Shown: positions 1 through 64,000, numbered from the stretch's first letter. The stretch: DNA of 64,000 bases from an uncultured Treponema sp. (GCA_946615905.1 CAMOIE010000007.1:62001-126000); one strand, 5' to 3'. Program-made: numbers and translations. Notes: a model not told the origin generated them from the sequence alone.

Positions 1-981
1 GATAATCAAGTCGTAGTTTTGAAGTCCCTCTTCCTTAACGAAAGCCTCGTCCGAGATGTCCGCGCGGAAAACTTTTGCCCCTTTAAATTGTTCGGCGGCC
101 GCCTTTGTCAGGGCTTCGTCAGAGTCAATTATGGCAAATTCGTTTGTCAGTTTTGACTGCCAGCCGAATACTTTTGAAAAAAATGATTTTTTCCGGTGGA
201 TAAGTTTTTCCGCGATGATTGTTCCGATTCTCCCGGCTCCGAGCAGGGCAATTTTTTTCATCTCGTGCATTTTGGAGCCGCAAAGTTTTAAAAATTCCTG
301 CAAGTCGGACTTTTTCATCAAAAGTCCAAGGGAATCTTCTGCTTTAAGGATTGTTCCGCCGGAAGGAAGCGATGTTATACCGCCGGACTCTACATAAGCA
401 ATCAAAAGTGGTTTGTCGATTAATTTTCGGACGTTTTGAAGCATCTGCCCCTCAAGGGCGGAGCCTTTTTCGATTGTGACGCGGGTAAGCTCAAATCCTG
501 ACTCACCGAAAGGAACTGCGTCTGTAATCGCTCCATGTTCAACGGCGTTTACGATTGCCTGAGCCGCCTCAACGTCCGGGTGAATCATAAAATCTATGCC
601 GTAAAGGGGTCTGTGGTTTGAAGAAAAAGTTTCTGAATGTTTTTGCTCCGCGTCGGCAGTGTTCACATAGTAAGCATAATTTCGGACGCGGGCAATTTTC
701 AGGAGATTTGGGTAGACGGCATCGACAAGGGAGCAGGTTATCATGTTGACTTCATCGGAAGAAGTCACACAAACCAAAGCGTCAGCCTTGTCGATTCCAA
801 CAGATTCAAGGGTGGCAAGATTGTTTCCGTCGGCATGAAGCACGGTGCAGTCAAGCCGGTTGGAAGCGTGACGGATTGTCTCTTCATCGTTGTCGATTAG
901 AACCACGTCATTTTTGCCGTTAATCAGCCTTTTTGCCAGCTGTGTTCCGGTAAATCCTGCGCCGATGATTACTATTTTCAC
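1..981 (-). CDS. trkA: TrkA potassium-channel regulatory subunit (partial, C-terminus off the left edge)
   Basis: Cytoplasmic NAD-binding regulator of the Trk/Ktr potassium uptake channel. The visible 327 residues open with a Rossmann motif (IVIIGAGFTG, residues 3-12, with VLIDND after it) and contain a second RCK domain starting with KKIALLGAGRIG near residue 240, the two-RCK layout of TrkA. The start is GTG at 979-981, chosen because AGGAG lies about 6 nt upstream. The likely channel partner TrkH is encoded 29 kb away at 29764-31209. The frame is open to the left edge, so the C-terminal part is missing only because the window ends. Confidence 0.93.
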   Translation of the reverse strand, partial: MKIVIIGAGFTGTQLAKRLINGKNDVVLIDNDEETIRHASNRLDCTVLHADGNNLATLESVGIDKADALVCVTSSDEVNMITCSLVDAVYPNLLKIARVRNYAYYVNTADAEQKHSETFSSNHRPLYGIDFMIHPDVEAAQAIVNAVEHGAITDAVPFGESGFELTRVTIEKGSALEGQMLQNVRKLIDKPLLIAYVESGGITSLPSGGTILKAEDSLGLLMKKSDLQEFLKLCGSKMHEMKKIALLGAGRIGTIIAEKLIHRKKSFFSKVFGWQSKLTNEFAIIDSDEALTKAAAEQFKGAKVFRADISDEAFVKEEGLQNYDLII

Positions 982-1007
982 CCTTTACTCCTGTTTGAGC
1001 AGTTTGT

Positions 1008-2585
1008 TTACTGTGGCAACTTTCCGCCGACAACTTTGATGCGGTTGTCAACTTTCGGTGTCACTACAGTTCCAAGGCTTGTAACGTAGTCAATGAAGAC
1101 ATCGCTCAAAATCATTGAAGTGTTGAATGTGTCAACTGACTTTGTGAGAGCGACATAACCGTCACCGCCCTTTGCATTGTAGTCATTTACGGCGATTTTG
1201 TAAGTCGCGGCCGGGTCGATTGCCTTTCCGTTGACCAAAACGTCTGCAATAGTACCGTTTCCGTTTGCGTCATAATTGATTGTATAGCTTACGCCTTTTG
1301 AGACCTGTGCGAATGCACCGGCACCCTGTTTAATCTGGCCGATAAAGTTGAAAAGCTCCACGACATCGCTGCCTTTCAAAGTGACGACGTAAACATAGTT
1401 CTCAAACGGAAGCATAGTCATAATCTGCTCGCGTGTGACATCACCGGCAGGAAGGTCTGCACGGATTCCACCGCCGTTTGTAACAGCGAAGTCAACGTTT
1501 ACGCCGATTTTTTTGCAGTATGCGACCATAGCGTCTGTAAGGTAGTCACCGGAAGCCATTTCCTGATAGCGGGTAAGTTTTTTGCCGAATTCAAAGGGAG
1601 CTGTTGTCTTGAGAACGACTTCTTTGAGTGAGGCATTAGCCTTGTCAACGTAGGGCTTGAGAAGAGTCTCAACCGCCGGATCGGGAGCAAAAGCTGTTGT
1701 CGTAATTTCAACCGGCTTCCACTGGAATTTCTGGATTTTTCCGTCAACGATTGTGAAGTCAGCCTCTCCGACGTATTTACCCTTTTCATTGGCAGATACA
1801 ATCGGAGTTCCGTTAACAACATTCGGCTCTGCAAAGTATGAGTGCGCGTGTCCGTCAACAATCAAATCGATTCCAGAAACCTGCTCTGCGAGTTTGATTG
1901 AAGTGTTCTGGTCATTTGTCTCAAGGATGTCTCCGAGGTGTCCGACGACAACAACGAGGTCAGCCATTTCTTTTTCGCGGCAGATTTTCACATTTTCTTT
2001 TATGGCCTCGATTTCATCAGTAAGAGTCAAGCTCTTGTCGGGGCTTGCGATTACCTTTGTGCGGCATGTTGTCGCACCGATAACAGCGACTCTGAAACCG
2101 TCATAATTCTTAATGATGTATGGCTTTACAAAATATTTGTTTCCCTGCTTGATGTTTGCAGAAATCCACTGGAATTTTGAGAATGCAATCTGCTTCAGCA
2201 ATACGGAGAGAGGCTTGTCAAATTCGTGGTTTCCCAAAGCAGCGGCATCATAACCGATTGCGTTGTAAGCCGCCAAATCAGGCTCCGCGTCAAACATGTT
2301 GGAAAGAGCAGTACCAGTGTTGATGTCGCCGGCAGAAAGAACAAGAACGTTCTCGTTTGCGGCGCGAACCTGCTTTACGAAAGTCGCCTGAGAAGCAAGG
2401 CCGCCTTTTCCATCGCTTGTCGGAAGAACCTGACCGTGCTGGTCATTTGTGTGCAAAATAACCAGATTGTAGGCTTTTCCAGCTTCACGGACAACCGGCT
2501 TGCCAGCGGCTGTTGTAGAACCGCATCCGGCCAAGAAGAATGCTGCGCCCAAAACAAGGGCCGCAAATCCCTGAATTTTTTTCAT
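1008..2585 (-). CDS. 5'-nucleotidase family lipoprotein (UshA/CpdB-like)
   Basis: Surface or periplasmic metallophosphoesterase of the 5'-nucleotidase family, which releases phosphate from nucleotides. The signal peptide ends in the lipobox LAGC (Cys21). The metallophosphatase motifs are in order: HTNDQHG (45-51), AGDINTG (from residue 85), GNHEFD (118-123), and further on VGHLGD and DGHAHSY. The second half is the 5'-nucleotidase C-terminal domain, with GGGIRADLPAGDVT and a C-terminal NDYNAKGGDGY loop that binds substrate in this family. AAAGGAGGA precedes the ATG. Length (525 residues) is normal. The exact substrate cannot be told from sequence. It lies 26 nt downstream of the trkA start on the same strand; downstream coupling is possible. 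Confidence 0.9.
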   Translation of the reverse strand: MKKIQGFAALVLGAAFFLAGCGSTTAAGKPVVREAGKAYNLVILHTNDQHGQVLPTSDGKGGLASQATFVKQVRAANENVLVLSAGDINTGTALSNMFDAEPDLAAYNAIGYDAAALGNHEFDKPLSVLLKQIAFSKFQWISANIKQGNKYFVKPYIIKNYDGFRVAVIGATTCRTKVIASPDKSLTLTDEIEAIKENVKICREKEMADLVVVVGHLGDILETNDQNTSIKLAEQVSGIDLIVDGHAHSYFAEPNVVNGTPIVSANEKGKYVGEADFTIVDGKIQKFQWKPVEITTTAFAPDPAVETLLKPYVDKANASLKEVVLKTTAPFEFGKKLTRYQEMASGDYLTDAMVAYCKKIGVNVDFAVTNGGGIRADLPAGDVTREQIMTMLPFENYVYVVTLKGSDVVELFNFIGQIKQGAGAFAQVSKGVSYTINYDANGNGTIADVLVNGKAIDPAATYKIAVNDYNAKGGDGYVALTKSVDTFNTSMILSDVFIDYVTSLGTVVTPKVDNRIKVVGGKLPQ

Positions 2586-2694
2586 ATTTCCTCCTTTAGA
2601 AATATAAAATTCCGCCTTTTGGCAGACATCTATTTTTAAAACGGAACTTTTTCCGCTTTATCTACTATAACTCCCACCGCATGGCGTGATAAAT

Positions 2695-3336
2695 CTATTC
2701 GCTTTTGCTCAGTTTTGACTTGCCGTTTTTAGAGACGAAAATCGCACTCAAAACTGCGGCGACAATCACAGTCGCGCCGATGATTTCCCAGATTCCGTTT
2801 GTTCCGATTGTGACAATCATGATTCCGAGGAAAGCCTTGAAGCCGGAGATTGAAGCCTCAAATCCGAATTTCGCAAGTCCGGCCTGAATCAGTTTCACAA
2901 AATCCTGCCCGTAAAGAATTGTAATCATCCCCATGACCAGGAAAGTGTGCATAAAAGTTCCGAACGCGGCGGAGACAGCCCCGGAAATCACTTTGGGCAT
3001 TTTGGGCAATTTTGAAAGTCCCCAGTAAACGAGCCATACGAAAAGCGGGAAAAGCATACGGGGAAGGATTGAGACAAGCGGGTTGCGGAACATGTAGCTT
3101 GTCGGAGCTGACATCAAGGCTGCACGGATGCAGGAAGTCGTTCCAAAAATAAATCCGTCGATTACGCCCGCGACAGGTCCTGCCAGAATCGTGGCGAGAA
3201 TTACCGGAACGTGGATGATTGTGATGTTGATTACACCGGCCAGCTGAATGTAGCCGAGGGGGGTAATTGCCAAGAGGATGCTCAACGCGCCGAACATACC
3301 GGTCAGCGCGATTTTGCGGTTGCGGTCTGAAATCAT
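2695..3336 (-). CDS. ECF transporter S component (vitamin uptake)
   Basis: Integral membrane protein of 213 residues with about six hydrophobic segments, fitting the substrate-binding S subunit of energy-coupling factor transporters. The stretch ITIIHVPVILATILAGPVAGVIDGF after the first helix, and the proline- and glycine-rich helix 3, are typical of the ECF_trnsprt family (RibU/PanT/FolT-like). The substrate cannot be assigned. No EcfA or EcfT gene is in the window, so it would have to use a shared energising module. The C-terminus is a short basic tail. It has its own promoter region of about 60 bp beyond the terminator of the upstream carB-dapF gene. Confidence 0.8.
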   Translation of the reverse strand: MISDRNRKIALTGMFGALSILLAITPLGYIQLAGVINITIIHVPVILATILAGPVAGVIDGFIFGTTSCIRAALMSAPTSYMFRNPLVSILPRMLFPLFVWLVYWGLSKLPKMPKVISGAVSAAFGTFMHTFLVMGMITILYGQDFVKLIQAGLAKFGFEASISGFKAFLGIMIVTIGTNGIWEIIGATVIVAAVLSAIFVSKNGKSKLSKSE

Positions 3337-3398
3337 TTTTTAAGACTCCTAATTTTTTTGATGATTAATAATATCAGCCTTAAAAGAAGATTTCAACG

Positions 3399-3446
3399 AA
3401 AAGAAAAATCCCGCAAACTAGAAGTTTTGTTTGCGGGATTTCTTTT
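3399..3446 (-). terminator. Intrinsic terminator after carB-dapF
   Basis: The inverted repeat AATCCCGCAAAC / GTTTGCGGGATT with a loop of about 10 nt starts right after the stop codon of the carB-dapF fusion and is followed on the minus strand by a T-rich tract. It is T-rich on both sides, but on the plus strand there is no gene upstream for it to serve. Confidence 0.85.
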
Positions 3447-6400
3447 TTAGATTTCGACCTCGCCTTCATAGCAGAGGCTTGTGTTTCCGGTCAGATAAAC
3501 TGTGTCGCCTGTGTACTTGACAATCAGGTTTCCGCCACGGACTTTCACGGTGATGTCCTCGTTAAGCGGTGAGTAGCCGTTCAAAACGGAGGCAATCGCG
3601 GCGGCGCAAGCTCCGGTTCCGCAGGCAAGCGTCTCCCCGTTTCCACGCTCCCATGTCCGCATCTTAAGCTCGTTGGGGCCTACAATGCGGACAAACTCGG
3701 TGTTCGTTCTTTGCGGGAAAGCCTTGTGGTTCTCAAAGAGAGGACCGATTTCTGTCACAGGCTCTTTGTCCACGAACTTGCTGAAAACAACGCAGTGGGG
3801 GTTTCCGACTGCCAGAGAAGTGACCTTGTAGTTTTTGTCCGCGACCTTGAGTGAAGCGTTGATGACGGCCTCTTCCGGGAGTTTTGCGTATGCTTCTGGA
3901 TTCTTTTTGGCGAATTCCGCGTAGCGCTCGTGATTCTTGTCGATTGCGACAGCTTTGAGAGTGGTCGGAATGTTCGTTGCCTTGAACTTTGGAACTCCCA
4001 TGTCGACCATGACGGATGTGACTTTTCCGTTCTGCTTGTACAAGACAAGACTCTTGATTCCGGCCTCCGTCTCAATCGTGATTTTCTCTGTGTTGTCGGT
4101 CTTGCGGCCGTGCTTCTCGGTGATTCCGTTGATGTCGTTATCATAGAGATATTTTCCAACACAGCGGATGGCGTTTCCTGCCATTCTTCCCTCTGAGCCA
4201 TCGCGGTTGAAAAAGCGCATTTTTGCATCTGCGACAGTAGAATGCTCGATGAGAACAAGGGAGTCCGCCCCGATTCCGCCAGAACGCCTTTCGCAAAGCC
4301 GGACTGCAAGGCCTGCTGGATTGTCCACGGTCTGCTCCATCGCATTGATGACGATAAAGTCGTTGCCGGTTGAATCCATTTTGCTGAACTTGATTGTCTG
4401 CTTTGAGTCGCGAAGCTTGTTGATATTTACAAGTTCCACGTTCTCGGCTGAGTATTTTGATTTGAGACAGTCCGCGATTGCGTTCGCCGTGTCGATTGCC
4501 GTCAGACATGGAATGTCGCGCTCAACAGCGTGCCTTCTCATGCGGACAGAATCTGCATGAGGATTGCGGCCTTTCGCTGATGTCGAGATAAAGTAGTCGA
4601 TTTTGCCTGAGTCGAGCAAGGTCAAAACGTTGTTCTCCGGGTTTTCGCGGATTTTCGCCACAACCTCGACTTCCATTCCAAAGTCGGAGATGACTTTGGC
4701 GGTTCCCTCTGTGGCGTAGAGCTTAAAGCCCAAATCATAGAATTTGCGGGCCAAATCTGGAATCTCAAAGTGGTCGGTCGTCCTGATTGTAAAGAGAACG
4801 CCACCAGACCTCTTCATCGTGTAGCCTGCCGCAATAAGTCCCTTGAAAATCGCTTCCTCGCGGGTGGCGGCAATTCCAAGAACCTCACCAGTTGACTTCA
4901 TCTCAGGGCCGAGGTGGGTATCAACGTCCATGAGCTTTTCAAATGAGAAGACCGGAACTTTGACCGCGTAGTAAGGCGGGTTCCTGTAAAGCCCTGTTCC
5001 GAATCCAAAGTCGCGGACTTTCTCTCCAAGCATGGCGCGGGTGGCAAGTTCCACCATCGGAACGCCGGTGACTTTTGAGATGTATGGAACAGTCCGGCTT
5101 GAGCGGGGGTTCACCTCGATGATGTAAAGGTCGTTGTTGTAAATCAGGTACTGAATGTTGACCAAACCCCGTGTGCCAAGGGCAAGGGCAAGCTCTCTAG
5201 ACTGGTTGATGATTTTTTCGCGCATGATGTCGTTCAAATTCCAGCTGGGGTAGACAGCGATAGAGTCTCCTGAATGAATTCCAGTGCGCTCGATGTGTTC
5301 CATGATTCCAGGAATCAAAATGTCCTCGCCGTCACAAATCGCATCGACTTCAAGCTCGATTCCCATCATGTACTTGTCAATCAAAACCGGGTTTTCGATT
5401 TCCTGACTCAGGATGATTTTCATGTATTCCTTAACGTCAGCATCGTTGAAGGCGATAATCATGTTCTGTCCGCCCAAAACGTATGAGGGGCGCAAGAGGA
5501 CCGGGTAGCCGATTTTGTTCGCGGAGGCAAGGGCTTCCTCTGTCGTGAAGATTGTCTCTCCCTTGGGCTTGTTGATTCCAAGCTTGTCGCAAAGAGCCTC
5601 AAAACGCTCGCGGTCTTCGGCAACGTCGATTGAGTCTGCGGAAGTTCCAAGAATCGGGATTCCCTGCTCGTCCAAGAATTTTGTCAGTTTGATTGCCGTC
5701 TGTCCGCCGAATGCGACTACAACGCCAATCGGTTTTTCCGTGTTGTAGACTGACATAACGTCTTCGGGCGTAAGCGGCTCAAAGTAGAGGCGGTCAGAAG
5801 TGTCAAAGTCAGTGGAGACAGTCTCCGGGTTGTTGTTGATTGTGACGACATCGTAGCCAAGTTTTTTGAGTGACCAGACGCACTGGACGGAGGCGTAGTC
5901 AAACTCGATTCCCTGTCCGATTCTAATCGGGCCGGAACCCAAAACGATAATCGTGCCTTTCTTTGACTTTTTGCCGGATTTCTCGCGTTCGTCCAGGAAT
6001 TCGCTGGCCTCGTTCTCATTATTGTAGCCACCGTAGAAATATGGAGTCTCCGCATTGAATTCGCCGGCGCAAGTGTCGACCATTTTGTATGAGGCTGGGA
6101 TATGGGCAAGCTTACCCTCTGACAGGAGTTTCGCGGCCTTGTCAGCGTCTTTCAGCACCCCGCAGGAACCTGTGATTTTCACGCCGGAAAGCGACTCAAT
6201 CACCTTGTCCGGATAGCCGTACTTTTTCGCCTCTCGGTAGTAATCCAAAGTAAGTTCTTTTTTACCTTCCTTGATTTTGGCGAATTCAGCTTCCATGTCG
6301 GCGAGATTCTTGAGGTGGTTGAGGAACCATGGATCGATTTTTGTGACCTCGTTGATTTTCTCAACGCTCATGACTCCGCGTTTCAATGCCTGGAAAATCG

Positions 6401-7703
6401 CAAAAATTCTCTGGTCGGTGCATTCACCCACACGGCGGATAATGTCCTTGTCGCTTTCTTCCTCAAAAACGGGCAGGTTAAGGCTGCTTACTCCGACCTC
6501 TGCTCCGCGTGCGGCCTTCATAATCGCCATCTCAAAGTTGTGGCCGATTGCCATGACTTCGCCAGTAGCCTTCATCTGGGTTCCCAGTTTGCGGGCGGCG
6601 TAAACGAATTTGTCAAAGGGGAATTTGGGGAATTTTACAACAACGTAGTCAAGAACCGGCTCAAAGCAGGCCGCTGTCTTTTTAGTGACGAAGTTGGGGA
6701 TTTCGTCCAAGTTGTAGCCGATTGCAATCAACGTGGCGACTTTCGCAATCGGGTAGCCAGTCGCTTTTGAGGCAAGGGCAGATGAGCGTGAGACGCGGGG
6801 GTTCACTTCGATTACCGCATACTCAAAGGAATCAGGCTTGAGGGCGAACTGGCAGTTACAGCCGCCTTCCATTCCAAGGGATGAAATGATGTTCAAAGCC
6901 GCAGACCGGAGCATCTGGTACTCTTTGTCTGACAAAGTGACTGTCGGTGCGATGACGATTGAGTCACCTGTATGAACGCCTACTGGGTCAAAGTTTTCCA
7001 TTGAACAGACCGTCAGAACGTTACCGGCGTGGTCGCGCATAACCTCGAACTCGACTTCCTTCCAGCCGGAAATACATTTTTCAACCAAAATCTGATGAAT
7101 CGGTGAGCGGTGAAGTCCGTTGTGGGCAATCTCGTCAAATTCGGCTTCGTTGTTTGCAATTCCGCCGCCGGTTCCGCCCAAAGTGAATGCCGGACGGATG
7201 ATTGCCGGGTAGCCGATGACTTCATTCACGAATTTCAGCGCGGATTCATAGTCGGTGACGACTTTTGACGGAATACAAGGCTCTCCGATTGCCTCCATCG
7301 TGTCCTTGAACATCTGACGGTCTTCGGCCTTGTCGATTGTCTCAGGTTTCGCGCCCAGAAGACGAACATTGTGCTTCTCCAAAAATCCAGACTTGGCAAG
7401 TTCCATGCAGAGTGTCAGTCCGGTCTGACCGCCCAAAGATGACAGGATGGAGTCCGGCTTTTCTTTTTCTATAATACGCTGGATTGTCTCAGGAATAAGA
7501 GGTTCGATGTAGATTGAATCCGCCATAACATGGTCGGTCATCAGAGTGGCCGGGTTTGAGTTCACGAGGACAACCTCAAGTCCCTGCTCTTTGAGGGCTT
7601 TGCAGGCCTGGCTTCCAGCGTAGTCAAATTCAGCCGCCTGACCGATAATAATCGGGCCTGAACCGATAACCATAACCTTGTGAATCTGCGGATTTAAAGG
7701 CAT
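3447..7703 (-). CDS. carB-dapF: Carbamoyl-phosphate synthase large subunit fused to diaminopimelate epimerase
   Basis: One uninterrupted frame of 1,418 residues. Residues 1 to about 1,095 are a complete CarB: two ATP-grasp halves (GSGPIIIGQAAEFDYAG near 14; LGSGPIRIGQGIEFDYASVQ at the second half) and the C-terminal MGS-like domain with STSAKGRN. It makes carbamoyl phosphate for pyrimidines and arginine. From residue 1,103 (IKFSKMDSTGNDF) a full DapF domain follows; DapF interconverts LL- and meso-diaminopimelate. The DapF proton-abstraction loop reads SEGRMAGNAIRC: Ala1175 stands where the family has its first catalytic Cys; the second, Cys1361 in ACGTGAC, is present. The spacing between the two loops (186 residues) is larger than in E. 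coli DapF (144), so there is an insertion. No stop, start or Shine-Dalgarno separates the halves. A separate carA is not in the window. Confidence 0.95.
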   Translation of the reverse strand: MPLNPQIHKVMVIGSGPIIIGQAAEFDYAGSQACKALKEQGLEVVLVNSNPATLMTDHVMADSIYIEPLIPETIQRIIEKEKPDSILSSLGGQTGLTLCMELAKSGFLEKHNVRLLGAKPETIDKAEDRQMFKDTMEAIGEPCIPSKVVTDYESALKFVNEVIGYPAIIRPAFTLGGTGGGIANNEAEFDEIAHNGLHRSPIHQILVEKCISGWKEVEFEVMRDHAGNVLTVCSMENFDPVGVHTGDSIVIAPTVTLSDKEYQMLRSAALNIISSLGMEGGCNCQFALKPDSFEYAVIEVNPRVSRSSALASKATGYPIAKVATLIAIGYNLDEIPNFVTKKTAACFEPVLDYVVVKFPKFPFDKFVYAARKLGTQMKATGEVMAIGHNFEMAIMKAARGAEVGVSSLNLPVFEEESDKDIIRRVGECTDQRIFAIFQALKRGVMSVEKINEVTKIDPWFLNHLKNLADMEAEFAKIKEGKKELTLDYYREAKKYGYPDKVIESLSGVKITGSCGVLKDADKAAKLLSEGKLAHIPASYKMVDTCAGEFNAETPYFYGGYNNENEASEFLDEREKSGKKSKKGTIIVLGSGPIRIGQGIEFDYASVQCVWSLKKLGYDVVTINNNPETVSTDFDTSDRLYFEPLTPEDVMSVYNTEKPIGVVVAFGGQTAIKLTKFLDEQGIPILGTSADSIDVAEDRERFEALCDKLGINKPKGETIFTTEEALASANKIGYPVLLRPSYVLGGQNMIIAFNDADVKEYMKIILSQEIENPVLIDKYMMGIELEVDAICDGEDILIPGIMEHIERTGIHSGDSIAVYPSWNLNDIMREKIINQSRELALALGTRGLVNIQYLIYNNDLYIIEVNPRSSRTVPYISKVTGVPMVELATRAMLGEKVRDFGFGTGLYRNPPYYAVKVPVFSFEKLMDVDTHLGPEMKSTGEVLGIAATREEAIFKGLIAAGYTMKRSGGVLFTIRTTDHFEIPDLARKFYDLGFKLYATEGTAKVISDFGMEVEVVAKIRENPENNVLTLLDSGKIDYFISTSAKGRNPHADSVRMRRHAVERDIPCLTAIDTANAIADCLKSKYSAENVELVNINKLRDSKQTIKFSKMDSTGNDFIVINAMEQTVDNPAGLAVRLCERRSGGIGADSLVLIEHSTVADAKMRFFNRDGSEGRMAGNAIRCVGKYLYDNDINGITEKHGRKTDNTEKITIETEAGIKSLVLYKQNGKVTSVMVDMGVPKFKATNIPTTLKAVAIDKNHERYAEFAKKNPEAYAKLPEEAVINASLKVADKNYKVTSLAVGNPHCVVFSKFVDKEPVTEIGPLFENHKAFPQRTNTEFVRIVGPNELKMRTWERGNGETLACGTGACAAAIASVLNGYSPLNEDITVKVRGGNLIVKYTGDTVYLTGNTSLCYEGEVEI

Positions 7704-7831
7704 TTTGCGCTCCTAAAATGAGAAAAATAAACTGTAAATGATTGGAATACTAAAAAAGAAGGGATATAAGACTTGTTTAATTTTTTAGTATCTACGTTCA
7801 TACTAAAGCAGAAATATAACATAAATTATGA

Positions 7832-7860
7832 TTTACATCAATTGGATATTCTGATAGATT
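7832..7860 (+). promoter_or_regulatory. Predicted sigma-70-type promoter of the queF operon
   Basis: TTTACA, a 17-bp spacer and TAGATT lie 20 nt upstream of the preQ1 aptamer. Predicted by eye only. Confidence 0.5.
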
Positions 7861-7880
7861 CTTGGAGCCTGTCAGGCATA

Positions 7881-7923
7881 AAGTCAGTTCGTAACCATCC
7901 TGACTTAAATAAAAACTATGGAG
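7881..7923 (+). promoter_or_regulatory. preQ1-I riboswitch, translational type
   Basis: Stem AAGTCAG (7881-7887) pairs with CTGACTT (7900-7906) around a 12-nt loop TTCGTAACCATC. An A-rich tail (7907-7917) leads to ATGG (7918-7921), which can pair with loop CCAT (7895-7898) to form the H-type pseudoknot. The loop contains GTAACC, also present in the well-studied Thermoanaerobacter tengcongensis preQ1-I aptamer, where the first of these Cs binds preQ1. The pseudoknot strand overlaps GGAG (7920-7923), the Shine-Dalgarno of queF, so ligand binding should block translation. The downstream genes, queF and a queuosine-precursor transporter, fit a preQ1 sensor. Confidence 0.88.
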
Positions 7924-7929
7924 TGTCAA

Positions 7930-8415
7930 ATGAGCCGCACTGAAAAAGAGCTCGAAGGCGTTACTTTGCTTGGAGACCAAAACACAAAGTACACCTACGA
8001 CTACAATCCGGGACTTCTAGAAAGATTTCCCAACAAGCATCCGGACAACGACTATCTTGTAATGCTCAACTGCCCGGAATTCACTTCCCTCTGTCCCAAG
8101 ACCGGCCAGCCCGATTTTGCGGAAATCAAAATCAACTATATTCCCGGTAAATATATCGTGGAATCAAAATCCCTCAAACTTTATCTTTTCAGCTTTAGGA
8201 ACCACGGTGACTTTCACGAGGACTGCGCCAACATCATCATGAAAGATTTGGTCAAACTTTTGGAGCCGAAATACATAGAGGTCATCGGGATTTTCACCCC
8301 GCGCGGAGGAATTTCAATTTATCCTTTCGCCAACTACGGACAGCCAGGAACTGACTGGGAAAAGCACGCCAAAGACCGACTTTTTGCCGCGATTGACCGA
8401 CGGAACTGGGACTGA
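7930..8415 (+). CDS. queF: NADPH-dependent 7-cyano-7-deazaguanine reductase
   Basis: Cytoplasmic enzyme reducing preQ0 to preQ1 in queuosine biosynthesis. The short (type I) form: catalytic Cys in [18 protein letters not shown], substrate-binding [15 protein letters not shown], and the HEDC motif. The ATG at 7930 is preferred over the in-frame ATG at 7918 because GGAG lies 6 nt before 7930, and the upstream ATG belongs to the riboswitch pseudoknot. 161 residues, normal for type I QueF. It is followed 61 nt later by a queuosine-precursor transporter. Confidence 0.96.
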
Positions 8416-8476
8416 CTAATTTTTTCCAATCAAAAGACAAAAAACTAAAAGTTTCTCAAAATCAAAGGAATGAAAA

Positions 8477-9190
8477 ATGAATTTTCAAAATGAAATTATA
8501 ATGATTGCGTCAATTTTCGCATTTTTTGGCGGCCTCGTGGCCTTTTTCAGACTTTTCGGTAAGCACGGAATTTTTGCATGGACTGTAATTTGCACGATTG
8601 CGGCCAACATTGAGGTTTTGATTCTCGTCCATGCATTCGGAATGGACACTACGCTAGGAAATGTCCTTTTTGCCTCATCTTTCCTTGCGACCGACATGAT
8701 GAGTGAAATTTACGGTAAAAAAGAAGCCAACAAATGCGTAAAAATCGGAATCGCAGCCAACATCACTTTTATCTTGATTTCTCAGAGCTGGTTTTTGTAT
8801 CTTCCAGCGGCGGGCGACTCAATGGCAGCTCCAATCCGCACGGTTTTTGCTAACACTCCCCGCGTAATGCTCTCAAGCCTTTTTGCATACGTTGTCTGCG
8901 AAATTTACGATGTTTGGGCTTACCACTTCATCTGGAGCAAGACTGAAAAAAAGTCCGGCGACAAGAAAAAATTCCTCTGGCTGCGCAACAACGGGTCAAC
9001 TCTCGTAAGCCAGCTGATTAACGTGGTGACTTTCAACCTTCTCGCTTTTGCCGGAGTTTTCCCCGCGAACACGATTATCCAGATTCTGATTTTCGGCTAT
9101 TTGATTTTTGTCGTGACTTCGCTGGTGGATACGCCCTTCCTTTACTGGGCAAGGCATATCGCTGAAAAGCATCCAGAATTGAAGGCGTAG
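8477..9190 (+). CDS. yhhQ: Queuosine precursor transporter (YhhQ/VUT family)
   Basis: Inner-membrane protein of 237 residues with about six hydrophobic helices. Family hallmarks are visible: an early ANIEVLILVHAFG helix, then LFASSFLATDMMSEIYGKKEA, and DVWAYHFIW, all typical of YhhQ importers of preQ0/preQ1. Shine-Dalgarno-like AAAGGAATG precedes the ATG. Its place behind queF in what looks like one transcript with a preQ1 riboswitch supports the substrate. Confidence 0.9.
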   Translation: MNFQNEIIMIASIFAFFGGLVAFFRLFGKHGIFAWTVICTIAANIEVLILVHAFGMDTTLGNVLFASSFLATDMMSEIYGKKEANKCVKIGIAANITFILISQSWFLYLPAAGDSMAAPIRTVFANTPRVMLSSLFAYVVCEIYDVWAYHFIWSKTEKKSGDKKKFLWLRNNGSTLVSQLINVVTFNLLAFAGVFPANTIIQILIFGYLIFVVTSLVDTPFLYWARHIAEKHPELKA

Positions 9191-9196
9191 AAAAAA

Positions 9197-9326
9197 GGTG
9201 CTATCTCAAAAGTATAAACACGGTGGTTGAGCTTGTTGGGGCGAAGCCCGCAACCACCATATATAGTCCGAGTGGTCATTTTGACAGGCTCAATGACCTC
9301 TCACCATGAACTTATTAGACAGCCCA
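9197..9326 (+). repeat. MITE-like element with two REP-type hairpins (copy 1)
   Basis: Imperfect terminal inverted repeats: left GGTGCTATCTCAAAAG (9197-9212), right CTTATTAGACAGCCC (9311-9325). Inside are two hairpins: GGTGGTTG (9222-9229) with CAACCACC (9251-9258), and GGTCATT (9274-9280) with AATGACC (9292-9298). It shares GGCTCAATGACC and the AGACAGCCC end with the copy at 11079-11147. No coding capacity. Confidence 0.7.
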
Positions 9327-9402
9327 TATAAATTTTTTTCGCCGCTTTGTGCTATTCCTAAAAGAAAAAGTCCGCAGATCTGGACTTTTTAGGAGGCATG
9401 AA

Positions 9403-10008
9403 ATGACTTATGGCTATATCCGTGTTTCAACGGATCATCAGACGACAGAAAACCAACGGATTGAAATCGAACGCTTTTGCAAAATCAACAATATGCACAT
9501 CGATTGCTGGATTGACGAAAAAATCAGCGGGACAAAAAAGCCGCAGAACCGAAAGCTGGGCAAAATCCTGATGAAGGAAAGCAAGCCTGGCGACTTGATA
9601 ATCTGCACGGAAATTTCCCGCTTGGGCCGTTCGCTGATTATGGTGATGAATATCCTTCAATTCTTTTTGGATAAGGGAATCAAAGTCTGGACGATAAAGG
9701 ACGGCTACCGGCTCGGCGATGACATCCAGTCAAAGGTTCTTGCTTTTGCGTTCGGTTTGAGTGCGGAAATTGAGCGTAAACTTATTTCCGAACGGACGAA
9801 ACTGGGGCTTCAAAGGGCAAAACTCAACGGCAGGCATCTCGGTCGTATGAAGGGGCAAAAGCCAGTGAACTACAAACTTTCCCAGTACGATGAATACATT
9901 CGTTTTCAGCTTTTGTTTGGTCGGAGCAAACTTTCACTTGCAAGGGAACTGGGCGTCACTTGGGTGACTTTGAATCGTCACTTGAGCCGGATTTTGTTTA
10001 AATCTTGA
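9403..10008 (+). CDS. Serine recombinase / DNA invertase, Mpi-like
   Basis: Small serine recombinase of 201 residues. The resolvase domain starts GYIRVST with nucleophile Ser9, then EISRLGRS and a long helix KVLAFAFGLSAEIERKLISERTKLGLQRAK, followed by a C-terminal helix-turn-helix (KLSLARELGVTWVTLNRHLSR). Residues such as WTIKDGYRLGDDIQSKVL resemble the Mpi master-invertase group of Bacteroides (from memory of the family). Start at 9403 is set by AGGAGG 6 nt upstream; an in-frame ATG at 9349 lacks such a site. It stands between two MITE-like repeats. Invertible target sites were not identified. Confidence 0.88.
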   Translation: MTYGYIRVSTDHQTTENQRIEIERFCKINNMHIDCWIDEKISGTKKPQNRKLGKILMKESKPGDLIICTEISRLGRSLIMVMNILQFFLDKGIKVWTIKDGYRLGDDIQSKVLAFAFGLSAEIERKLISERTKLGLQRAKLNGRHLGRMKGQKPVNYKLSQYDEYIRFQLLFGRSKLSLARELGVTWVTLNRHLSRILFKS

Positions 10009-10043
10009 TTTAAAAATTTATCGGGTTCGGGTATAATCTTTGC

Positions 10044-11027
10044 ATGTCTTTTCTTTTTTTCGACATTGAAAGCGCGGGATTTTTTGAAGGGCAAAGCCAT
10101 ATATGCTCGTTCGGCTATGTAATCTGCGATGAGAATTTCAATATCCTTCAAAAAGAAGACATAGTGATGAATCCCGAATCCCGTTTTGAGCCGCGTCTTC
10201 TCCAGCCTGACTCAGACTGCCCACTTTCCTACCCAAAAGAATATTTTGAAAGCCAGCCGAATTTTCCCCATTTTTACGAGAAAATCAAAGGTCTCCTAAC
10301 TGATTCTGACCGAAAAGTGATTGGATTTGCCTCCGAACACGACGTTGATTTTATAATCTGCGCCTGCGAAAACTACAAGCTACCCCAAATTCAGTTCGAG
10401 GCCTTTGACATCCGGCCGATGCTCAAGGCGGACTTCCACGAGACATTCGGACTTTCAAAATGGATTGAATTCTTCAATATAAAGACTCCGCTTCACGCCC
10501 ATAAATCCTGTGACGATGCCGAGATGACAATGCTGGTCCTGCAAAAACTCTGTGAGCATGAGCAAAAATCCCTTCCGCAGGTTCTAGAAACTTATGCCCG
10601 CTGCAAAAAATCTTCCGTAATCCGCTGGAAAGCGAAAATTATGGACAAGTATAAAAAGCTGGTCATTCAGAAAATCGAGTCATTTTACGACAAAAAATGC
10701 CGTCAGCCCATTTCGCGCGCACTGGAAGGCAACTACCTGCTTTCTCTCGACAAAAACCGCGACGTTGACCAGTTCCTTAAAATCGTCCAGTTCATTTACA
10801 TCAACGGCGGGGTCGTTCTCTCACATTCAGAGGAGGGGGCGATTCTCGTCAAAGACACAGGCCGATTTCCGCCCCAGTTTATTTTTGAGGAAAATCCGCT
10901 TCACATACGATTCCTGCACTTGGGAGACCTGTACCAAAAATGCGGCGAAAAGGAGCCGAAATTCAAACGTCAGCGGCAGAACATCACCGAAGAAGATTTG
11001 GAAAAGGCTAAGAATTTGGGCGCGTGA
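10044..11027 (+). CDS. DEDD-family 3'-5' exonuclease domain protein
   Basis: N-terminal RNase T/DnaQ-type exonuclease fold: ExoI FFDIESAG (6-13, D7 and E9), ExoII with FASEHDVDF, ExoIII with HAHKSCDDAEMT (catalytic His and Asp). The remaining half, from about residue 180, has no domain I recognise. The role (DNA repair or RNA trimming) is unknown. No Shine-Dalgarno is present; a TATAAT at 10032-10037 lies 6 nt before the ATG, which suggests a leaderless mRNA, though a good -35 box is lacking. It follows the recombinase by 35 nt. Confidence 0.8.
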   Translation: MSFLFFDIESAGFFEGQSHICSFGYVICDENFNILQKEDIVMNPESRFEPRLLQPDSDCPLSYPKEYFESQPNFPHFYEKIKGLLTDSDRKVIGFASEHDVDFIICACENYKLPQIQFEAFDIRPMLKADFHETFGLSKWIEFFNIKTPLHAHKSCDDAEMTMLVLQKLCEHEQKSLPQVLETYARCKKSSVIRWKAKIMDKYKKLVIQKIESFYDKKCRQPISRALEGNYLLSLDKNRDVDQFLKIVQFIYINGGVVLSHSEEGAILVKDTGRFPPQFIFEENPLHIRFLHLGDLYQKCGEKEPKFKRQRQNITEEDLEKAKNLGA

Positions 11028-11078
11028 TTTATCTGCAAATGCCCCCTACAGGCTCAGTAACCCTCGGTGCTACGCACT

Positions 11079-11147
11079 GGGGCTGTCCAAAAAGCAGCAT
11101 AGACGGCGGCTCAATGACCGCATTCTGCGAACTTTTCAGACAGCCCC
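11079..11147 (+). repeat. MITE-like element (copy 2)
   Basis: 69 bp with terminal inverted repeats GGGGCTGTCCAAAAAG (left) and CTTTTCAGACAGCCCC (right), which match at 14 of 16 positions. It shares GGCTCAATGACC and the right end with copy 1 at 9197-9326. Together the copies enclose the recombinase and exonuclease genes. Confidence 0.72.
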
Positions 11148-11171
11148 ACCTTCCGGTGGCTTGGCGCAGTT

Positions 11172-12020
11172 TCATTTCAAAAATTCAGTCTTTCCTACCC
11201 AGCGGTAGAATAGCTCAGGCCAGACTGCGTTCTGCGGAATAATGTCTTTTCCACCGTTGTCCGGGCGGGCAGTCTCCTCCGTGCAAAGAGATGTTCCGTG
11301 GTGGCCATGCTCGAACAAATGGTATTCAAATGGAACCTTTGCCTTTCGCAAAGCCATCACCAGATAAAGGGAATTCTCGGCTGGAACGGCTGAATCTTCG
11401 TTTGTGTGCCAAATAAAAACCGGTGGAAAGTCAGGGGCAATGTGTTTTTCCAAACTGATGTCGTCACGTGTGTATTTTGAATTTCCTAAAAGATTTTTGA
11501 CAGAACCTTCGTGGCAGTCAGCTTCTTTTGCGGTGATTACCGGGTAGCAGAGACAGAGGGCGTTAGGCTTTATTTCGTCTGCCTTGTATGACAAAAGATT
11601 TGAAATCATCTGGCTTTTGTAAAATGCTCCCAGACTTGCCGAAACGTGGCCGCCGGCGGAAAATCCGCAGAGAATTATTTTATCCGGGTCTACGTGCCAT
11701 TCTTCTGCGTGGCTGCGGGCGTAAAAAACAGCTTCTGCGGCATCGCAGATTTGGGCTGGAAATTCCGCAGGGGCAAGTGAATATTTTAAAACCGCCGCCT
11801 GAAATCCGAATGAATTCATTTTTACGGCGACCGCTTCTCCCTCTCGGTCAGAAAGATGTGAATAGCCACCGCCTGGGCAGACGATTACGAGCGGGCGCTT
11901 TCTGTCAGAGTCAAAAGAGGCGAAGTTGTCCAAAAGATATGCGGTCAGGGTCGGATTTTCATCGTTTCCTTTTACTTTATTTCCGTAGTGGACTGAAAGG
12001 TTGATTTTTTCGATTTTCAT
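11172..12020 (-). CDS. Alpha/beta-hydrolase, esterase (HSL / acetyl-xylan esterase-like)
   Basis: Soluble 282-residue hydrolase without signal peptide. The oxyanion segment CPGGGYSHLSDREGEAVA (48-65), nucleophile Ser121 in GFSAGG, Asp209 in NEDSAVP and His240 in HGHHG complete the catalytic triad. This CPGGGY form is common in carbohydrate esterases of gut bacteria that deacetylate xylo-oligosaccharides, but the substrate is inferred only. Downstream (lower coordinates) is the MITE-like repeat at 11079-11147. It is monocistronic and divergent from mtnN. Confidence 0.85.
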   Translation of the reverse strand: MKIEKINLSVHYGNKVKGNDENPTLTAYLLDNFASFDSDRKRPLVIVCPGGGYSHLSDREGEAVAVKMNSFGFQAAVLKYSLAPAEFPAQICDAAEAVFYARSHAEEWHVDPDKIILCGFSAGGHVSASLGAFYKSQMISNLLSYKADEIKPNALCLCYPVITAKEADCHEGSVKNLLGNSKYTRDDISLEKHIAPDFPPVFIWHTNEDSAVPAENSLYLVMALRKAKVPFEYHLFEHGHHGTSLCTEETARPDNGGKDIIPQNAVWPELFYRWVGKTEFLK

Positions 12021-12067
12021 GGAAGAATTGTATCAGATTTCTTAGAAAGTTGTTTTAAAAAGAAAAA

Positions 12068-12107
12068 GAGCCGCTTAAAGGAGGAGAAATAGCGGCCCTT
12101 TTTTTAA
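12068..12107 (+). terminator. Terminator-like hairpin without an obvious upstream gene
   Basis: GCCGCT and AGCGGC pair around a 15-nt loop that contains AAAGGAGGAGAAAT, a perfect Shine-Dalgarno, followed by a run of seven T. It lies between two divergent genes, so on the plus strand nothing obvious is terminated. It could end a small RNA or attenuate the minus-strand esterase transcript (the minus strand is also T-rich after the stem). Confidence 0.5.
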
Positions 12108-12259
12108 CTTTATTTATCTTGCTGCTGACTGTAATTTAGTATAAAGGGGCTTTTTAATCAATACTTTTTATGCTAAAATATTAGCAAATAATTGATAAGT
12201 TACTGTTATTTTTGAAAACTTTTGAAATTGATTGCAAATTTTGCAAGGAGTCACATTTT

Positions 12260-12973
12260 ATGAATAAAATCGGAATTATCGGCGCAATGGACGAAGAGGT
12301 CGCTTACTTAAAAAGCCTCGCAAAAAACGCGAAAAGCACTGCCGCCGGCGGACTTGAATTCGTTGAGGGGGAGATTGAAGGAGTACAGGTTGTGGTCGTC
12401 ATGAGCGGAATAGGCAAAGTGAATGCCGCCCTCTGCGCCCAGCGTTTGATTTTGCAGTTCAACTGCACTCACATAATCAATACAGGAATTGCAGGAGCTG
12501 CCGCCCACGGACTCGGCGTTTTGGACATGGTTGCCTCAACGGACGCTGTTTACCACGATTTTGATGTGACAGGATTCGGCTACAAACCCACGGTTATTCC
12601 CCGCATGGAAAAATCAGCCTTCCCCGCTGACGAAAAAATGCTCAAAGCCGCCATTTCTTCTTTTGAGGAAATGAAAGACGCGGAGCCGTTCAAAGGCCAC
12701 AAGTTGATTTCCGGCAGAATCGCTTCCGGCGACCAGTTTATCTCAGACAAAAAAGTAAAGAATCACATAGTCGAGATTTGCTCCCCGGCCTGTGTTGAAA
12801 TGGAAGGGGCTGCGATTGCCCACGCATGTTTTATCAATAAGACTCCCTTTTTGGTTTTGCGCTGCATGAGTGACATGGCGGACGATGGCGAAGAAGCGAC
12901 CTATGACTTTAACGATAAAATCGCCGCAGACATGAGCGCCCGCCTTGTTGTAAGGATTATTCAGAAAATATAA
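12260..12973 (+). CDS. mtnN: 5'-methylthioadenosine/S-adenosylhomocysteine nucleosidase
   Basis: Cytoplasmic hydrolase that cleaves adenine from SAH and MTA, giving S-ribosylhomocysteine for LuxS. The N-terminus MNKIGIIGAMDEEV with Glu12, the MEGAAIAHAC substrate loop and RCMSDMADD with the catalytic Asp are all standard. ATG at 12260 is chosen because AAGGAG lies 9 nt upstream and the family starts exactly here; upstream in-frame codons look non-coding. 237 residues. luxS follows after 54 nt. Confidence 0.96.
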   Translation: MNKIGIIGAMDEEVAYLKSLAKNAKSTAAGGLEFVEGEIEGVQVVVVMSGIGKVNAALCAQRLILQFNCTHIINTGIAGAAAHGLGVLDMVASTDAVYHDFDVTGFGYKPTVIPRMEKSAFPADEKMLKAAISSFEEMKDAEPFKGHKLISGRIASGDQFISDKKVKNHIVEICSPACVEMEGAAIAHACFINKTPFLVLRCMSDMADDGEEATYDFNDKIAADMSARLVVRIIQKI

Positions 12974-13027
12974 AATGTATTTTCAAATACTTCCGGCGTG
13001 AGTTTTTAGCAATAACAGGAGAAAATT

Positions 13028-13498
13028 ATGGAAAAAAAATATAACGTTGACTCATTTAACCTTGACCATACAAAGGTCGTTGCCCCTTATGTCCGTCTGG
13101 CCGCAAAAAAGGTCGGGGAAAAGGGCGACATCGTGACAAAATTTGACATCCGCATTTGTCAGCCAAATAAAGAATTCATGCCGACCGGGGCCTTGCACTC
13201 GATCGAGCATATCGTTGCTGAATATATCCGCGATGAGGTTGAGGGCGTGATTGACTTCAGTCCGATGGGCTGCCGCACAGGTTACTATTTTACTGTCTGG
13301 GGCGACCGCGATGAGGCTTTTATCGCCGAACACATGGTCAACGTCTTTAAAAAAGTCGTCGCCTGGGATGGTCCCGTTCCTGCCGCCACCGAAAAAGAAT
13401 GTGGCAACTACAAGGATCAGGACTTGGAAGGGGCAAAGAAATTTGCCGCTCAGTTCGTAAAGGGAATTGAAGAAAAAGGTTGGAATTGCTACAAGTAG
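13028..13498 (+). CDS. luxS: S-ribosylhomocysteine lyase (AI-2 synthase)
   Basis: Metalloenzyme that splits S-ribosylhomocysteine into homocysteine and DPD, the AI-2 precursor. Metal ligands His57 and His61 (HSIEH) and Cys125 (ECGNY), plus catalytic Cys82 in GCRTGYY, are present. 156 residues is standard. AGGAGAAAATT precedes the ATG. With mtnN just upstream it forms the activated-methyl-cycle salvage pair. Confidence 0.97.
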   Translation: MEKKYNVDSFNLDHTKVVAPYVRLAAKKVGEKGDIVTKFDIRICQPNKEFMPTGALHSIEHIVAEYIRDEVEGVIDFSPMGCRTGYYFTVWGDRDEAFIAEHMVNVFKKVVAWDGPVPAATEKECGNYKDQDLEGAKKFAAQFVKGIEEKGWNCYK

Positions 13499-13519
13499 TT
13501 TGCTTTTCTCTTTTAATCT

Positions 13520-15061
13520 ATGAACTTTCAGCAAAAATTCAAGGAAACTCTTTTTTCTGTCCTCCCGATTATGGCAATCGTCTTGGCTCTGGGGCTTACA
13601 ATTGCGCCTCTTGGAGCCTCTTTGATTGCCCGCTTTCTTTTTGGCGGGGCATTGGTCATCGTTGGGCTTACGATTTTTTTGCTTGGAGTTGACATCGGAA
13701 TTCAGCCGATAGGAGAACGTTCTGGTGCTGCTCTTGCCGCAAAACGAAATCTTCCGCTTTTACTCGCTGCTTCTTTTTTCATCGGATTTATGATTACAAT
13801 CGCCGAGCCTGACGTTCAAGTTCTGGCGGAACAGGTAAAAGGAGTCGCTCCGCAAATCAGCAAGTGGGGCTTGATTTTGATGATTGCCGGAGGAATCGGA
13901 CTTTTTACTTCTCTCGGAATTTTGCGCACAATTCTTTCCCTTCCGCTAAAAATTGTCCTTACAATTTCATACATAGTCGTCTTTATCCTCGCATTTTTTA
14001 CTCCAGAAGAATTTCAGGGAATCGCCTTTGACTCAGGTGGTGCGACTACAGGTCCTATGACAGTTCCATTTATCATGGCCTTGGGAATCGGAGTTTCCGC
14101 TGTCCGTTCGCGCGGTGCTTCTGACGACAAAAAAAATCAGGTAAGCGATGATTCTTTCGGACTTACGGGAATGGCTTCTATCGGACCGATTGCCGCAGTC
14201 TGCCTTTACGGAATAATTTTTTACAGGAATTCGATTTCTCCCGCTTCATCTTCCGCAAGCTCTGTGGCAGCCGTTCAATCCGCAGAAAATTTGCTGATTT
14301 TCTTGGAGCTTTTGCCTGAAACGATTTATGAAGTCCTTTCAGCTCTTGCTCCCCTTGTTTTGATGGCTATTTTATTTCAGATTTTTTTGATTAAAATGCC
14401 GCCTTTCCAACTTTTCCGCATGATTCGAGGTTTGCTGCTTTCTTTTGCGGGACTTGTCCTTTTTTTGACTGGGGCGAACGGTGGCTTTATGCCGGCAGGA
14501 CTTAAACTCGGTGGAATTTTAGGCGGACTGGCTTCGTCAGACTCTTTTTGGACTTTTGTTTTGATTGCAGTCGGATTCGTTTTTGGAGCAGTTGTCGTTT
14601 GCGCAGAACCGGCCGTCTGGGTTTTGACTGAGCAGGTCGAGTCTGTTTCTGGCGGTACAATAAAACGCCGGGTTATGCTGATTGCCCTTTGTGCAGGTGT
14701 GGCTTGCTCAATTGGAATTTCAATGCTGCGTGTTTTGACAGGATTCAGCCTTTGGACAATTTTGATTCCAGGCTACGCAATTTCCTTGCTTTTAACCTGG
14801 TTTTGCCCCAAACTTTTTACAGGGATTGCTTTTGATTCCGGCGGTGTTGCTTCCGGCACAATGACTTCGACTTTTATTTTGTCGTTCACGCTTGGAGCGT
14901 CTGCGGCCACTGGCGGAAATCCAGCGGTCGATGCATTCGGTGTAATCGCCTTGGTCGCCATGACTCCGCTGATTGCAATCCAGATTTTGGGAATTATTTT
15001 CAAAATCAAGAGCGATAAAAGCAATCATGACAAAAAGCTTGAGGAGGTCAAAATCAAATGA
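13520..15061 (+). CDS. Double DUF1538 membrane protein (UmpA-UmpB-like fusion)
   Basis: Polytopic membrane protein of 513 residues made of two homologous DUF1538 halves. The repeat is visible directly: FQGIAFDSGGATTGPMT in the first half and FTGIAFDSGGVASGTMT in the second, each following an AEPDVQVL / AEPAVWVL segment. DUF1538 pairs (UmpA/UmpB) have been described as cation/proton antiporters; here both units are in one chain. It overlaps the next gene, a tandem P-II-like protein, by 4 nt (ATGA), which suggests that partner regulates it. Start codon lacks a clear Shine-Dalgarno. Confidence 0.8.
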   Translation: MNFQQKFKETLFSVLPIMAIVLALGLTIAPLGASLIARFLFGGALVIVGLTIFLLGVDIGIQPIGERSGAALAAKRNLPLLLAASFFIGFMITIAEPDVQVLAEQVKGVAPQISKWGLILMIAGGIGLFTSLGILRTILSLPLKIVLTISYIVVFILAFFTPEEFQGIAFDSGGATTGPMTVPFIMALGIGVSAVRSRGASDDKKNQVSDDSFGLTGMASIGPIAAVCLYGIIFYRNSISPASSSASSVAAVQSAENLLIFLELLPETIYEVLSALAPLVLMAILFQIFLIKMPPFQLFRMIRGLLLSFAGLVLFLTGANGGFMPAGLKLGGILGGLASSDSFWTFVLIAVGFVFGAVVVCAEPAVWVLTEQVESVSGGTIKRRVMLIALCAGVACSIGISMLRVLTGFSLWTILIPGYAISLLLTWFCPKLFTGIAFDSGGVASGTMTSTFILSFTLGASAATGGNPAVDAFGVIALVAMTPLIAIQILGIIFKIKSDKSNHDKKLEEVKIK

Positions 15062-15723
15062 ATTCAGAGAATATGCGGAATTCATTTTCACTTTTGGTGA
15101 TTTTTGTTCCTCACGATAAGGGCGAAAAACTCACCTCGGCTGCTCTTGCGGCGGGTTCTTCTGGCGGAACAGTTTTAATGAGCCGGGGACTTGCGGATTC
15201 CAATTTCAAGGCGGTTCTCGGTGTAGGTGAAGCCACAAAAGACGTGATTCTTATGCTTGTTGAAAATTCAAGCAAAAGCGCGATAATTTCTGCGATAAAA
15301 GAGGCGAGCATTAACGAAAAAGCGAATTTCGGAAAAATTTTTTCTGTTGACTCAGGGCTTTTTATGCGGGGCGGAAATATTTTAGAAGGAGAAAGGCAGA
15401 TGAATTCAGAATCTTCACGTGAAATGATAGCAGTTATCCTGAACCGGGGTTATGCCGATGACGCAATGGCAGCCGCTAGAAAAGCCGGAGCAGGAGGCGG
15501 AACTGTCATAAATGCTCGTGGAACTGCCCGCGAGGACGATGCGAAATTCTTCGGAATGCACATCGTCCCGGAAAAAGAAATGCTGATAATGATTGTGGAA
15601 AGCGAAAAAAAATCTGCAGTTTTGGAGGCAATCCGTTCATTAAAATGCCTCTCAGAACCTGGCAGCGGAATCGCCTTTTGCACTCCTGTCAGCGATTTTT
15701 CAATGTTGGGCAAGCAAAAATAA
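15058..15723 (+). CDS. Tandem P-II-like regulatory protein
   Basis: 221-residue soluble protein with two P-II (GlnB-fold) repeats, roughly residues 9-98 and 118-207. Each has the fold's first strand followed by an A.AAG(S/A)GGGTV.(M/N)(S/A)RG motif: AALAAGSSGGTVLMSRG and AARKAGAGGGTVINARG. Translationally coupled (ATGA overlap) to the DUF1538 transporter upstream, so it probably gates that transporter in response to a nucleotide or ion. The classical uridylylated T-loop Tyr is not evident. Confidence 0.78.
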   Translation: MNSENMRNSFSLLVIFVPHDKGEKLTSAALAAGSSGGTVLMSRGLADSNFKAVLGVGEATKDVILMLVENSSKSAIISAIKEASINEKANFGKIFSVDSGLFMRGGNILEGERQMNSESSREMIAVILNRGYADDAMAAARKAGAGGGTVINARGTAREDDAKFFGMHIVPEKEMLIMIVESEKKSAVLEAIRSLKCLSEPGSGIAFCTPVSDFSMLGKQK

Positions 15724-15742
15724 CTAACGGTCGTAAGTCAGC

Positions 15743-16825
15743 ATGTCCACAAAAGAATCTATCGCCAAAATTTTAAAGACCTCAAATGATTTTGTTTCCG
15801 GTGAAGAGCTTGCGCAAAAATGCGGGGTTTCCCGTGCGTCAATCTGGAAGGCTGTAAAAGCTCTAGAAAGCGAAGGCTGGCTGATTGATGCCGTTACAAA
15901 CCGTGGCTATAAAATCAAAGCAGAGCCAGACCATGTTACAAGCGAGGGAATCAGCGGATTTCTAAAAGAATTGGGTGCGGATTTTTCATTCGTCTTGGGA
16001 ACGGATTCAATTGACTCGACGAATTCCGAGGCAAAGAGACGGGCTGCTGAAGCAGGTGCCTTTCGCAATGAAAGCGGAGAACTTACTCCTTCCGGGAAAA
16101 ATCTTCACAAAGCCCTTTTTGCCGCCGGTCAGCAAACTGCGGGTCGTGGCCGCATGGGAAGACCTTTTGTCTCTCCGCCGAACACTGGCGTTTATTTTAC
16201 GGTAATTTATTCTCCCAAAAAGGGAGTTCAAAATCCTGCTCTTTTGACCGCCGCAGCTGCCGTAGCCGTTGCCCAGACTGTCGATGAGCTTTACGGAACT
16301 GACTGCAAAATCAAATGGGTGAATGATGTTTTTGCAAACGGAAAAAAAATCTCAGGAATTTTGACCGAGGGATTTTCTAATTTTGAGACTGGCCGGATTG
16401 AAGCGGCTGTTGTAGGAATTGGGATAAATATTCGCAAAAATGATTTTGGAGGTGACTTGGCAAAAGTCGCCGGCTCTATTCAAGATGCTTTGGAATCAGA
16501 CATGAAAGAATTTAAAGCTGTTCCGAGAAACCATCTTGTTGCCGGAGTTTGTGCCCGTCTGATTCATTTTTATGACTCCTTTGAGTCAGACAGCCAGAAT
16601 TCTGGTGAAATTGAAAAAATGATTGAAAACTACCAAAAACGCTCGCTTTTGACCGGAAAAATTGTTACAGTTCATCCTTCTGCAGGAATCGGTGGCGGAG
16701 AATATTTAGCGAAAGTCATCGGAATCGACAAGCAGGCCAGACTTTTGGTCAGACTTGATAGCGGGAAAGAGATGGCTCTTCAATCTGGAGAAGTCAGCCT
16801 GCACAGCTATGATTTTACCGTTTGA
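15743..16825 (+). CDS. birA: Biotin--[acetyl-CoA-carboxylase] ligase / biotin repressor
   Basis: Bifunctional BirA of 360 residues. Residues 1-60 form a winged helix (VSGEELAQKCGVSRASIWKAVKALESEGW), so DNA binding is likely. The ligase domain has the biotinyl-AMP loop QTAGRGRMGRPF, KWVNDVF with the catalytic Lys, and KKISGILTEG. A C-terminal SH3-like domain follows. About 20 residues with ESGELTPSGKNLHK are inserted before the GRGRMGR loop. No strong Shine-Dalgarno precedes the ATG. No biotin genes are near, so its regulon is elsewhere. Confidence 0.95.
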   Translation: MSTKESIAKILKTSNDFVSGEELAQKCGVSRASIWKAVKALESEGWLIDAVTNRGYKIKAEPDHVTSEGISGFLKELGADFSFVLGTDSIDSTNSEAKRRAAEAGAFRNESGELTPSGKNLHKALFAAGQQTAGRGRMGRPFVSPPNTGVYFTVIYSPKKGVQNPALLTAAAAVAVAQTVDELYGTDCKIKWVNDVFANGKKISGILTEGFSNFETGRIEAAVVGIGINIRKNDFGGDLAKVAGSIQDALESDMKEFKAVPRNHLVAGVCARLIHFYDSFESDSQNSGEIEKMIENYQKRSLLTGKIVTVHPSAGIGGGEYLAKVIGIDKQARLLVRLDSGKEMALQSGEVSLHSYDFTV

Positions 16826-16898
16826 CACAAGACAAAGTGTTTAAAATCTGCAAATAGTGTGATACAATTAGAGTAACTTTTCTTTGGAGTTGAATATC

Positions 16899-18566
16899 AT
16901 GAGCGATTCAGATTTAGACCCGACAATTGCGGCCTTGCTTGCCGAAAGTTCCAGTGATGACTCAGATGATGACGGAGAGTTCGATTCTCCTGATGGTTTT
17001 CCAGAAATTCATGACGTTCCGCTTTTTGGTGAAGAAAAATCAGCTGCCGATGACGTTCCGAAAGTTGATTTGAGTGTTACCCAGTTCAAGCCGATTGAGA
17101 AATTTTATGAAGAAACCGGTCACAATTATTTCAGTGAGGCCGGCTACTATAAAACCGCATTGACCGGTGAGGGAGAGCCTGCCCAGCGCGTCCATCAGGT
17201 TTTGTCAAAATATTTGACCTGCCAAGACCCCAAGGACAAGACCGTTTACCGTCAGCAGATTACAATGGCTTTTTGGGAATTGCTTAGGAAAATCGCCCCT
17301 AAGATGGGACGGTCTTCAACGCCCATGTCAAAAAAACTTTTGATGCGTTTTGGCGTAATTTTGCCTTCGCTCTTTACTCCTGACCAGAAGGATTTGTTTT
17401 CCAAAGTCATAATGGAAAATAACACCGGCGAGCCGGTTTATTACATGGACGAATGGTTCAAGGCAATCGCAAACGGCAGCCTTACCCTTTCTGCAACTGA
17501 TGAAGTCCGTGTCCGTAAAAGTGACGCAAATGGCGAGCAGCAGAGAATCAAGCAGCTCAAAAGCAAGAATGACGGAAAATTACAGTCAGCAGAGAACCTG
17601 TTGAATGCAAAGGAATCCGAGCGTGCGATGATGGAGTCCGAGCTGAAAAGTCGTATTGATGCCCTTTGTGAACACGCCCCAGTTTTGGGAATGGAGCCGC
17701 ATAAAATGCCTTATACCGAGGCGCAGACAAAACTCTTTGCGGAAATTATGGAGCGTTTGAGAGCGCTTCAAAAAAACAACAAAGAGCTTTCTGCAAACTT
17801 GAAGGATTTTGAGGAAGCGAAGGAAATCAACGTTTCTCTTGAGCAAAAACTTGACGCAGCACCAGAAACTATTGAAGTCTCTGTTACAGATATCAATACC
17901 GAGATGGATACGGTTCGTCAGATGGCAAAAATGACAATCGGCCGGCGCGGCAACCAGTTCCCGATTTTTACACGTGAATTCTTCCACTGTATTCCGCAGG
18001 GCACAGGTTTTCGTGAGAACGTTTTGAACATAATGAGCTGGGTTGAAGAAAACGACCCGGAGGCTTTCTGCCGCGTTCACAAAAACACAAAGAACCGTAT
18101 CGTTCCTTACGTTCTGCTTGTTCCGACTTACGGTGACTTCGGTTTCTGTTGGGAGCCTTTTGACCGTTACAACCGTGTAACTTCCCGTGGAAGAATCGTT
18201 GTTCCGATGTACCCCCGTGACCTTAAAATTTCGATTTTGATGGCCGTAGCTGACTTGCGCTGGCAGGTTGCAAAGGAAAAGGCCTCCTACTACTGGATGG
18301 AAGAAGGTCTTACAGGCCAGTATTACCAGTGGGCAGAAAAACAAAAGCTCAAGGGCGAGTTGAAGTCATATTTCATTTCTGACTATGTTCTTTGGATGAC
18401 AAAGGAAGTAAACGGCGTTCAGCGCATGGATAAAGAACTTCGTGCAATCTTCTGGCGCTATATTCCATTCAGTCAGGCAAAGAAGGAAGAACTTAAAAAG
18501 CGCAGTTTGGTTTATCAGGAACTTTACCAGCGCGACATTAACCGCAGCATGAGCGATGGATATTGA
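16899..18566 (+). CDS. Conserved hypothetical, acidic N-terminus and coiled coil
   Basis: Not recognised. 555 residues, no signal peptide or membrane helix. Residues 1-60 are very acidic (runs of [13 protein letters not shown]). A coiled-coil-prone stretch lies around 210-330 (many K, E, L, with [21 protein letters not shown]). The C-terminal third is rich in aromatic residues ([41 protein letters not shown]) and looks globular. ATG at 16899 is preferred to an in-frame TTG at 16884 because GGAG lies 9 nt before it. It overlaps or abuts the chemotaxis receptor gene, so a link to signalling or cytoskeleton is possible but unproven. Confidence 0.75.
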
Positions 18567-18573
18567 TAATTAT

Positions 18574-20736
18574 ATGAACAAGTCGACTTCAATTTCGACA
18601 AAACTTTTGTTAGGAATCTCCCTTCTTACAGTGTTCTTGCTTTTGGTCTTGGGCGGTTCAATTTATCTTCGCATGAAAAGCCTCAACAAGGTTCAGTTTG
18701 ACTCAAAATTAAGCGAAACTGTCAAACTCCTTGACGAGTCACTGGCAACTTATTTCGGTACGATTCAGAATTCCGCAAACCTTTTTTCTGATGTAGAGCT
18801 GATTAAAAAAAACGACGAGTCAATTACTTCTTATGTTGACAAAACCGGGCCTGGCGGAAAAATCCCAATGCGGCCTTTGGAAGCCTCCCAGTATGAGGCT
18901 GATGTATACAAATTGGCTAGGTCCTTTGTAAAAAATATGCCTGAGCTTTTGGGTGTCTCTCTGGCACTTGAGTCAAACGGTGCCTTCGTCCGCTATCCTG
19001 AAGAACCTAGAAGCGACCATTATGACAGCCGTGTGCGCTCATGGTATAAAAACGCCGTAGCGGACAATGGAAAAGTTCATTTTTCCGATGCATATCAGAC
19101 TTCCGCCGGAGAGATGGTCATTGCCGTATCTAAGACTGTGCGTGGGCTTGATGGCACCATGAGAGGCGTGATTTCTTTTGACGCTAATTTGAGCAAACTT
19201 TCTGAGATTTTCTCTGCGGTTCAGCAGAAGCAGGGCAAAACCACAACTTATCTTTTGACCGACCAGAACGGAACAGTCCTTGTTAACGGTTTTGACAAAG
19301 ACATGATTTTTAAAAAAGCCAATGAGATTGGAATCAAAGGCCTTGAGAATTATAGCGGTGGCCAGACGCTTTCTTTTGAGGAAAAGCTTTTTGGCGATAC
19401 CTGTACAATCCGCACGATTCCGTCAAGCAACGGAATAATTCCGCTTAATTATATGATAATTTTGCCTCACTCAGAGCTTTACGCCAGCAACAGGCAGGTT
19501 GTTAACACACTGCTGATTCTTATTGTCATCGCAATTATTTTGTCTGTCACGGTTGCGGTTGTAATGAGTAAAGTTATTGCAAACCCAATCAAGTCTGTCA
19601 CAAAAATCCTCAAGAATATTTCCGAGGGTGACGGAGACCTTACCCAGCGGCTGCCGATTCTTTCACAGGATGAAATCGGGGAACTTTCCGGCTACTTCAA
19701 CATGACCATGCAAAAAATCGCGGAGACCCTTAAATCGATTGTCAGCGATGCAAAGAACATGGAAAACGCTGCTGCCACACTCTCCGAGAGTACAGCAGAG
19801 ACAGCAAGCGCGGCCAATCAGATTACGGCGAATATCGCCAGCATAAAGAATCAGGTGATTCACCAGTCGGCGGGCGTTGAGCAGACTTCTGCCACGATTG
19901 GTAAAATTTCTGCGACAATTGCACAGCTTTCCAAGAATATCGACACGCAGGCCAGCGACATGGCGGAATCCTCATCTTCAATTGAGGAGATGGTCGCAAA
20001 CATTGAGTCGGTCAACCAGATTCTTATAAAAAACTCCCAGTCGGTAGGAGAGCTTACTTCAAGTGCGGAAAACGGCCGTATCTTGATTGAGCAGACAGCG
20101 CAGTCAGCGAACAGAATTTCCGTGGATTCAGCTGGCCTCGTGGAGGCAATCAAAGTTATTCAGAATATCGCCCAGCAGACAAATATGCTTGCCATGAACG
20201 CGGCTATTGAGGCCGCACATGCAGGAAGTGCGGGAGCAGGATTTGCCGTTGTCTCTGATGAAATCCGCAAGCTGGCTGAGACTTCTGACAAACAGAGCAA
20301 GAGCATAGCTGAAAAACTTGGGAACCTCCGCACGGCAATCACTGACCTTGCGGCCGGAACTAAGGATATTCAGGAAAAATTCGACACGATTTTTGCGAAT
20401 ACCCAGACCGTCGCCGAGCAGGAGAATGTCATCAAAAGCGCGATGCAGGAGCAGGCGGCAGGAAGTAAGCAGATTCTCGCTGCTATTCACGAAATCACGG
20501 CGATTACCAAAGACGTGGAATCTGGAGCTGCGGAAATGAAGATTGGAAGCGGACAGATTCACGATGAGATGACTCGTCTGACTTCTGTCACAAGCGAAAT
20601 TTCAAACAGCATGACGGAGATGAACGCGGGAATCGCGGAAATCACAAGCTCTATGCAGTCAATCAATGATATGTCAATTGAGAATTCCGCAAGCATTCAG
20701 AATGTGAATTCCTCAATCGGCAGATTCAAGCTTTAA
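18574..20736 (+). CDS. Methyl-accepting chemotaxis protein, dCache type
   Basis: Membrane chemoreceptor of 720 residues. A helix near 10-32, a periplasmic double-Cache-like sensor to about 310 ([26 protein letters not shown]), a second helix ([20 protein letters not shown]), a HAMP domain ([25 protein letters not shown]) and a signalling coiled coil whose hairpin tip reads [20 protein letters not shown]. The ligand is unknown, though dCache domains often bind amino acids. The ATG at 18574 follows the previous stop by 5 nt; an in-frame ATG at 18556 inside the upstream gene is the alternative. No Shine-Dalgarno is clear, so translational coupling is likely. Confidence 0.92.
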
Positions 20737-20765
20737 CTTGGAAAGCGGCAACGATTGGAGGGGCA

Positions 20766-20927
20766 GGGTAGGCTTCGTCATCCTTGACTCAGCCTACCCG
20801 ACAGAAATCGCAATGCGATTTCTGTCCCCGTCGATGCCGGCCTCCATGCCGGCTCTTTTGCAAGATTGTACGAAGCCTATGAGGGCTACCGAACCCCGGA
20901 AAGCGTGACCGGCTCTGTAAGAGCCGG
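20766..20927 (+). other. Highly structured intergenic region (possible ncRNA or palindrome cluster)
   Basis: About 160 nt packed with inverted repeats. GGGTAGGCT (20766-20774) pairs with AGCCTACCC (20791-20799). A perfect palindrome spans 20801-20825 (arm ACAGAAATCGCA). GCCGGC-type repeats lie at 20835-20852. CCGGCTC (20909-20915) pairs with GAGCCGG (20921-20927). In addition TAGGCTTCGT (20769-20778) can pair with ACGAAGCCTA (20870-20879), which excludes the first stem. No protein-coding signal was seen. It lies between the MCP and pta genes; no known Rfam family was recognised. Confidence 0.55.
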
Positions 20928-21006
20928 GGCCGCCCAAATTTCAAATATTGAATGAAAGCCCTTAAAGTGATACTTTAAATATGACTTTTTTATTTAGGAG
21001 ATACAA

Positions 21007-22038
21007 ATGGATTTTGTAGCAGAACTTGAAGCTAAGGCTGCCAAAGCAGGAAAAACAATCGTTCTTTGCGAAGGCGAGGACAAACGCGTTGTAGAAGCCG
21101 CCTCTAAAATTGTGAAGGAAGGAATCGCAAAGATTATCCTTATCGGCTCAGACGAGGACATCAAAAAGTCCGGCTCTAATGCTGACCTTTCCGGCGTTAC
21201 AGTCGTTGACCCGGCCAAGGATCCCAACGCTGACAAATACGCTGAGCTTTTGTTCAAGGCTCGCGAAGGAAAAATCAACAAGAAGACTGGTGCTCCTGAA
21301 TATGCTGATGTCGCCGCTGCAAAAGCCGCGATTCTCAAAGACCACACAATGTACGGTGCCCTCATTTTGAAGGCAGGTGACGCTGACGGATTTGTTTCTG
21401 GTGCATGTCACTCAACAGCTAACACTCTCCGCCCAGGACTTCAGGTTATCAAAACAGCTCCTGGAATCAAGACTGTTTCATCATCATTCATTCTCGTTGC
21501 TCCCAAAGGCGGAAACCCCTACATCAAGGAAGGAATCGCCCTTTTTGGAGACTGCGCAATCAACATCGAGCCTACAGCAGAAGAAATGGCTGACATCGCA
21601 GTTGCAACTGCCGATACAGCAAAGAAAATCGCAGGAATTGAACCCCGCGTTGCAATGCTTTCTTTCTCAACAAAAGGCTCTGGAAACGACAAGAAATTCA
21701 CTGACTCTGTTACAAAAGTTCAGGAAGCTACAAAACTCGCACAGGAAAAAGCTCCTGAATTGGCACTCGACGGCGAATTCCAGTTTGACGCTTCTGTCGC
21801 TCCCGAAGTCGGCGAATTGAAGGCTCCTGGTTCTAAAGTCGCCGGACACGCCAACGTGTTCATTTTCCCCAACATCAACGCTGGAAACATCGGATACAAA
21901 ATCTGCCAGCGCATGGGCGGATGGATGGCAATCGGTCCTGTATGCCAGGGCTTTGCAAAACCGCTCAATGACTTGAGCCGCGGCTGCAACGTTGACGACA
22001 TCGTTGCTACAGTTGCCGTAACAGCTCTCCAGGCATAA
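21007..22038 (+). CDS. pta: Phosphate acetyltransferase
   Basis: Cytoplasmic enzyme exchanging acetyl-CoA and acetyl phosphate, the fermentative route to acetate and ATP with AckA (not in the window). 343 residues, the short single-domain form. Family motifs: VLCEGEDKRVVEAA, DGFVSGACHSTANTLRPGLQVI, GLFGDC-like ALFGDCAIN, and the C-terminal FPNINAGNIGYKICQRMGGW.AIGPVCQGFAKPLNDLSRGC. TTTAGGAGATACAA precedes the ATG. Codon use looks like that of a highly expressed gene (recurrent GCT, AAG, GGA and CTC). A strong terminator follows. Confidence 0.97.
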   Translation: MDFVAELEAKAAKAGKTIVLCEGEDKRVVEAASKIVKEGIAKIILIGSDEDIKKSGSNADLSGVTVVDPAKDPNADKYAELLFKAREGKINKKTGAPEYADVAAAKAAILKDHTMYGALILKAGDADGFVSGACHSTANTLRPGLQVIKTAPGIKTVSSSFILVAPKGGNPYIKEGIALFGDCAINIEPTAEEMADIAVATADTAKKIAGIEPRVAMLSFSTKGSGNDKKFTDSVTKVQEATKLAQEKAPELALDGEFQFDASVAPEVGELKAPGSKVAGHANVFIFPNINAGNIGYKICQRMGGWMAIGPVCQGFAKPLNDLSRGCNVDDIVATVAVTALQA

Positions 22039-22057
22039 AAAATCTTTTGATTTTGTG

Positions 22058-22088
22058 AAAAGCTCCCTTAACCGGGGGCTTTTTTTAT
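22058..22088 (+). terminator. Intrinsic terminator of pta
   Basis: AAAAGCTCCC and GGGGGCTTTT pair around TTAACC and run into a T tract, 20 nt after the pta stop codon. Confidence 0.9.
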
Positions 22089-22163
22089 GCCGTCCTCCCC
22101 TGCTTGTTTTCTGTTAATTCCTACCAAATTACTATAAAATTCGATATAAAAGATTAAATTTCA

Positions 22164-22192
22164 TTGACAAAAGACTTGGATTCTGAAATTAT
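22164..22192 (+). promoter_or_regulatory. Predicted promoter of the hydrogenase-like/ABC operon
   Basis: Perfect -35 TTGACA, 17-bp spacer, weak -10 AATTAT, 40 nt upstream of the first ATG. Predicted by eye. Confidence 0.5.
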
Positions 22193-22232
22193 TAGCGACA
22201 ATTAACATTTGATAATGTAGAGTAATTTTTGT

Positions 22233-22841
22233 ATGCCATATATTTTTTTAAATCCAGTTGTGAAAAAAATGTACAAAGAAAAATCCCTCTTGGAATTTTT
22301 GTCTTCGCGTGCTTTTGTTCCAGTTGAATGTGAGAAAGACTGGATTTCGGAAGTCCTTGCAAAATATAAAAAAGCGATTGAAAATTCTCCGCTTCCGCTG
22401 GTCGATATGCGCTGTCCTTTGGCGGTCGCTCTTGTAAAAGAAAAAGTTCCTGATTTGGAGGCGGCTTACCCGGAGATTGAGCCGATTCTTATCCACTGTG
22501 CCAGAGAGATTTCAAAAAAATACTCGCATCTTGCCCCTGTCGTTATAACAAGTCCATGCAGGTCTCTTGCTGAATATGGGAATTTCCTCGGTCTTGTGAA
22601 TACTAGATTTGTCTCGTGGAATGATTTTGTAGAGGAAAATTCGTGTCAATTAAAAAAGACGATTTTGCAGAAAAGTCCGATTCCGCCTGGCTTTTTTTCA
22701 AAAATTGAAGAAAAGGCTCTTTCTGTGAGCGGGAGGGAGAATATTCTGAGATTTTTTGCTGAAAACAAATACAAGGATTCTAAAATCGTGGAGCTTCTTT
22801 ATTGTCAGGACGGCTGCAACAACGGGGACGGTGTTTTATGA
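22233..22841 (+). CDS. [FeFe]-hydrogenase-like small protein linked to ABC importer
   Basis: 202 residues that look like a stripped-down catalytic (H-cluster) domain of [FeFe] hydrogenase. In order: DMRCPLA (in place of TSCCPxW), ILIHCAREISKKY, VVITSPCRSLAEYG (in place of MPCxxKxxE) and a C-terminal LLYCQDGCNNGDG (in place of MACxxGCxxGGG). The four H-cluster cysteine positions are thus represented, but ferredoxin-like iron-sulfur domains are absent. Activity as a hydrogenase is doubtful; it may bind a metal cluster or sense redox state. The stop overlaps the permease start (ATGA), so it belongs to the transporter operon. ATG at 22233 lacks a Shine-Dalgarno; ATG at 22269 is an alternative. 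Confidence 0.65.
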   Translation: MPYIFLNPVVKKMYKEKSLLEFLSSRAFVPVECEKDWISEVLAKYKKAIENSPLPLVDMRCPLAVALVKEKVPDLEAAYPEIEPILIHCAREISKKYSHLAPVVITSPCRSLAEYGNFLGLVNTRFVSWNDFVEENSCQLKKTILQKSPIPPGFFSKIEEKALSVSGRENILRFFAENKYKDSKIVELLYCQDGCNNGDGVL

Positions 22842-23611
22842 AAAATCTGACAAAATACAAATATTTTCCGCCGATTATATCGATTTTGATTGTTTTTCTT
22901 GTCTGGTATTTTGTCTGCCGACTTGAGATTTTGAACGAGTATATTTTGCCTTCACCGTACAGGGTGTTTCAGACTTTTCTCAAGCTTGCCAGTAGCGGGG
23001 AGCTTTTTGTTGACATCGGGATAAGTCTTGTCCGAGTCCTGAGAGGATTTTTTATCGCATTTGTGATTGCCCTTGCGCTCGGAATGTTGAATTCAATACT
23101 TCCTTTTTCAAGGCACTTTTTTGACTACATAGTTGCGTTTTTCAAGAATGTTCCGCCAATCAGCATGATTCCGCTTTTGATTTTGTGGTGCGGAATCGGG
23201 GAGACGACAAAAACCGTAATAATTGTGCTGGCGTCTTTTTTTCCGATGTACATGAACATCGTGAAGGGCTTCACTTTTTGCGACGAAAAACTTTTAGAGG
23301 TTGGCGAAGTGTTCGCTTTTTCACGGTCGAAACGCTTTTTTAAAATCGTGCTGCCGAATTCCCTGCCTGATATTTTTGTGGGAATGCGAATCGGTCTTGG
23401 TTATGCCTGGCGGGCGATAATCGGGGCTGAAATGGTCGCGGCTTCGGTCGGACTTGGGCACATGATTCTTTTTGCACAGCAGATGTCACGGACTGACAAG
23501 GTAATCGTTGGAATTCTTGTGATTGGACTTGTGGGTTTTTTGAGCGACAAATTGTTCGCCGTTTTTATGGAAAAAGTCCTGAAAGGAGAGGCAAAAAATG
23601 GCGGAAATTAA
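22838..23611 (+). CDS. ABC transporter permease (SsuC/TauC/ThiX family)
   Basis: Inner-membrane permease of 257 residues with about six helices. The cytoplasmic EAA loop that docks the ATPase is present (CDEKLLEVGEVFAFSRSKRFFKIVLPNSLPDIFVGMRIGLGYAW). Start at 22838 overlaps the upstream stop by 4 nt; the longer in-frame start at 22802 lies inside the preceding gene. The ATPase gene overlaps its end by 14 nt. The family imports nitrate, sulfonates, taurine or HMP-type pyrimidines; substrate is not determined here. Confidence 0.9.
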   Translation: MKNLTKYKYFPPIISILIVFLVWYFVCRLEILNEYILPSPYRVFQTFLKLASSGELFVDIGISLVRVLRGFFIAFVIALALGMLNSILPFSRHFFDYIVAFFKNVPPISMIPLLILWCGIGETTKTVIIVLASFFPMYMNIVKGFTFCDEKLLEVGEVFAFSRSKRFFKIVLPNSLPDIFVGMRIGLGYAWRAIIGAEMVAASVGLGHMILFAQQMSRTDKVIVGILVIGLVGFLSDKLFAVFMEKVLKGEAKNGGN

Positions 23612-24311
23612 GCTGAAAGAGATAAGAAAATCATTTTCGGTCAACGGTGAGAAAATTGAGGTCCTGAGCGGACTGAATCTTTCGATTCCTGAGGGAAAAA
23701 TAACGGTTCTGCTTGGAAAGAGCGGCTGTGGAAAAACCACGATTCTCCGTTTGATTGCGAACCTTGAGGGAAGTGATTCTGGCGAGATTGACCGTGGCGC
23801 AGGCTCCAGGACGGCTTTTGTCTTTCAGGAACCGAGGCTCATGCCATGGCTGAATGTTTTTGACAATGTGAAATTCGGTCTGAAAAAGGAAGAGCTTATT
23901 CCTGAGGAAATCGACAGACAGATAGAGATTGTGGGGCTTTCAAAATTTAAGAAGGCTTTTCCTGCACAGCTTTCGGGCGGAATGCAGCAGAGAGTCGCGC
24001 TTGCCAGGGCTTTGGCGTACAAGCCGGATTTTATAATGATGGACGAGCCTTTTGCTGCCCTTGATTATTTCACCAGAGAGCAGATGCAAAAGGAACTTGT
24101 GAAAATCCAGTCCAAGGGGAAGAACAGCATACTCTTTGTTACCCACAGCATTGACGAGGCGATTCTTCTTGGTGACAAGATTGCAATCATAGAGGGCGGG
24201 AAGGTCAAACATGAATTTGAAATCCAAGAGGACAAAAATTCGCGGAACCTTCTTAAAGAAAATTTTTTGAATCTACGCATGCAGATAATGATGCAGCTAG
24301 AAAATAGATAA
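23598..24311 (+). CDS. ABC transporter ATP-binding protein (SsuB/TauB family)
   Basis: 237-residue nucleotide-binding subunit. Walker A GKSGCGKTT, Q-loop FQEPRLMPWLNVFDNV, signature LSGGMQQRVALARAL, Walker B FIMMDEPFAALD and switch His in VTHSIDEAI. The MPWLNV Q-loop region is typical of the SsuB/TauB/NrtD group. GAAAGGAGAGG lies before the ATG. It overlaps the permease gene by 14 nt. Confidence 0.93.
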   Translation: MAEIKLKEIRKSFSVNGEKIEVLSGLNLSIPEGKITVLLGKSGCGKTTILRLIANLEGSDSGEIDRGAGSRTAFVFQEPRLMPWLNVFDNVKFGLKKEELIPEEIDRQIEIVGLSKFKKAFPAQLSGGMQQRVALARALAYKPDFIMMDEPFAALDYFTREQMQKELVKIQSKGKNSILFVTHSIDEAILLGDKIAIIEGGKVKHEFEIQEDKNSRNLLKENFLNLRMQIMMQLENR

Positions 24312-24337
24312 CTTGGCTTTTTATTATGGAGGAAAAA

Positions 24338-25270
24338 ATGAAAAAAGCATTTACTTTAATTGCGGCGGCTTTTCTGCTCGCCTCTTCATCACTTGTTTTT
24401 GCCAAAGCAAAGGCTCCTAAAAAACTGACATTCACTTATGTGACTTCACCTCTCAATGTTCCATCGATAGTTGAAAAAGACCAGCAGATTTTCGCCAAGA
24501 CTTTTGACGGAACTCAGATTTCATACGCGGAAATCACATCCGGTGCAGACCAGACCCAGGCCCTTGCGTCCGGTGATGTTCAGGTTCTCTATGCGGTTGG
24601 AGCGACATCCGTGATTCTGTCTGCTGCGAACGGGGCTGACATCAAAGTTTTGAATATGTATAGCCGCGCACCAAAAGCCTTCTGCCTTTTTTCAAAGGAT
24701 GAAAGCCTGAATAGCCCAGAATCTCTCAGAGGAAAGAAAATTGCGGGACCAGCTGGAACAAACCTTCACGAGCTTTTGACCGCATACCTTGCGACAGCCG
24801 GAATGAAAATCTCTGATGTTGATTATGTGAGCATGGCGATTCCTGCGGCTAAAGCGGCTCTTGACGGTGGAAGCGTTGATGTGGCAATGCTTGCGGGTGC
24901 CGTGGCATACAACGCGGAGGCTCAGGGCTACCATAAAATCACTGACGGCGACGGACTTATCGGGGCGATTATCGCCGTTGCGACCACAGGAAAATTCTAC
25001 AAGGCAAACAAGGACGTGATAAAAGGTCTTTCAAGCGCGCAAAAAGAGATTTCTGATTATATTGCAACGAATAAAGACGAGGTTTTTAAAACGACTGCAA
25101 AATATCTTGATATTCCAGAAAACGCGGTCAGAGACATGTATGAGGCCTATGATTTTTCAACAGCGCTTTCTGACGAGGACATTAAAAACTGGCAGAAAAC
25201 GGCCGACTTTATGTACGAGTCAAAGATGATTGACCGCAAATTTGACGTGAAAAAACTTTTCGTGAAATAA
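24338..25270 (+). CDS. ABC transporter substrate-binding protein (SsuA/NMT1-like)
   Basis: Periplasmic binding protein of 310 residues with a cleavable signal peptide (MKKAFTLIAAAFLLASSSLVFAKA). The body has the two-lobe NitT/TauT pattern: GADQTQALASGDVQVLYAVGATSVI in lobe 1, then SPESLRGKKIAGPAGTNLHELLTAYL and LDGGSVDVAMLAG. Start at 24338 is set by GGAGG 5 nt upstream; the in-frame ATG at 24326 overlaps that site. It is the third transporter component of the 22233-25831 operon. Confidence 0.9.
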   Translation: MKKAFTLIAAAFLLASSSLVFAKAKAPKKLTFTYVTSPLNVPSIVEKDQQIFAKTFDGTQISYAEITSGADQTQALASGDVQVLYAVGATSVILSAANGADIKVLNMYSRAPKAFCLFSKDESLNSPESLRGKKIAGPAGTNLHELLTAYLATAGMKISDVDYVSMAIPAAKAALDGGSVDVAMLAGAVAYNAEAQGYHKITDGDGLIGAIIAVATTGKFYKANKDVIKGLSSAQKEISDYIATNKDEVFKTTAKYLDIPENAVRDMYEAYDFSTALSDEDIKNWQKTADFMYESKMIDRKFDVKKLFVK

Positions 25271-25288
25271 ATTCAAGAGGACGCTGCC

Positions 25289-25831
25289 ATGAACAATGAG
25301 ATTATTCAAATTTATGATGGGGAAAAACTTCTTTCTTTTACATACGAGGATATGCTCAAAAAGCATGGCGGCGAGATGCCTGGCGGAGTCGCTCTGATCT
25401 ATAAGATGATGCTTTGGATTTTTAATGATGTTGCCAAAGAGATTCCAAGGCGGGGAAACGTCCATTTTTATTCAGGACTGGGTGAAAACGGCAAGGGAAT
25501 AATTGACGGGGCCTGTTTTGTTCTGGGGCTGGAAAAGTCCGAGCTGAACTTTGACAAGGACTTTTGCCAGAATAAGATTGCGCCAGAAGCACCGGGAGGC
25601 GGAAAGTATTATTTTGAGATTGGCTTCAACTCAAAGAACTTTGAAATTGCGGTGAAAGATAATGTCGTTCCCAAAGAATTTTTTGACTTCTCAAAATTCA
25701 TCCATCAAAAAAAGTCAGCTGGTGAAAACATCACTGATAGTGAGAAAGAGAAACTTTCTGCATTGAGAGAAAAACTTGCAGAAGCTATACTGAGTACACC
25801 AGCGGAAAATCTTTTTGTAAAGCTAAATTGA
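25289..25831 (+). CDS. Possible FmdE-like domain protein linked to ABC importer
   Basis: 180-residue soluble protein. Its motif HGGEMPGGVALIYKM, followed at about residue 70 by GIIDGACFVLG, resembles the HGHxCPGLxxGYR and D.C..DAI...TGCT arrangement of FmdE-like domains, but the usual metal-binding cysteines are not all present, so this is a weak assignment. AGAGGA precedes the ATG. It is the last gene of the operon starting with the hydrogenase-like protein, just upstream of the TPP riboswitch. Confidence 0.5.
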   Translation: MNNEIIQIYDGEKLLSFTYEDMLKKHGGEMPGGVALIYKMMLWIFNDVAKEIPRRGNVHFYSGLGENGKGIIDGACFVLGLEKSELNFDKDFCQNKIAPEAPGGGKYYFEIGFNSKNFEIAVKDNVVPKEFFDFSKFIHQKKSAGENITDSEKEKLSALREKLAEAILSTPAENLFVKLN

Positions 25832-25880
25832 CGCTCTTCGCTCGTAAAATAAAGGTAATCGCGTCTTTTAGAAAAGAATC

Positions 25881-25909
25881 TTGATTTATTTTTTTTAAGA
25901 GTGTATAGT
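25881..25909 (+). promoter_or_regulatory. Predicted promoter of the thi operon
   Basis: TTGATT, 17-bp spacer, TATAGT; transcription would begin just before the TPP aptamer. Confidence 0.6.
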
Positions 25910-25917
25910 TTTTCTAA

Positions 25918-26006
25918 CAAACACGGGAGCTTGTGTCACAGGCTGAGAGGAAAGTTGGACTTTCGACCGTTTAACCTGATTTGGATAATGCCAACGTAGG
26001 AAAATA
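25918..26006 (+). promoter_or_regulatory. TPP riboswitch (THI element)
   Basis: Contains the conserved core parts of the TPP aptamer in order: GGGAGC, GGCTGAGAGGAAAG, GACCGTTTAACCTGAT, GGATAATGCC and AACGTAGGAA. TPP binding should favour the terminator at 26027-26057 and shut off thiS-thiF-thiG-thiH-thiE. Confidence 0.97.
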
Positions 26007-26026
26007 TCTTTATTCCTTAAAATTAC

Positions 26027-26057
26027 GAAAGCTGCTGGCATCCCCGGCGGCTTTTTT
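26027..26057 (+). terminator. Attenuator terminator of the TPP riboswitch
   Basis: AAAGCTGCTGG and CCGGCGGCTTT pair around ATCC-rich loop and run into T6. It lies 20 nt after the aptamer and before the first thi gene, as expected of a transcriptional off-switch. Confidence 0.88.
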
Positions 26058-26119
26058 ATTTTCTGGGTTTCCTTCTTCGCTCGCTTTCCAAAATCACTTT
26101 GATTAAATCTCGGAATCAA

Positions 26120-26326
26120 ATGGAGAAAATCTTGGTAAAAATCAACGGAAAAGAAATCGACGCTGACGGAAAATCAGTTTCTGAATTGCTTGACTTTTTG
26201 CACTATGACAAAACAAAAGTCGCAGTTGAAATAAACATGCAAATCGTTCCAAAAGCCGCCTATCCGCAGACGATGGTAAAAGACGGAGACGCTGTGGAAG
26301 TCGTGAGCTTTGTCGGTGGAGGCTGA
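26120..26326 (+). CDS. thiS: Sulfur carrier protein ThiS
   Basis: Ubiquitin-fold sulfur carrier for thiazole synthesis. It ends FVGGG; the terminal Gly-Gly is adenylated by ThiF and becomes the thiocarboxylate. KINGKEIDADGKSVSELL is the family N-terminus. Two starts compete: ATG at 26120 and TTG at 26132, the latter with GGAG 6 nt upstream and giving the more usual ThiS start (MVKING). thiF follows after 3 nt. Confidence 0.93.
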   Translation: MEKILVKINGKEIDADGKSVSELLDFLHYDKTKVAVEINMQIVPKAAYPQTMVKDGDAVEVVSFVGGG

Positions 26327-26329
26327 TTT

Positions 26330-26968
26330 ATGGAATGCAAAATTTCAAAGGAAGAACTAAAGGCGGCCCTTGCCCAGAAGCACGGAAAAGAAAATCAAGA
26401 GAAGTTTGAAAAAGCGACGGTTGCCATCTGCGGACTGGGGGGACTTGGCTCTAATGTTGCGATTGCACTTGCACGGGCCGGAGTTGGAAATTTAATTTTG
26501 ATTGACTTTGACAAAGTTGAAATTTCAAACCTGAACCGGCAGCAGTATAAAATATGTCAGCTTGGAATGGAAAAGGCAAAGGCCTTGCAGGAAAACCTTG
26601 CGGAAATTGCGCCTTTTACAAAAACTCAAATTCACGTTGAGCGCGTAACGGAAGAAAATGCGGTTACGCTTCTTAGCGAGGCCGACGTAATTTGCGAAGC
26701 GTTCGACAGACCCGAGGCAAAGGCGATGCTTGTAAATACAGTGCTTGAAAAACTTTCCGACAAGTATTTGGTCTCTGCTTCCGGCATGGCGGGATTTTCA
26801 ACGGCGAACACGATTAAGACACGCCGCATTGGAAGCAAGCTATTTTTTTGCGGAGATGAAGAAAGCGACGTTGATTCAGGCATCGGGCTTGTTTCAAGCA
26901 GGGTTCTAGTTTGTGCTGCACACGAAGCTCATGCCGTAATCAGAATTATCACTGGAGAAGAAAAATAA
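26330..26968 (+). CDS. thiF: Sulfur carrier protein ThiS adenylyltransferase ThiF
   Basis: E1-like enzyme that adenylates the ThiS C-terminus. 212 residues; Rossmann ATP site [20 protein letters not shown], then [17 protein letters not shown] with the Arg and Asp that hold ATP. The short form without the CxxC zinc clamp of E. coli ThiF, as in many anaerobes. Confidence 0.92.
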
Positions 26969-26982
26969 AACGGGGAACAAAA

Positions 26983-27753
26983 ATGGAAGACGATAAACTT
27001 GTAATCAAAGGCCACGAATTCAATTCAAGGTTTATTTTGGGTTCGGGAAAATATTCGCTCAATCTTATTGAAGCCGCCGTAAAATACGCAGGTGCGGAAA
27101 TTATCACGGTTGCAGTCCGTCGCGCAAATTCAAAAGAAAGCGAAAATATTCTTGACTACATTCCAAAAAACGTGACGCTCTGGCCGAATACTTCGGGCGC
27201 AAGAAACGCAGACGAGGCCGTTCGCATAGCGCGCCTTGCACGGGAGCTTGGCTGCGGAGATTTTATAAAAATTGAAATTATGCGCGACACAAAATATCTT
27301 TTGCCGGACAACGAGCAAACCGTAAAGGCGACAGAAATTCTTGCAAAAGAAGGTTTTATCGTAATGCCGTATATGTATCCTGACTTGAACACGGCGCGCG
27401 ACTTGGTGAATGCAGGAGCTGCCAGCGTTATGCCTCTTGCTTCTCCTATCGGTTCAAACAAGGGGCTTTGCACAAAAGATTTTATCCAGATTTTAATCGA
27501 TGAGATTGGACTTCCGATAATCGTTGATGCCGGCATTGGCTCTCCGTCTCAGGCTTGCGAGGCTATGGAAATGGGGGCTGCTGCAGTTATGTCAAACACT
27601 GCCCTTGCAACAGCTAAAAATATTCCTGCTATGGCACAGGCTTTTGGAAAGGCAGTTCAGGCAGGTCGTGAAGCATACCTTGCAGGCCTTGGCAGAGTTC
27701 TTTCGCGAGGGGCAGAACCCTCAGATACTCTCACAGGATTTTTGCGCGACTAG
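26983..27753 (+). CDS. thiG: Thiazole synthase ThiG
   Basis: TIM-barrel enzyme assembling thiazole phosphate from DXP, dehydroglycine and ThiS-thiocarboxylate. 256 residues. Motifs: [64 protein letters not shown] and [22 protein letters not shown]. Start at 26983 (GGGGA upstream) fits the family; in-frame upstream codons overlap thiF and do not resemble ThiG. Confidence 0.96.
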
Positions 27754-27780
27754 ATTTTAAAAGTTTTGTAAGGCATTAAA

Positions 27781-29034
27781 ATGGAAAACAACTATTTCGT
27801 AGATTCAAAAAAACTCTCTCCGGCGGCTCTTGAAAAAAAACACAAGCTTGAAAATGATCCGTCTTGCCGCACAAACCACATGGAATACATGAACGGCATG
27901 GAGCGCCTCCAATCCGACATAATGCAAAAAGTTTTGGACGAAGTTTCATCTTTTGATTATGAAAAATACACGGCAAAGGATGTCCTTCGTGCATTGCAAA
28001 ATCCGAATGTTTTAATAGAAGATTTAAAGGCTTTGCTTTCTCCTGCCGCCGAACCTTTCCTTGAAAAAATGGCAAAAAGAGCGCGCCTTGAAACACAGAA
28101 GCATTTTGGAAACACGGTCTATCTTTTTACTCCGCTTTACATTGCAAACTACTGCGAAAATTATTGCGTCTACTGCGGCTTTAATTGCTACAACGACATC
28201 AAGCGCGTAAAGCTGAACATGGAACAAATTGAATCGGAGATGAAAGTTATCGCACAAAGCGGAATGGAAGAAATTTTGCTTTTAACTGGTGAAAGCCGTT
28301 CTCAAAGCGGAATTGAATACATCGGAGAGGCATGCAAGCTCGCGCGAAAATACTTCCGCATGGTAGGCGTTGAAATCTATCCTGTAAACACGGACGAATA
28401 CCGCTACCTTCACGAGTGCGGCGTTGACTATGTTACGGTCTTTCAGGAAACTTATGATTCAAACCGTTATGAGCAGCTTCATCTTATGGGACACAAGCGC
28501 GTTTGGCCTTACAGGTTCGATTCTCAAGAGCGTGCTTTGATGGCCGGAATGCGTGGCGTTGCAGGTTCTGCATTGCTTGGACTTTCCGACTTTAGGAAGG
28601 ACGCACTTGCAAGCGCGCTCCACATGTATTTTTTGCAGCGAAAATATCCACACGCAGAAATCTCACTTTCTTGCCCACGCCTCCGCCCGATTGTAAACAA
28701 CGAAAAAATAAATCCGCTTGACGTGCATGAAAAGCAGCTTTGCCAAATTCTTTGCGCATACAGAATTTTCCTTCCGTTTGCCGGAATCACGGTTTCTTCA
28801 AGGGAATCAAAAGAGTTCAGAGACGGAATTGTAAAAATCTGTGCGACAAAAATTTCGGCGGGAGTTTCAACCGGAATTGGAGACCACGAAAGCAAGTACA
28901 CCGGAAAAAAATCTGAAGGTGAAGAGGGCGACGAGCAGTTTGAAATCAACGACTCCAGAAGTTTTAAAGCGATGTACAGCGACATGAGCGAAAACGGCCT
29001 GCAACCTGTCTTGAACGATTACCTTTATGTGTGA
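27781..29034 (+). CDS. thiH: 2-iminoacetate synthase ThiH (radical SAM)
   Basis: Radical-SAM tyrosine lyase giving dehydroglycine for ThiG. The 4Fe-4S motif CENYCVYC (Cys125, Cys129, Cys132) is intact, followed by GFNCYNDIKR and LLLTGESRSQSGIEYI. 417 residues is a little longer than E. coli ThiH; the first about 70 residues match the anaerobe-type N-terminal helical region. It overlaps thiE by 8 nt. Confidence 0.95.
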   Translation: MENNYFVDSKKLSPAALEKKHKLENDPSCRTNHMEYMNGMERLQSDIMQKVLDEVSSFDYEKYTAKDVLRALQNPNVLIEDLKALLSPAAEPFLEKMAKRARLETQKHFGNTVYLFTPLYIANYCENYCVYCGFNCYNDIKRVKLNMEQIESEMKVIAQSGMEEILLLTGESRSQSGIEYIGEACKLARKYFRMVGVEIYPVNTDEYRYLHECGVDYVTVFQETYDSNRYEQLHLMGHKRVWPYRFDSQERALMAGMRGVAGSALLGLSDFRKDALASALHMYFLQRKYPHAEISLSCPRLRPIVNNEKINPLDVHEKQLCQILCAYRIFLPFAGITVSSRESKEFRDGIVKICATKISAGVSTGIGDHESKYTGKKSEGEEGDEQFEINDSRSFKAMYSDMSENGLQPVLNDYLYV

Positions 29035-29626
29035 AAATAATTTTATCGAAAGAATAAAAAAAATCTGTCCTCAAGAAAAAATTATCTGCATCACCAACAG
29101 GGCCTTGTGTCCTGTTCCGCTTGAAGAAAAAATATCTTTTTTGCTTTCTCAAGGATTTTCAAAAATAATCTTGCGCGAAAAAGATTTAAGCGAAGAAGAA
29201 TACAAAGAACTTTTGCAGCGTGTTTTACAAACTTCAACTGACGCAAAAGAAAAAATCATCGTCCACAATTTTTATAAAATCGCTCTGGAAGAAAAAATAA
29301 ATGCCCTTCATGTTCCGCTTGAAGTTCTAAAAAAAATGAGCGACATAGAAAGAAAATCGTTTGCAACTTTAGGCGCCTCCTGTCATTCAGTTGAAGACGC
29401 GTTAGAAGCACAAAAACTTGGTTGCACCTACATCCTTGCAGGCCACATCTTCCCCACGGATTGCAAAAAAGGCTTGGCACCGCGCGGCCTTGAATTTTTG
29501 CAAAGCGTCTGTAGTGCGGTAAAAATTCCAGTTTACGCATTGGGCGGAATAAACGAGCGCAACGCCACGCTCACTTTAGAAAACGGAGCCGGCGGAATTG
29601 CAATGATGAGTGCGTTGATGAGATAA
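29027..29626 (+). CDS. thiE: Thiamine-phosphate synthase ThiE/TenI family
   Basis: TIM-barrel protein of 199 residues. IICITNRALC, IILREKDLSEEEY, GASCHSVEDAL, YILAGHIFPTDCKKG and VYALGGINERN match ThiE/TenI strands in order. ThiE joins thiazole phosphate to HMP-PP; TenI is a thiazole tautomerase. The residues KEKD and FPTDCKKG leave both roles possible; as the only member in this operon, ThiE is the simpler call. It starts inside the 3' end of thiH. Confidence 0.85.
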   Translation: MCENNFIERIKKICPQEKIICITNRALCPVPLEEKISFLLSQGFSKIILREKDLSEEEYKELLQRVLQTSTDAKEKIIVHNFYKIALEEKINALHVPLEVLKKMSDIERKSFATLGASCHSVEDALEAQKLGCTYILAGHIFPTDCKKGLAPRGLEFLQSVCSAVKIPVYALGGINERNATLTLENGAGGIAMMSALMR

Positions 29627-29628
29627 AA

Positions 29629-29735
29629 GAAAAGCCGTTTTGCCCTTGCACATCGCCTAGTGTGGAGGCGTACGGTTTTCTGTTGATTTGGCGGAAAAGC
29701 ACCCTAAAGTGCACCCTTATCAGGGGCTTTTTTTG
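29629..29735 (+). terminator. Structured 3' region and terminator of the thi operon
   Basis: Two parts. A stem AGAAAAGCCGT / ACGGTTTTCT encloses CGCC/GGCG at 29629-29681. Then AAAGCACCCT (29696-29705) pairs with AGGGGCTTT (from 29722) and leads into T7, the likely terminator; a nested GCAC/GTGC hairpin competes with it. Confidence 0.65.
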
Positions 29736-29763
29736 CGCTTGAAAATAATTTATAATTTCCTTC

Positions 29764-31209
29764 ATGTTTGCGACTGTTTTCAAGCTGATTTTCGTAATTA
29801 ATTCAATCATCGCAATATTTTCATTGATTCCTGTCGGAGCCGCTGTTTATTGCGGAGAATATTCATCTTTGCCGGATTTTTTGATTCCCTTCTCAGTGAG
29901 TCTTCTTTTAGGATTTGCGGTGATTTTCTTTAGCAAAAAGAAGCCGATAAATCTTTCAATCAGAAATGTTTATGTAATAGTTTCCGCGGCATGGATTTCG
30001 ATTTGCCTTTACGGCTCTGTTCCACTGGTGCTTTGCGGAAAATTCTCTTCATTTTCTGACGCTTTTTTTGAGAGCGTTTCAGGATTTACGACTACCGGAG
30101 CTTCAATTCTGAATGACGTGGACGTTCTCCCCCGCTCTATGAATTTATGGCGCTGCGAAATGCACTGGCTCGGCGGTATGGGTGTCATCGCGCTGACTGT
30201 TGCCCTGATGCCTTTGCTTGGAGTCGGGGGCTTTCAGCTGATAAAGGCTGAGTCTACCGGTGTGGAAAAAGGCAAACTCACTCCGAAAATCGCCGAGACT
30301 TCAAAAACACTTTGGCTCCTCTATTTGGCCTTTACCCTTGTTCAGGCAATTCTTTTGATGTTCTGCGGAATGGACTGGATTGACGCCATGGCCTATGCCT
30401 TTTCAACATTGGGAACCGGTGGATATGCGATGACCAATGCCGGACTCGCCGCCTTTGAACATCAAGTTGCAATCGAAATAATCTGCACGATTTTTATGGT
30501 TTTGGGCGGCATAAATTTCAGTTTGTATTTTTATGCCCTTTCCGGCCGCTTTGCGGAAGTCAAAAAAAACAGTGAATTGAAGGCGTATTTGTGGATTATG
30601 TTTTCATTCATGCTGGGAATCGGAATTCTTTTGATTCCTTATTACGGTTCATTTGCAAGGGCAATACGGTTTTCAACATTCCACGTCGCCTCGATTATGA
30701 CGACGACGGGTTTTTCCACTTATGACTATACCCTTTGGCCCTCTTATGCGAAATTCCTCCTCTTTGCCCTATTTTTTATCGGCGGCTCGTCTGGCTCCAC
30801 TGCCGGCGGATTTAAAGTCGTCCGATGGGTTGTTCTTGCCAAGCAGGCTAAAAATGAAATTATGAGGATGCTGCATCCCCACGGAATTTTTACGGTTCGA
30901 CTGGACGGAAAGCCCGGCAGAAAGGACTTGGTTTTTTCTGTCTCCGCCTTTATTTACGTCTATATGACATTGGTTGCGATAACTGCCTTTATGGGAACCT
31001 TGGCAGATTTGGACGTTTACTCGGCGATTACGGCTTCGCTGTCTATGGTTCAGAATGTCGGACCGGCTTTTGATAAACTTGGCCCAACGGTAAACTACGG
31101 ATTTTTACCGGTCTGGCTTAAGTGGTGGTATTGTTTTTCCATGATTGCGGGTCGTCTTGAATTATACAATATTTTGATTTTCTTCACTCCAGCCTTCTGG
31201 AAAAAATAA
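29764..31209 (+). CDS. trkH: Potassium uptake protein TrkH/KtrB
   Basis: Channel subunit of 481 residues with four pore repeats: SGFTTTGAS, FSTLGTGGYA, IMTTTGFST and SMVQNVGPAF as selectivity-filter segments, plus GGSSGSTAGGFKV. The regulatory subunit TrkA is encoded at 1-981. There is no Shine-Dalgarno; TATAAT at 29751-29756 lies 7 nt before the ATG, so a leaderless mRNA is probable. Confidence 0.95.
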   Translation: MFATVFKLIFVINSIIAIFSLIPVGAAVYCGEYSSLPDFLIPFSVSLLLGFAVIFFSKKKPINLSIRNVYVIVSAAWISICLYGSVPLVLCGKFSSFSDAFFESVSGFTTTGASILNDVDVLPRSMNLWRCEMHWLGGMGVIALTVALMPLLGVGGFQLIKAESTGVEKGKLTPKIAETSKTLWLLYLAFTLVQAILLMFCGMDWIDAMAYAFSTLGTGGYAMTNAGLAAFEHQVAIEIICTIFMVLGGINFSLYFYALSGRFAEVKKNSELKAYLWIMFSFMLGIGILLIPYYGSFARAIRFSTFHVASIMTTTGFSTYDYTLWPSYAKFLLFALFFIGGSSGSTAGGFKVVRWVVLAKQAKNEIMRMLHPHGIFTVRLDGKPGRKDLVFSVSAFIYVYMTLVAITAFMGTLADLDVYSAITASLSMVQNVGPAFDKLGPTVNYGFLPVWLKWWYCFSMIAGRLELYNILIFFTPAFWKK

Positions 31210-31230
31210 TTTATTCGTTCGGAAGGGAAA

Positions 31231-32019
31231 TTAAATCAGATTTGCATGAAAGGATAAGCCAATTTCAGTTGCGTTAAAGCGATAAGTTGACTCATCAAAG
31301 ATATAGCTACCTTTATCTAAGCCTTTTCTAAAGGCCACGAAGAGGGTGAATCCAATCTTGTTGAAATTCGCAATAACTTCTCCCCCGAAATTCAGGCAGC
31401 GGATAATATCATTGAAGTCCAAAGTTGCAACCCCAAAAGGTGAATATGAAAAGTAGAAATTTTGTGAAAAAGTCCTTGATATGTAATGGTTATATTGAAA
31501 TCCAACTGTCAACGTGTTGACTTTGAGGCTGTCGATGGAATTTTTTATTTTGAACCTGTAGTTTACAAATGAATATCCCGTAAAAAGATAGATTTCTCTG
31601 CTTTCGATTATTTGCGGAGTCGGCAATAAAAATTGTGAATCAAATTCTATGCATTGCAGGATATCATTCAAAAGACTTTCATTGCTTGTTTCAACGGAAT
31701 TCATGGAGTCGGTCCAAAAAAAATTGGGAATTTTTGAAAATCCCATGTTTAATTGTGCCTTTGTAAAAAGCTGCTTGTCGTAATAAGAATGAAAAAGAAG
31801 TCCCTTGAATCCTACTACTTGGGAATTTGGCTTGTCCGAGACACCTTCCTTTGCAAAAATATTTTGAATTCCGCGGGTCGTTTCAAAAGTCCATTCGATT
31901 CCGCTGAAAGGCTCAATAGAATAAAGCTCTAAAGCTCCAGCGGATTCAACCTTTCCTGCAAAAAATAAGAGAAAAAAAACTATGAAAAAAATAAAACTCT
32001 CTCTGAAATTTTTTTTCAT
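31231..32019 (-). CDS. Exported hypothetical, probable outer-membrane beta-barrel
   Basis: 262 residues. An N-terminal signal segment (MKKNFRESFIFFIVFFLLFFAG) is followed by alternating aromatic/polar strands (VNTLTVGFQYNHYISRTFSQNFYFSYSPFG, GFTLFVAFRKG) and a C-terminus ending GLSFHANLI, which suits a small beta-barrel. No enzyme motif. It lies 8 nt downstream of arginase on the same strand, though a functional link is unlikely. I do not recognise the family. Confidence 0.6.
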   Translation of the reverse strand: MKKNFRESFIFFIVFFLLFFAGKVESAGALELYSIEPFSGIEWTFETTRGIQNIFAKEGVSDKPNSQVVGFKGLLFHSYYDKQLFTKAQLNMGFSKIPNFFWTDSMNSVETSNESLLNDILQCIEFDSQFLLPTPQIIESREIYLFTGYSFVNYRFKIKNSIDSLKVNTLTVGFQYNHYISRTFSQNFYFSYSPFGVATLDFNDIIRCLNFGGEVIANFNKIGFTLFVAFRKGLDKGSYIFDESTYRFNATEIGLSFHANLI

Positions 32020-32027
32020 GTGGTGAA

Positions 32028-32936
32028 TTAAAAAATTTTTTCTCCAAGCAGGCGGGCTACAAGTTCTACGGCAAGGGCTGCTGTTTCATTGTGAACGTCC
32101 AAAACTGGATTTACCTCAACAATTTCAGCAGATTTTACCAGTCCAGAATCTGACATTTCTTCCATTAACAGAAGTGCTTCGCGGTTAGTCATTCCGGCTG
32201 GCAGTTGGTAACCGGTTCCGGGGGCGAACATCGGGTCAAGGCAGTCCATATCGAAAGAAACATGAACGCAGTCAACACGCTTTTTAAAGAATCTGATTAC
32301 TTGGCGGACAACTTCGCAAAATCCTATGCGGTCTATATCGCTCATTGTAAAAGCTGTGACACCGGCTTCTTTCATTAAGACTTTTTCGCCATGGTCAACG
32401 GAACGAAGACCAACGTAGCAGACGTTTTTCGGGTCAATTTTACGGCCCTCAAAATAGAGATTTGTTAACTCTGGCAACCCGTATCCACAGGAAGCTGACA
32501 TACATTCGCCGTGAATATTCCCAGAGGGAGACGTTACATCGGTATTAAAATCTCCGTGGGCATCAACATAAAGGACTCCTGGCGTGATGTTCTTCTTTTT
32601 GCATGCTGCAGAAAATCCGGCAAGGCTTCCAAGGGCGATTGAATGGTCTCCGCCCAAAATTAAAGGAAAATCGCCTAAATTGAGGGCGGACTCGACTTCG
32701 CAGGCCAGCTGGGTGTTTGCGGTGACAATCGGCGTTAAGTATTTTGCTTTTGGATTTCCGATTTCTGTATATTCCTGTGGGGCGATTTGCATTGGTGAAA
32801 AATATCGTTTTGTTGAATGACCAAGACTTTCAAGCCGTTCTTTGATTCCTGCTAAGCGGATTGCGGAAGGTCCCATGTCAGCTCCTCGGCGGCTGGCACC
32901 AAAGTCAAGTGGCATTTCAAAGATGTGAATATTCAT
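32028..32936 (-). CDS. rocF: Arginase
   Basis: Manganese enzyme splitting arginine into ornithine and urea. 302 residues. Metal-binding motifs GGDHS, DAHGDFN and SFDMDCLDP, and the N-terminal ASRRGADMGPSAIR, point to arginase rather than agmatinase. Ornithine is used in treponemal peptidoglycan (family knowledge), a plausible purpose. ATG at 32936 is used because GGAG lies 6 nt upstream; a TTG at 32948 overlaps that Shine-Dalgarno. Confidence 0.93.
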   Translation of the reverse strand: MNIHIFEMPLDFGASRRGADMGPSAIRLAGIKERLESLGHSTKRYFSPMQIAPQEYTEIGNPKAKYLTPIVTANTQLACEVESALNLGDFPLILGGDHSIALGSLAGFSAACKKKNITPGVLYVDAHGDFNTDVTSPSGNIHGECMSASCGYGLPELTNLYFEGRKIDPKNVCYVGLRSVDHGEKVLMKEAGVTAFTMSDIDRIGFCEVVRQVIRFFKKRVDCVHVSFDMDCLDPMFAPGTGYQLPAGMTNREALLLMEEMSDSGLVKSAEIVEVNPVLDVHNETAALAVELVARLLGEKIF

Positions 32937-33113
32937 TTTAAACTCCAAAAAATTTTAAATTATCAAAAAAATTGTCGTTAAAATTATAACAAATTACCGC
33001 CAATGTGCAAAGAAAGTACGTTTTTAAATGTAGACTTTATTTTTAAAAAGAAAGATAATAATTTATATATGTATTCGTGCTTAGTCGGCTCAATACAAAA
33101 AAATGGGGTTTTT

Positions 33114-33764
33114 ATGAAAAGATCTTTTGAACGCATTTTATTCGTAATTGGTATGGGGATTGTCTTCCTCGGAAACTTTCTTCCGGTGGTAAATGTTAAT
33201 GCTGCTGGTGAAGATGAATACGAAGATGAAGAATACCTCGAAGAAGATGATGAAATTGAAGAAAGCAATGAATATTCTGATGACGTTGCAACTTATTCAA
33301 ATGATGAGGCCACTGATTCCGAAGCAGAAGGAACAGAAGATGCTGTAGCTGAATCTGATATGGCAGATACGACAGAAGCAACCGTTGAAGAAGATGCCCT
33401 TGCTGATTTAACAGAAGAATCTTCAGACGAAGAAGAAGCTCCGGAAGAACCTGATTATAAGAACGTATTCGGCGCAGCTGTATATTACAATGAGCCTGGA
33501 ACAGCCCAGATTTCTACATTTATGGTAATAGTTTGGCTTGCATCTCTTGCAGGAATTATTACATTCCTTCTTGTTAAACATGCAGCTGGCGATGTAGTTT
33601 CTTGGCTTGTGGGAGCTGCTTTTGGAATTGCGGCAATTGTTGCAATTTCTTCTGAACACTCTTGCTCAATGTTTGCTTGGGCATCTGTAGGTGCTTACGT
33701 AATTTTGGTTGGTTACATTGTTGCCCTCGTTGGAATCGTAAAGAACGCAATCAAAACAAAGTAA
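33114..33764 (+). CDS. Membrane protein with acidic low-complexity segment
   Basis: 216 residues. N-terminal signal/anchor (FERILFVIGMGIVFLGNFLPVV) followed by about 90 residues dominated by Glu, Asp, Ser and Thr, then three hydrophobic helices (FMVIVWLASLAGIITFLLV, VVSWLVGAAFGIAAIVAI, WASVGAYVILVGYIVALVGI). Function unknown. The acidic part may be periplasmic and bind cations. ATG at 33114 is preferred (GGGG 7 nt upstream); the frame is open further up but the upstream codons look non-coding. Confidence 0.7.
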   Translation: MKRSFERILFVIGMGIVFLGNFLPVVNVNAAGEDEYEDEEYLEEDDEIEESNEYSDDVATYSNDEATDSEAEGTEDAVAESDMADTTEATVEEDALADLTEESSDEEEAPEEPDYKNVFGAAVYYNEPGTAQISTFMVIVWLASLAGIITFLLVKHAAGDVVSWLVGAAFGIAAIVAISSEHSCSMFAWASVGAYVILVGYIVALVGIVKNAIKTK

Positions 33765-33787
33765 ATTTTCTAAAACTTAAATAAAAA

Positions 33788-33821
33788 AGTCGCCAGGATT
33801 TTCTGGTGACTTTTTTTCGTT
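33788..33821 (+). terminator. Intrinsic terminator
   Basis: AGTCGCCAG pairs with CTGGTGACT, loop GATTTT, then T7. It follows the acidic membrane-protein gene. Confidence 0.9.
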
Positions 33822-33891
33822 TTTTTTTCATAAAGCTTAGTCATTCGGTTGACTTGTCATTCTATTTTTGATATTATCTTATCATTCATTC

Positions 33892-33965
33892 GGGGGTGTA
33901 GCTCACCTGGCTAGAGCGCGTGCATGGCATGCACGAGGTAACCGGTTCAAGTCCGGTCATCTCCA
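33892..33965 (+). tRNA. tRNA-Ala (anticodon GGC)
   Basis: 74 nt cloverleaf. Acceptor GGGGGTG pairs with CATCTCC; D arm GCTC/GAGC; anticodon stem CGTGC/GCACG with loop ATGGCAT, so anticodon GGC; T arm ACCGG/CCGGT with loop TTCAAGT. Discriminator is A; CCA is not encoded. A terminator follows immediately. Confidence 0.96.
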
Positions 33966-33967
33966 TC

Positions 33968-34001
33968 AAAGTCTTTCGTTTAGACGGAAGACTTTTTTTA
34001 T
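33968..34001 (+). terminator. Terminator after tRNA-Ala
   Basis: AGTCTTTC pairs with GGAAGACT around GTTTAGAC, then T7. Confidence 0.85.
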
Positions 34002-34176
34002 TTTAAATGTTTATATAAACGCCTCAGGCGGGCTTGAACCGGTTTCCGAAATGAGCGCCGAGCAGGTGCGAGGAAAAGGCGACAAGGATGCCGCCGACAG
34101 CGAATGAAGGCGCCCGGAAGGAGCGAACAGGAAGTTTGCGACTGTAGGGACTGGTATTCAAGTCCGGTCATCTCCA
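34002..34176 (+). repeat. Insert ending in a duplicate of the tRNA-Ala 3' end
   Basis: The last 20 nt of the tRNA gene (TTCAAGTCCGGTCATCTCCA, 33946-33965) recur exactly at 34157-34176. The sequence between is GC-rich with no gene and no recognised element. The second copy is again followed by a terminator. This is the pattern left when an element integrates into, or is lost from, a tRNA 3' end. Confidence 0.75.
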
Positions 34177-34177
34177 C

Positions 34178-34213
34178 TAAAAGACTTCTGTTTATAGCAG
34201 AGGTCTTTTTTAT
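34178..34213 (+). terminator. Terminator after the duplicated tRNA end
   Basis: AAGACTTCTG pairs imperfectly with CAGAGGTCTT, loop TTTATAG, then a T tract. It resembles the terminator behind the intact tRNA. Confidence 0.8.
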
Positions 34214-34240
34214 TTTAAAAAAAATCACTATTATTTGCCC

Positions 34241-35107
34241 ATGGTTTTTCTTGAATTCAACGACCTTTCTTTTGTATATCCGCCCGTAGAAGGCGACCTT
34301 GACGAAAAAGGAGAGCAGATAATCCCCCGCCCTGTATTTGACCACTTTACCGCAGAACTCCCCTCCGGCTTTGTGAATTTTATCGGTCCGAACGGTTGTG
34401 GAAAAACGACCCTTTTAATGCTGGCCTCCGGCAGATTGGCTCCGACAAACGGTTCCGTTTCCCTTTTGGGGCAAAATCCCTATCTTTTGGGGCAGGAGGC
34501 GAAAAATCTTCTGGCTTCCGTAATTTATCAGAACATGGAATTTGAGTCCGGGGACTCTGTAAAAGCCCTTTTAAACGAAGTTTATGAAAGTGGAAATCTC
34601 AAGGGCCGGGCGGCCGGAATTCGCGACAAGAATTCAGATTTGCTTGAGGAAGTAATTTCAATTTTTGAGCTGGAAAACCTTTTGAACCACGGACTTACAA
34701 AACTGAGCAAGGGAGAAATGCAGAGGGTCTTGCTGGCATTCAGCATTTTGTACGGCAGTCCGTCAATTTTTATGGATGAGCCGATGTTCGCAATGGAAGA
34801 CCGTCAAAAAGAATCATCGTTAGCGTATCTCCGTGATTTTGTCCACGAAACAGGAACTACGATTTACGTCTCTCTGCATGAAATTGACTTGAGCCGCAAA
34901 TACGCTGACCAAGTTTTGCTTTTTTACCCCAACCGGGACATGTCTCTTGGAAGCCCGGAAGAGGTCTTAACTAACGAAGATTTGGAAAAAGCCTATGGAG
35001 TGCCGGCGGCCATGCTCAAAAGCAAGGAAGATTTGACCCGCCAGCAGCTCAAAGACGTTTCAGATTTGATTAAAAAGGAGCTTCGTCCGGATTCCGGGCG
35101 GGAATAA
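34241..35107 (+). CDS. ABC transporter ATP-binding protein (orphan)
   Basis: 288-residue ATPase. Walker A GPNGCGKTT, signature LSKGEMQRVLLAFSI, Walker B IFMDEPMFAMED and switch His in VSLHEIDLS. Compared with usual ABC ATPases, Ser/Gly positions of the signature are kept as SKGE. No permease or binding protein is adjacent. Near-N-terminal insertion EGDLDEKGEQIIPRPVFDHF is unusual. Start ATG at 34241 has no Shine-Dalgarno; TATTAT at 34229-34234 ends 6 nt upstream, suggesting a leaderless mRNA. It overlaps the convergent aldo/keto reductase by 38 nt. Confidence 0.85.
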   Translation: MVFLEFNDLSFVYPPVEGDLDEKGEQIIPRPVFDHFTAELPSGFVNFIGPNGCGKTTLLMLASGRLAPTNGSVSLLGQNPYLLGQEAKNLLASVIYQNMEFESGDSVKALLNEVYESGNLKGRAAGIRDKNSDLLEEVISIFELENLLNHGLTKLSKGEMQRVLLAFSILYGSPSIFMDEPMFAMEDRQKESSLAYLRDFVHETGTTIYVSLHEIDLSRKYADQVLLFYPNRDMSLGSPEEVLTNEDLEKAYGVPAAMLKSKEDLTRQQLKDVSDLIKKELRPDSGRE

Positions 35108-35942
35108 TTTCAGTTCCTTCCAGTTTGGCGATTTTTTTGCAGTCGGCCTCATCAAGCTCAAAGTCAAAGACCTTGGCATTTTCTGCGATGCGGCTGGCCG
35201 TAACACTTTTTGGAAGGGGCAGATAGCCCTGCTGTAAACTCCAGCGGATGCAGATTTGCGCAATCGAACGATTGTATTTTTTCGCAAGTTCCTGCATGAA
35301 TGCATTTGAAAATATTCCGCCTGTTCCAAGCGGGCTGTAGCCTTCAACAACCATGCCGAGTTTTTTTGAGTAGGCGACCAAATCGTCCTGACTCTGACCA
35401 GGGCAAAGTTTGATCTGGTTCACCATCGGTTTGACTTTCGCCGTCTTCAAAAGTTCGTCAAGATGACGCTCACAAAAGTTTGACACACCTATGGAGCGCA
35501 GTTTTCCGGCCTTGTAAGCCTCTTCCATCGCGCGCCAGCTCTCAGCATTTTTCTCAGCCCAACAGTCGCGAAATTTCAAGGGGTTAGGCCAGTGAATCAA
35601 ATACAAATCGAGGTAGTCCAAATTCAATTTTTTCAACGACGCGTCAATCGCAGCCTTTGTAGACTCATATCCGTGGTCAGCATTCCAAAGTTTTGTCGTA
35701 ACAAATAAATCTGAACGTTTAAAACCAGAATTCTTCAAATAGAAGTTGATTGCTTTTCCTACGGATTCTTCGTTACCGTAAGCAGCTGCCGTATCAATGT
35801 GACAATAACCAGCCTTCAGTGCGGAAAGAACTGCATTATACGCTTCGTCTCCTTCTTCTGATTGCCAAGTTCCAAATCCGATGCATGGAATTTTAACCTT
35901 ATTTGAAAGGGTGTAACTGTCGGCAAGTGATTTAAATATCAT
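35070..35942 (-). CDS. Aldo/keto reductase
   Basis: NADPH-dependent carbonyl reductase of 290 residues. Catalytic tetrad is visible: Asp and Tyr in DTAAAYGNEESVG, Lys in VTTKLWN, His in LYLIHWPNP. The cofactor end has LPKSVTASRIAENAKVFDFEL. Close in pattern to the DkgA/MorA group; substrate not predictable. AAGGAGGCGAAT precedes the ATG. Its 3' end overlaps the convergent ABC ATPase gene. Confidence 0.93.
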   Translation of the reverse strand: MIFKSLADSYTLSNKVKIPCIGFGTWQSEEGDEAYNAVLSALKAGYCHIDTAAAYGNEESVGKAINFYLKNSGFKRSDLFVTTKLWNADHGYESTKAAIDASLKKLNLDYLDLYLIHWPNPLKFRDCWAEKNAESWRAMEEAYKAGKLRSIGVSNFCERHLDELLKTAKVKPMVNQIKLCPGQSQDDLVAYSKKLGMVVEGYSPLGTGGIFSNAFMQELAKKYNRSIAQICIRWSLQQGYLPLPKSVTASRIAENAKVFDFELDEADCKKIAKLEGTEIIPARNPDEAPF

Positions 35943-36096
35943 ATTCGCCTCCTTTTTCTTAAATTATATAATGAGAATACAGATTTTTAAAATCAAATAT
36001 ATTCGACTTGATTATTATTTTAAAATTTCTTATTACAACCTTTAAAGTTTCACTTGTTTGTGATATACTCCTACTCGTAATTGCATAAAAGACAAT

Positions 36097-37605
36097 ATGA
36101 ATCAGCAGAAAAAAATTTCGTTAGACGTTTCTAAAATTAAGATGGCAATCCGAACCGGAATTCCTCTTTCGGTGACGACCTATACTCTTCCTCATGAGAT
36201 GGAACAGTATATGGACGCCCTTCTTTCTGCGTTCCTTGAGGAATTAAATCAGGAACAGATGATTCAATATCTTACCTACTGCCTTAATGAGCTTGTGACA
36301 AATTCAAAAAAAGCGAACACAAAGCGTATTTATTTTAAAGAAAAGGGCTTGGATATACAGAATCCATCTGATTACGAAAAGGGAATGGAGAATTTCAAGC
36401 CGGACACGCTGAACAACATAAAATATTATTTGGGATTGCAAAAAAATGCGGGTCTCTACGTCAAGCTGATTCTTCAATCCAGAAACAATAAAATCAAAAT
36501 TGAAGTCCGCAACAATTCAGAGCTGACAGTCGAGGAATACAAGCGTATGCACGACAAATTGAGTCGGGCTCAGCAGTATTCTTCAGTTGACCAAGTTTTG
36601 TCTCAAATTCTTGATGACTCAGAGGGGGCCGGCCTTGGTCTTGTCATAATGATTTTGATGCTGGAAAAAATCGGACTTACTGAAGAAAATTTCCAGATTC
36701 TTTGCGAAAATGGCGAGACAATCACTAGAATCATTTTGCCGCTGAATGAAAAAACTCAAAAAGATATTTCGGTTGTTTCTCAGGAATTTGTAAAGATTAT
36801 CGACGACTTGCCGCAATTCCCGGACAGCATTGTAAAAGTCAGCAGACTTCTTAACGACCCTGACTCAAAGATGAGTGAAATTGCTGCCCATATTTCTGCA
36901 GACGTTTCTTTGACTTCTGATTTGCTCAAGCTGGTAAACTCAGCGACATTCGCCTTGGCTTCTCCCTGTCGGTCGATTGCGGATGCTGTAAAACTCGTTG
37001 GAATCCGTGGAATCAAAAATATGCTGATTTCAGTCGGCTCAATCAATGCATTAAAAGAAGTCGGCGGAGATGGCAAAAAAGATTTGTGGACCCATGCCTA
37101 CAAAATTGCATTTTACGCATATAATTTGGCTAGAAATTTCTGTGCTTCTGAAAAGGCAATTGTGGAAGATGCTTACGTCTGCGGTCTTTTGCACGACATG
37201 GGCAAGCTTGTTTTTGAAACAGCTCATCCTGAACTTTTGGAAAAGGTAAAAAGCATTTGTCTTCAAAAGGGAATTCCTTCGGATGTCTTTGAATTACTGA
37301 TTGGCGGAGTTAATCACGGAGAAGTCGGAGCCTTAATTGCAGAAAAATGGAATTTCCCAGACGTAATAGTGTCTGTAATCCGCTATCACCATGACCCGGA
37401 TTTGGCTCCGAATGAAACTAAAAAACTGACCAGCCTCGTTTATTTGGCGGATTTGATTTCACATTATGAAAATCACGAAATTGAATACTATCAGTTTGAC
37501 AAAGATGTTCTGGCTATGTTCCATATCATGAATGAGCCGCAGTTGACTGCGATTGCGGAACGCTTGAACAAGGCTTTTGAGCAGGAAGCCTCTTCAACCT
37601 TGTAA
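36097..37605 (+). CDS. HATPase-HDOD signalling protein
   Basis: 502 residues. N-terminal about 220 residues carry histidine-kinase-like ATPase features: N-box CLNELVTNSKKAN and G-box DDSEGAGLGLVI, without a phospho-acceptor His box. Residues from about 225 are an HDOD domain: LPQFPDSIVKVSRLLNDPDSKMSEIA, a LKLVNSATFALASP motif and, further on, GLLHDMGKLVFE, i.e. a retained HD pair. HDOD proteins act in regulation without clear enzymatic activity. An extended -10 (TGTGATATACT, near 36060) lies upstream. It overlaps the convergent SpoU gene by 12 nt. Confidence 0.85.
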   Translation: MNQQKKISLDVSKIKMAIRTGIPLSVTTYTLPHEMEQYMDALLSAFLEELNQEQMIQYLTYCLNELVTNSKKANTKRIYFKEKGLDIQNPSDYEKGMENFKPDTLNNIKYYLGLQKNAGLYVKLILQSRNNKIKIEVRNNSELTVEEYKRMHDKLSRAQQYSSVDQVLSQILDDSEGAGLGLVIMILMLEKIGLTEENFQILCENGETITRIILPLNEKTQKDISVVSQEFVKIIDDLPQFPDSIVKVSRLLNDPDSKMSEIAAHISADVSLTSDLLKLVNSATFALASPCRSIADAVKLVGIRGIKNMLISVGSINALKEVGGDGKKDLWTHAYKIAFYAYNLARNFCASEKAIVEDAYVCGLLHDMGKLVFETAHPELLEKVKSICLQKGIPSDVFELLIGGVNHGEVGALIAEKWNFPDVIVSVIRYHHDPDLAPNETKKLTSLVYLADLISHYENHEIEYYQFDKDVLAMFHIMNEPQLTAIAERLNKAFEQEASSTL

Positions 37606-38424
37606 TTTTTCAAGAGCCTCGACCCACTTTTGCATGAGGATTCCAAAGGCAACTCCAACATTCAGTGAAGCTTTCAGCCCTTTCATAGGAATTGAGACCC
37701 GGCCGTAAGTCGCCTTTTTCAAAGCCTGAGGACTCAATCCCAATTCCTCCGAGCCAATCAGGCAAATTCCTTTTTTGGGAAATTTAAATTCTTCTATCGG
37801 TGTGCCGCCTGTCTCCAGAGCGAAAACAGGCAAATCTTCCGGCAACTCATCAAGGCTTTTTCTCTCAAAACCGAGAGTCTCGATACAGCCCATTCCGCTT
37901 CTGAGAGCTTTGGGATGGTCAGGAGGCGTACACAGGGGTGAGACATAGACTTTTTCCGCCCCCATCGCCTCGGCCGTACGGAAAATAGAGCCGACGTTAA
38001 AGGGCGAGCGGATATCCTCTGCATAAACGCAAACTCCGGGGAAAAAATCACGCTTTTTGACCAGACCTTCCTCATCGAGGGGACTTTCATGCGGGGCAAT
38101 AATCAAATCCCATTCAGCAGGAAAAGAGCCGATTGCCGACAAAAGGAAATTTCGCGCAAGGTTGCAGGCGCGTTTTTCATCAAAAGGAAGAGTTTTAAGG
38201 ACTTCTCCAAGACTTTTCTTTGCGGAGTCCGGCAGCTCCGGGTCTTTGATTACGATTTCGATAAGTTTTTTTATGTAATCCGGCCGGGCAATAGTCTTGT
38301 AGGAATATTCGTTGCCTTTTTCTGGAATTCCGTCTATGTCGCGTTCAAGCGCTCCAAAAGTCAAGGCGAGTTTACGCCGCTTTTGACCTGGTTCGAGATG
38401 AGCCAATTTTCCGGGTTCAATCAT
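37594..38424 (-). CDS. SpoU/TrmH-family RNA 2'-O-methyltransferase
   Basis: 276 residues. The SPOUT motifs are clear in the second half: EDIRSPFNVGSIFRTAEAMG (motif 1, Asn and Arg), CLIGSEELGLSP (motif 2) and IPMKGLKASLNVGVAFGIL (motif 3). The N-terminal 130 residues are a helical substrate-binding extension not typical of TrmH or RlmB. Whether it modifies rRNA or tRNA is not clear. It lies 17 nt after the iron-ADH-like gene, so it may share its transcript. Confidence 0.88.
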   Translation of the reverse strand: MIEPGKLAHLEPGQKRRKLALTFGALERDIDGIPEKGNEYSYKTIARPDYIKKLIEIVIKDPELPDSAKKSLGEVLKTLPFDEKRACNLARNFLLSAIGSFPAEWDLIIAPHESPLDEEGLVKKRDFFPGVCVYAEDIRSPFNVGSIFRTAEAMGAEKVYVSPLCTPPDHPKALRSGMGCIETLGFERKSLDELPEDLPVFALETGGTPIEEFKFPKKGICLIGSEELGLSPQALKKATYGRVSIPMKGLKASLNVGVAFGILMQKWVEALEKLQG

Positions 38425-38441
38425 TTGAATTTTCCGCCAGA

Positions 38442-39596
38442 CTAGAATGCAAGTTTGATTAAATTGAACAAATCGTCACTAGTCATGGAGCGAGGAAGAG
38501 AATTAATCAGTTCGAGCTGACCTGCATCCTCTACGGCAAGCGAAAGTTGTTCGATTGTCACGGACAAATCCTTGAGGCGGGTCGGAAGATTGGACTTTGC
38601 CAAGTGACTTCTGATATATTCAGCCAAGGGAACGAGTTCAGAAGCCTCTTCGTCCTGACCTTCAGCGGGTTTGATTCTAAGTTTTTCCTGAAGTCTTTGA
38701 ATTCTGTCCTTTTTGAATTTCGCGCAATCCTCGATTACGTAGGGCAAAAGAATCGCGGAAGTAAGTGCGCGGGAAATCTGGAAGCGGGCGGAAATACAAA
38801 GGGCGAGCAAAGATGCTGGTCCGATTGAAGAAGTTGCCGCCGCAAGAGAAGCCATACAGCCGCCTTGGGCCAAAAGCTCTTCTTGCGGAGTTGTGACGGT
38901 CAACGTGTCAGAGCCGTCAATGGCATAGCCGATTAATTCCGCAGCTTTTTCAGAAACCATGTCGCTGAAAAAGTTTGATTTTTGTGAAAGGTAGGACTCG
39001 CAAATCAAGGCAAGAGTTTCAATCGACATGGAATGAATCTGATTTTCAGTCAGGGAAACCGTAAGATTCGGGTCAAAAACGACCATTTTGCAAAGACTGC
39101 CCGGAGCCTTGATGATTTTCACTTTTGATGAGCGGGAGTCAATCACCGGAATATTGTTCGTGAAAAGGAACGCATCCCGGATTGTCGTCGGAACGCAGAG
39201 CAGGGGTAGAGGATTTGTCGAAGGAACCGCGCCTTCAACAAAATCGTACAAATCGTGGACTTCATTGTAAAGCGTGCAGACTGCGCGGGCGACATTCAAA
39301 ACTTTTCCGCCGCCGGCCGCAATCACCCCGTGAATGTGGGAATTTCTCGCCAAAGTCAGCGCGTCCTGAATCGTCTTCGTTTCCGCGCCTTTGGAAATCT
39401 GCTCAAATGTAAAAAAGTTGATTTTGCGGTCTGTCAAAGATTGGGTGATTTTATTCGCGGTGCCGACCTCTTTTAAGACCGGATCCATAATCAACATGTA
39501 GCGGGAACCCCAGTCAAGTGCGAACTGTCCCAAACGGCTTGCGGTGTAAGAGCCGAGAATGATGTTGGGTGAAATGCGGAATGTAAAATCAGCCAT
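38442..39596 (-). CDS. Iron-ADH-fold protein lacking metal ligands
   Basis: 384 residues with the overall fold of iron-containing alcohol/glycerol dehydrogenases (GVIAAGGGKVLNVARAV for the nucleotide loop, TSAILLPYVIE near the metal site). The residues that hold the metal are lost: the family's DALTHAIEAYVS reads ETLALICESYLS here, and the two later His positions read as non-His in GPASLLALCISARF and SRALTSAILLP. The PTTAGTGSE loop reads PTTIRDAF. Catalysis by the classical mechanism is unlikely. Start ATG at 39596 has AAGGAAA upstream; the longer in-frame ATG at 39644 overlaps a terminator region. Confidence 0.78.
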   Translation of the reverse strand: MADFTFRISPNIILGSYTASRLGQFALDWGSRYMLIMDPVLKEVGTANKITQSLTDRKINFFTFEQISKGAETKTIQDALTLARNSHIHGVIAAGGGKVLNVARAVCTLYNEVHDLYDFVEGAVPSTNPLPLLCVPTTIRDAFLFTNNIPVIDSRSSKVKIIKAPGSLCKMVVFDPNLTVSLTENQIHSMSIETLALICESYLSQKSNFFSDMVSEKAAELIGYAIDGSDTLTVTTPQEELLAQGGCMASLAAATSSIGPASLLALCISARFQISRALTSAILLPYVIEDCAKFKKDRIQRLQEKLRIKPAEGQDEEASELVPLAEYIRSHLAKSNLPTRLKDLSVTIEQLSLAVEDAGQLELINSLPRSMTSDDLFNLIKLAF

Positions 39597-39656
39597 AAAA
39601 TTTTCCTTTGTATTTTTTGTGTCTATTTTATCGAATTTTATCAAGTAAATACAAAA

Positions 39657-39690
39657 AAAGAGCGGAAAACCTCCGCCCTTTTTTGAGTAA
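39657..39690 (-). terminator. Terminator between flgM and the iron-ADH-like gene
   Basis: GGGCGGAGG / CCGCTC-type hairpin with loop TTTT, followed by T7 on the minus strand. A second hairpin AACGGAAAA / TTTTCCGTT lies at 39701-39729. Confidence 0.75.
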
Positions 39691-39737
39691 TTTAAATCAT
39701 AAACGGAAAACTCCAGAAGGATTTTCCGTTTTGCGAA

Positions 39738-40025
39738 TTACAGTCCGTAGGCTGTCATTATTTTTTCTGCAGTGGCAGAAATGACGGCAGGATTCAAGTA
39801 ATTCGGATCTTTGATTTTTTCTTTGATTGATGCAACAAGGTCAGAACGGACATCAGGAGTTTCTTCAGCAACCTGATTCATGAAGTAGGCCTGAGATGCT
39901 TCCTTTGCTTCAGCAGAAAGCTCAATAGAATCAGAAGTTGAAGCAACAGTAGACGCTTCGTTTGTGCGTTTTGTGTTCTGGATGTTGTTAAGGGGATTTA
40001 CTCCGCCAATTTTGTCTATCATCAT
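39738..40025 (-). CDS. flgM: Anti-sigma-28 factor FlgM
   Basis: 95 residues. N-terminal IDKIGGVNP, then the low-complexity Ser/Thr linker, SDSIELSAEAKEA (typical D.V.LS..A), PDVRSDLVASIKEKIKDPNYLNPAVISATAEKIM, the C-terminal sigma-binding part. FlgM holds back sigma-28 until the flagellar hook is complete. AGGTAGGTTACT precedes the two ATGs. It lies 14 nt downstream of rsmI on the same strand. Confidence 0.88.
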   Translation of the reverse strand: MMIDKIGGVNPLNNIQNTKRTNEASTVASTSDSIELSAEAKEASQAYFMNQVAEETPDVRSDLVASIKEKIKDPNYLNPAVISATAEKIMTAYGL

Positions 40026-40039
40026 AGTAACCTACCTCA

Positions 40040-40750
40040 CTATACATTATCGGCAGTTTCCGAAGAAACTTGAGCAATTTTTCTACCGGAAACGAACACC
40101 GCAAATTCACCTTGGACTTTTGACCGTCCGGCAAACTCGTCTCTCATTTCCGCCGCCGTCCCCTCGATAATCTCCTCGTGAAGCTTTGTAAGCTCCCGGC
40201 CGATTACCACCCGACGCTCACTTTCAATATCGGCAAGGTCAGTCAATAACTTTACGATTCTGAATGGAGATTCGTAAAGAACGACAGCATCCCCCGTCGC
40301 CAAAAGTTCCTTCAGCCTTGAACGCCTTCTGCCCGGTTTAGGGGAAAGAAAACCTTCAAAAATCAAAGTTTTTCCACCTGCTCCGGCCACGCTCACCAAA
40401 GTCGCAAACGCGGAAGGTCCCGGAATCGGAACGACTGTGTGCCCGGCTTTTCTCGCCAGACCAGCCAAAATTGCTCCCGGATCTGAAATTCCCGGAGTTC
40501 CGGCATCGCTGGCATAAGCGACAGTCTGCCCCTCGTCAAGGAGCTTCACGATTTTTTCACCGGCAAATTCCTCATTTTGAGAGCGGCAAGAAACCATAGG
40601 CTTGCGAATTTCAAAATGGGTCAAAAGCTGCAAAGTATGACGGGTGTCTTCTGCGGCAACTACGTCCACGGACTTGAATGTCTCAAGTGCACGGAAAGTT
40701 ATGTCGCCAAGATTCCCAATCGGAGTTCCTACAATATAAAGGGTTGACAC
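40040..40750 (-). CDS. rsmI: 16S rRNA (cytidine(1402)-2'-O)-methyltransferase
   Basis: 236-residue tetrapyrrole-methylase-fold enzyme that methylates C1402. LYIVGTPIGNLGDITFRALE, VAAEDTRHTLQLLTHF, ASDAGTPGISDPG and PIPGPSAFATLVSVAG are family hallmarks. The usual C.HN(E) motif is replaced by SCRSQNEE. GTG start at 40748-40750 has no Shine-Dalgarno and lies 6 nt after a good -10 box, so the mRNA is probably leaderless. Confidence 0.95.
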   Translation of the reverse strand: MSTLYIVGTPIGNLGDITFRALETFKSVDVVAAEDTRHTLQLLTHFEIRKPMVSCRSQNEEFAGEKIVKLLDEGQTVAYASDAGTPGISDPGAILAGLARKAGHTVVPIPGPSAFATLVSVAGAGGKTLIFEGFLSPKPGRRRSRLKELLATGDAVVLYESPFRIVKLLTDLADIESERRVVIGRELTKLHEEIIEGTAAEMRDEFAGRSKVQGEFAVFVSGRKIAQVSSETADNV

Positions 40751-40756
40751 ACTTTA

Positions 40757-40785
40757 AGTATACTATTAATCGGGAGAGGATTCAA
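40757..40785 (-). promoter_or_regulatory. Promoter of rsmI (leaderless)
   Basis: On the minus strand: -35 TTGAAT (40785-40780), 17-bp spacer, -10 TATACT (40762-40757), then 6 nt to the GTG start codon. Confidence 0.75.
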
Positions 40786-40863
40786 GCAAAAATTTTCGTC
40801 TAACTGCTTGAAATGCAGAAAAATACTTTGATTTTTGCTATAATTTTGCAATGGAAAAGTCAA

Positions 40864-43308
40864 ATGCAGAATTGGAAAAATAAGATTTCTTCACTGCCGA
40901 TTTCAAGCTCTCTTGAAGAGATTTGCGAAACTTTAAAAAAATCCCCGTCCCGTTTTTTGATTTTGACAGCCCAGACCGGAGCCGGAAAATCCACAGCCCT
41001 CCCTCTTGCCCTTTTGGAAAATTTTCCGCAGAAGATTTTGATGCTGGAACCCCGCCGGCTTGCGGCTTCTTCGATTGCAGACAGGCTTTCTGAACTTTTA
41101 GGTGAGGAAACAGGTCAGACCGTCGGTTACAGAATGCATTTGGAGTCAAAGATTTCTGACAAAAGCCGGCTCGAAGTGATTACGGAAGCGATTTTAACGC
41201 GGATGATTCAAAATGATCCCTCGCTGGATGGTGTTTCCGTTGTTGTCCTAGATGAATTTCACGAGCGGTCAGTACATGGGGACTTGGCCCTCGCCTTTTT
41301 GAAAGAGGCTATGGCCTTGCGGGAAGATTTGTTCGTCCTTGTGATGAGCGCGACAATCGACTCAAAACGCCTTTCAGAATATTTGGACGGCGCGCCAGTC
41401 TTTTCTGTCCCCGGAAGACTTTTCCCGGTCCAAGAACTTTACGACGAAAAGCGGACTGTCAGTCAGGCGGTGATTCATGCCTTGGACGGCGGCTACCCGG
41501 AGATTCCGCAAAAATTCATAAAAAATCCTGTGATTTTGTGCTTTTTGCCCGGAATCCGTGAAATCCGAAAGGCAAAAACTGAGCTTGAGGAAAAACTTTC
41601 GCCAGAAGAGGCGGAAATCCTCGTTTTACATTCTTCTGTGCCATCCAGCGAGCAGAAAAAAATTTTCTCGCCGCAAAAAGAAAATTGTCCTAGAATCATT
41701 TTGTCTTCTGCGATTGCGGAAACTTCACTTACGGTTCCAGGAGTCACGATGGTGGTTGACTCAGGTTTTTCGAGAATCAGCAAAATGAACCCGGCACTTG
41801 GCATGGAAGGTCTTGAGACTGTTCGCGAGTCAAAATTCAGCGCGGAACAGAGGAAGGGACGGGCCGGCCGCTTGCAGGAAGGAATTTGCCTCCGTCTTTG
41901 GAATAAATTCGACATTTTGCAAAATGAAGTCCAGCCGGAAATTCTTCGTGCGGACTTGATTCCTCTTGTTTTGGAATGTGCCCAGTGGGGAGTCTGCAAA
42001 AAAAATCAGCTCGACTGGCTTGACCCGCCGACTGACGCTATTTGGAACACTTCCGTTGAATTGTTGAAACTTTTGGACTGTCTTGACTCTGACGGAAAAA
42101 TCACGGAAAAAGGCAGCGGAATTTTGTCCTTGGGTTTGCATCCGCGCTTGGCCTGCGTTTTGCTGGCAGGACTTGAAAAAAACTCGCTTGACTTGGCCTT
42201 GGAATCTGTCCTTTCTTTTAGTCAGTACTCTCAGGCGACAGAAAAGCGACAAAGGGCTTTTACGGAAGATTTAAAAATCCGGCTAAAAAAATTGACTTTT
42301 GCCGCAAAAAATCAGGAGAAAAATCAAAAAGTATCGAAACTTTTGCTGAGCGGATTCGCCGACAGAATCGCGAAAAAATCAGAAATTCAAAACGACGATT
42401 CTGCGAAAAACGGAAAGACTGAATACCAGTTTCCTTCCGGGCGAAAGGCATTTTTATATCAGGATTTTGCGCAGTCACCGGAATGGCTGGTAACTCCGAA
42501 CGTTGATGCCGGTGCAAGTTCCGGGATAATCCATTCTTTTGAGCCGCTTTCCGAAAGTGAGGCTATGGACTGGATTTTGCCGAGGTCGAAGACTTTTACA
42601 GAAAGTCGCTTTGCCGGAAATTTGTCCCAGTCTGCTGACATCAAGAATCTCAAGCTTCAAAAATTTGAAAATCTTGCTTTTGGGGCAATTATTTTAAAGT
42701 CAAAAAAGATTCCCGTGGAGCCTTCGGATTTTGGAGACGCAATCTGCTCGGCTGTAAAAGAAAAAGCTTTGACTTGGCTGAATCCGCCGGAATCAGTTTG
42801 GAATTTTTTAATCCGGGCGGAATTTTTTGCCCGGCAAAGTGAGAATTCCGGCTTGCTGGAAAAAATTCAAAATCTTTCTCAGAATTGCGATGAATGGCTA
42901 AAGCCTTTTTTGTCTTCCGGGAAAATTGACGGCCAGATTATTTTGGATTCCTTGCGCTGGTATTTGGACGCGGGGCAAATCGATAAAAATGTCCCGGAAA
43001 AAATCACGCTGGCAAACGGAAAGACCCGCAAAATTTTTTATGAAAAACATGTCGATTCCGAGGGAAAAACTCAGAGTATTCAGCCTGTTTTGGAAATCAT
43101 AATCCAGCAGATTTTCGGCTGTTTTGAAAGTCCGAAAGTCATGGGCGTTCCGCTTTTGCTGAAATTACTTTCCCCGGCGAGACGCCCCTTGCAGATTACA
43201 AGTGACTTGGCCGGATTTTGGACAGGTGCCTGGCCTGAAATTTGCAAGGAAATGAAAGGCCGTTATCCAAAGCATAACTGGGATTACAAAGTTACGGAAA
43301 TTGACTAA
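40864..43308 (+). CDS. hrpB: ATP-dependent RNA helicase HrpB
   Basis: 814-residue DEAH/RHA helicase. Motif I TAQTGAGKST, Ia LEPRRLAA, II LDEFHERSVHGD, III VMSATID, VI QRKGRAGRLQEG, followed by the HA2-like region and the HrpB-specific C-terminal domain (LEIIIQQIFGCFESPKVMGVPLLLKLLSPARRPLQITSDLAGFW). ATG at 40864 with GGAAAAG upstream is chosen; a TATAAT at 40839-40844 places transcription start between it and the earlier in-frame ATG at 40813. The biological role of bacterial HrpB is poorly known. Confidence 0.94.
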   Translation: MQNWKNKISSLPISSSLEEICETLKKSPSRFLILTAQTGAGKSTALPLALLENFPQKILMLEPRRLAASSIADRLSELLGEETGQTVGYRMHLESKISDKSRLEVITEAILTRMIQNDPSLDGVSVVVLDEFHERSVHGDLALAFLKEAMALREDLFVLVMSATIDSKRLSEYLDGAPVFSVPGRLFPVQELYDEKRTVSQAVIHALDGGYPEIPQKFIKNPVILCFLPGIREIRKAKTELEEKLSPEEAEILVLHSSVPSSEQKKIFSPQKENCPRIILSSAIAETSLTVPGVTMVVDSGFSRISKMNPALGMEGLETVRESKFSAEQRKGRAGRLQEGICLRLWNKFDILQNEVQPEILRADLIPLVLECAQWGVCKKNQLDWLDPPTDAIWNTSVELLKLLDCLDSDGKITEKGSGILSLGLHPRLACVLLAGLEKNSLDLALESVLSFSQYSQATEKRQRAFTEDLKIRLKKLTFAAKNQEKNQKVSKLLLSGFADRIAKKSEIQNDDSAKNGKTEYQFPSGRKAFLYQDFAQSPEWLVTPNVDAGASSGIIHSFEPLSESEAMDWILPRSKTFTESRFAGNLSQSADIKNLKLQKFENLAFGAIILKSKKIPVEPSDFGDAICSAVKEKALTWLNPPESVWNFLIRAEFFARQSENSGLLEKIQNLSQNCDEWLKPFLSSGKIDGQIILDSLRWYLDAGQIDKNVPEKITLANGKTRKIFYEKHVDSEGKTQSIQPVLEIIIQQIFGCFESPKVMGVPLLLKLLSPARRPLQITSDLAGFWTGAWPEICKEMKGRYPKHNWDYKVTEID

Positions 43309-43330
43309 AATGGTTTTCAATCTGAATCCT

Positions 43331-44566
43331 ATGAAAAAATATTTGCTTTTTCTCGCATTTTTTATGTCTTCTCTCGCATTTGCCGCAAATTTTCCGGAAA
43401 AATTAAGCAATTCCGCACAAATTTCGGTGATTATAATAGGTCAGGACGAATCTCTGCATGGAACTTTCGGCGAGTCAGCCTTGCGAGTCTATGACTCAGA
43501 GCAGGGGCTGGACGCTCTTTTTACCTTTCAGAATTTTTCGCAGGATTTTACGACATATTTCTTCTATAATCTTATGCTGACTAAAATTCCCTATTCGGCG
43601 GTAGAAGCCCACAGGTTTACCCAGTATTTTTTGCAGAATCAGTGGGTAAAAGAGCATTCTTGGGAAGAACTCGCCCTGAACCTGACGGTTGACGAAATGG
43701 ATGCCCTTTACTGCCGTCTGATTGACCTGACAGGAACCGCCTACCCTTATGACTTTTACGATTTGAATTCATCAAAAATGATTTGGTCGCTGGTCGACTT
43801 TGCCCTTAGGAATGAAAAAGTCATTCACTTGAATGATTCGGATTTTTCAACGCCAGTCCGTTCAATTGTTTTTAAGAGCCTTTCCCACCGGCCGCTCGTC
43901 CGCTATTTTATGACTTTGATGCTCGGATTCAGGGCTGACAAAAAATTGAAAAGTCAGGATTCTCTTTTTACTTCGCAAAATCTCAGCAATTATTTGAAGA
44001 ATTCTTTTATCGTCCGCACTGATTCTGGAGAAAGTGAAAATCATCCGCTGGTTTTGATGTCCCGAAAATTGGGCAAGGATTCAGGCGGATTCAGGGCTTT
44101 TCCTTTTTACTTCAATTTGATTTTTTTAGGGGCTATTTTTATTTTGTCTCTGGCCGTCTCGATTTTTCAGATGATTAAATACAATCCAGACTTTCAAAGC
44201 GGACTTGATTTTACTTTTCAGGCCTTTGACCTTTTGCTCTATTCGCTTGCCGGAATCGCGGGATTTATTCTGCTTGCAAACTGCATTTTTTCAAGTCAGG
44301 AGCTTTTCCGCTTCAATTTCAACTGGCTCTGGCTTTTTCCCCTGCATTTTGCCGCCGGTTTCACAGTCTTCAAAAAAAATAAGTCCAGGACTATGTTCGT
44401 CTACTGGCTTTTGACCTTGCTTTTGTGTGTCGTGCCCTTTTTGATTTTCAGGGGCTTTTATTTCGAGGGAAGACTTGAGCAGATTTTGACTTCCGGGATT
44501 ATTTTTGCCCGCAGTCTTTTTCAGGTCAGAAGGCATTTTCCTTTTAAAAATCCGTTGAAAAACTGA
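43331..44566 (+). CDS. Lnb N-terminal (DUF4105)-like membrane protein, catalytic residues altered
   Basis: 411 residues: signal peptide (MKKYLLFLAFFMSSLAFA), a periplasmic domain to about residue 255, then four or five membrane helices. The periplasmic part follows the DUF4105/Lnb pattern (TFGESALRVYDSEQGLDALFTFQNF, then YPYDFYDLNSSKMIWSLVD). In the family the first motif has GHxxLR and the second FxxNCxT; here these read GESALR and DLNSSK, so the presumed catalytic His and Cys are Glu and Ser. ATG at 43331 follows hrpB closely; an in-frame ATG at 43301 overlaps hrpB. It probably shares the hrpB transcript. Confidence 0.68.
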   Translation: MKKYLLFLAFFMSSLAFAANFPEKLSNSAQISVIIIGQDESLHGTFGESALRVYDSEQGLDALFTFQNFSQDFTTYFFYNLMLTKIPYSAVEAHRFTQYFLQNQWVKEHSWEELALNLTVDEMDALYCRLIDLTGTAYPYDFYDLNSSKMIWSLVDFALRNEKVIHLNDSDFSTPVRSIVFKSLSHRPLVRYFMTLMLGFRADKKLKSQDSLFTSQNLSNYLKNSFIVRTDSGESENHPLVLMSRKLGKDSGGFRAFPFYFNLIFLGAIFILSLAVSIFQMIKYNPDFQSGLDFTFQAFDLLLYSLAGIAGFILLANCIFSSQELFRFNFNWLWLFPLHFAAGFTVFKKNKSRTMFVYWLLTLLLCVVPFLIFRGFYFEGRLEQILTSGIIFARSLFQVRRHFPFKNPLKN

Positions 44567-44577
44567 CAATTTTACGA

Positions 44578-44616
44578 CAAAAAGCCTCTTATTACTCGCT
44601 AAAGGGGCATTTTTTT
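44578..44616 (+). terminator. Intrinsic terminator
   Basis: AAAGCCTCTT pairs with AAAGGGGCATT imperfectly, then T8. It separates the DUF4105-like gene from the Na/Pi cotransporter gene. Confidence 0.65.
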
Positions 44617-44634
44617 TATATACTGAGTTAAATT

Positions 44635-46299
44635 ATGTTGGTAAAAATATTACATTTCGCAGGCAGCTTGTGTTTCCTTCTTTATGGAATGAAGCTGATG
44701 AGCGACGGAATTCAAAAAAGTGCGGGTCAAAAGCTAAAAAAAGCCCTTGCTTTTATGACGGGGAACCGCTTTGTCGGACTTTTGACTGGCTGTTTGCTCA
44801 CGATGATCATCCAGTCTTCCGGTGCGACCACGGTTATGGTCGTCTCTTTTGTAAACGCCGGTCTTGTCACGCTGGAGCAGTCAATCGGCGTAATTTTCGG
44901 AGCGAACATCGGAACTACGATTACCGCCTGGGTTGTCGCCCTCTTCGGATTCAATTTTAAAATCGAGGCTTTTGCAATTCCGATTTTCGGCCTTGGCTAT
45001 CTTCTGACGCTGATTAAAAAATTCAAAAAAGAAGGCTTGGGAATGGCCGTTATGGGATTCGGAATCCTCTTTTTGGGTCTTTCCTGGCTCTCAAAAGCCT
45101 TTCAGCTTGATTCCGGCCCAGTTATGGCGATTTTCCAGGCTGTGCAAGGCCACGGAATCCTGACGATTCTTTTGGGCGTTGTCGTCAGCATGATTTTTAC
45201 GGCTTTGATTCATTCGTCTTCGGCGATGACGGCGATTGTAATCACGATGGCGTACAACAAAATCATCGGCTGGGAATTCGGCGCGGCTATGGTCATCGGC
45301 TCTGAAATGGGTTCGACAATCGATTCAATCATGGCGGCCGCCGGGGCAAAATCTTCCGCAAAATCCTGCGCCTTGATTCACGTGATGTTCAATGTTGCGA
45401 CATCCTTCCTGGCTTTGATTTTCTTCAAACCATTCCTTTCTTTTGTAGATTTCGTTGTTCCCGGACGTATTGAGGACAACATGATTTTCCATATCGCGGC
45501 CCTTCACACATCTTTCAAAGTTTTTGGAACAGTGATTTTCATTCCATTCACAAGACAGATTGCCCATCTTGCCCAGACTTTAATCAAAGAAAAGACCGAA
45601 GAAAAAGTCATGACATACACGCTCGAATTCAGCGAAAAGACCGCCGCAGAATATCCTGAGTCAATGGTCATCCGGGCGCAAAAGGAAATCGCTGACTTTG
45701 CGGATATTGTCGTTGATATGTTTGACAATTTGCAGGCCGGACTTAAAAACCGCGACAAGGACTTTGTTGAGGAGGGCTTCCCGAAAATCGAGCAGCTTGA
45801 GGACTACACTGACCAGATGCACCGCGAGTTGACCCATTACCTTGTAAAATGTTCCCGCCTGAACATCTCAGAGGACGCAAAGGACAATGTTTCCCTGATG
45901 ATGCAAATCAGCGAGGAAATGGAGAGCATGGGAGATTCCTGCCTTTCTATCGCAAGTCAGATTAAAAAAGCCGTTGAAAAGAAAATGCCCTTCCGTCAGG
46001 AGGACATGGACAGGCTTTTGCCATATTTCGAGCTTGCCCGCCAGTTCATGTATTTTATCCACAAGAACGTTGCGAAAATCGAGAGGCTTTCACCCGACCA
46101 GTTCCAGTTTGCCACAGAAATCGAGCAGCAGATTGACGATGAGCGCAAGGCTCTTAAAAAAGTCGCCCGCAAGCGTCTGGAGTCCGGTGCCGATGTTAAG
46201 GCCGAGCTTTTGTATATCGACATTGTGCGTCAAATTGAAAAAATCGGCGACCGCTGTTTCGATGTGGCCGGAGAGCTTGGAAAAAACGCAAAAAAATAG
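44635..46299 (+). CDS. Na/Pi cotransporter family protein with PhoU-like domain
   Basis: 554 residues. Two inverted halves with QSS-type phosphate motifs: MIIQSSGATTVMVVSFVNAGL and LIHSSSAMTAIVITMAY (the second has His for Gln). FGANIGTTITAW and GSEMGSTIDSIMA follow each. The C-terminal about 210 residues are PhoU-like helices (ADIVVDMFDNLQAGLKN, EMESMGDSCLSIASQIKKA). Imports or exports phosphate with sodium. It is monocistronic. Confidence 0.92.
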   Translation: MLVKILHFAGSLCFLLYGMKLMSDGIQKSAGQKLKKALAFMTGNRFVGLLTGCLLTMIIQSSGATTVMVVSFVNAGLVTLEQSIGVIFGANIGTTITAWVVALFGFNFKIEAFAIPIFGLGYLLTLIKKFKKEGLGMAVMGFGILFLGLSWLSKAFQLDSGPVMAIFQAVQGHGILTILLGVVVSMIFTALIHSSSAMTAIVITMAYNKIIGWEFGAAMVIGSEMGSTIDSIMAAAGAKSSAKSCALIHVMFNVATSFLALIFFKPFLSFVDFVVPGRIEDNMIFHIAALHTSFKVFGTVIFIPFTRQIAHLAQTLIKEKTEEKVMTYTLEFSEKTAAEYPESMVIRAQKEIADFADIVVDMFDNLQAGLKNRDKDFVEEGFPKIEQLEDYTDQMHRELTHYLVKCSRLNISEDAKDNVSLMMQISEEMESMGDSCLSIASQIKKAVEKKMPFRQEDMDRLLPYFELARQFMYFIHKNVAKIERLSPDQFQFATEIEQQIDDERKALKKVARKRLESGADVKAELLYIDIVRQIEKIGDRCFDVAGELGKNAKK

Positions 46300-46305
46300 G
46301 GTGAT

Positions 46306-46334
46306 TTGACGGATTTTGATTCTACCGTTATATT
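46306..46334 (+). promoter_or_regulatory. Predicted promoter of the mntR-like gene
   Basis: TTGACG, 17-bp spacer, TATATT; start codon 45 nt downstream. Confidence 0.65.
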
Positions 46335-46378
46335 TAAAAGAGAAACAGTCAAATTCACAAAATTAAGGAAGTCTTTTT

Positions 46379-46744
46379 ATGTACGAATCTGGGGAAGATT
46401 ACCTCGAAGCGATTTTGCGCCTTCAGCTGGAAAATGGATTTGTCCGTTCAATCGATGTTGCGAATAAATTGGGAGTTTCCCGCCCGTCAGTCAGCCGTGC
46501 CATGGGAATTTTGGAAAAAGACGGTTACATCGAGTTCGTCTTGGGAAATACGATTAAATTGACGGAAAAAGGTCAGTCAAAAGCGGAAGATATTTACGGC
46601 CGCCACAAACTTTTGACCAAATTCTTTGAGAAAATCACAGGTTTGCCCGAAGACCAGTGCGAAGAAAATGCCTGCCGCGTTGAGCATGACATCGATTCTG
46701 ACGTTGTTGCCGGAATCACAAAATGGGTCAACGAAAACTGCTGA
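46379..46744 (+). CDS. mntR: MntR/DtxR-family metal-dependent repressor
   Basis: 121 residues: N-terminal winged helix (ESGEDYLEAILRLQLENGFVRSIDVANKLGVSRPSVSRAMGILEKDGYI) and the dimer/metal domain (GRHKLLTKFFEKITGLPEDQCEENACRVEHDID), where E/C/H residues hold Mn or Fe. It lacks the SH3-like third domain, like B. subtilis MntR, and is slightly shorter at the C-terminus. It overlaps the next gene by 22 nt. AAGGAAGTC precedes the ATG. Confidence 0.88.
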   Translation: MYESGEDYLEAILRLQLENGFVRSIDVANKLGVSRPSVSRAMGILEKDGYIEFVLGNTIKLTEKGQSKAEDIYGRHKLLTKFFEKITGLPEDQCEENACRVEHDIDSDVVAGITKWVNENC

Positions 46745-47541
46745 CGGTGAGAATTTCTTGGCAGATACTTATCGTCTCGGTAGTTATTTCGACTTTAATC
46801 TTTGCTGCCTGCGGTACGTCAAAAAATGTAGAAGCCGAATTAGGAAAAGGTGAAAATCCGTATTCGTTTTTTGAAAATCCTTCGGACTGGAGACTTCAGT
46901 ATCCGAGTGGAACGGTCGAGGGCGGAATGTTGCACGCGGACATTACGCAAGATTTCAAATCAAAATATTTTTCGCTTTATCAGGATGAAAACGGCAGTGA
47001 ATATCTGCGCTTTTCTCTCGACGCGAGCGACCAGGGAAAGTCAAAAAACGGCTCTTCTGTCCGGGTGGAGCTGCGCAATTATTCTGAATGGCTTCTTACG
47101 CAAAAAGCCTCGCTTTCCTATTCCTTTTATTTTACGTCAACAGATTTTGCCAATGCCCGCTTTACCGTAGGCCAGTTTTTGATGCACTGCACGGAAAAAG
47201 ATTCCCCTCTCTGCCGAATCGAAGTTGAAAACGGAAAAATCACGGCCGTTGTCGTCAACTATGAGTCAGACGGAAAGACAAAAGCTGACTCCTACCGATA
47301 TGACTTGGGCGACATTCAGCAAAATCAGGAAGTCGCGATAAAAATCGCCGTGGAAAACAAAGTCCTGTCCCTCCACCGCGATGGGCAGCTTTTGATAACG
47401 CACGTTTTTCCTGACGGAGTTTCAAACACGCTAAAAAATTACTTCAAAGCCGGAATTTACTATCAGAACCGGGATTCCCCAAAAATCTTCTCGGAAGTCT
47501 TTATAAGGAATCTAAAAGTTGAGGTGCAAAATCTTCGTTGA
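46723..47541 (+). CDS. Lipoprotein with PL7-like alginate lyase fold
   Basis: 272 residues, signal peptide with lipobox FAAC. The three conserved blocks of the alginate-lyase (PL7) superfamily are recognisable: SSVRVELRNYSEW (RxELR), VGQFLMHCTEK (in place of QIH) and YFKAGIYYQN (YFKAGxYxQ). A surface polysaccharide lyase is the best guess; the substrate is uncertain and the QIH block is altered. ATG at 46723 starts within mntR; GTG at 46747, just after the mntR stop, is an alternative that also gives a good signal peptide. Confidence 0.72.
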   Translation: MGQRKLLTVRISWQILIVSVVISTLIFAACGTSKNVEAELGKGENPYSFFENPSDWRLQYPSGTVEGGMLHADITQDFKSKYFSLYQDENGSEYLRFSLDASDQGKSKNGSSVRVELRNYSEWLLTQKASLSYSFYFTSTDFANARFTVGQFLMHCTEKDSPLCRIEVENGKITAVVVNYESDGKTKADSYRYDLGDIQQNQEVAIKIAVENKVLSLHRDGQLLITHVFPDGVSNTLKNYFKAGIYYQNRDSPKIFSEVFIRNLKVEVQNLR

Positions 47542-47637
47542 TTGGCCAGGTTGAAGAATTTGACTCCCTATCTTGCGCGGCATGGTGCGGAAAAATCACA
47601 GATTTTGCCGAGACTCGCGGGCGGTGACTATCCGCTT

Positions 47638-48633
47638 TTACCCCTTCACCTCGTTTTCCAGCGGGTTTCCTTTCATAAAATCTCGCACATTTTGCAGCGT
47701 CGTGTCGCTGATGTTGGCAAGGGCGTCCTTGGTCAAAAATGCCTGATGGCCAGTGATAATCACGTTGGGGAATGTCAAAAGTCGGGCAAGAACGTCGTCA
47801 GTCATGATGTCGCCGGACCAGTCGTTAAAGAAATATTTGCTTTCCTCCTCATAAACGTCCATTCCGACTCCGCCTATGTGCTGATGCTTGAGCGCGTGGA
47901 CAAGAGCCTTTGAGTCAATCAGCGCACCACGGCCGGTGTTGATGATTACCGCGTCTTTTTTCATCTTTTTCATGTTGTCGTGGTTTACGATGTGCTTCGT
48001 TTCCTCAGTCAGCGGGCAGTGAAGGCTTAAGACATCGCTTTCCCGGAAAAGCTTGTCAATCGAAACGTAAGTCGCCCCGATTTCCTTTGCCCAAGCCTCG
48101 TTCGGAAATGGGTCTGCGCAGATAAGCTTCATGCCGAATCCTTTGAGAATCTCAGCGAAAGTGCGGCCGATTTTTCCGGTTCCGAATATTCCTGCCGTCA
48201 GTCCGTGAAGGTCGCGACCTGTAAGCCCCTCGATGTTGAAATTCTGCGTTTTTGTTCGCAAATAAGCCTGCGGAATATGGCGTGTGAGCGAGAGCAGGAG
48301 TGCAGCCGCGTGTTCGGCTACGGCGTGGGGTGAATAGGCCGGAACGCGCACAACTTTTATTCCGGCTCTAGCGGCGGCAGCCAAGTCCACATTGTTGAAT
48401 CCAGCGCAGCGCAGGGCAATCAGCCTGACCCCGTTTTTGGCGAGCGTCTGGATGACATTTTCGTTCACAACATCGTTCACGAACACACAGACGGCATCGA
48501 ATCCCACCGAAACCTGAGCCGTGTTTTCGTTCAGCTTGAATTCGTGGAAGACAATCTCAAAACCGAATTTCTCGTTTGCCAGCGCAAAAGCCGTCTTGTC
48601 ATAAGAGCGAGTGTCATAAAACGCGATTTTCAT
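47638..48633 (-). CDS. ldhA: D-lactate dehydrogenase
   Basis: 331-residue D-2-hydroxyacid dehydrogenase. GTGKIGRTFAEILKGFGMKLICADPFPN is the NAD-binding Rossmann motif; LIALRCAGFNNVDL (Arg), TGRGALIDSKAL and TGHQAFLTKDAL (His) are active-site segments. The MKIAFYDTRSYDK start is typical of LdhA. ATG at 48633 is chosen because of AGGAG upstream; the frame continues open into the upstream repeat, where it is not coding. Confidence 0.94.
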   Translation of the reverse strand: MKIAFYDTRSYDKTAFALANEKFGFEIVFHEFKLNENTAQVSVGFDAVCVFVNDVVNENVIQTLAKNGVRLIALRCAGFNNVDLAAAARAGIKVVRVPAYSPHAVAEHAAALLLSLTRHIPQAYLRTKTQNFNIEGLTGRDLHGLTAGIFGTGKIGRTFAEILKGFGMKLICADPFPNEAWAKEIGATYVSIDKLFRESDVLSLHCPLTEETKHIVNHDNMKKMKKDAVIINTGRGALIDSKALVHALKHQHIGGVGMDVYEEESKYFFNDWSGDIMTDDVLARLLTFPNVIITGHQAFLTKDALANISDTTLQNVRDFMKGNPLENEVKG

Positions 48634-48704
48634 GGGAACTCCTGTTGGATAAAAATCAGTTTTATTTTCCGCCAGAATTATCCAAAAGGCAAGTGGAAAG
48701 ATGA

Positions 48705-48972
48705 GAATTCGGGCGCATCCCTCACTTCGTTCGGGTCGGGCGTTACGCAGTTCGCTAATGCTCAGCCGCTTCACTCACTTCGTTCGCTCCAGTGGCCGGC
48801 TTCGCCCTTCGCAGCACAGCTGCTCGGAGACTCGCTAAAAACAGTCCACCGGACTGTTTTTCCGGCTTCCGCCGTCGCTCACTAGCTGCTCCATGCCCTT
48901 GCGCGTGAGCGCAAACGTCAATAATTTCCACTTACGCAAACGGAGCGTAGCGACGTATGCCCTTGCGCGGGG
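48705..48972 (+). repeat. GAATTCGGGCGCATCC palindrome-rich repeat, copy A
   Basis: Starts with GAATTCGGGCGCATCC and ends near CCCTTGCGCGGGG. Contains several short hairpins such as AAAAACAGTCC / GGACTGTTTTT. It occupies the whole gap of about 350 bp between ldhA and the XRE regulator; no gene was seen in it. Shares its first about 38 nt with copy B (57422-57560). Confidence 0.8.
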
Positions 48973-48984
48973 CTTACAAGCACT

Positions 48985-49287
48985 TTATTTCACACTATCA
49001 AACAGTTCGTTTATCGTTTTTGTTACGCTGTCTACCATACTGATACGCAGATTTTCCAAATTCACACATTCAAATCCGCCTTTGTCAAACAAGTCGAGGG
49101 CGTCCACTTTTAGTGCAGTTGCGATTTGTCGCAACATCGGAAGCGACGGGAAATATCTTCCGTTTTCAATCATCGCTATGTAATTTGCCGAAGCCTTAGC
49201 TTCTTCCGCCAATTTCTCCTGAGAAAGATGCAGCTGTTTTCGGTAGCGTTTCATATTGCCCGCAAGGCACGCCTGTATTCTATCCAT
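48985..49287 (-). CDS. XRE-family transcriptional regulator
   Basis: 100 residues, mainly a Cro/C1-type helix-turn-helix: NMKRYRKQLHLSQEKLAEEAKASANYIAMIENGRYFPSLPMLRQIATAL. The short C-terminus (VDSVTKTINELFDSVK) could dimerise. It is divergent from the secreted-protein gene at 49416; two near-identical 15-bp palindromes in the shared 128-bp intergenic region are its likely operators. Confidence 0.88.
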   Translation of the reverse strand: MDRIQACLAGNMKRYRKQLHLSQEKLAEEAKASANYIAMIENGRYFPSLPMLRQIATALKVDALDLFDKGGFECVNLENLRISMVDSVTKTINELFDSVK

Positions 49288-49322
49288 AAAATATAAATCA
49301 CATTGATATTTACAATTTTTCT

Positions 49323-49337
49323 ATAAATGTCGCTTAT
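49323..49337 (+). promoter_or_regulatory. Operator-like palindrome, site 1
   Basis: ATAAATGTCGCTTAT, an imperfect form of site 2 with the right half CGCTTAT intact. Centre is 51 bp from site 2, about five helical turns. Confidence 0.65.
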
Positions 49338-49373
49338 TGACTATTTGATATTGCTGATATAGATTTTAAACAC

Positions 49374-49388
49374 ATAAGCGACGCTTAT
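49374..49388 (+). promoter_or_regulatory. Operator-like palindrome, site 2
   Basis: ATAAGCGACGCTTAT, a perfect 15-bp palindrome (odd centre A), 27 nt before the ATG at 49416 and between the divergent XRE regulator and secreted-protein genes. Confidence 0.7.
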
Positions 49389-49415
49389 AAAAAATTAATT
49401 TTTGGAGGTAATCTT

Positions 49416-50093
49416 ATGAAAAAGATTGCAATGATTTTGATGGCGGGCGTACTTAGTGCGACAATGGTGTTTGCAGAGGAGGCAAAAAAGCCCGAATTAA
49501 AGCCTCTTGCTTCCGCTGAGATGCAGGCAATTCGTACTGCAACAAGTCTTGCTGAATATGGCTATGCCAATGATTCTGCCTCTGCTTTGATTGGTGCGGC
49601 AGAAATTCTTGCACAGGTCAATACTCAAAAAGGTGAGTTGAAGAGCGAGAAAAAAGGAGACGGCGGAGAAGAAGTGGAAAAGCCTACTGATTTTACCGCC
49701 GAGCAACTTTTAAAAGACGGTAAAAAACTTGCTGGCAAAGACAAGACCATGCTCAAATGGGCAGCAGAAGTCGAAAAGTCCATCAAAAAGTCTACGCGTG
49801 GTGCAGTCGGTGGTCCACAGAAAATGATGGACTGGATTCCTGGTCTTGGTGGTTATGCGACTTATTATGTAAATTGTTACGGTGGCGAAGAACTTGAAAT
49901 ATATATTCATTCTCTCAATGGAAAAGAACTAGATGTCGAAATTTATGACGCAAACGGAAACTTTATTGGTAGTGATGCATCTTACACCGCCGACGCATAT
50001 ATTTCCGTCGTTCCGTATTATACCCAAACTATGTACTTTGTCGTAAGAAATAATTCTTTACTAAAAGGATATTTTGAAATTTATACAAACTAA
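49416..50093 (+). CDS. Secreted hypothetical protein with C-terminal beta-sandwich-like domain
   Basis: 225 residues with a clear cleavable signal peptide (MKKIAMILMAGVLSATMVFA). A helical middle (residues about 30-130, Lys/Glu-rich) is followed by a Tyr-rich C-terminal domain (YATYYVNCYGGEELEIYIHSLNGKELDVEIYDANGNFIGSD) reminiscent of pre-peptidase/PPC-type beta sandwiches; that likeness is only by eye. TTTGGAGGTAATCTT precedes the ATG. It is first in the row of genes leading to the TPR-CHAT peptidase and likely under control of the divergent XRE regulator. Confidence 0.7.
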   Translation: MKKIAMILMAGVLSATMVFAEEAKKPELKPLASAEMQAIRTATSLAEYGYANDSASALIGAAEILAQVNTQKGELKSEKKGDGGEEVEKPTDFTAEQLLKDGKKLAGKDKTMLKWAAEVEKSIKKSTRGAVGGPQKMMDWIPGLGGYATYYVNCYGGEELEIYIHSLNGKELDVEIYDANGNFIGSDASYTADAYISVVPYYTQTMYFVVRNNSLLKGYFEIYTN

Positions 50094-50106
50094 GGTTTGC
50101 GTAGTG

Positions 50107-50133
50107 TGCGGTCAGTCTGTGCTGACCGTGCGG
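50107..50133 (+). terminator. Hairpin between the secreted-protein gene and the downstream operon
   Basis: GCGGTCAG pairs with CTGACCG around TCTGTG; a T-rich stretch follows (TTTATTTTTT). A partial terminator or processing site. Confidence 0.5.
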
Positions 50134-50160
50134 TTTATTTTTTGATTTGGAGAAAACTGT

Positions 50161-50370
50161 ATGAATAATCCATCGTATCTTACGGTAAATTGGCAATCCA
50201 AAAAAGGTGAAAAGAAATCAGACTTAGTGATGAATCCTATTTGTGGTGTAGACTTTACAACATATCCTGAAAAAGTCCTTATTGATGTTCAAAAGATAAA
50301 GTCGCAATTACGGGGAGAAAAGAAAATTACAGACGATGTAGAAATAGTTTCTATAGAATTTTCCAAATAA
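50161..50370 (+). CDS. Small hypothetical protein upstream of kinase-like/CHAT genes
   Basis: 69 residues, soluble, no recognised domain. TTGGAGAAAACTGT upstream is a good Shine-Dalgarno. The next start is 12 nt after its stop, so it is co-translated with the kinase-like and CHAT genes. It could be a substrate or regulator of either; nothing in the sequence decides this. Confidence 0.6.
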   Translation: MNNPSYLTVNWQSKKGEKKSDLVMNPICGVDFTTYPEKVLIDVQKIKSQLRGEKKITDDVEIVSIEFSK

Positions 50371-50382
50371 AGGCTAGTGGTT

Positions 50383-51144
50383 ATGCAAAAACTGACTTCT
50401 GTATATTGCGAACAAATTGGGCAGGGTGGCAATTGGAAAGTAGAAGATGTTTATTTGAATTCTCCTTTTTCTAGTTGTATATCAGCATATAACAATATTG
50501 TTTTCAAAATTCCACTAACTGGTGATGGTACAAAAATAGCCAAGAGTTTAGAAAAATATGCGTTCTTAAAAAGTATAAACGCACCTGTTCCTTTGTTTTT
50601 CGAAGAAGTCGAACTTGATGGCATTCATGGCATCGCAACAAATAATTTAAATGCCAATAAAAAAGAAATTTTATATGTAAGTCCAAATACCGCAAGAAAA
50701 ATGGCTTTGACGAAAGATGAAAAAAATATTCATACATTATTAAATTCCTTATCAAGTGAAGCAAATCAAAATGAAAATTATACTAATGCCATATTCGGAA
50801 AAGCAGAATATGAATTAAGCAATAATAAATTACAAACAATTAAAAATTTGACTTGGGTAAAACACAAACTATTTGATTTAGCTTCGAATTGTGCCAGAAA
50901 TGAAATTTGTTTATCAGAAGATTCCGTATTTTTTTCTGTCGATATTAAAAATTCTAAAATTGATGATGTGATTATTGCAGATTTTGATTGCATTTTGCTT
51001 AAACAGCAAGTAAACATAGAAAACAATTTAAAAAATCTTTTTAGGGCATTGCTAGAATTTATTCAGTGGTTTTGTGAGAAAAATGCAATTCCCGAAAAAG
51101 AAAAATCCCAAATAGAAACACTTGTCAATACGAAAACGATATGA
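50383..51144 (+). CDS. Protein with remnant protein-kinase fold
   Basis: 253 residues, AT-rich, no signal peptide. Kinase-like landmarks: glycine-rich QIGQGGNW (11-18), VFKI with Lys42 as a possible beta-3 lysine, a hinge-like region, LSEDSVFFSVD (178-187) in place of the HxDxxxxN catalytic loop, and IIADFD (197-202) as the metal-binding DFG equivalent. The catalytic-loop Asp is not obvious, so activity is doubtful. ATG at 50383 is preferred to GTG at 50377 (AAAGG 9 nt upstream). Its stop overlaps the start of the CHAT gene by 4 nt. Confidence 0.55.
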   Translation: MQKLTSVYCEQIGQGGNWKVEDVYLNSPFSSCISAYNNIVFKIPLTGDGTKIAKSLEKYAFLKSINAPVPLFFEEVELDGIHGIATNNLNANKKEILYVSPNTARKMALTKDEKNIHTLLNSLSSEANQNENYTNAIFGKAEYELSNNKLQTIKNLTWVKHKLFDLASNCARNEICLSEDSVFFSVDIKNSKIDDVIIADFDCILLKQQVNIENNLKNLFRALLEFIQWFCEKNAIPEKEKSQIETLVNTKTI

Positions 51145-54100
51145 AAAAAATAGTATTTCTTATCGTCATGTTTCTTCTTGCTTGCATGGCGGTTTTTGCT
51201 CAAAGAAAGGTAGCTGAGTCTAATATTCCTCGTGATTTGCAAGAAAAAATTGAATATATCCGAGATGAAAATTCTGACTGCACAATAGAATATATTGATG
51301 AAGTCGAAAGAGAATTGTCACAATACTGTTCTGAAGATGATTATGTTTTTGGAATAACCACAGATAAAAAAGGTGAACTATTTTATGTTAGGGGGGATTA
51401 TGATAATGCATTGTTATGCTATAAAAAATCATTGGCAATTTTTGAAGCGGCTAAAATAAATGCTTTTTGGATTTATAATAATCTAGGCATGATTTATAAT
51501 GACAGAGCACAATATGATTTGTCAATAAAATATTATGAACAAGGTATTGATCTTTGTAAAAAAGACTTTGGCGAAGAAAATCTTTATCTTCCAGCATTTT
51601 TTAATGGACTTGGAGACATTTATTATGAAAAGAATAATTACGATGAAGCTCTGAAGTATTATAAGTTGTCCTATGCAATGTTTGAAAACGACAAAGAAAT
51701 AGAAAACGATGATGTAATAATTACTTGTGCAAATTTGGGAAGAATTTATTATGTTACTGCCGATTATGATAATGCATTAATTTTTTTTGAAAAGGCATTT
51801 GCACTTAACGAAAGAATTTATGGACAAGACAATGATTATACGGCCACCTTGTTTGGTTGGATTGCTAGCATTTATGAAATGCAGGGTGATTATGACAAGG
51901 CTAAGATTTATTATAAAAAAGATATTTTATATAGCCAACAAAAAAAGAATGAAATGCATCCCGATTTAGCAACGGCCTACAATAATATTGCTGTATTTTA
52001 CTATCAAATAGAGGATTATGATAATGCACTTGAATACTGTAAAAAAGCTCTTTTAATTCGTCAGAAAACTTTAGGAGAATGGCATCCCGAGATAGGTACA
52101 TCATATGGTAATCTTTCTTCAATTTATTTCAAAAAAGAAAATTATGATGAGGCTCTTGAATATTGCTTAAAATTTTATGATACGGCAAAGAAAAATTGGG
52201 GCGAAAACCATCTCGATATGGCAAAAGCCTATAGTAAGATTAGCAATTTTTATCTAGGTATGAAAGACTACGATAATGCTATTTTTTATTATGAAAAAGC
52301 ACTAGAAATACAACAAAAACTTTTAAGCAAACAACATCCTTCTATTGCAAATTCTTATTACAATATAGGTTTTTCATATGCTATGAAAAATAATGCTTTT
52401 GAAGGTATTGAATACTATAAAAAAGCGTTTGAAATTTTTAATTTCTCAAAAGATTACGCAACCACATTAAAAATATTAAATAAAATCCTCTTCTCACATC
52501 TCCCCGACCCCGCTTTCACTCGCGAAACGCTTGCCCTTGCCACAGACACCGTAGAGCGCGCGCGACTCGACCTCTCTTCGCTCAAAGATGACATTTTGCG
52601 TAAGTCGCTTCCAATCTATTATTACGGCGTGCAGTTTGAGGCGGAAGAGGATAATCCTGCGAAGGCATTCGAGTATTCGGAATCAATGCGGAGCCGAGGC
52701 TTCCTTGACCAGCTCGGAACGGAGGCTGCGTTAAAACTTGACGGCGTTACGGACGATGAGCGGGAGCAGATTCATTCGCTAGAAGCGGAAATCACTTATC
52801 GAAGGAAAATCATTGAGGAAGAAAATTCCAAGCAAATCTCCGAGCGAGACGAAAAACGGCTTTCGGAGACGGTACGCGAACTTTCGGCTGCGGAAAAATC
52901 ACTTTCCAAACTGGACGAAAAAATCGCAAAGCGCGTTCCTGCCTATTCACAGTTGAGAAATCCTCAGCCAACCATTGCAAAAGATGCTAAAAAGTGGTGC
53001 GGAAAGAATCGCGCCGTTCTTGAATATGTTCTCTGGAATCCCGAATTTTCCACGGGAAAAGAGGACTCAGAGCCTGAACACCGTGCATACTGCATCGTCG
53101 TCACCAAAAAGAAAGTGCTGGCGATTCCGTTGGATTCTGAATACGACTACACGCAGGCGGTCAACAAAATCCGAAAGGGCATAAGCGGGCTAAAGAGGGA
53201 AAGCCAGTTTGAAAGCCCCCGAAACGAACTTTATGAAAAATTGATAGAGCCTGTTCTTCCCTATCTTGGCGGCATCAAGGACTTGGTGATTGTGCCTGAC
53301 GGAAGCCTTGCCTTCCTTCCGTTTGATGTCCTCAGAAAAGATGCGGACGCAAAGGACTTGGGGCAGAAATTCGCCGTGTCGCTTTCGCCGTCGGTCTCGG
53401 TCAGTATGATTTCTTCCGCGAGCAAAACTCCAATAGAAAAAGTGCTTGCATTTGGAGGCGCGTGGTACGACACAAGTCTTTCCGCAGAAGAGCATCGCCG
53501 TGGTTTTTCTGACGCTGGAAATTCCCGAGGGCGTGGCGTGAACCGAGGCACGATACAAACTGATTTTTCTGTGGAAGGAAAGAACGAAAAGCAGATTGCC
53601 TATATGAGGCATGACATAGCAAGGAACGGCCCTGGCTCATATTTTGCGGAAAAGAACTTGAAGTGGCAGGATTTGCCCGGAACGCTCGCGGAACTAAATA
53701 TACTCAAAACTTCAGTGTTCACAGACGGGCGATTTAGCGAGCGGGTTCAGGACGAGGCTTCTGAGCGCAAGGTAAAGGAACTTTCAAAGGACGGAACGCT
53801 CGGCAGTTTCCCAGTCCTGCATTTTGCCTGCCACGGCTACTTTGACGGCAGCATTTCCGAAATGTCCAGCGTCCTTTTTTCCGAAGTTTCGGGAAAAATT
53901 GAATCCGATGATGACGGCTACCTGACGATTCCAGAAGCGTCAGTTCTAAATCTCAACGCCGATATGGTCTGCCTTTCCGCCTGTGAGACAGGTCTTGGCG
54001 AAGTTAAGGCAGGAGATGGTATGGTAGGTCTTTCCAGAGCTTTTATGGTTGCCGGTGCGCGTCATGTAGGCGTAAGCCTTTGGTGTGTAGACGACCAAGC

Positions 54101-54251
54101 AACAGCAAAATTCATGGCGAGGATGTACGAACTGGTTGAAAAGAAAAAGATGAGCTACACGGAAGCCTACCGCGCAGTTAAAGCGGAATTCCGCAAAGAC
54201 GAAGATTTTTCACATCCGTATTACTGGTCAGCGTTCGTGCTGTATGAGTGA
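51141..54251 (+). CDS. Exported TPR-CHAT peptidase
   Basis: 1,036 residues. Signal peptide (MKKIVFLIVMFLLACMAVFA), then about nine TPR units of 42 residues of kinesin-light-chain type (for example YNNIAVFYYQIEDYDNALEY, YGNLSSIYFKKENYDEALEY) up to about residue 440, a helical linker with coiled coil (540-600), and a C-terminal CHAT domain. The caspase-like dyad is complete: His898 in HFACHGYFDG and Cys948 in LSACETG, followed by GLSRAFMVAGARHVGVSLWCVDD. The signal peptide puts it in the periplasm or outside the cytoplasm. Base composition changes sharply near 52,480: the TPR half is AT-rich, the CHAT half much richer in GC. ATGA overlap with the kinase-like gene. Confidence 0.88.
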   Translation: MKKIVFLIVMFLLACMAVFAQRKVAESNIPRDLQEKIEYIRDENSDCTIEYIDEVERELSQYCSEDDYVFGITTDKKGELFYVRGDYDNALLCYKKSLAIFEAAKINAFWIYNNLGMIYNDRAQYDLSIKYYEQGIDLCKKDFGEENLYLPAFFNGLGDIYYEKNNYDEALKYYKLSYAMFENDKEIENDDVIITCANLGRIYYVTADYDNALIFFEKAFALNERIYGQDNDYTATLFGWIASIYEMQGDYDKAKIYYKKDILYSQQKKNEMHPDLATAYNNIAVFYYQIEDYDNALEYCKKALLIRQKTLGEWHPEIGTSYGNLSSIYFKKENYDEALEYCLKFYDTAKKNWGENHLDMAKAYSKISNFYLGMKDYDNAIFYYEKALEIQQKLLSKQHPSIANSYYNIGFSYAMKNNAFEGIEYYKKAFEIFNFSKDYATTLKILNKILFSHLPDPAFTRETLALATDTVERARLDLSSLKDDILRKSLPIYYYGVQFEAEEDNPAKAFEYSESMRSRGFLDQLGTEAALKLDGVTDDEREQIHSLEAEITYRRKIIEEENSKQISERDEKRLSETVRELSAAEKSLSKLDEKIAKRVPAYSQLRNPQPTIAKDAKKWCGKNRAVLEYVLWNPEFSTGKEDSEPEHRAYCIVVTKKKVLAIPLDSEYDYTQAVNKIRKGISGLKRESQFESPRNELYEKLIEPVLPYLGGIKDLVIVPDGSLAFLPFDVLRKDADAKDLGQKFAVSLSPSVSVSMISSASKTPIEKVLAFGGAWYDTSLSAEEHRRGFSDAGNSRGRGVNRGTIQTDFSVEGKNEKQIAYMRHDIARNGPGSYFAEKNLKWQDLPGTLAELNILKTSVFTDGRFSERVQDEASERKVKELSKDGTLGSFPVLHFACHGYFDGSISEMSSVLFSEVSGKIESDDDGYLTIPEASVLNLNADMVCLSACETGLGEVKAGDGMVGLSRAFMVAGARHVGVSLWCVDDQATAKFMARMYELVEKKKMSYTEAYRAVKAEFRKDEDFSHPYYWSAFVLYE

Positions 54252-54275
54252 AAAGGTGGGGGAGCTAGCCTGATT

Positions 54276-54645
54276 TTACTTCCCCAGCACTTCCCTCGCA
54301 ATCGCCACACTCACCATCGCGTCCTTCGAGTAATAATCCGCCCCAATCTGAGCCGCGTAGTCTTCCGTCAGAACCGCTCCGCCGACCATAATCTTGCACG
54401 ACTTTCCAACTTCGCCGAGTTTTTCCCGCAAAAGTTTAATCGTCGTCTCCATGTTCGCCACCGTGGTTGTCATCAGTGCCGAAAGTCCAACGAACTTCAC
54501 GTCCTTTTCAAGCACCGTCTCAACGACTTTTTCCGCAGGGACGTTCTTTCCCAAGTCAAGAACCGTGTAGCCGTAGTTTTCGAGCATGGCTTTCACGATG
54601 TTTTTTCCAATGTCGTGGATGTCGCCGAAAAACGCAAGGCTGAGG
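54276..54645 (-). pseudogene. 3' fragment of a corrinoid (B12-binding) protein gene
   Basis: Reading on the minus strand: GDIHDIGKNIV (the DxHxxG cobalt-ligand motif), then KAMLENYGYTVLDLGKNVPAEKV, GLSALMTTTVANM and VGGAVLTEDYAAQIGADYYSKDA, ending VLGK. This is the Rossmann half of methyltransferase corrinoid proteins. The frame breaks off near 54645, where an oppositely oriented ankyrin gene begins, so the N-terminal helical half is missing. It does not look functional. Confidence 0.8.
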
Positions 54646-55744
54646 AAGAAGCCCGCAAAGCAAAGGAAGCGGAACGAGCAAGAAAAGAAGCGGAAGAAGC
54701 CAGAAAAGCGGCTTTGCAGGAATCTTTATACCATGCGATTGTAAATGATGATTTGAAAAAGTTGGAAGAACTTTTAAATGAAGGTGCAAATCCTGAAGCA
54801 CCGTATTCTTTCGAAGCATATAGGGGAACGAATTACCAGTCTGTGAGCCTATTGTTGTAAGAAAACACAACAAGGATATTATAAAACTTATTTCCATGTC
54901 GAAGCATCTTGAAGTAAATACACCAGAATACTATATCGAAGCGTGCAAAGTTGACGATGTGGACACGGTAAAGAAGGCTGATTTGAACGCAACAGGTTGG
55001 GAGGCATTTAAATCTTTCAATGCAGGCGAAGGCAGAAATTATGGCAATTTTTATATGAGATATTATACAGGAAATGCAGGAGAGGTTCTTCTTTTTGTTG
55101 CCTCAAAATATAACAGCATAAATGTTATAAAATATTTGTACAATGAGGGGATGGATTTAACAGAGGAATCCCTATTGAATGTGGCGACAGAATTCGATAG
55201 TGCGGATGTCGTGCGATTTTTACTCTCATCTGGAGTGGAGCTTGAAGAAGAAATATTTACTGGAAGCCATGTTATTTATACCGCAATCGATTCTGAGAGT
55301 ACAAATGTCATTCCCATATTGATATCTGAGTATGGAAAAAAATATGATTTTGCCTATCGTGACGGAAGAATTGAAAAAGATTGCAATCATTTGACAGATT
55401 GGCTTTCATACGCCGCTGCTCATAATAGCATAAAATCTATTCCTGTCATTATGAATGCGGGGGCAAAAAATGTAAAAGGTGCTGTCGCGGAAGCATTCAA
55501 TTCTGCTGTCGAAAACAATAATTGTGACTGTATGAGACAATTGGCAAAGTATGGGCTTACCCAGGCAGAAAAGAACGCCGCCATTAAGTTTGCGCTTTCG
55601 GTTGAAAGGGAGTATCATGAAGAAGATAACATCGAGGCCTTAAAATTGCTCCTAGAGCTTGGCGCAAAACCGACTGAAGAAGACGTAAACAAGGCTCAAT
55701 CAAACGAAGCCCGCAAACTCCTGCGCCAAGCAATGCGGAAATAA
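54615..55744 (+). pseudogene. Ankyrin-repeat gene, 5'-truncated and frameshifted
   Basis: Plus-strand frame from about 54640: a charged Lys/Glu/Ala coiled coil (EEEARKAKEAERARKEAEEA) then LYHAIVNDDLKKLEELLNEGANPEA, an ankyrin repeat. The frame stops at 54858-54860 after SVSLLL. A one-base shift there restores KKHNKDIIKLISMSKHLEV, which runs on to 55744 with more ankyrin units (VLLFVASKYNSINVIKYLYNEGMDL, VVRFLLSSGVELEEE). The second part is open from ATG at 54896 and might be made on its own. The 5' end is lost at the junction with the corrinoid gene fragment. Confidence 0.75.
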
Positions 55745-55760
55745 AATTGGGGAAACGGTT

Positions 55761-56405
55761 ATGAGCGATAAAATGGAATTATATAAAACTGCTATCGAAG
55801 GCTATCAGTCACATTGGGAACATTATAATCACTGGATGAATATGTATGCCATCTTCAATGGCGCATTGTTTGTTGGCTTGTATACACTTGGGCAAACTGC
55901 CGATTTTGTATTGAAATTAGCAATATTACTTTTAGGTTGTATTTCAAGTTGGTTCTGGCTCTTTTCTGCCCGTGGCTTTTATCGGTGGATTATCTCTTGG
56001 ATAAATGTCGTAAAGAAACAGGAAAAACTGCTTGAAACGGAATTAGTCAAATCTGGGAACAATGAACAGAATCAACAGTTTAAAGCAGAAGACACATACA
56101 TTTATCGTGCATTTATTTTCGGCAAAAAAAAGAGTCCGTTCACTTATACACCTTTTTCAACTCAAAAATTGACGCAGTGGTTTTCAGGCAGCGTTGCTGT
56201 CATTTGGAGTGGAATAACAATTTACTCACTTTGGAAAGAATTTAAAATTTTTCAAAATATCTGTCCGATTTTGTATGTGATATTTGGAGCAATAGTTCTG
56301 GCAATTATTCTATTATGTTTTATCTCTACTTGCCGAGAGACACCTCTAAACGAAACTCATCATGTGTTTTGCCCGAAAGGAAAAGATGAGTTTGAATTAG
56401 ACTGA
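55761..56405 (+). CDS. Hypothetical membrane protein
   Basis: 214 residues. An N-terminal EGYQSHWEHYNHWMNMYAIFNGALFVGLYTLG leads into one helical pair (LKLAILLLGCISSWFWLFSARGFY), a soluble middle, and two more helices near the C-terminus (WFSGSVAVIWSGITIYSL, ILYVIFGAIVLAIILLCFIS). A family is not recognised with certainty; it recalls small membrane proteins found next to toxin or defence genes. GGGGAAACGGTT precedes the ATG. The 3' end overlaps the convergent PBECR4-like gene by 46 nt. Confidence 0.6.
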   Translation: MSDKMELYKTAIEGYQSHWEHYNHWMNMYAIFNGALFVGLYTLGQTADFVLKLAILLLGCISSWFWLFSARGFYRWIISWINVVKKQEKLLETELVKSGNNEQNQQFKAEDTYIYRAFIFGKKKSPFTYTPFSTQKLTQWFSGSVAVIWSGITIYSLWKEFKIFQNICPILYVIFGAIVLAIILLCFISTCRETPLNETHHVFCPKGKDEFELD

Positions 56406-56971
56406 TAGATTTTTTCATACTGCACCACGCTTTCCCCAGTGGAGAGCGTGGTTTTCTCTTTCCGCAGAAGCGTCCATTTCGTCTGCCCGATGGTGTAGTC
56501 TTTGTCTGCTTTGGGGAAAAACGAACGGCAGAAGAAATCTTTGTCTGGATTTTTGGCAAGAAAAGTGAAAATTGTTGTTTCGCCATCTGAATTTTCAAGC
56601 AGATAATCCGCCTTTATGACCGAAAAATTGTTCACTTTTTCATTATAGTGGAAAATTATGTCGTTGCTGTCAAAATATGATTCCAAATTTGCAAGCAATT
56701 TCAGTCGCTGTTCAATCTTTCCGAAGAATTTTGATTTTTGAATCTCCGCTTCCGTGATTTTTTCCTGCGAAATTTTATCAAACAACTTCTCCCTGTCACC
56801 GCGAAGACTCTGAATGTCGGTCAGGTAATGCAATCCCGCAAGATGGAAAAAATGATTTTTGTGGAAAACGACTCGCACCGTCACAGTCTTGCCTTTTCGC
56901 GCGATGACGAAAGTGTATGCAACATCGAGAAGTTTTTCAAATGCGCGAACGCTGTCTAAAAGAATCCCCAA
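56360..56971 (-). CDS. PBECR4-like putative nuclease/toxin domain protein
   Basis: 203 residues, soluble. The segment from about residue 10 (FEKLLDVAYTFVIARKGKTVTVRVVFHKNHFFHLAGLHYLTDI) resembles PBECR4-type domains (phage-Barnase-EndoU-colicin-RelE-like nucleases); this is by memory of the family pattern. The family is predicted, not proven, to be nucleolytic. The likely start is TTG at 56969-56971 with GGAG 5 nt upstream. Convergent with, and overlapping, the membrane-protein gene. No clear antitoxin gene is adjacent. Confidence 0.6.
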   Translation of the reverse strand: MGILLDSVRAFEKLLDVAYTFVIARKGKTVTVRVVFHKNHFFHLAGLHYLTDIQSLRGDREKLFDKISQEKITEAEIQKSKFFGKIEQRLKLLANLESYFDSNDIIFHYNEKVNNFSVIKADYLLENSDGETTIFTFLAKNPDKDFFCRSFFPKADKDYTIGQTKWTLLRKEKTTLSTGESVVQYEKIYQSNSNSSFPFGQNT

Positions 56972-57172
56972 TTTTTCTCCAAAAAAAAATGCCCGCCGAA
57001 GCGAGCATTATAGCATTTTATGTACCGGTTTGTGGCAGAATGCAAAACCCTTCTAAAGCTCCCCGAAAAACTGCGTACCGGCTACAGAATCTCGGTTCAT
57101 CGCTTGGACGGACACACAAGTTGTCCGCCACTAGCTTCAATATAAGTCACGAATGACGGAAAGTCAAGCGTC

Positions 57173-57251
57173 TTATTTTACAATCCGTCGCAAGCTTACG
57201 CTTGCTTAACGAGTTTGCGTTTCCGCAAACTCGCCTCAGTTATTTTACAAT
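57173..57251 (+). repeat. Palindromic insert flanked by 12-bp direct repeats at uxaB 3' end
   Basis: TTATTTTACAAT occurs at 57173-57184 and 57240-57251. The 55 bp between carry two hairpins: GCAAGC / GCTTGC and GAGTTTGCG / CGCAAACTC. The right repeat includes the stop codon of the uxaB fragment, so the duplication looks like a target-site or slippage duplication around a palindrome. Confidence 0.7.
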
Positions 57252-57421
57252 AGCGGAAAGAGCTGCTTTCATCCCCTTAGACTGAATGTCCGCAAGATGT
57301 CCCGCTACAGCAGCTTCCAATCCCGCGACCTTCGTCAAATCTTCCTTCCAGAAGTCAACGTTAGCCAATATGCGGTTTGCAATCACCTTTGCGTCCTGGT
57401 CTCTTTGTTCAAAGTCGCGAA
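57240..57421 (-). pseudogene. uxaB: 3' fragment of tagaturonate reductase gene (uxaB)
   Basis: Minus-strand frame reading RDFEQRDQDAKVIANRILA, then NVDFWKEDLTKVAGLEAAVAG and HLADIQSKGMKAALSAIVK with a stop. This matches the extreme C-terminus of mannitol-dehydrogenase-type tagaturonate reductases. Upstream (57422 onward) the frame runs into repeat copy B, so about 400 residues are missing. Repeat insertion coincides with the break. Confidence 0.7.
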
Positions 57422-57560
57422 GAATTCGGGCGCATCCCTCACTTCGTTCGGGGCGGGCTTTTGCGAGAAATGCAAGGCATTTCTCGTTACGAGTTTGCAA
57501 AGCAAACTCGCGGGTTCCGCGCTAACCGCGCTCCATTCCTACAATCCCTTGCGCGGGAGT
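57422..57560 (+). repeat. GAATTCGGGCGCATCC palindrome-rich repeat, copy B
   Basis: Begins GAATTCGGGCGCATCC, matches copy A for about 38 nt, ends near CCCTTGCGCGGG as copy A does. Internal hairpins include AAATGC / GCATTT and GAGTTTGC / GCAAACTC. Truncates the uxaB remnant. Confidence 0.8.
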
Positions 57561-57587
57561 GCTTTTTATATCATTATTTTCACTCCA

Positions 57588-57624
57588 TATAAGGTGAGAA
57601 AATAATCAAAAATCACACCTTATA
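57588..57624 (+). promoter_or_regulatory. Operator-like inverted repeat upstream of the AAA ATPase gene
   Basis: TATAAGGTG (57588-57596) and CACCTTATA (57616-57624), a perfect 9-bp inverted repeat with 19-bp spacing, directly upstream of the promoter at 57638-57666. Confidence 0.55.
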
Positions 57625-57637
57625 GAGCGATAAAATA

Positions 57638-57666
57638 TTGACTTTTGACACGTCCATTGTTATGCT
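57638..57666 (+). promoter_or_regulatory. Promoter of the AAA ATPase gene (leaderless)
   Basis: -35 TTGACT, 17-bp spacer, -10 TATGCT, then 6 nt to the ATG at 57673. Confidence 0.72.
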
Positions 57667-57672
57667 TTTTAC

Positions 57673-58923
57673 ATGGACAGAAACCGAATACATGAAGTTA
57701 TTCTCGAAAATCAAGCGTTCGTAAAAAACGTGCCACTTTTGCGGCGCGACATTTCGTTGTCGCCGGCGTTCAACTATATCTTTGTGGGAATCAGGCGGTG
57801 CGGAAAGTCCTATCTGATGTATCAACGGATTCAGGAGTTGCTTGCGGCGGGACATTCCGAAGAAGAAATTCTGTACTTCAATTTTGAGGACGACCGACTT
57901 GACGGAATCACGCTTTCCGACCTTGACACGCTCCTGCAATGCTATGCGGAGCTGTTCGAGCATAAGCCCTTTGTTTTCCTCGATGAAATTCAGATTGTCG
58001 AGGGGTGGGAAAAATTCGCGCGAAGGCTTGCGGACAACAAATATTCGGTTTGCGTGACGGGAAGCAACGCGAAAATGCTTTCCAAAGAGATGGCGACGGT
58101 TTTGGGCGGGCGGTTCATCGTGCAGGACGTTTTTCCCTTCTCGTTCAAGGAATATCTTTCGCTTTTGGAAATAAAGACGGACGCAGTTTCGCTTGTCCGT
58201 GACAAAAACAAAATCGTGCGCGCGTTCGAGCCGTATTTTTGCTATGGCGGTCTTCCCGAGTTGCGCTTTGCCGTGGGCGCAGAAAAACGAATGTGGTTGT
58301 CGAATCTCTACAATAAAATCTACTTCGGCGACCTCATCAGTCGCTACAAAATCAGAAACGAAGGCGCGGTCAAACTTCTGATAAAAAAAATCGCCGAAAG
58401 CGTCAGGCAGCCATCGTCTTACGCACGACTTGCAAACATTGTTTCTTCCTGCGGAAGCAAAGTCAAGAGCGAGAGCATCGCCGAATACATCCGTTATGCC
58501 GAGGACTCGTGGCTTTTGTTCCATGTGGAAAATTTTGCCGCCAAACTCGCCGAAAAAGAATCGGTCAAAAAATATTATTTTATCGACAACGGCATCCTGA
58601 ACCTCTTCTTACTCGACCCAAACACATCGCTTCTGGAAAATTTTGTCGCCGTGACGCTTCTTCGCCGCAAAAAAGAATTTTTCTATTACCGAACCCAAAG
58701 TTGCGAGGTCGATTTCGTCATTCCCGAAGAAAAGACCGCAATCCAAGCCTGCTTCAACATGAGCGACCCCGAAACCCAAAAACGCGAACTTTCAGCACTA
58801 AAGTCGCTCGCCAAAGTCGTTCCTCTGGAACATTTTTTCGTGGTAACAAAAGACGAGGAGCGAGAAATCACGACCGACTGGGGAACTGTGCAGGTGGTTA
58901 GCGCATGGAAATGGGGAATGTAA
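57673..58923 (+). CDS. AAA ATPase with DUF4143 domain
   Basis: 416 residues. Walker A GIRRCGKSYLMY (39-50), Walker B PFVFLDEIQ, sensor VTGSNAKML, GGRF, then the DUF4143 C-terminal part (YYRTQSCEVDFVI, nuclease-fold-like Asp and Glu). Members of this widespread family are of unclear function and often sit in defence or mobile regions. No Shine-Dalgarno precedes the ATG; a promoter places transcription start close to it. Confidence 0.9.
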   Translation: MDRNRIHEVILENQAFVKNVPLLRRDISLSPAFNYIFVGIRRCGKSYLMYQRIQELLAAGHSEEEILYFNFEDDRLDGITLSDLDTLLQCYAELFEHKPFVFLDEIQIVEGWEKFARRLADNKYSVCVTGSNAKMLSKEMATVLGGRFIVQDVFPFSFKEYLSLLEIKTDAVSLVRDKNKIVRAFEPYFCYGGLPELRFAVGAEKRMWLSNLYNKIYFGDLISRYKIRNEGAVKLLIKKIAESVRQPSSYARLANIVSSCGSKVKSESIAEYIRYAEDSWLLFHVENFAAKLAEKESVKKYYFIDNGILNLFLLDPNTSLLENFVAVTLLRRKKEFFYYRTQSCEVDFVIPEEKTAIQACFNMSDPETQKRELSALKSLAKVVPLEHFFVVTKDEEREITTDWGTVQVVSAWKWGM

Positions 58924-58955
58924 AGATTTTTTAATTTTTACGAGAGAGGATTATC

Positions 58956-60587
58956 ATGTTTCCAGAATTAGAAGATTCCATCCGAGGCGCGAAACAGAGA
59001 TTTGCCAATGCTGATTTTGACTCATTGTTAAACTATGGAAACATTGCGTTTTATAAAGCTTGCGAGGTCACTCAGATATTCATTTTTGACAAACAGGAAA
59101 ACACGGCGATAAATTTTTACACGCTTTTTACTTTTGATGAACTTGAAGTTTGTGACGAAAAGGCGATATTTTTATCAGAAAAATTAACAATAAACAAACG
59201 CTACTTTTGCGGAATTCAACAAAAACGAATTTCATTGGAAAGTGCAAAAAATTGTTTTTCTGAAATTCAGCGCGGCATTTTAAATTATGATGGGGAGTGT
59301 AATATTGCAAAAGATTTATGTTTGCTTCCAAAAATGTTTGTCCCGCAGCAGATGACAGAGCCTGTCTTGCTGAATTATATTTTGAAACCTAATTATTGGG
59401 GCGACAGTTATGTCATCGAGTTTTTTGACGAGCAAAAATCTCTTTTAACTGAATTTTTTAATAATAGGGAACTTTGTGATAAGATTTTCGATTATATAAA
59501 TTCGTGTTCAAAAATAAGACTTGATTTGTCAAAAGTGTATGACCGAATCGGGAACATTATATTTCAATTTCCTGTTACGCTTTATTACACCGCAACATGG
59601 TTAGAGCAAAACGGAAATGACATTCATTTTATGCTAAAAGCCCATCCTTTTTTAAAAGAAAAAAGAAGATTGCATATCGAAATTTCCGCACATTTTGATG
59701 ATGTGATTACAGGATATGACTGCCTAGATACAGATGAATTGGATTTTGAACATACATTTTGTCCTGGCGATGATTATAATCTGACAGTAACGATTCACGA
59801 CAAAGATTCCAAATTATTGCTTTTCAAATCGGAGGGAAATTTTCTTAAAGAACTGAATATGTCTATGAATCTTGGAATGCAATATTCAAAGCCTCGTACT
59901 ATTGAATGTTTCTTTGGACATAAAGAAATTGAATTGGTGCAACGCGATGTTTTTGGGAGGAATAATAATCGCTATTCTTATTCGGATTGGATTTTTAGGC
60001 GCACTCGTGACAACGAAATTATCAGGCAAAGTAAAAAACTTGGCATATTCAAAGCAAATCAGCGGGCAGAAGCCCTGTCTTTTTTGCATGATATAGTAAA
60101 ATCTGTTTCGGCTGACTTTTCGGCGGTGTGTCTTTGGGATCCGTATCTTATGCCTTCTGACATTGTAAATACTCTGTACTTTGAAAATTCAGGGATGGAA
60201 TTTCGCTGTATAACTGATTATCAAAAAACTAAAGGTGCGTTTTCCGTCAACAATTTTACTGATTATAAAAGCAAAATAAAGCAAGAATTCTGTCGGCTCT
60301 CAAATAATTATGGTGTTCATTTAAAACTGTTGGCACATCACGATGGTTTTGGCTGGGAGTTCCATGACAGATTTCTTATCCTTGTTCCAAAAAATGCTAC
60401 GCAGTTACCGCAGGTATATTCGTTGGGAATTTCTGTGAATCAATTGGGGAATAGTCATCATATTATTCAGCAAGTTCCAAACCCTCGTATCATATTGAAG
60501 AATTTTGAAGAGTTATGGGAGGCACTCGATAATGATGATTGCCGTGTTATTTCTTTTCCCGAAAAGGAAGTTTCACATGGGATTTAA
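58956..60587 (+). CDS. PLD-like protein of the VPA1262 type
   Basis: 543 residues, AT-rich, no signal peptide. The C-terminal third has a phospholipase-D-like half-site: FSAVCLWDPYLMPSDIVNTL, then HDGFGWEFHDRFLILVPK (His470; HxK is HDR here) and YSLGISVNQLGN, as in PLD-family nucleases where the second Ser/Asn lies after the HxK. The N-terminal 350 residues match my memory of VPA1262-family proteins. GAGAGGATTATC precedes the ATG. Stop overlaps the next gene's start region by 11 nt, so the two form a pair. Biochemical function unknown; a nuclease in a defence system is a guess. Confidence 0.65.
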   Translation: MFPELEDSIRGAKQRFANADFDSLLNYGNIAFYKACEVTQIFIFDKQENTAINFYTLFTFDELEVCDEKAIFLSEKLTINKRYFCGIQQKRISLESAKNCFSEIQRGILNYDGECNIAKDLCLLPKMFVPQQMTEPVLLNYILKPNYWGDSYVIEFFDEQKSLLTEFFNNRELCDKIFDYINSCSKIRLDLSKVYDRIGNIIFQFPVTLYYTATWLEQNGNDIHFMLKAHPFLKEKRRLHIEISAHFDDVITGYDCLDTDELDFEHTFCPGDDYNLTVTIHDKDSKLLLFKSEGNFLKELNMSMNLGMQYSKPRTIECFFGHKEIELVQRDVFGRNNNRYSYSDWIFRRTRDNEIIRQSKKLGIFKANQRAEALSFLHDIVKSVSADFSAVCLWDPYLMPSDIVNTLYFENSGMEFRCITDYQKTKGAFSVNNFTDYKSKIKQEFCRLSNNYGVHLKLLAHHDGFGWEFHDRFLILVPKNATQLPQVYSLGISVNQLGNSHHIIQQVPNPRIILKNFEELWEALDNDDCRVISFPEKEVSHGI

Positions 60588-62052
60588 ATATACTCTGACT
60601 GATATAAAAGATATTCCAGAAGATTTAGAATTGTATGATTCTTTTGGAAAAATTCTTGAAAAGAATACAGGATTTTTCACCGATGAAACTTTTCGACAAT
60701 GTAACGAAATTATTTTCAATTACACGAAGTTACATTCAAATGTCATTCTCCAAGAGCCAATTTCACAGGCTGATTCTGATAGAATAAAAAATTGCCTTGC
60801 TACTGCAAGAAAATTTCTTTGCGAAAGTATCTCAGAACAAAATATCGTCAAGACAATAATTGCTTTATGCCTCATAAATTTTTATGAGCAGGATTTTTCG
60901 TTGTTTGAAGGAATAGAATTTCCGTCTGCATATAAAAATATACTTTTCGAATCTACTAAAAACATTTCGCTAAATTTTAACTTGCAGAAATTGGCAGATT
61001 ATTCTGAACACAAAAGACTTGATGTGTTTAATGAAGCAAAAAAAGCCAACGATTATTCGGCTCTGCTTAAAATGATGGATGAATTTTCACTTAATTCGTC
61101 AATATTTGGAAGAATTGAGAAATCGTGGGGAATCCTATTTTGCTGGCTTTGGTTTTTAGAAAAAGCATTCATATATAAATTATTAGAAAAGTCAAATTCT
61201 GAAACAATAGAGGCAATTTTTATAAGTCTGGAAGATAGGATTTTGGAAATTGTCTTTCATTACAAAAGCGACTCGAATTATTATCCGCTGTTGCGTGGAT
61301 TCATGCTTTTGTTTCATTTATATGACAAAAAATTGAGACAGAAAGAAATAAAAGCCGTACAGGAATTGCCCGATTTTACGGATTCCTTTATTCGTGTTTG
61401 GAATGACGATAAAATTTCACTTGCGACTTATATACCTTTTATGAGAATTAGGCATTTGCAATCATTTAACTATTGCTTTGGAAAAGCGGTTGAAAAAGAT
61501 ATTTCGCTGTTGAATTTGTATATTTCATTTGCGGAGATGGATTATAAAAGTTCAGAAGCGTTTACGCTCGGATTTTTGGAAAATGCCGATTCTGAGACGG
61601 TGTTGATTGTCGGCGAGGCAATAATAAAAGAGTTTTTTGACAAAAAAATAGAATCGCATGATGCCGTAAATAAAGCCATTGGATATTTTAATCTGATAAC
61701 TGACTATTTTTATGAAAAGTTTTCAACACGCGAAAAATATCGGGAAAGACTGTCAGCAATTTCGAGCGCAATTATCAAACTACAAAACAGCTGGGATTTT
61801 CAAAATATAAAAAAATATTGGATTGAATTATTTTATTTGGCTTTGACAAATAACCTTTTAAAATTCTACTTTTCCGCATCTGAATTGGAAAGTGTTGTGC
61901 CAGTTCTCTTTGATAAACGTCAGGAAATTATTTGCGGAAAAGAAAACATAGAAACGATGAAAGCACTACTTACAAGTTTGGTGAAAGTTGTGAAATTAAA
62001 ACACTTTTCTGATGATATTGAATTGGAATTTAAGGCGAAGGAATCTCTGTGA
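60577..62052 (+). CDS. Large alpha-helical protein paired with the PLD-like protein
   Basis: 491 residues, AT-rich, no signal peptide or clear membrane helix. Sequence is rich in Leu, Phe, Lys, Glu with helical periodicity throughout, suggesting a helical repeat scaffold; no known domain is recognised. ATG at 60577 is used because AAAAGGAAG precedes it; in-frame earlier codons from 60505 lie inside the upstream gene. It probably partners the PLD-like protein; nothing else in its sequence reveals a role. Repeat copy C begins immediately at its stop codon. Confidence 0.65.
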   Translation: MGFKYTLTDIKDIPEDLELYDSFGKILEKNTGFFTDETFRQCNEIIFNYTKLHSNVILQEPISQADSDRIKNCLATARKFLCESISEQNIVKTIIALCLINFYEQDFSLFEGIEFPSAYKNILFESTKNISLNFNLQKLADYSEHKRLDVFNEAKKANDYSALLKMMDEFSLNSSIFGRIEKSWGILFCWLWFLEKAFIYKLLEKSNSETIEAIFISLEDRILEIVFHYKSDSNYYPLLRGFMLLFHLYDKKLRQKEIKAVQELPDFTDSFIRVWNDDKISLATYIPFMRIRHLQSFNYCFGKAVEKDISLLNLYISFAEMDYKSSEAFTLGFLENADSETVLIVGEAIIKEFFDKKIESHDAVNKAIGYFNLITDYFYEKFSTREKYRERLSAISSAIIKLQNSWDFQNIKKYWIELFYLALTNNLLKFYFSASELESVVPVLFDKRQEIICGKENIETMKALLTSLVKVVKLKHFSDDIELEFKAKESL

Positions 62053-62053
62053 A

Positions 62054-62256
62054 GAATTCGGGCGCATCCATCGCAAACCTTCGGTTTGCTTAACGAGTTT
62101 TGCTTTCTGCCGACAGCGCTTGAAACTTCGCACATTCGTGCTTGTTGCGTAAACCGCGTCAGATTTGCTTCGCAAACCAGCAAAACTCGCGCAATTATCT
62201 TGCGCTACCCTGGGCAGGCACGCCGGGTCGGGCTACTTGCCGTTCCACCCGATCTC
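62054..62256 (+). repeat. GAATTCGGGCGCATCC palindrome-rich repeat, copy C
   Basis: Starts GAATTCGGGCGCATCC, then diverges from copies A and B; contains GCAAACC / GGTTTGC and further hairpins, and GAGTTTTGC ... GCAAAACTC at a distance. Begins 2 nt after the stop of the helical-protein gene. Confidence 0.75.
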
Positions 62257-62267
62257 TTCATGTTGCT

Positions 62268-62387
62268 TGTACAGTAAACGCAAATTGTGACTATTTTTTG
62301 ACTACAGACAAGAAAGTTTTGAACACACCTGTTCCAGAAATAAAAATCGTAAATCCTGTGCAGTTCATTTTGGAGGTTGACTTATGA
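62268..62387 (+). pseudogene. 3' fragment of a PIN-domain toxin gene
   Basis: Frame reading VNANCDYFLTTDKKVLNT and VPEIKIVNPVQFILEVDL, a typical PIN-domain C-terminus (NCDYFLTTDKK with the last acidic residue). The preceding part is repeat copy C, so the N-terminal part is missing. Stop overlaps the next start (ATGA), as in toxin-antitoxin pairs. Confidence 0.72.
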
Positions 62388-62582
62388 CATTGACAAAAAC
62401 AGACACCGCATTTCGTTGTGTAGGGATGAAAAGGACTTGGCGAAGTCGATGCCGAGCGTTTTGTCGCCCTCATCAGCCGAGAGCCGTTCGACTACACAGA
62501 ATGGCGAAAAACCAATTTTGAAGATGAAGATGTCCGCTCTTTGAGTCGTAAGGCGATGGAGTATGCACGGACGTTGTTGTAA
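62384..62582 (+). pseudogene. Frameshifted partner (antitoxin-like) of the PIN fragment
   Basis: ATG at 62384 gives MTLTKTDTAFRCVGMK; another frame then carries LGEVDAERFVALISREPFDY and TEWRKTNFEDEDVRSLSRKA to a stop at 62580-62582. A short deletion between the two would explain the shift. The last part resembles small proteins encoded with PIN toxins in anaerobes. Confidence 0.65.
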
Positions 62583-62596
62583 CACCCGATAATAAT

Positions 62597-62824
62597 TCAT
62601 TTCTCCAAAACGTATTGATGTCCGGCAGGGGGTAGAACATAACTAGCAGCTGTACCTAATTCTTTTATTTTCAAAAATCCCATATCCATACATTTTCTTA
62701 TGAGCGTTTTTAACTCGTCTTTGGACGATAGTCCTAATTTGCTGATATCTGAATCTTTGGGAATATATCTGTATGTATACAAATCTCTCTTCAAGTTGTC
62801 CATATCGGAATTTAAATAAATCAT
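62597..62824 (-). CDS. Small hypothetical protein, winged-helix-like
   Basis: 75 residues. ISKLGLSSKDELKTLIRKCMDMGFLKIKELG and SYVLPPAGHQYVLEK suggest a winged helix, so perhaps a small DNA-binding protein. Start ATG at 62824 has no clear Shine-Dalgarno; the open frame reaches further upstream (EDFKVKEF before the Met) toward a GGAGG at about 62855, without a standard start codon. An overlapping minus-strand frame at 62643-62864 looks non-coding. Confidence 0.45.
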   Translation of the reverse strand: MIYLNSDMDNLKRDLYTYRYIPKDSDISKLGLSSKDELKTLIRKCMDMGFLKIKELGTAASYVLPPAGHQYVLEK

Positions 62825-62946
62825 AAATTCTTTTACTTTGAAATCTTCCGTAAAAGTCCTCCATAATTAAAAATAAATTTTATTACATAATTTATGGAAA
62901 AACGTATACTTGTTTTATAATTTTTCTTGCCTTAATCTTGAAAATT

Positions 62947-63504
62947 TCAACCTATTTTCCCCAATATTGCATTTATTGAAGCTCCAAATATCGCAGTAAC
63001 CAAAGGGTGTTTTAAAAAGGCTTTTAGTTTCCCCCGCGCATCTGATTTTTCTTGTTCAGAAGCATTCGAATTGTTAATTTTCTCTAATATTTGTGTAAAC
63101 ACAGCTTCAACATTTTGTGTATTGTTATTTCCAATTTGATTGTTTCCATAATTATTTAAAGTTCCAATTGAGAACGCTGACATAGAGTTTTCCTTCTTTT
63201 GTTTCGAATCTTTTACAAGACATTGATAGATGGGCATATCATTTCCAAGAGACACATTTCCATAATATCCAGGTTCTTCAACCTCACAAGTTTTTTGAAG
63301 TCCGTTTGGTAATGTGTAGGAAATGACATAACCGATATCTATTATTGCCTTTTTGTCATAGATAAAAATCTTGTCATTAAGTACCTGACCTCTGGTGTTG
63401 TAAATTTTTCCATCAGGTGCAGTCACTGTTAATTTTGTCATTTTAATCATATTTATTGAACATAATCCCTCTGAATCCCCATAGATAATAAAAATATTTT
63501 CCAA
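62947..63504 (-). CDS. Hypothetical protein with Asn-rich RHIM-like segment
   Basis: 185 residues if TTG at 63504 is the start; ATG at 63450 or 63441 (MTKLTVTAPDGKIYN) are alternatives and none has a clear Shine-Dalgarno. First half is a beta-rich domain (IYNTRGQVLNDKIFIYDKK). Then GTLNNYGNNQIGNNNTQNVE resembles the amyloid-forming core motif IQIGxxNxM of RHIM-type segments, and a helical C-terminus has HPLVTAIFGASINAIL. Such a plan occurs in bacterial effectors that signal by amyloid templating. Function unproven. Confidence 0.55.
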   Translation of the reverse strand: MENIFIIYGDSEGLCSINMIKMTKLTVTAPDGKIYNTRGQVLNDKIFIYDKKAIIDIGYVISYTLPNGLQKTCEVEEPGYYGNVSLGNDMPIYQCLVKDSKQKKENSMSAFSIGTLNNYGNNQIGNNNTQNVEAVFTQILEKINNSNASEQEKSDARGKLKAFLKHPLVTAIFGASINAILGKIG

Positions 63505-63644
63505 TTTTTTATAAGAGCAGATCGAAATCAGCGATTTTATTTATTGCTTCATTTTAATTTAAAGGTACTGATAAATCAAAAAATCGGCAAGGAAAAGTTG
63601 AGGAGAAGGAGAGGTATCGTATTTTACAAAGTTTTTAATAAATA

Positions 63645-63682
63645 AAAAAGGATACCTACAAATCTATTGCAGATATCCTTAC
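63645..63682 (-). terminator. Terminator of the partial gene at the right edge
   Basis: On the minus strand AAGGATATC and GTATCCTT pair around about 16 nt, followed by T6, right after the stop codon at 63691. Confidence 0.75.
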
Positions 63683-63690
63683 CAATAAAG

Positions 63691-64000
63691 CTATTCGTTT
63701 GCAACCTGACGTGCGGTAATATTTATTATAGCATATTGCTCAATATCACCAGATGTGATGTGAATAGTCATTTTTACAGAATTAAATGAGATTTTATCCA
63801 TTGTCCAACCGCCATATCGTCCAGATACATATCTTACTTGTCCTGACGAAAAGACGCTTTTCAGTTCACTGCTATTTCCTGAAATTATGGTTGCAGGAAC
63901 TGATTTACCAGCATCGGCATATTTTTGTCCTACCATGAAAAATGGGTAAGAGGAATTATTATATCCATAAGAGATAGAAGAATTATCCCAGTCGATTTTA
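63691..64000 (-). CDS. Hypothetical protein (partial, N-terminus off the right edge)
   Basis: Minus-strand frame open to the right edge, 102 codons plus stop visible. It reads IDWDNSSISYGYNNSSYPFF, then GQKYADAGKSVPATIISGNS, later GGWTMDKISFNSVKMTIHITSGDIEQYAIINITARQVANE. No domain recognised. An internal ATG at 63936 is not likely the start, as the frame continues with similar composition upstream. Confidence 0.6.
   Translation of the reverse strand, partial: KIDWDNSSISYGYNNSSYPFFMVGQKYADAGKSVPATIISGNSSELKSVFSSGQVRYVSGRYGGWTMDKISFNSVKMTIHITSGDIEQYAIINITARQVANE

Follow-up and report, generated by a model that had tools for sequence, protein, structure and literature searches.

An exported TPR-CHAT protease and a secreted two-domain partner form the conserved core of a recurrent gene unit found across two phyla. 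The unit came to light in a 64-kb (64,000-nucleotide) stretch of DNA from an uncultured Treponema sp., here called the window, whose relevant features are listed in Table 1. In all 14 loci found (12 from Treponema and 2 from Bacteroidales), the partner adjoins a TPR-CHAT gene, which lies downstream of it and within about 2.5 kb. An earlier note on this DNA had proposed a system in which a 69-residue protein and a kinase-like protein were further components. Of that gene order, the partner/TPR-CHAT pair is conserved at every locus and a divergent XRE gene at 8 of the 12 Treponema loci, while the 69-residue and kinase-like genes are not, and the secreted partner defines the system better than does the kinase-like gene. 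We consider it quite possible, at somewhat less than an even chance, that the locus is an envelope-located proteolytic relay with the TPR-CHAT protein and its exported partner at the core and with swappable outputs.

Table 1. Positions of the features discussed, counted from the first nucleotide of the window
Feature	Coordinates	Strand	Remarks
XRE/HTH transcriptional regulator	48985..49287	-	HTH_19, E 1.3e-13; divergent from the cassette
Operator-like site 1, ATAAATGTCGCTTAT	49323..49337	.	80% match to site 2, which lies 51 bp downstream; putative operator
Operator-like site 2, perfect palindrome ATAAGCG-A-CGCTTAT	49374..49388	.	sole exact match in the window; putative operator
Secreted two-domain partner	49416..50093	+	signal-like segment; predicted helical domain, about residues 34-126; predicted PPC/GOLD-like beta-sandwich, residues 135-225
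Interdomain linker RGAVGGP (R128-P134)	49797..49817	+	candidate CHAT cleavage site, between helix 110-126 and strand 135-141
69-residue protein	50161..50370	+	no family at a meaningful E-value
Orphan 255-residue protein	50377..51144	+	kinase-like motifs read by eye; start may instead be the ATG at 50383; stop overlaps CHAT start
Exported TPR-CHAT protease, 1036 aa	51141..54251	+	His898 codon 53832-53834; Cys948 codon 53982-53984
Conserved CHAT region	52485..54248	+	composition break at its start, GC3 0.21 to 0.53 at codon 448
8xMP-family membrane protein	55761..56405	+	PF24838, E 4.1e-16; differs from the middle-slot 8xMP of other loci

A profile search for the partner recovered 12 copies in 11 of the 200 genomes of the genus, together with weak partial matches in two others, and none in a sample of 296 genomes of the phylum outside the genus. 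Scanning a larger collection added two Bacteroidales MAGs; the relatives are Treponema, several of them from rumen or omasum samples, and no member of the family was found in viral contigs. The CHAT domain scores over its cut-off in 23 of the 200 congeners, a patchy distribution, and the partner-bearing genomes all fall among the CHAT-bearing ones (hypergeometric p 3e-12). The source genome itself carries a second partner/CHAT cassette, on contig 18 (L017). Four CHAT loci of the genus (L070, L067, L072 and L075) have no adjacent partner of either this kind or the second kind described below. No PADLOC system-specific model matched, the matches being confined to generic HTH, TPR and ankyrin-type models. 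In the literature we found no description of a partner or substrate for an exported TPR-CHAT protein, and what we found joining Treponema and the CHAT domain concerns diversity-generating retroelements.

The partner was modelled with AlphaFold2 using 11 homologues (pLDDT 84.1, pTM 0.77), and the model places helices up to residue 126 and an eight-strand beta domain from residue 135. Compared by Foldseek, the predicted beta domain matches GOLD, PPC and collagenase-binding sandwiches, with the PPC domain of 5sv5 at E 1.1e-4 and TMt 0.66 and GOLD domains at TMt up to 0.80. The protein scores 15.8 bits against Pfam PPC (PF04151), below the cut-off of 25.9; as modelled, the domain is PPC-like in fold but not a member of that Pfam family. 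PPC and GOLD domains are frequent binders of ligands or partners. At one sister locus (L026, 6664-7185) the partner frame is broken past the linker, which may reflect either real decay or an assembly error.

The linker between the two predicted domains, R-G-A-x-G-G-P, is strongly conserved among 12 aligned homologues from two phyla: R128, G129 and G133 are invariant, and A130 and P134 are each kept in at least 90%. To have five of seven positions invariant or nearly so is above expectation for a segment of this length (p about 0.002). Because separase- and metacaspase-type caspase-fold proteases cut after Arg, we infer by analogy that R128-G129 is the best candidate bond for cleavage by the CHAT protease; the conservation could instead serve folding or binding alone.

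The TPR-CHAT protein matches the CHAT family PF12770 at E 1.3e-58 (199 bits, against a curated Pfam cut-off of 24) and carries five TPR_12 stretches (E 5e-63). Its active site, reported as intact in the earlier note, is confirmed by the H898 and C948 dyad, which is invariant in 11 of 11 aligned homologues. Compared with PDB sequences, the CHAT region gave no meaningful match. Like the partner, the protein has a basic N-terminus that leads into a hydrophobic stretch, so that both N-termini read as signal-like when judged by hydropathy alone, in agreement with what had been noted before. Export had also been presented as a peculiarity of this CHAT protein, a view we do not retain: because about 7 of 9 CHAT proteins sampled from plasmids of Cyanobacteria, Proteobacteria and Gemmatimonadota have export-like N-termini by hydropathy, export of a CHAT protein is not in itself new, and other phyla have many exported CHAT proteins. 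By the same measure, most full-length CHAT proteins of the genus Treponema also have a signal-like N-terminus. An Arg-Gly-rich loop within the CHAT domain was considered as an autocleavage site. Of the 13 Treponema CHAT proteins with a linked partner that were examined, 10 have the loop; it is absent in L025 and L027 and mixed elsewhere, and we keep it as no more than a weak hint. At another locus (L019, 8367-11663) the CHAT gene is split into two ORFs, which may again be real decay or an assembly error.

What lies around the conserved pair varies from locus to locus. In 7 of the 12 Treponema loci an 8xMP-family membrane protein is encoded between the partner and the CHAT gene; two of these (L017 and L018) score 107 and 105 bits for PF24838, whose cut-off is 30, and the other five were assigned by about 64-71% identity to the first. 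The slot is empty in two loci (L024 and L026) and is filled by the 69-residue and kinase-like genes in the window locus only. In several loci the middle gene overlaps the CHAT gene or sits within about 20 bp of it. The window has an 8xMP gene of its own 1.5 kb downstream of the CHAT gene, past an ankyrin gene, and this may correspond to the usual middle gene in a displaced position; the contig-18 cassette likewise has an ankyrin gene downstream. In L025 and L027 the partner and CHAT genes are adjacent, and upstream of them are genes for a trypsin-like protein and for a TIR protein that has a membrane segment (called by Pfam in L025 and by sequence similarity in L027). These two loci (827-14448 and 784-15638, respectively) run in the order exported trypsin-like protein, large membrane protein, TIR protein, partner, and one or two TPR-CHAT proteins, a TIR-WD40 protein of L027 occupying the place of the second CHAT of L025. 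The Bacteroidales loci (L126 and L127, about 7854-18378) run exported caspase, ECF sigma factor, anti-sigma-like protein, partner, trypsin-like protein, DUF2441 protein and TPR-CHAT; the sigma factor scores over the cut-off of TIGR02937, the membrane protein is only weakly anti-sigma-like, and the DUF2441 match to Pfam was tested in L126. No weight was given to an RGL motif that the exported caspase proteins carry, a usual feature of that family.

Other exported CHAT genes of the genus adjoin a different exported family, of transglutaminase-like proteins (L065, L068, L071, L073 and L074), which is unrelated to the PPC-like partner. Near-full-length members occur in 11 of the 200 genomes, all of which have a CHAT match, 9 of them over the curated cut-off. 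In every readable N-terminus of this family an Arg-Gly stands just ahead of the folded domain. Homologous sequences give a high background in such a motif search, so that this coincidence lends weak support, and the parallel with the Arg-Gly of the PPC-like partner is suggestive but weak.

The tight three-gene run described earlier is present in the window with all ORFs open, the last two genes overlapping as ATGA. The middle gene of the run encodes the 255-residue protein, which had been read as a degenerate kinase fold. By eye, a VFKI, an alpha-C-like Glu and a DFD can be picked out, and no HRD loop is recognisable; against Pfam and PDB sequences the protein has no match even at E 10, and its single-sequence AlphaFold2 model reaches a pLDDT of 36. 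No relative was found at a meaningful E-value in 196 congeners or in 247 genomes of the phylum, where the best non-self matches (E 0.001-0.004) cover short or broken stretches and were taken as chance, and pattern scans of 84,980 genomes and of viral contigs returned nothing, nor did a search of plasmids. The kinase assignment is accordingly a reading by eye, and on these searches we reject the gene as a conserved component. The 69-residue gene fares no better as a defining part, neither gene having been found at the sister loci compared. Its product was considered as a Kazal-type inhibitor and rejected, the match (E 0.17) covering 15 residues only.

Upstream, the XRE gene (-) and the secreted-protein gene (+) diverge around two operator-like 15-mers, an arrangement that both the coordinates and the 15-mers themselves bear out. 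Further copies of the pattern, allowing up to 2 mismatches, were found nowhere else in the 64-kb window. The regulator conserved at the 8 Treponema loci is an XRE-type protein of the HTH_3 family. We postulate that the XRE protein of the window would act on the two palindromic sites to hold the cassette repressed.

The window copy is uneven in composition. GC3 is 0.21-0.26 in the 69-residue gene, the kinase-like gene and the TPR part, and about 0.53 in the CHAT part; at sister loci the contrast is mostly in the same direction and smaller. Identity between the window protein and those of other loci is 20-31% in the TPR part and 44-70% in the CHAT part. The contrast between the two parts fits either rapid change of a sensor attached to a conserved protease or a recombination event where the TPR and CHAT parts meet. 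A 106-residue ORF (54276-54596, -) lies 25 bp past the CHAT stop; its product resembles a C-terminal piece of a B12-binding protein and shares 72% identity with a portion of an open frame of 887 residues on contig 14, and the ORF is perhaps a rearrangement scar. A 41-bp direct repeat, 95% identical, occurs at 48704-48744 and 57421-57461 and brackets the stretch from the XRE gene to past the 8xMP gene, and a shorter copy lies at 62051-62072.

In the relay that we tentatively favour, the TPR superhelix would be the sensing or docking part, and an envelope or invader cue would align the H898/C948 dyad. The CHAT domain would then cut the partner linker after R128, parting the helical from the PPC-like domain. 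A module in the membrane or cytoplasm, different from locus to locus, would respond to the released piece or to the loss of intact partner. Such modules would be the 8xMP protein in most Treponema loci, the membrane TIR protein in two, and the ECF sigma/anti-sigma pair in Bacteroidales; in the window the part might be played by the orphan kinase-like protein, the downstream 8xMP protein, or both. It is gene order that suggests the tie between these cytoplasmic or membrane modules and the exported pair.

Several other readings of the same data deserve consideration. The TPR-CHAT protein might be a protease that serves housekeeping or envelope stress in the periplasm, with the PPC-like protein as an uncut adaptor that presents substrates, or an inhibitor, with no role in defence or signalling. 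The wide occurrence of exported TPR-CHAT proteins and the common binding of ligands or partners by PPC/GOLD domains favour this; however, CHAT is patchy (23 of 200 congeners) and the partner sporadic, unlike housekeeping genes, the linker is strongly conserved with no binding explanation at hand, and the companions include TIR, caspase and trypsin-like proteins, which are typical of conflict systems, so that we regard this reading as doubtful. The locus could also serve anti-phage abortive infection, envelope attack triggering the CHAT protease and the variable module (8xMP, TIR or kinase-like) killing the cell. Its modular and patchy character, with TIR, caspase and trypsin-like genes, resembles that of predicted conflict systems (PMC7159879, PMC8195603), and its TPR part is far more diverged than its CHAT part; yet PADLOC found no defence family beyond the generic models, an exported protease is unusual among known effectors, and viral contigs gave no match. 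On balance we think abortive infection unlikely.

Two further explanations concern the window copy itself. It might be a decaying or mosaic remnant, in which foreign AT-rich genes were inserted into an old partner-CHAT pair, as the abrupt GC3 break at 52485 (0.21 to 0.53), the fragment matching part of the longer contig-14 ORF just past the CHAT stop and the bracketing 41-bp repeat would allow; but no frame is interrupted, the dyad is intact and the tight gene spacing has been kept, and we hold this to be improbable. Still less probable, in our judgement, is the version of the earlier note, in which the CHAT and secreted proteins make up a separate four-part system together with the kinase-like and 69-residue proteins. 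The ATGA overlap and the shared AT-rich composition of the kinase-like gene and the TPR part speak for it, whereas the kinase-like gene is in no other genome searched, neither gene is at the sister loci, and a kinase fold cannot be demonstrated.

The proteolytic relay can be compared with several known arrangements. In bacterial gasdermin loci the gene of a CHAT or other caspase-like protease is linked to that of its substrate, the proteins are cytoplasmic and the substrate is a pore former; the linkage of protease and putative substrate genes is alike here, and no gasdermin is present. Craspase/CASP (Cas7-11, Csx29, Csx30 and CASP-sigma) offers another parallel: there a single cut by the TPR-CHAT protein Csx29, in a flexible loop of its partner Csx30, relieves a sigma-factor inhibitor (PMC10028731). 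Both combine TPRs with the CHAT His/Cys dyad, and in both a dedicated partner encoded by a linked gene contains a short flexible loop, the cleavage of which is putative here; the Bacteroidales loci also have an ECF sigma factor and an anti-sigma-like gene, which suggests, by analogy, a common logic with Craspase. Unlike Craspase, neither the cassette nor the related loci have Cas7-11 or CRISPR parts among their ORFs, the protease and partner appear to be exported, and the PPC-like partner was not recognised as a homologue of Csx30. Because Cas7-11 is absent and the pair appears exported, we do not file the cassette as Craspase.

A bolder form of the relay would make it a non-CRISPR, extracytoplasmic counterpart of Craspase, common to rumen Spirochaetota and Bacteroidota, in which an exported, Arg-specific TPR-CHAT protease cuts its partner at the Arg-Gly linker and signals across the inner membrane to interchangeable outputs (8xMP, TIR, ECF sigma/anti-sigma, orphan kinase-like); in so specific a form we rate it as somewhat unlikely. 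Exported TPR-CHAT proteins abound among bacteria, and the cassette offers a concrete candidate protease-substrate pair with a candidate bond, R128-G129, kept across two phyla; the function of exported CHAT proteases therefore becomes directly testable. Should the relay prove true, the TPR-CHAT and sigma-factor logic of Craspase would extend to the cell envelope.

With MoxR/vWA ternary systems, EACC and related predicted conflict systems (PMC7159879, PMC8195603, PMC10907252), some of which are membrane-associated, the cassette shares swappable effectors and caspase-superfamily, trypsin-like, TIR and TPR proteins. It differs from them in that no vWA, MoxR, VMAP, STAND NTPase or EAD was recognised and in that its constant core is an exported CHAT with a PPC-like protein. 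The exported CHAT-TPR proteins of Cyanobacteria and Proteobacteria have the same layout, with an export-like N-terminal segment, TPRs and a C-terminal CHAT, but other neighbour genes and about 24-32% identity only. On a Planktothrix plasmid (L119), for instance, an export-like CHAT gene directly follows a two-partner secretion gene pair and is itself followed by DUF928 and CHASE2 genes.
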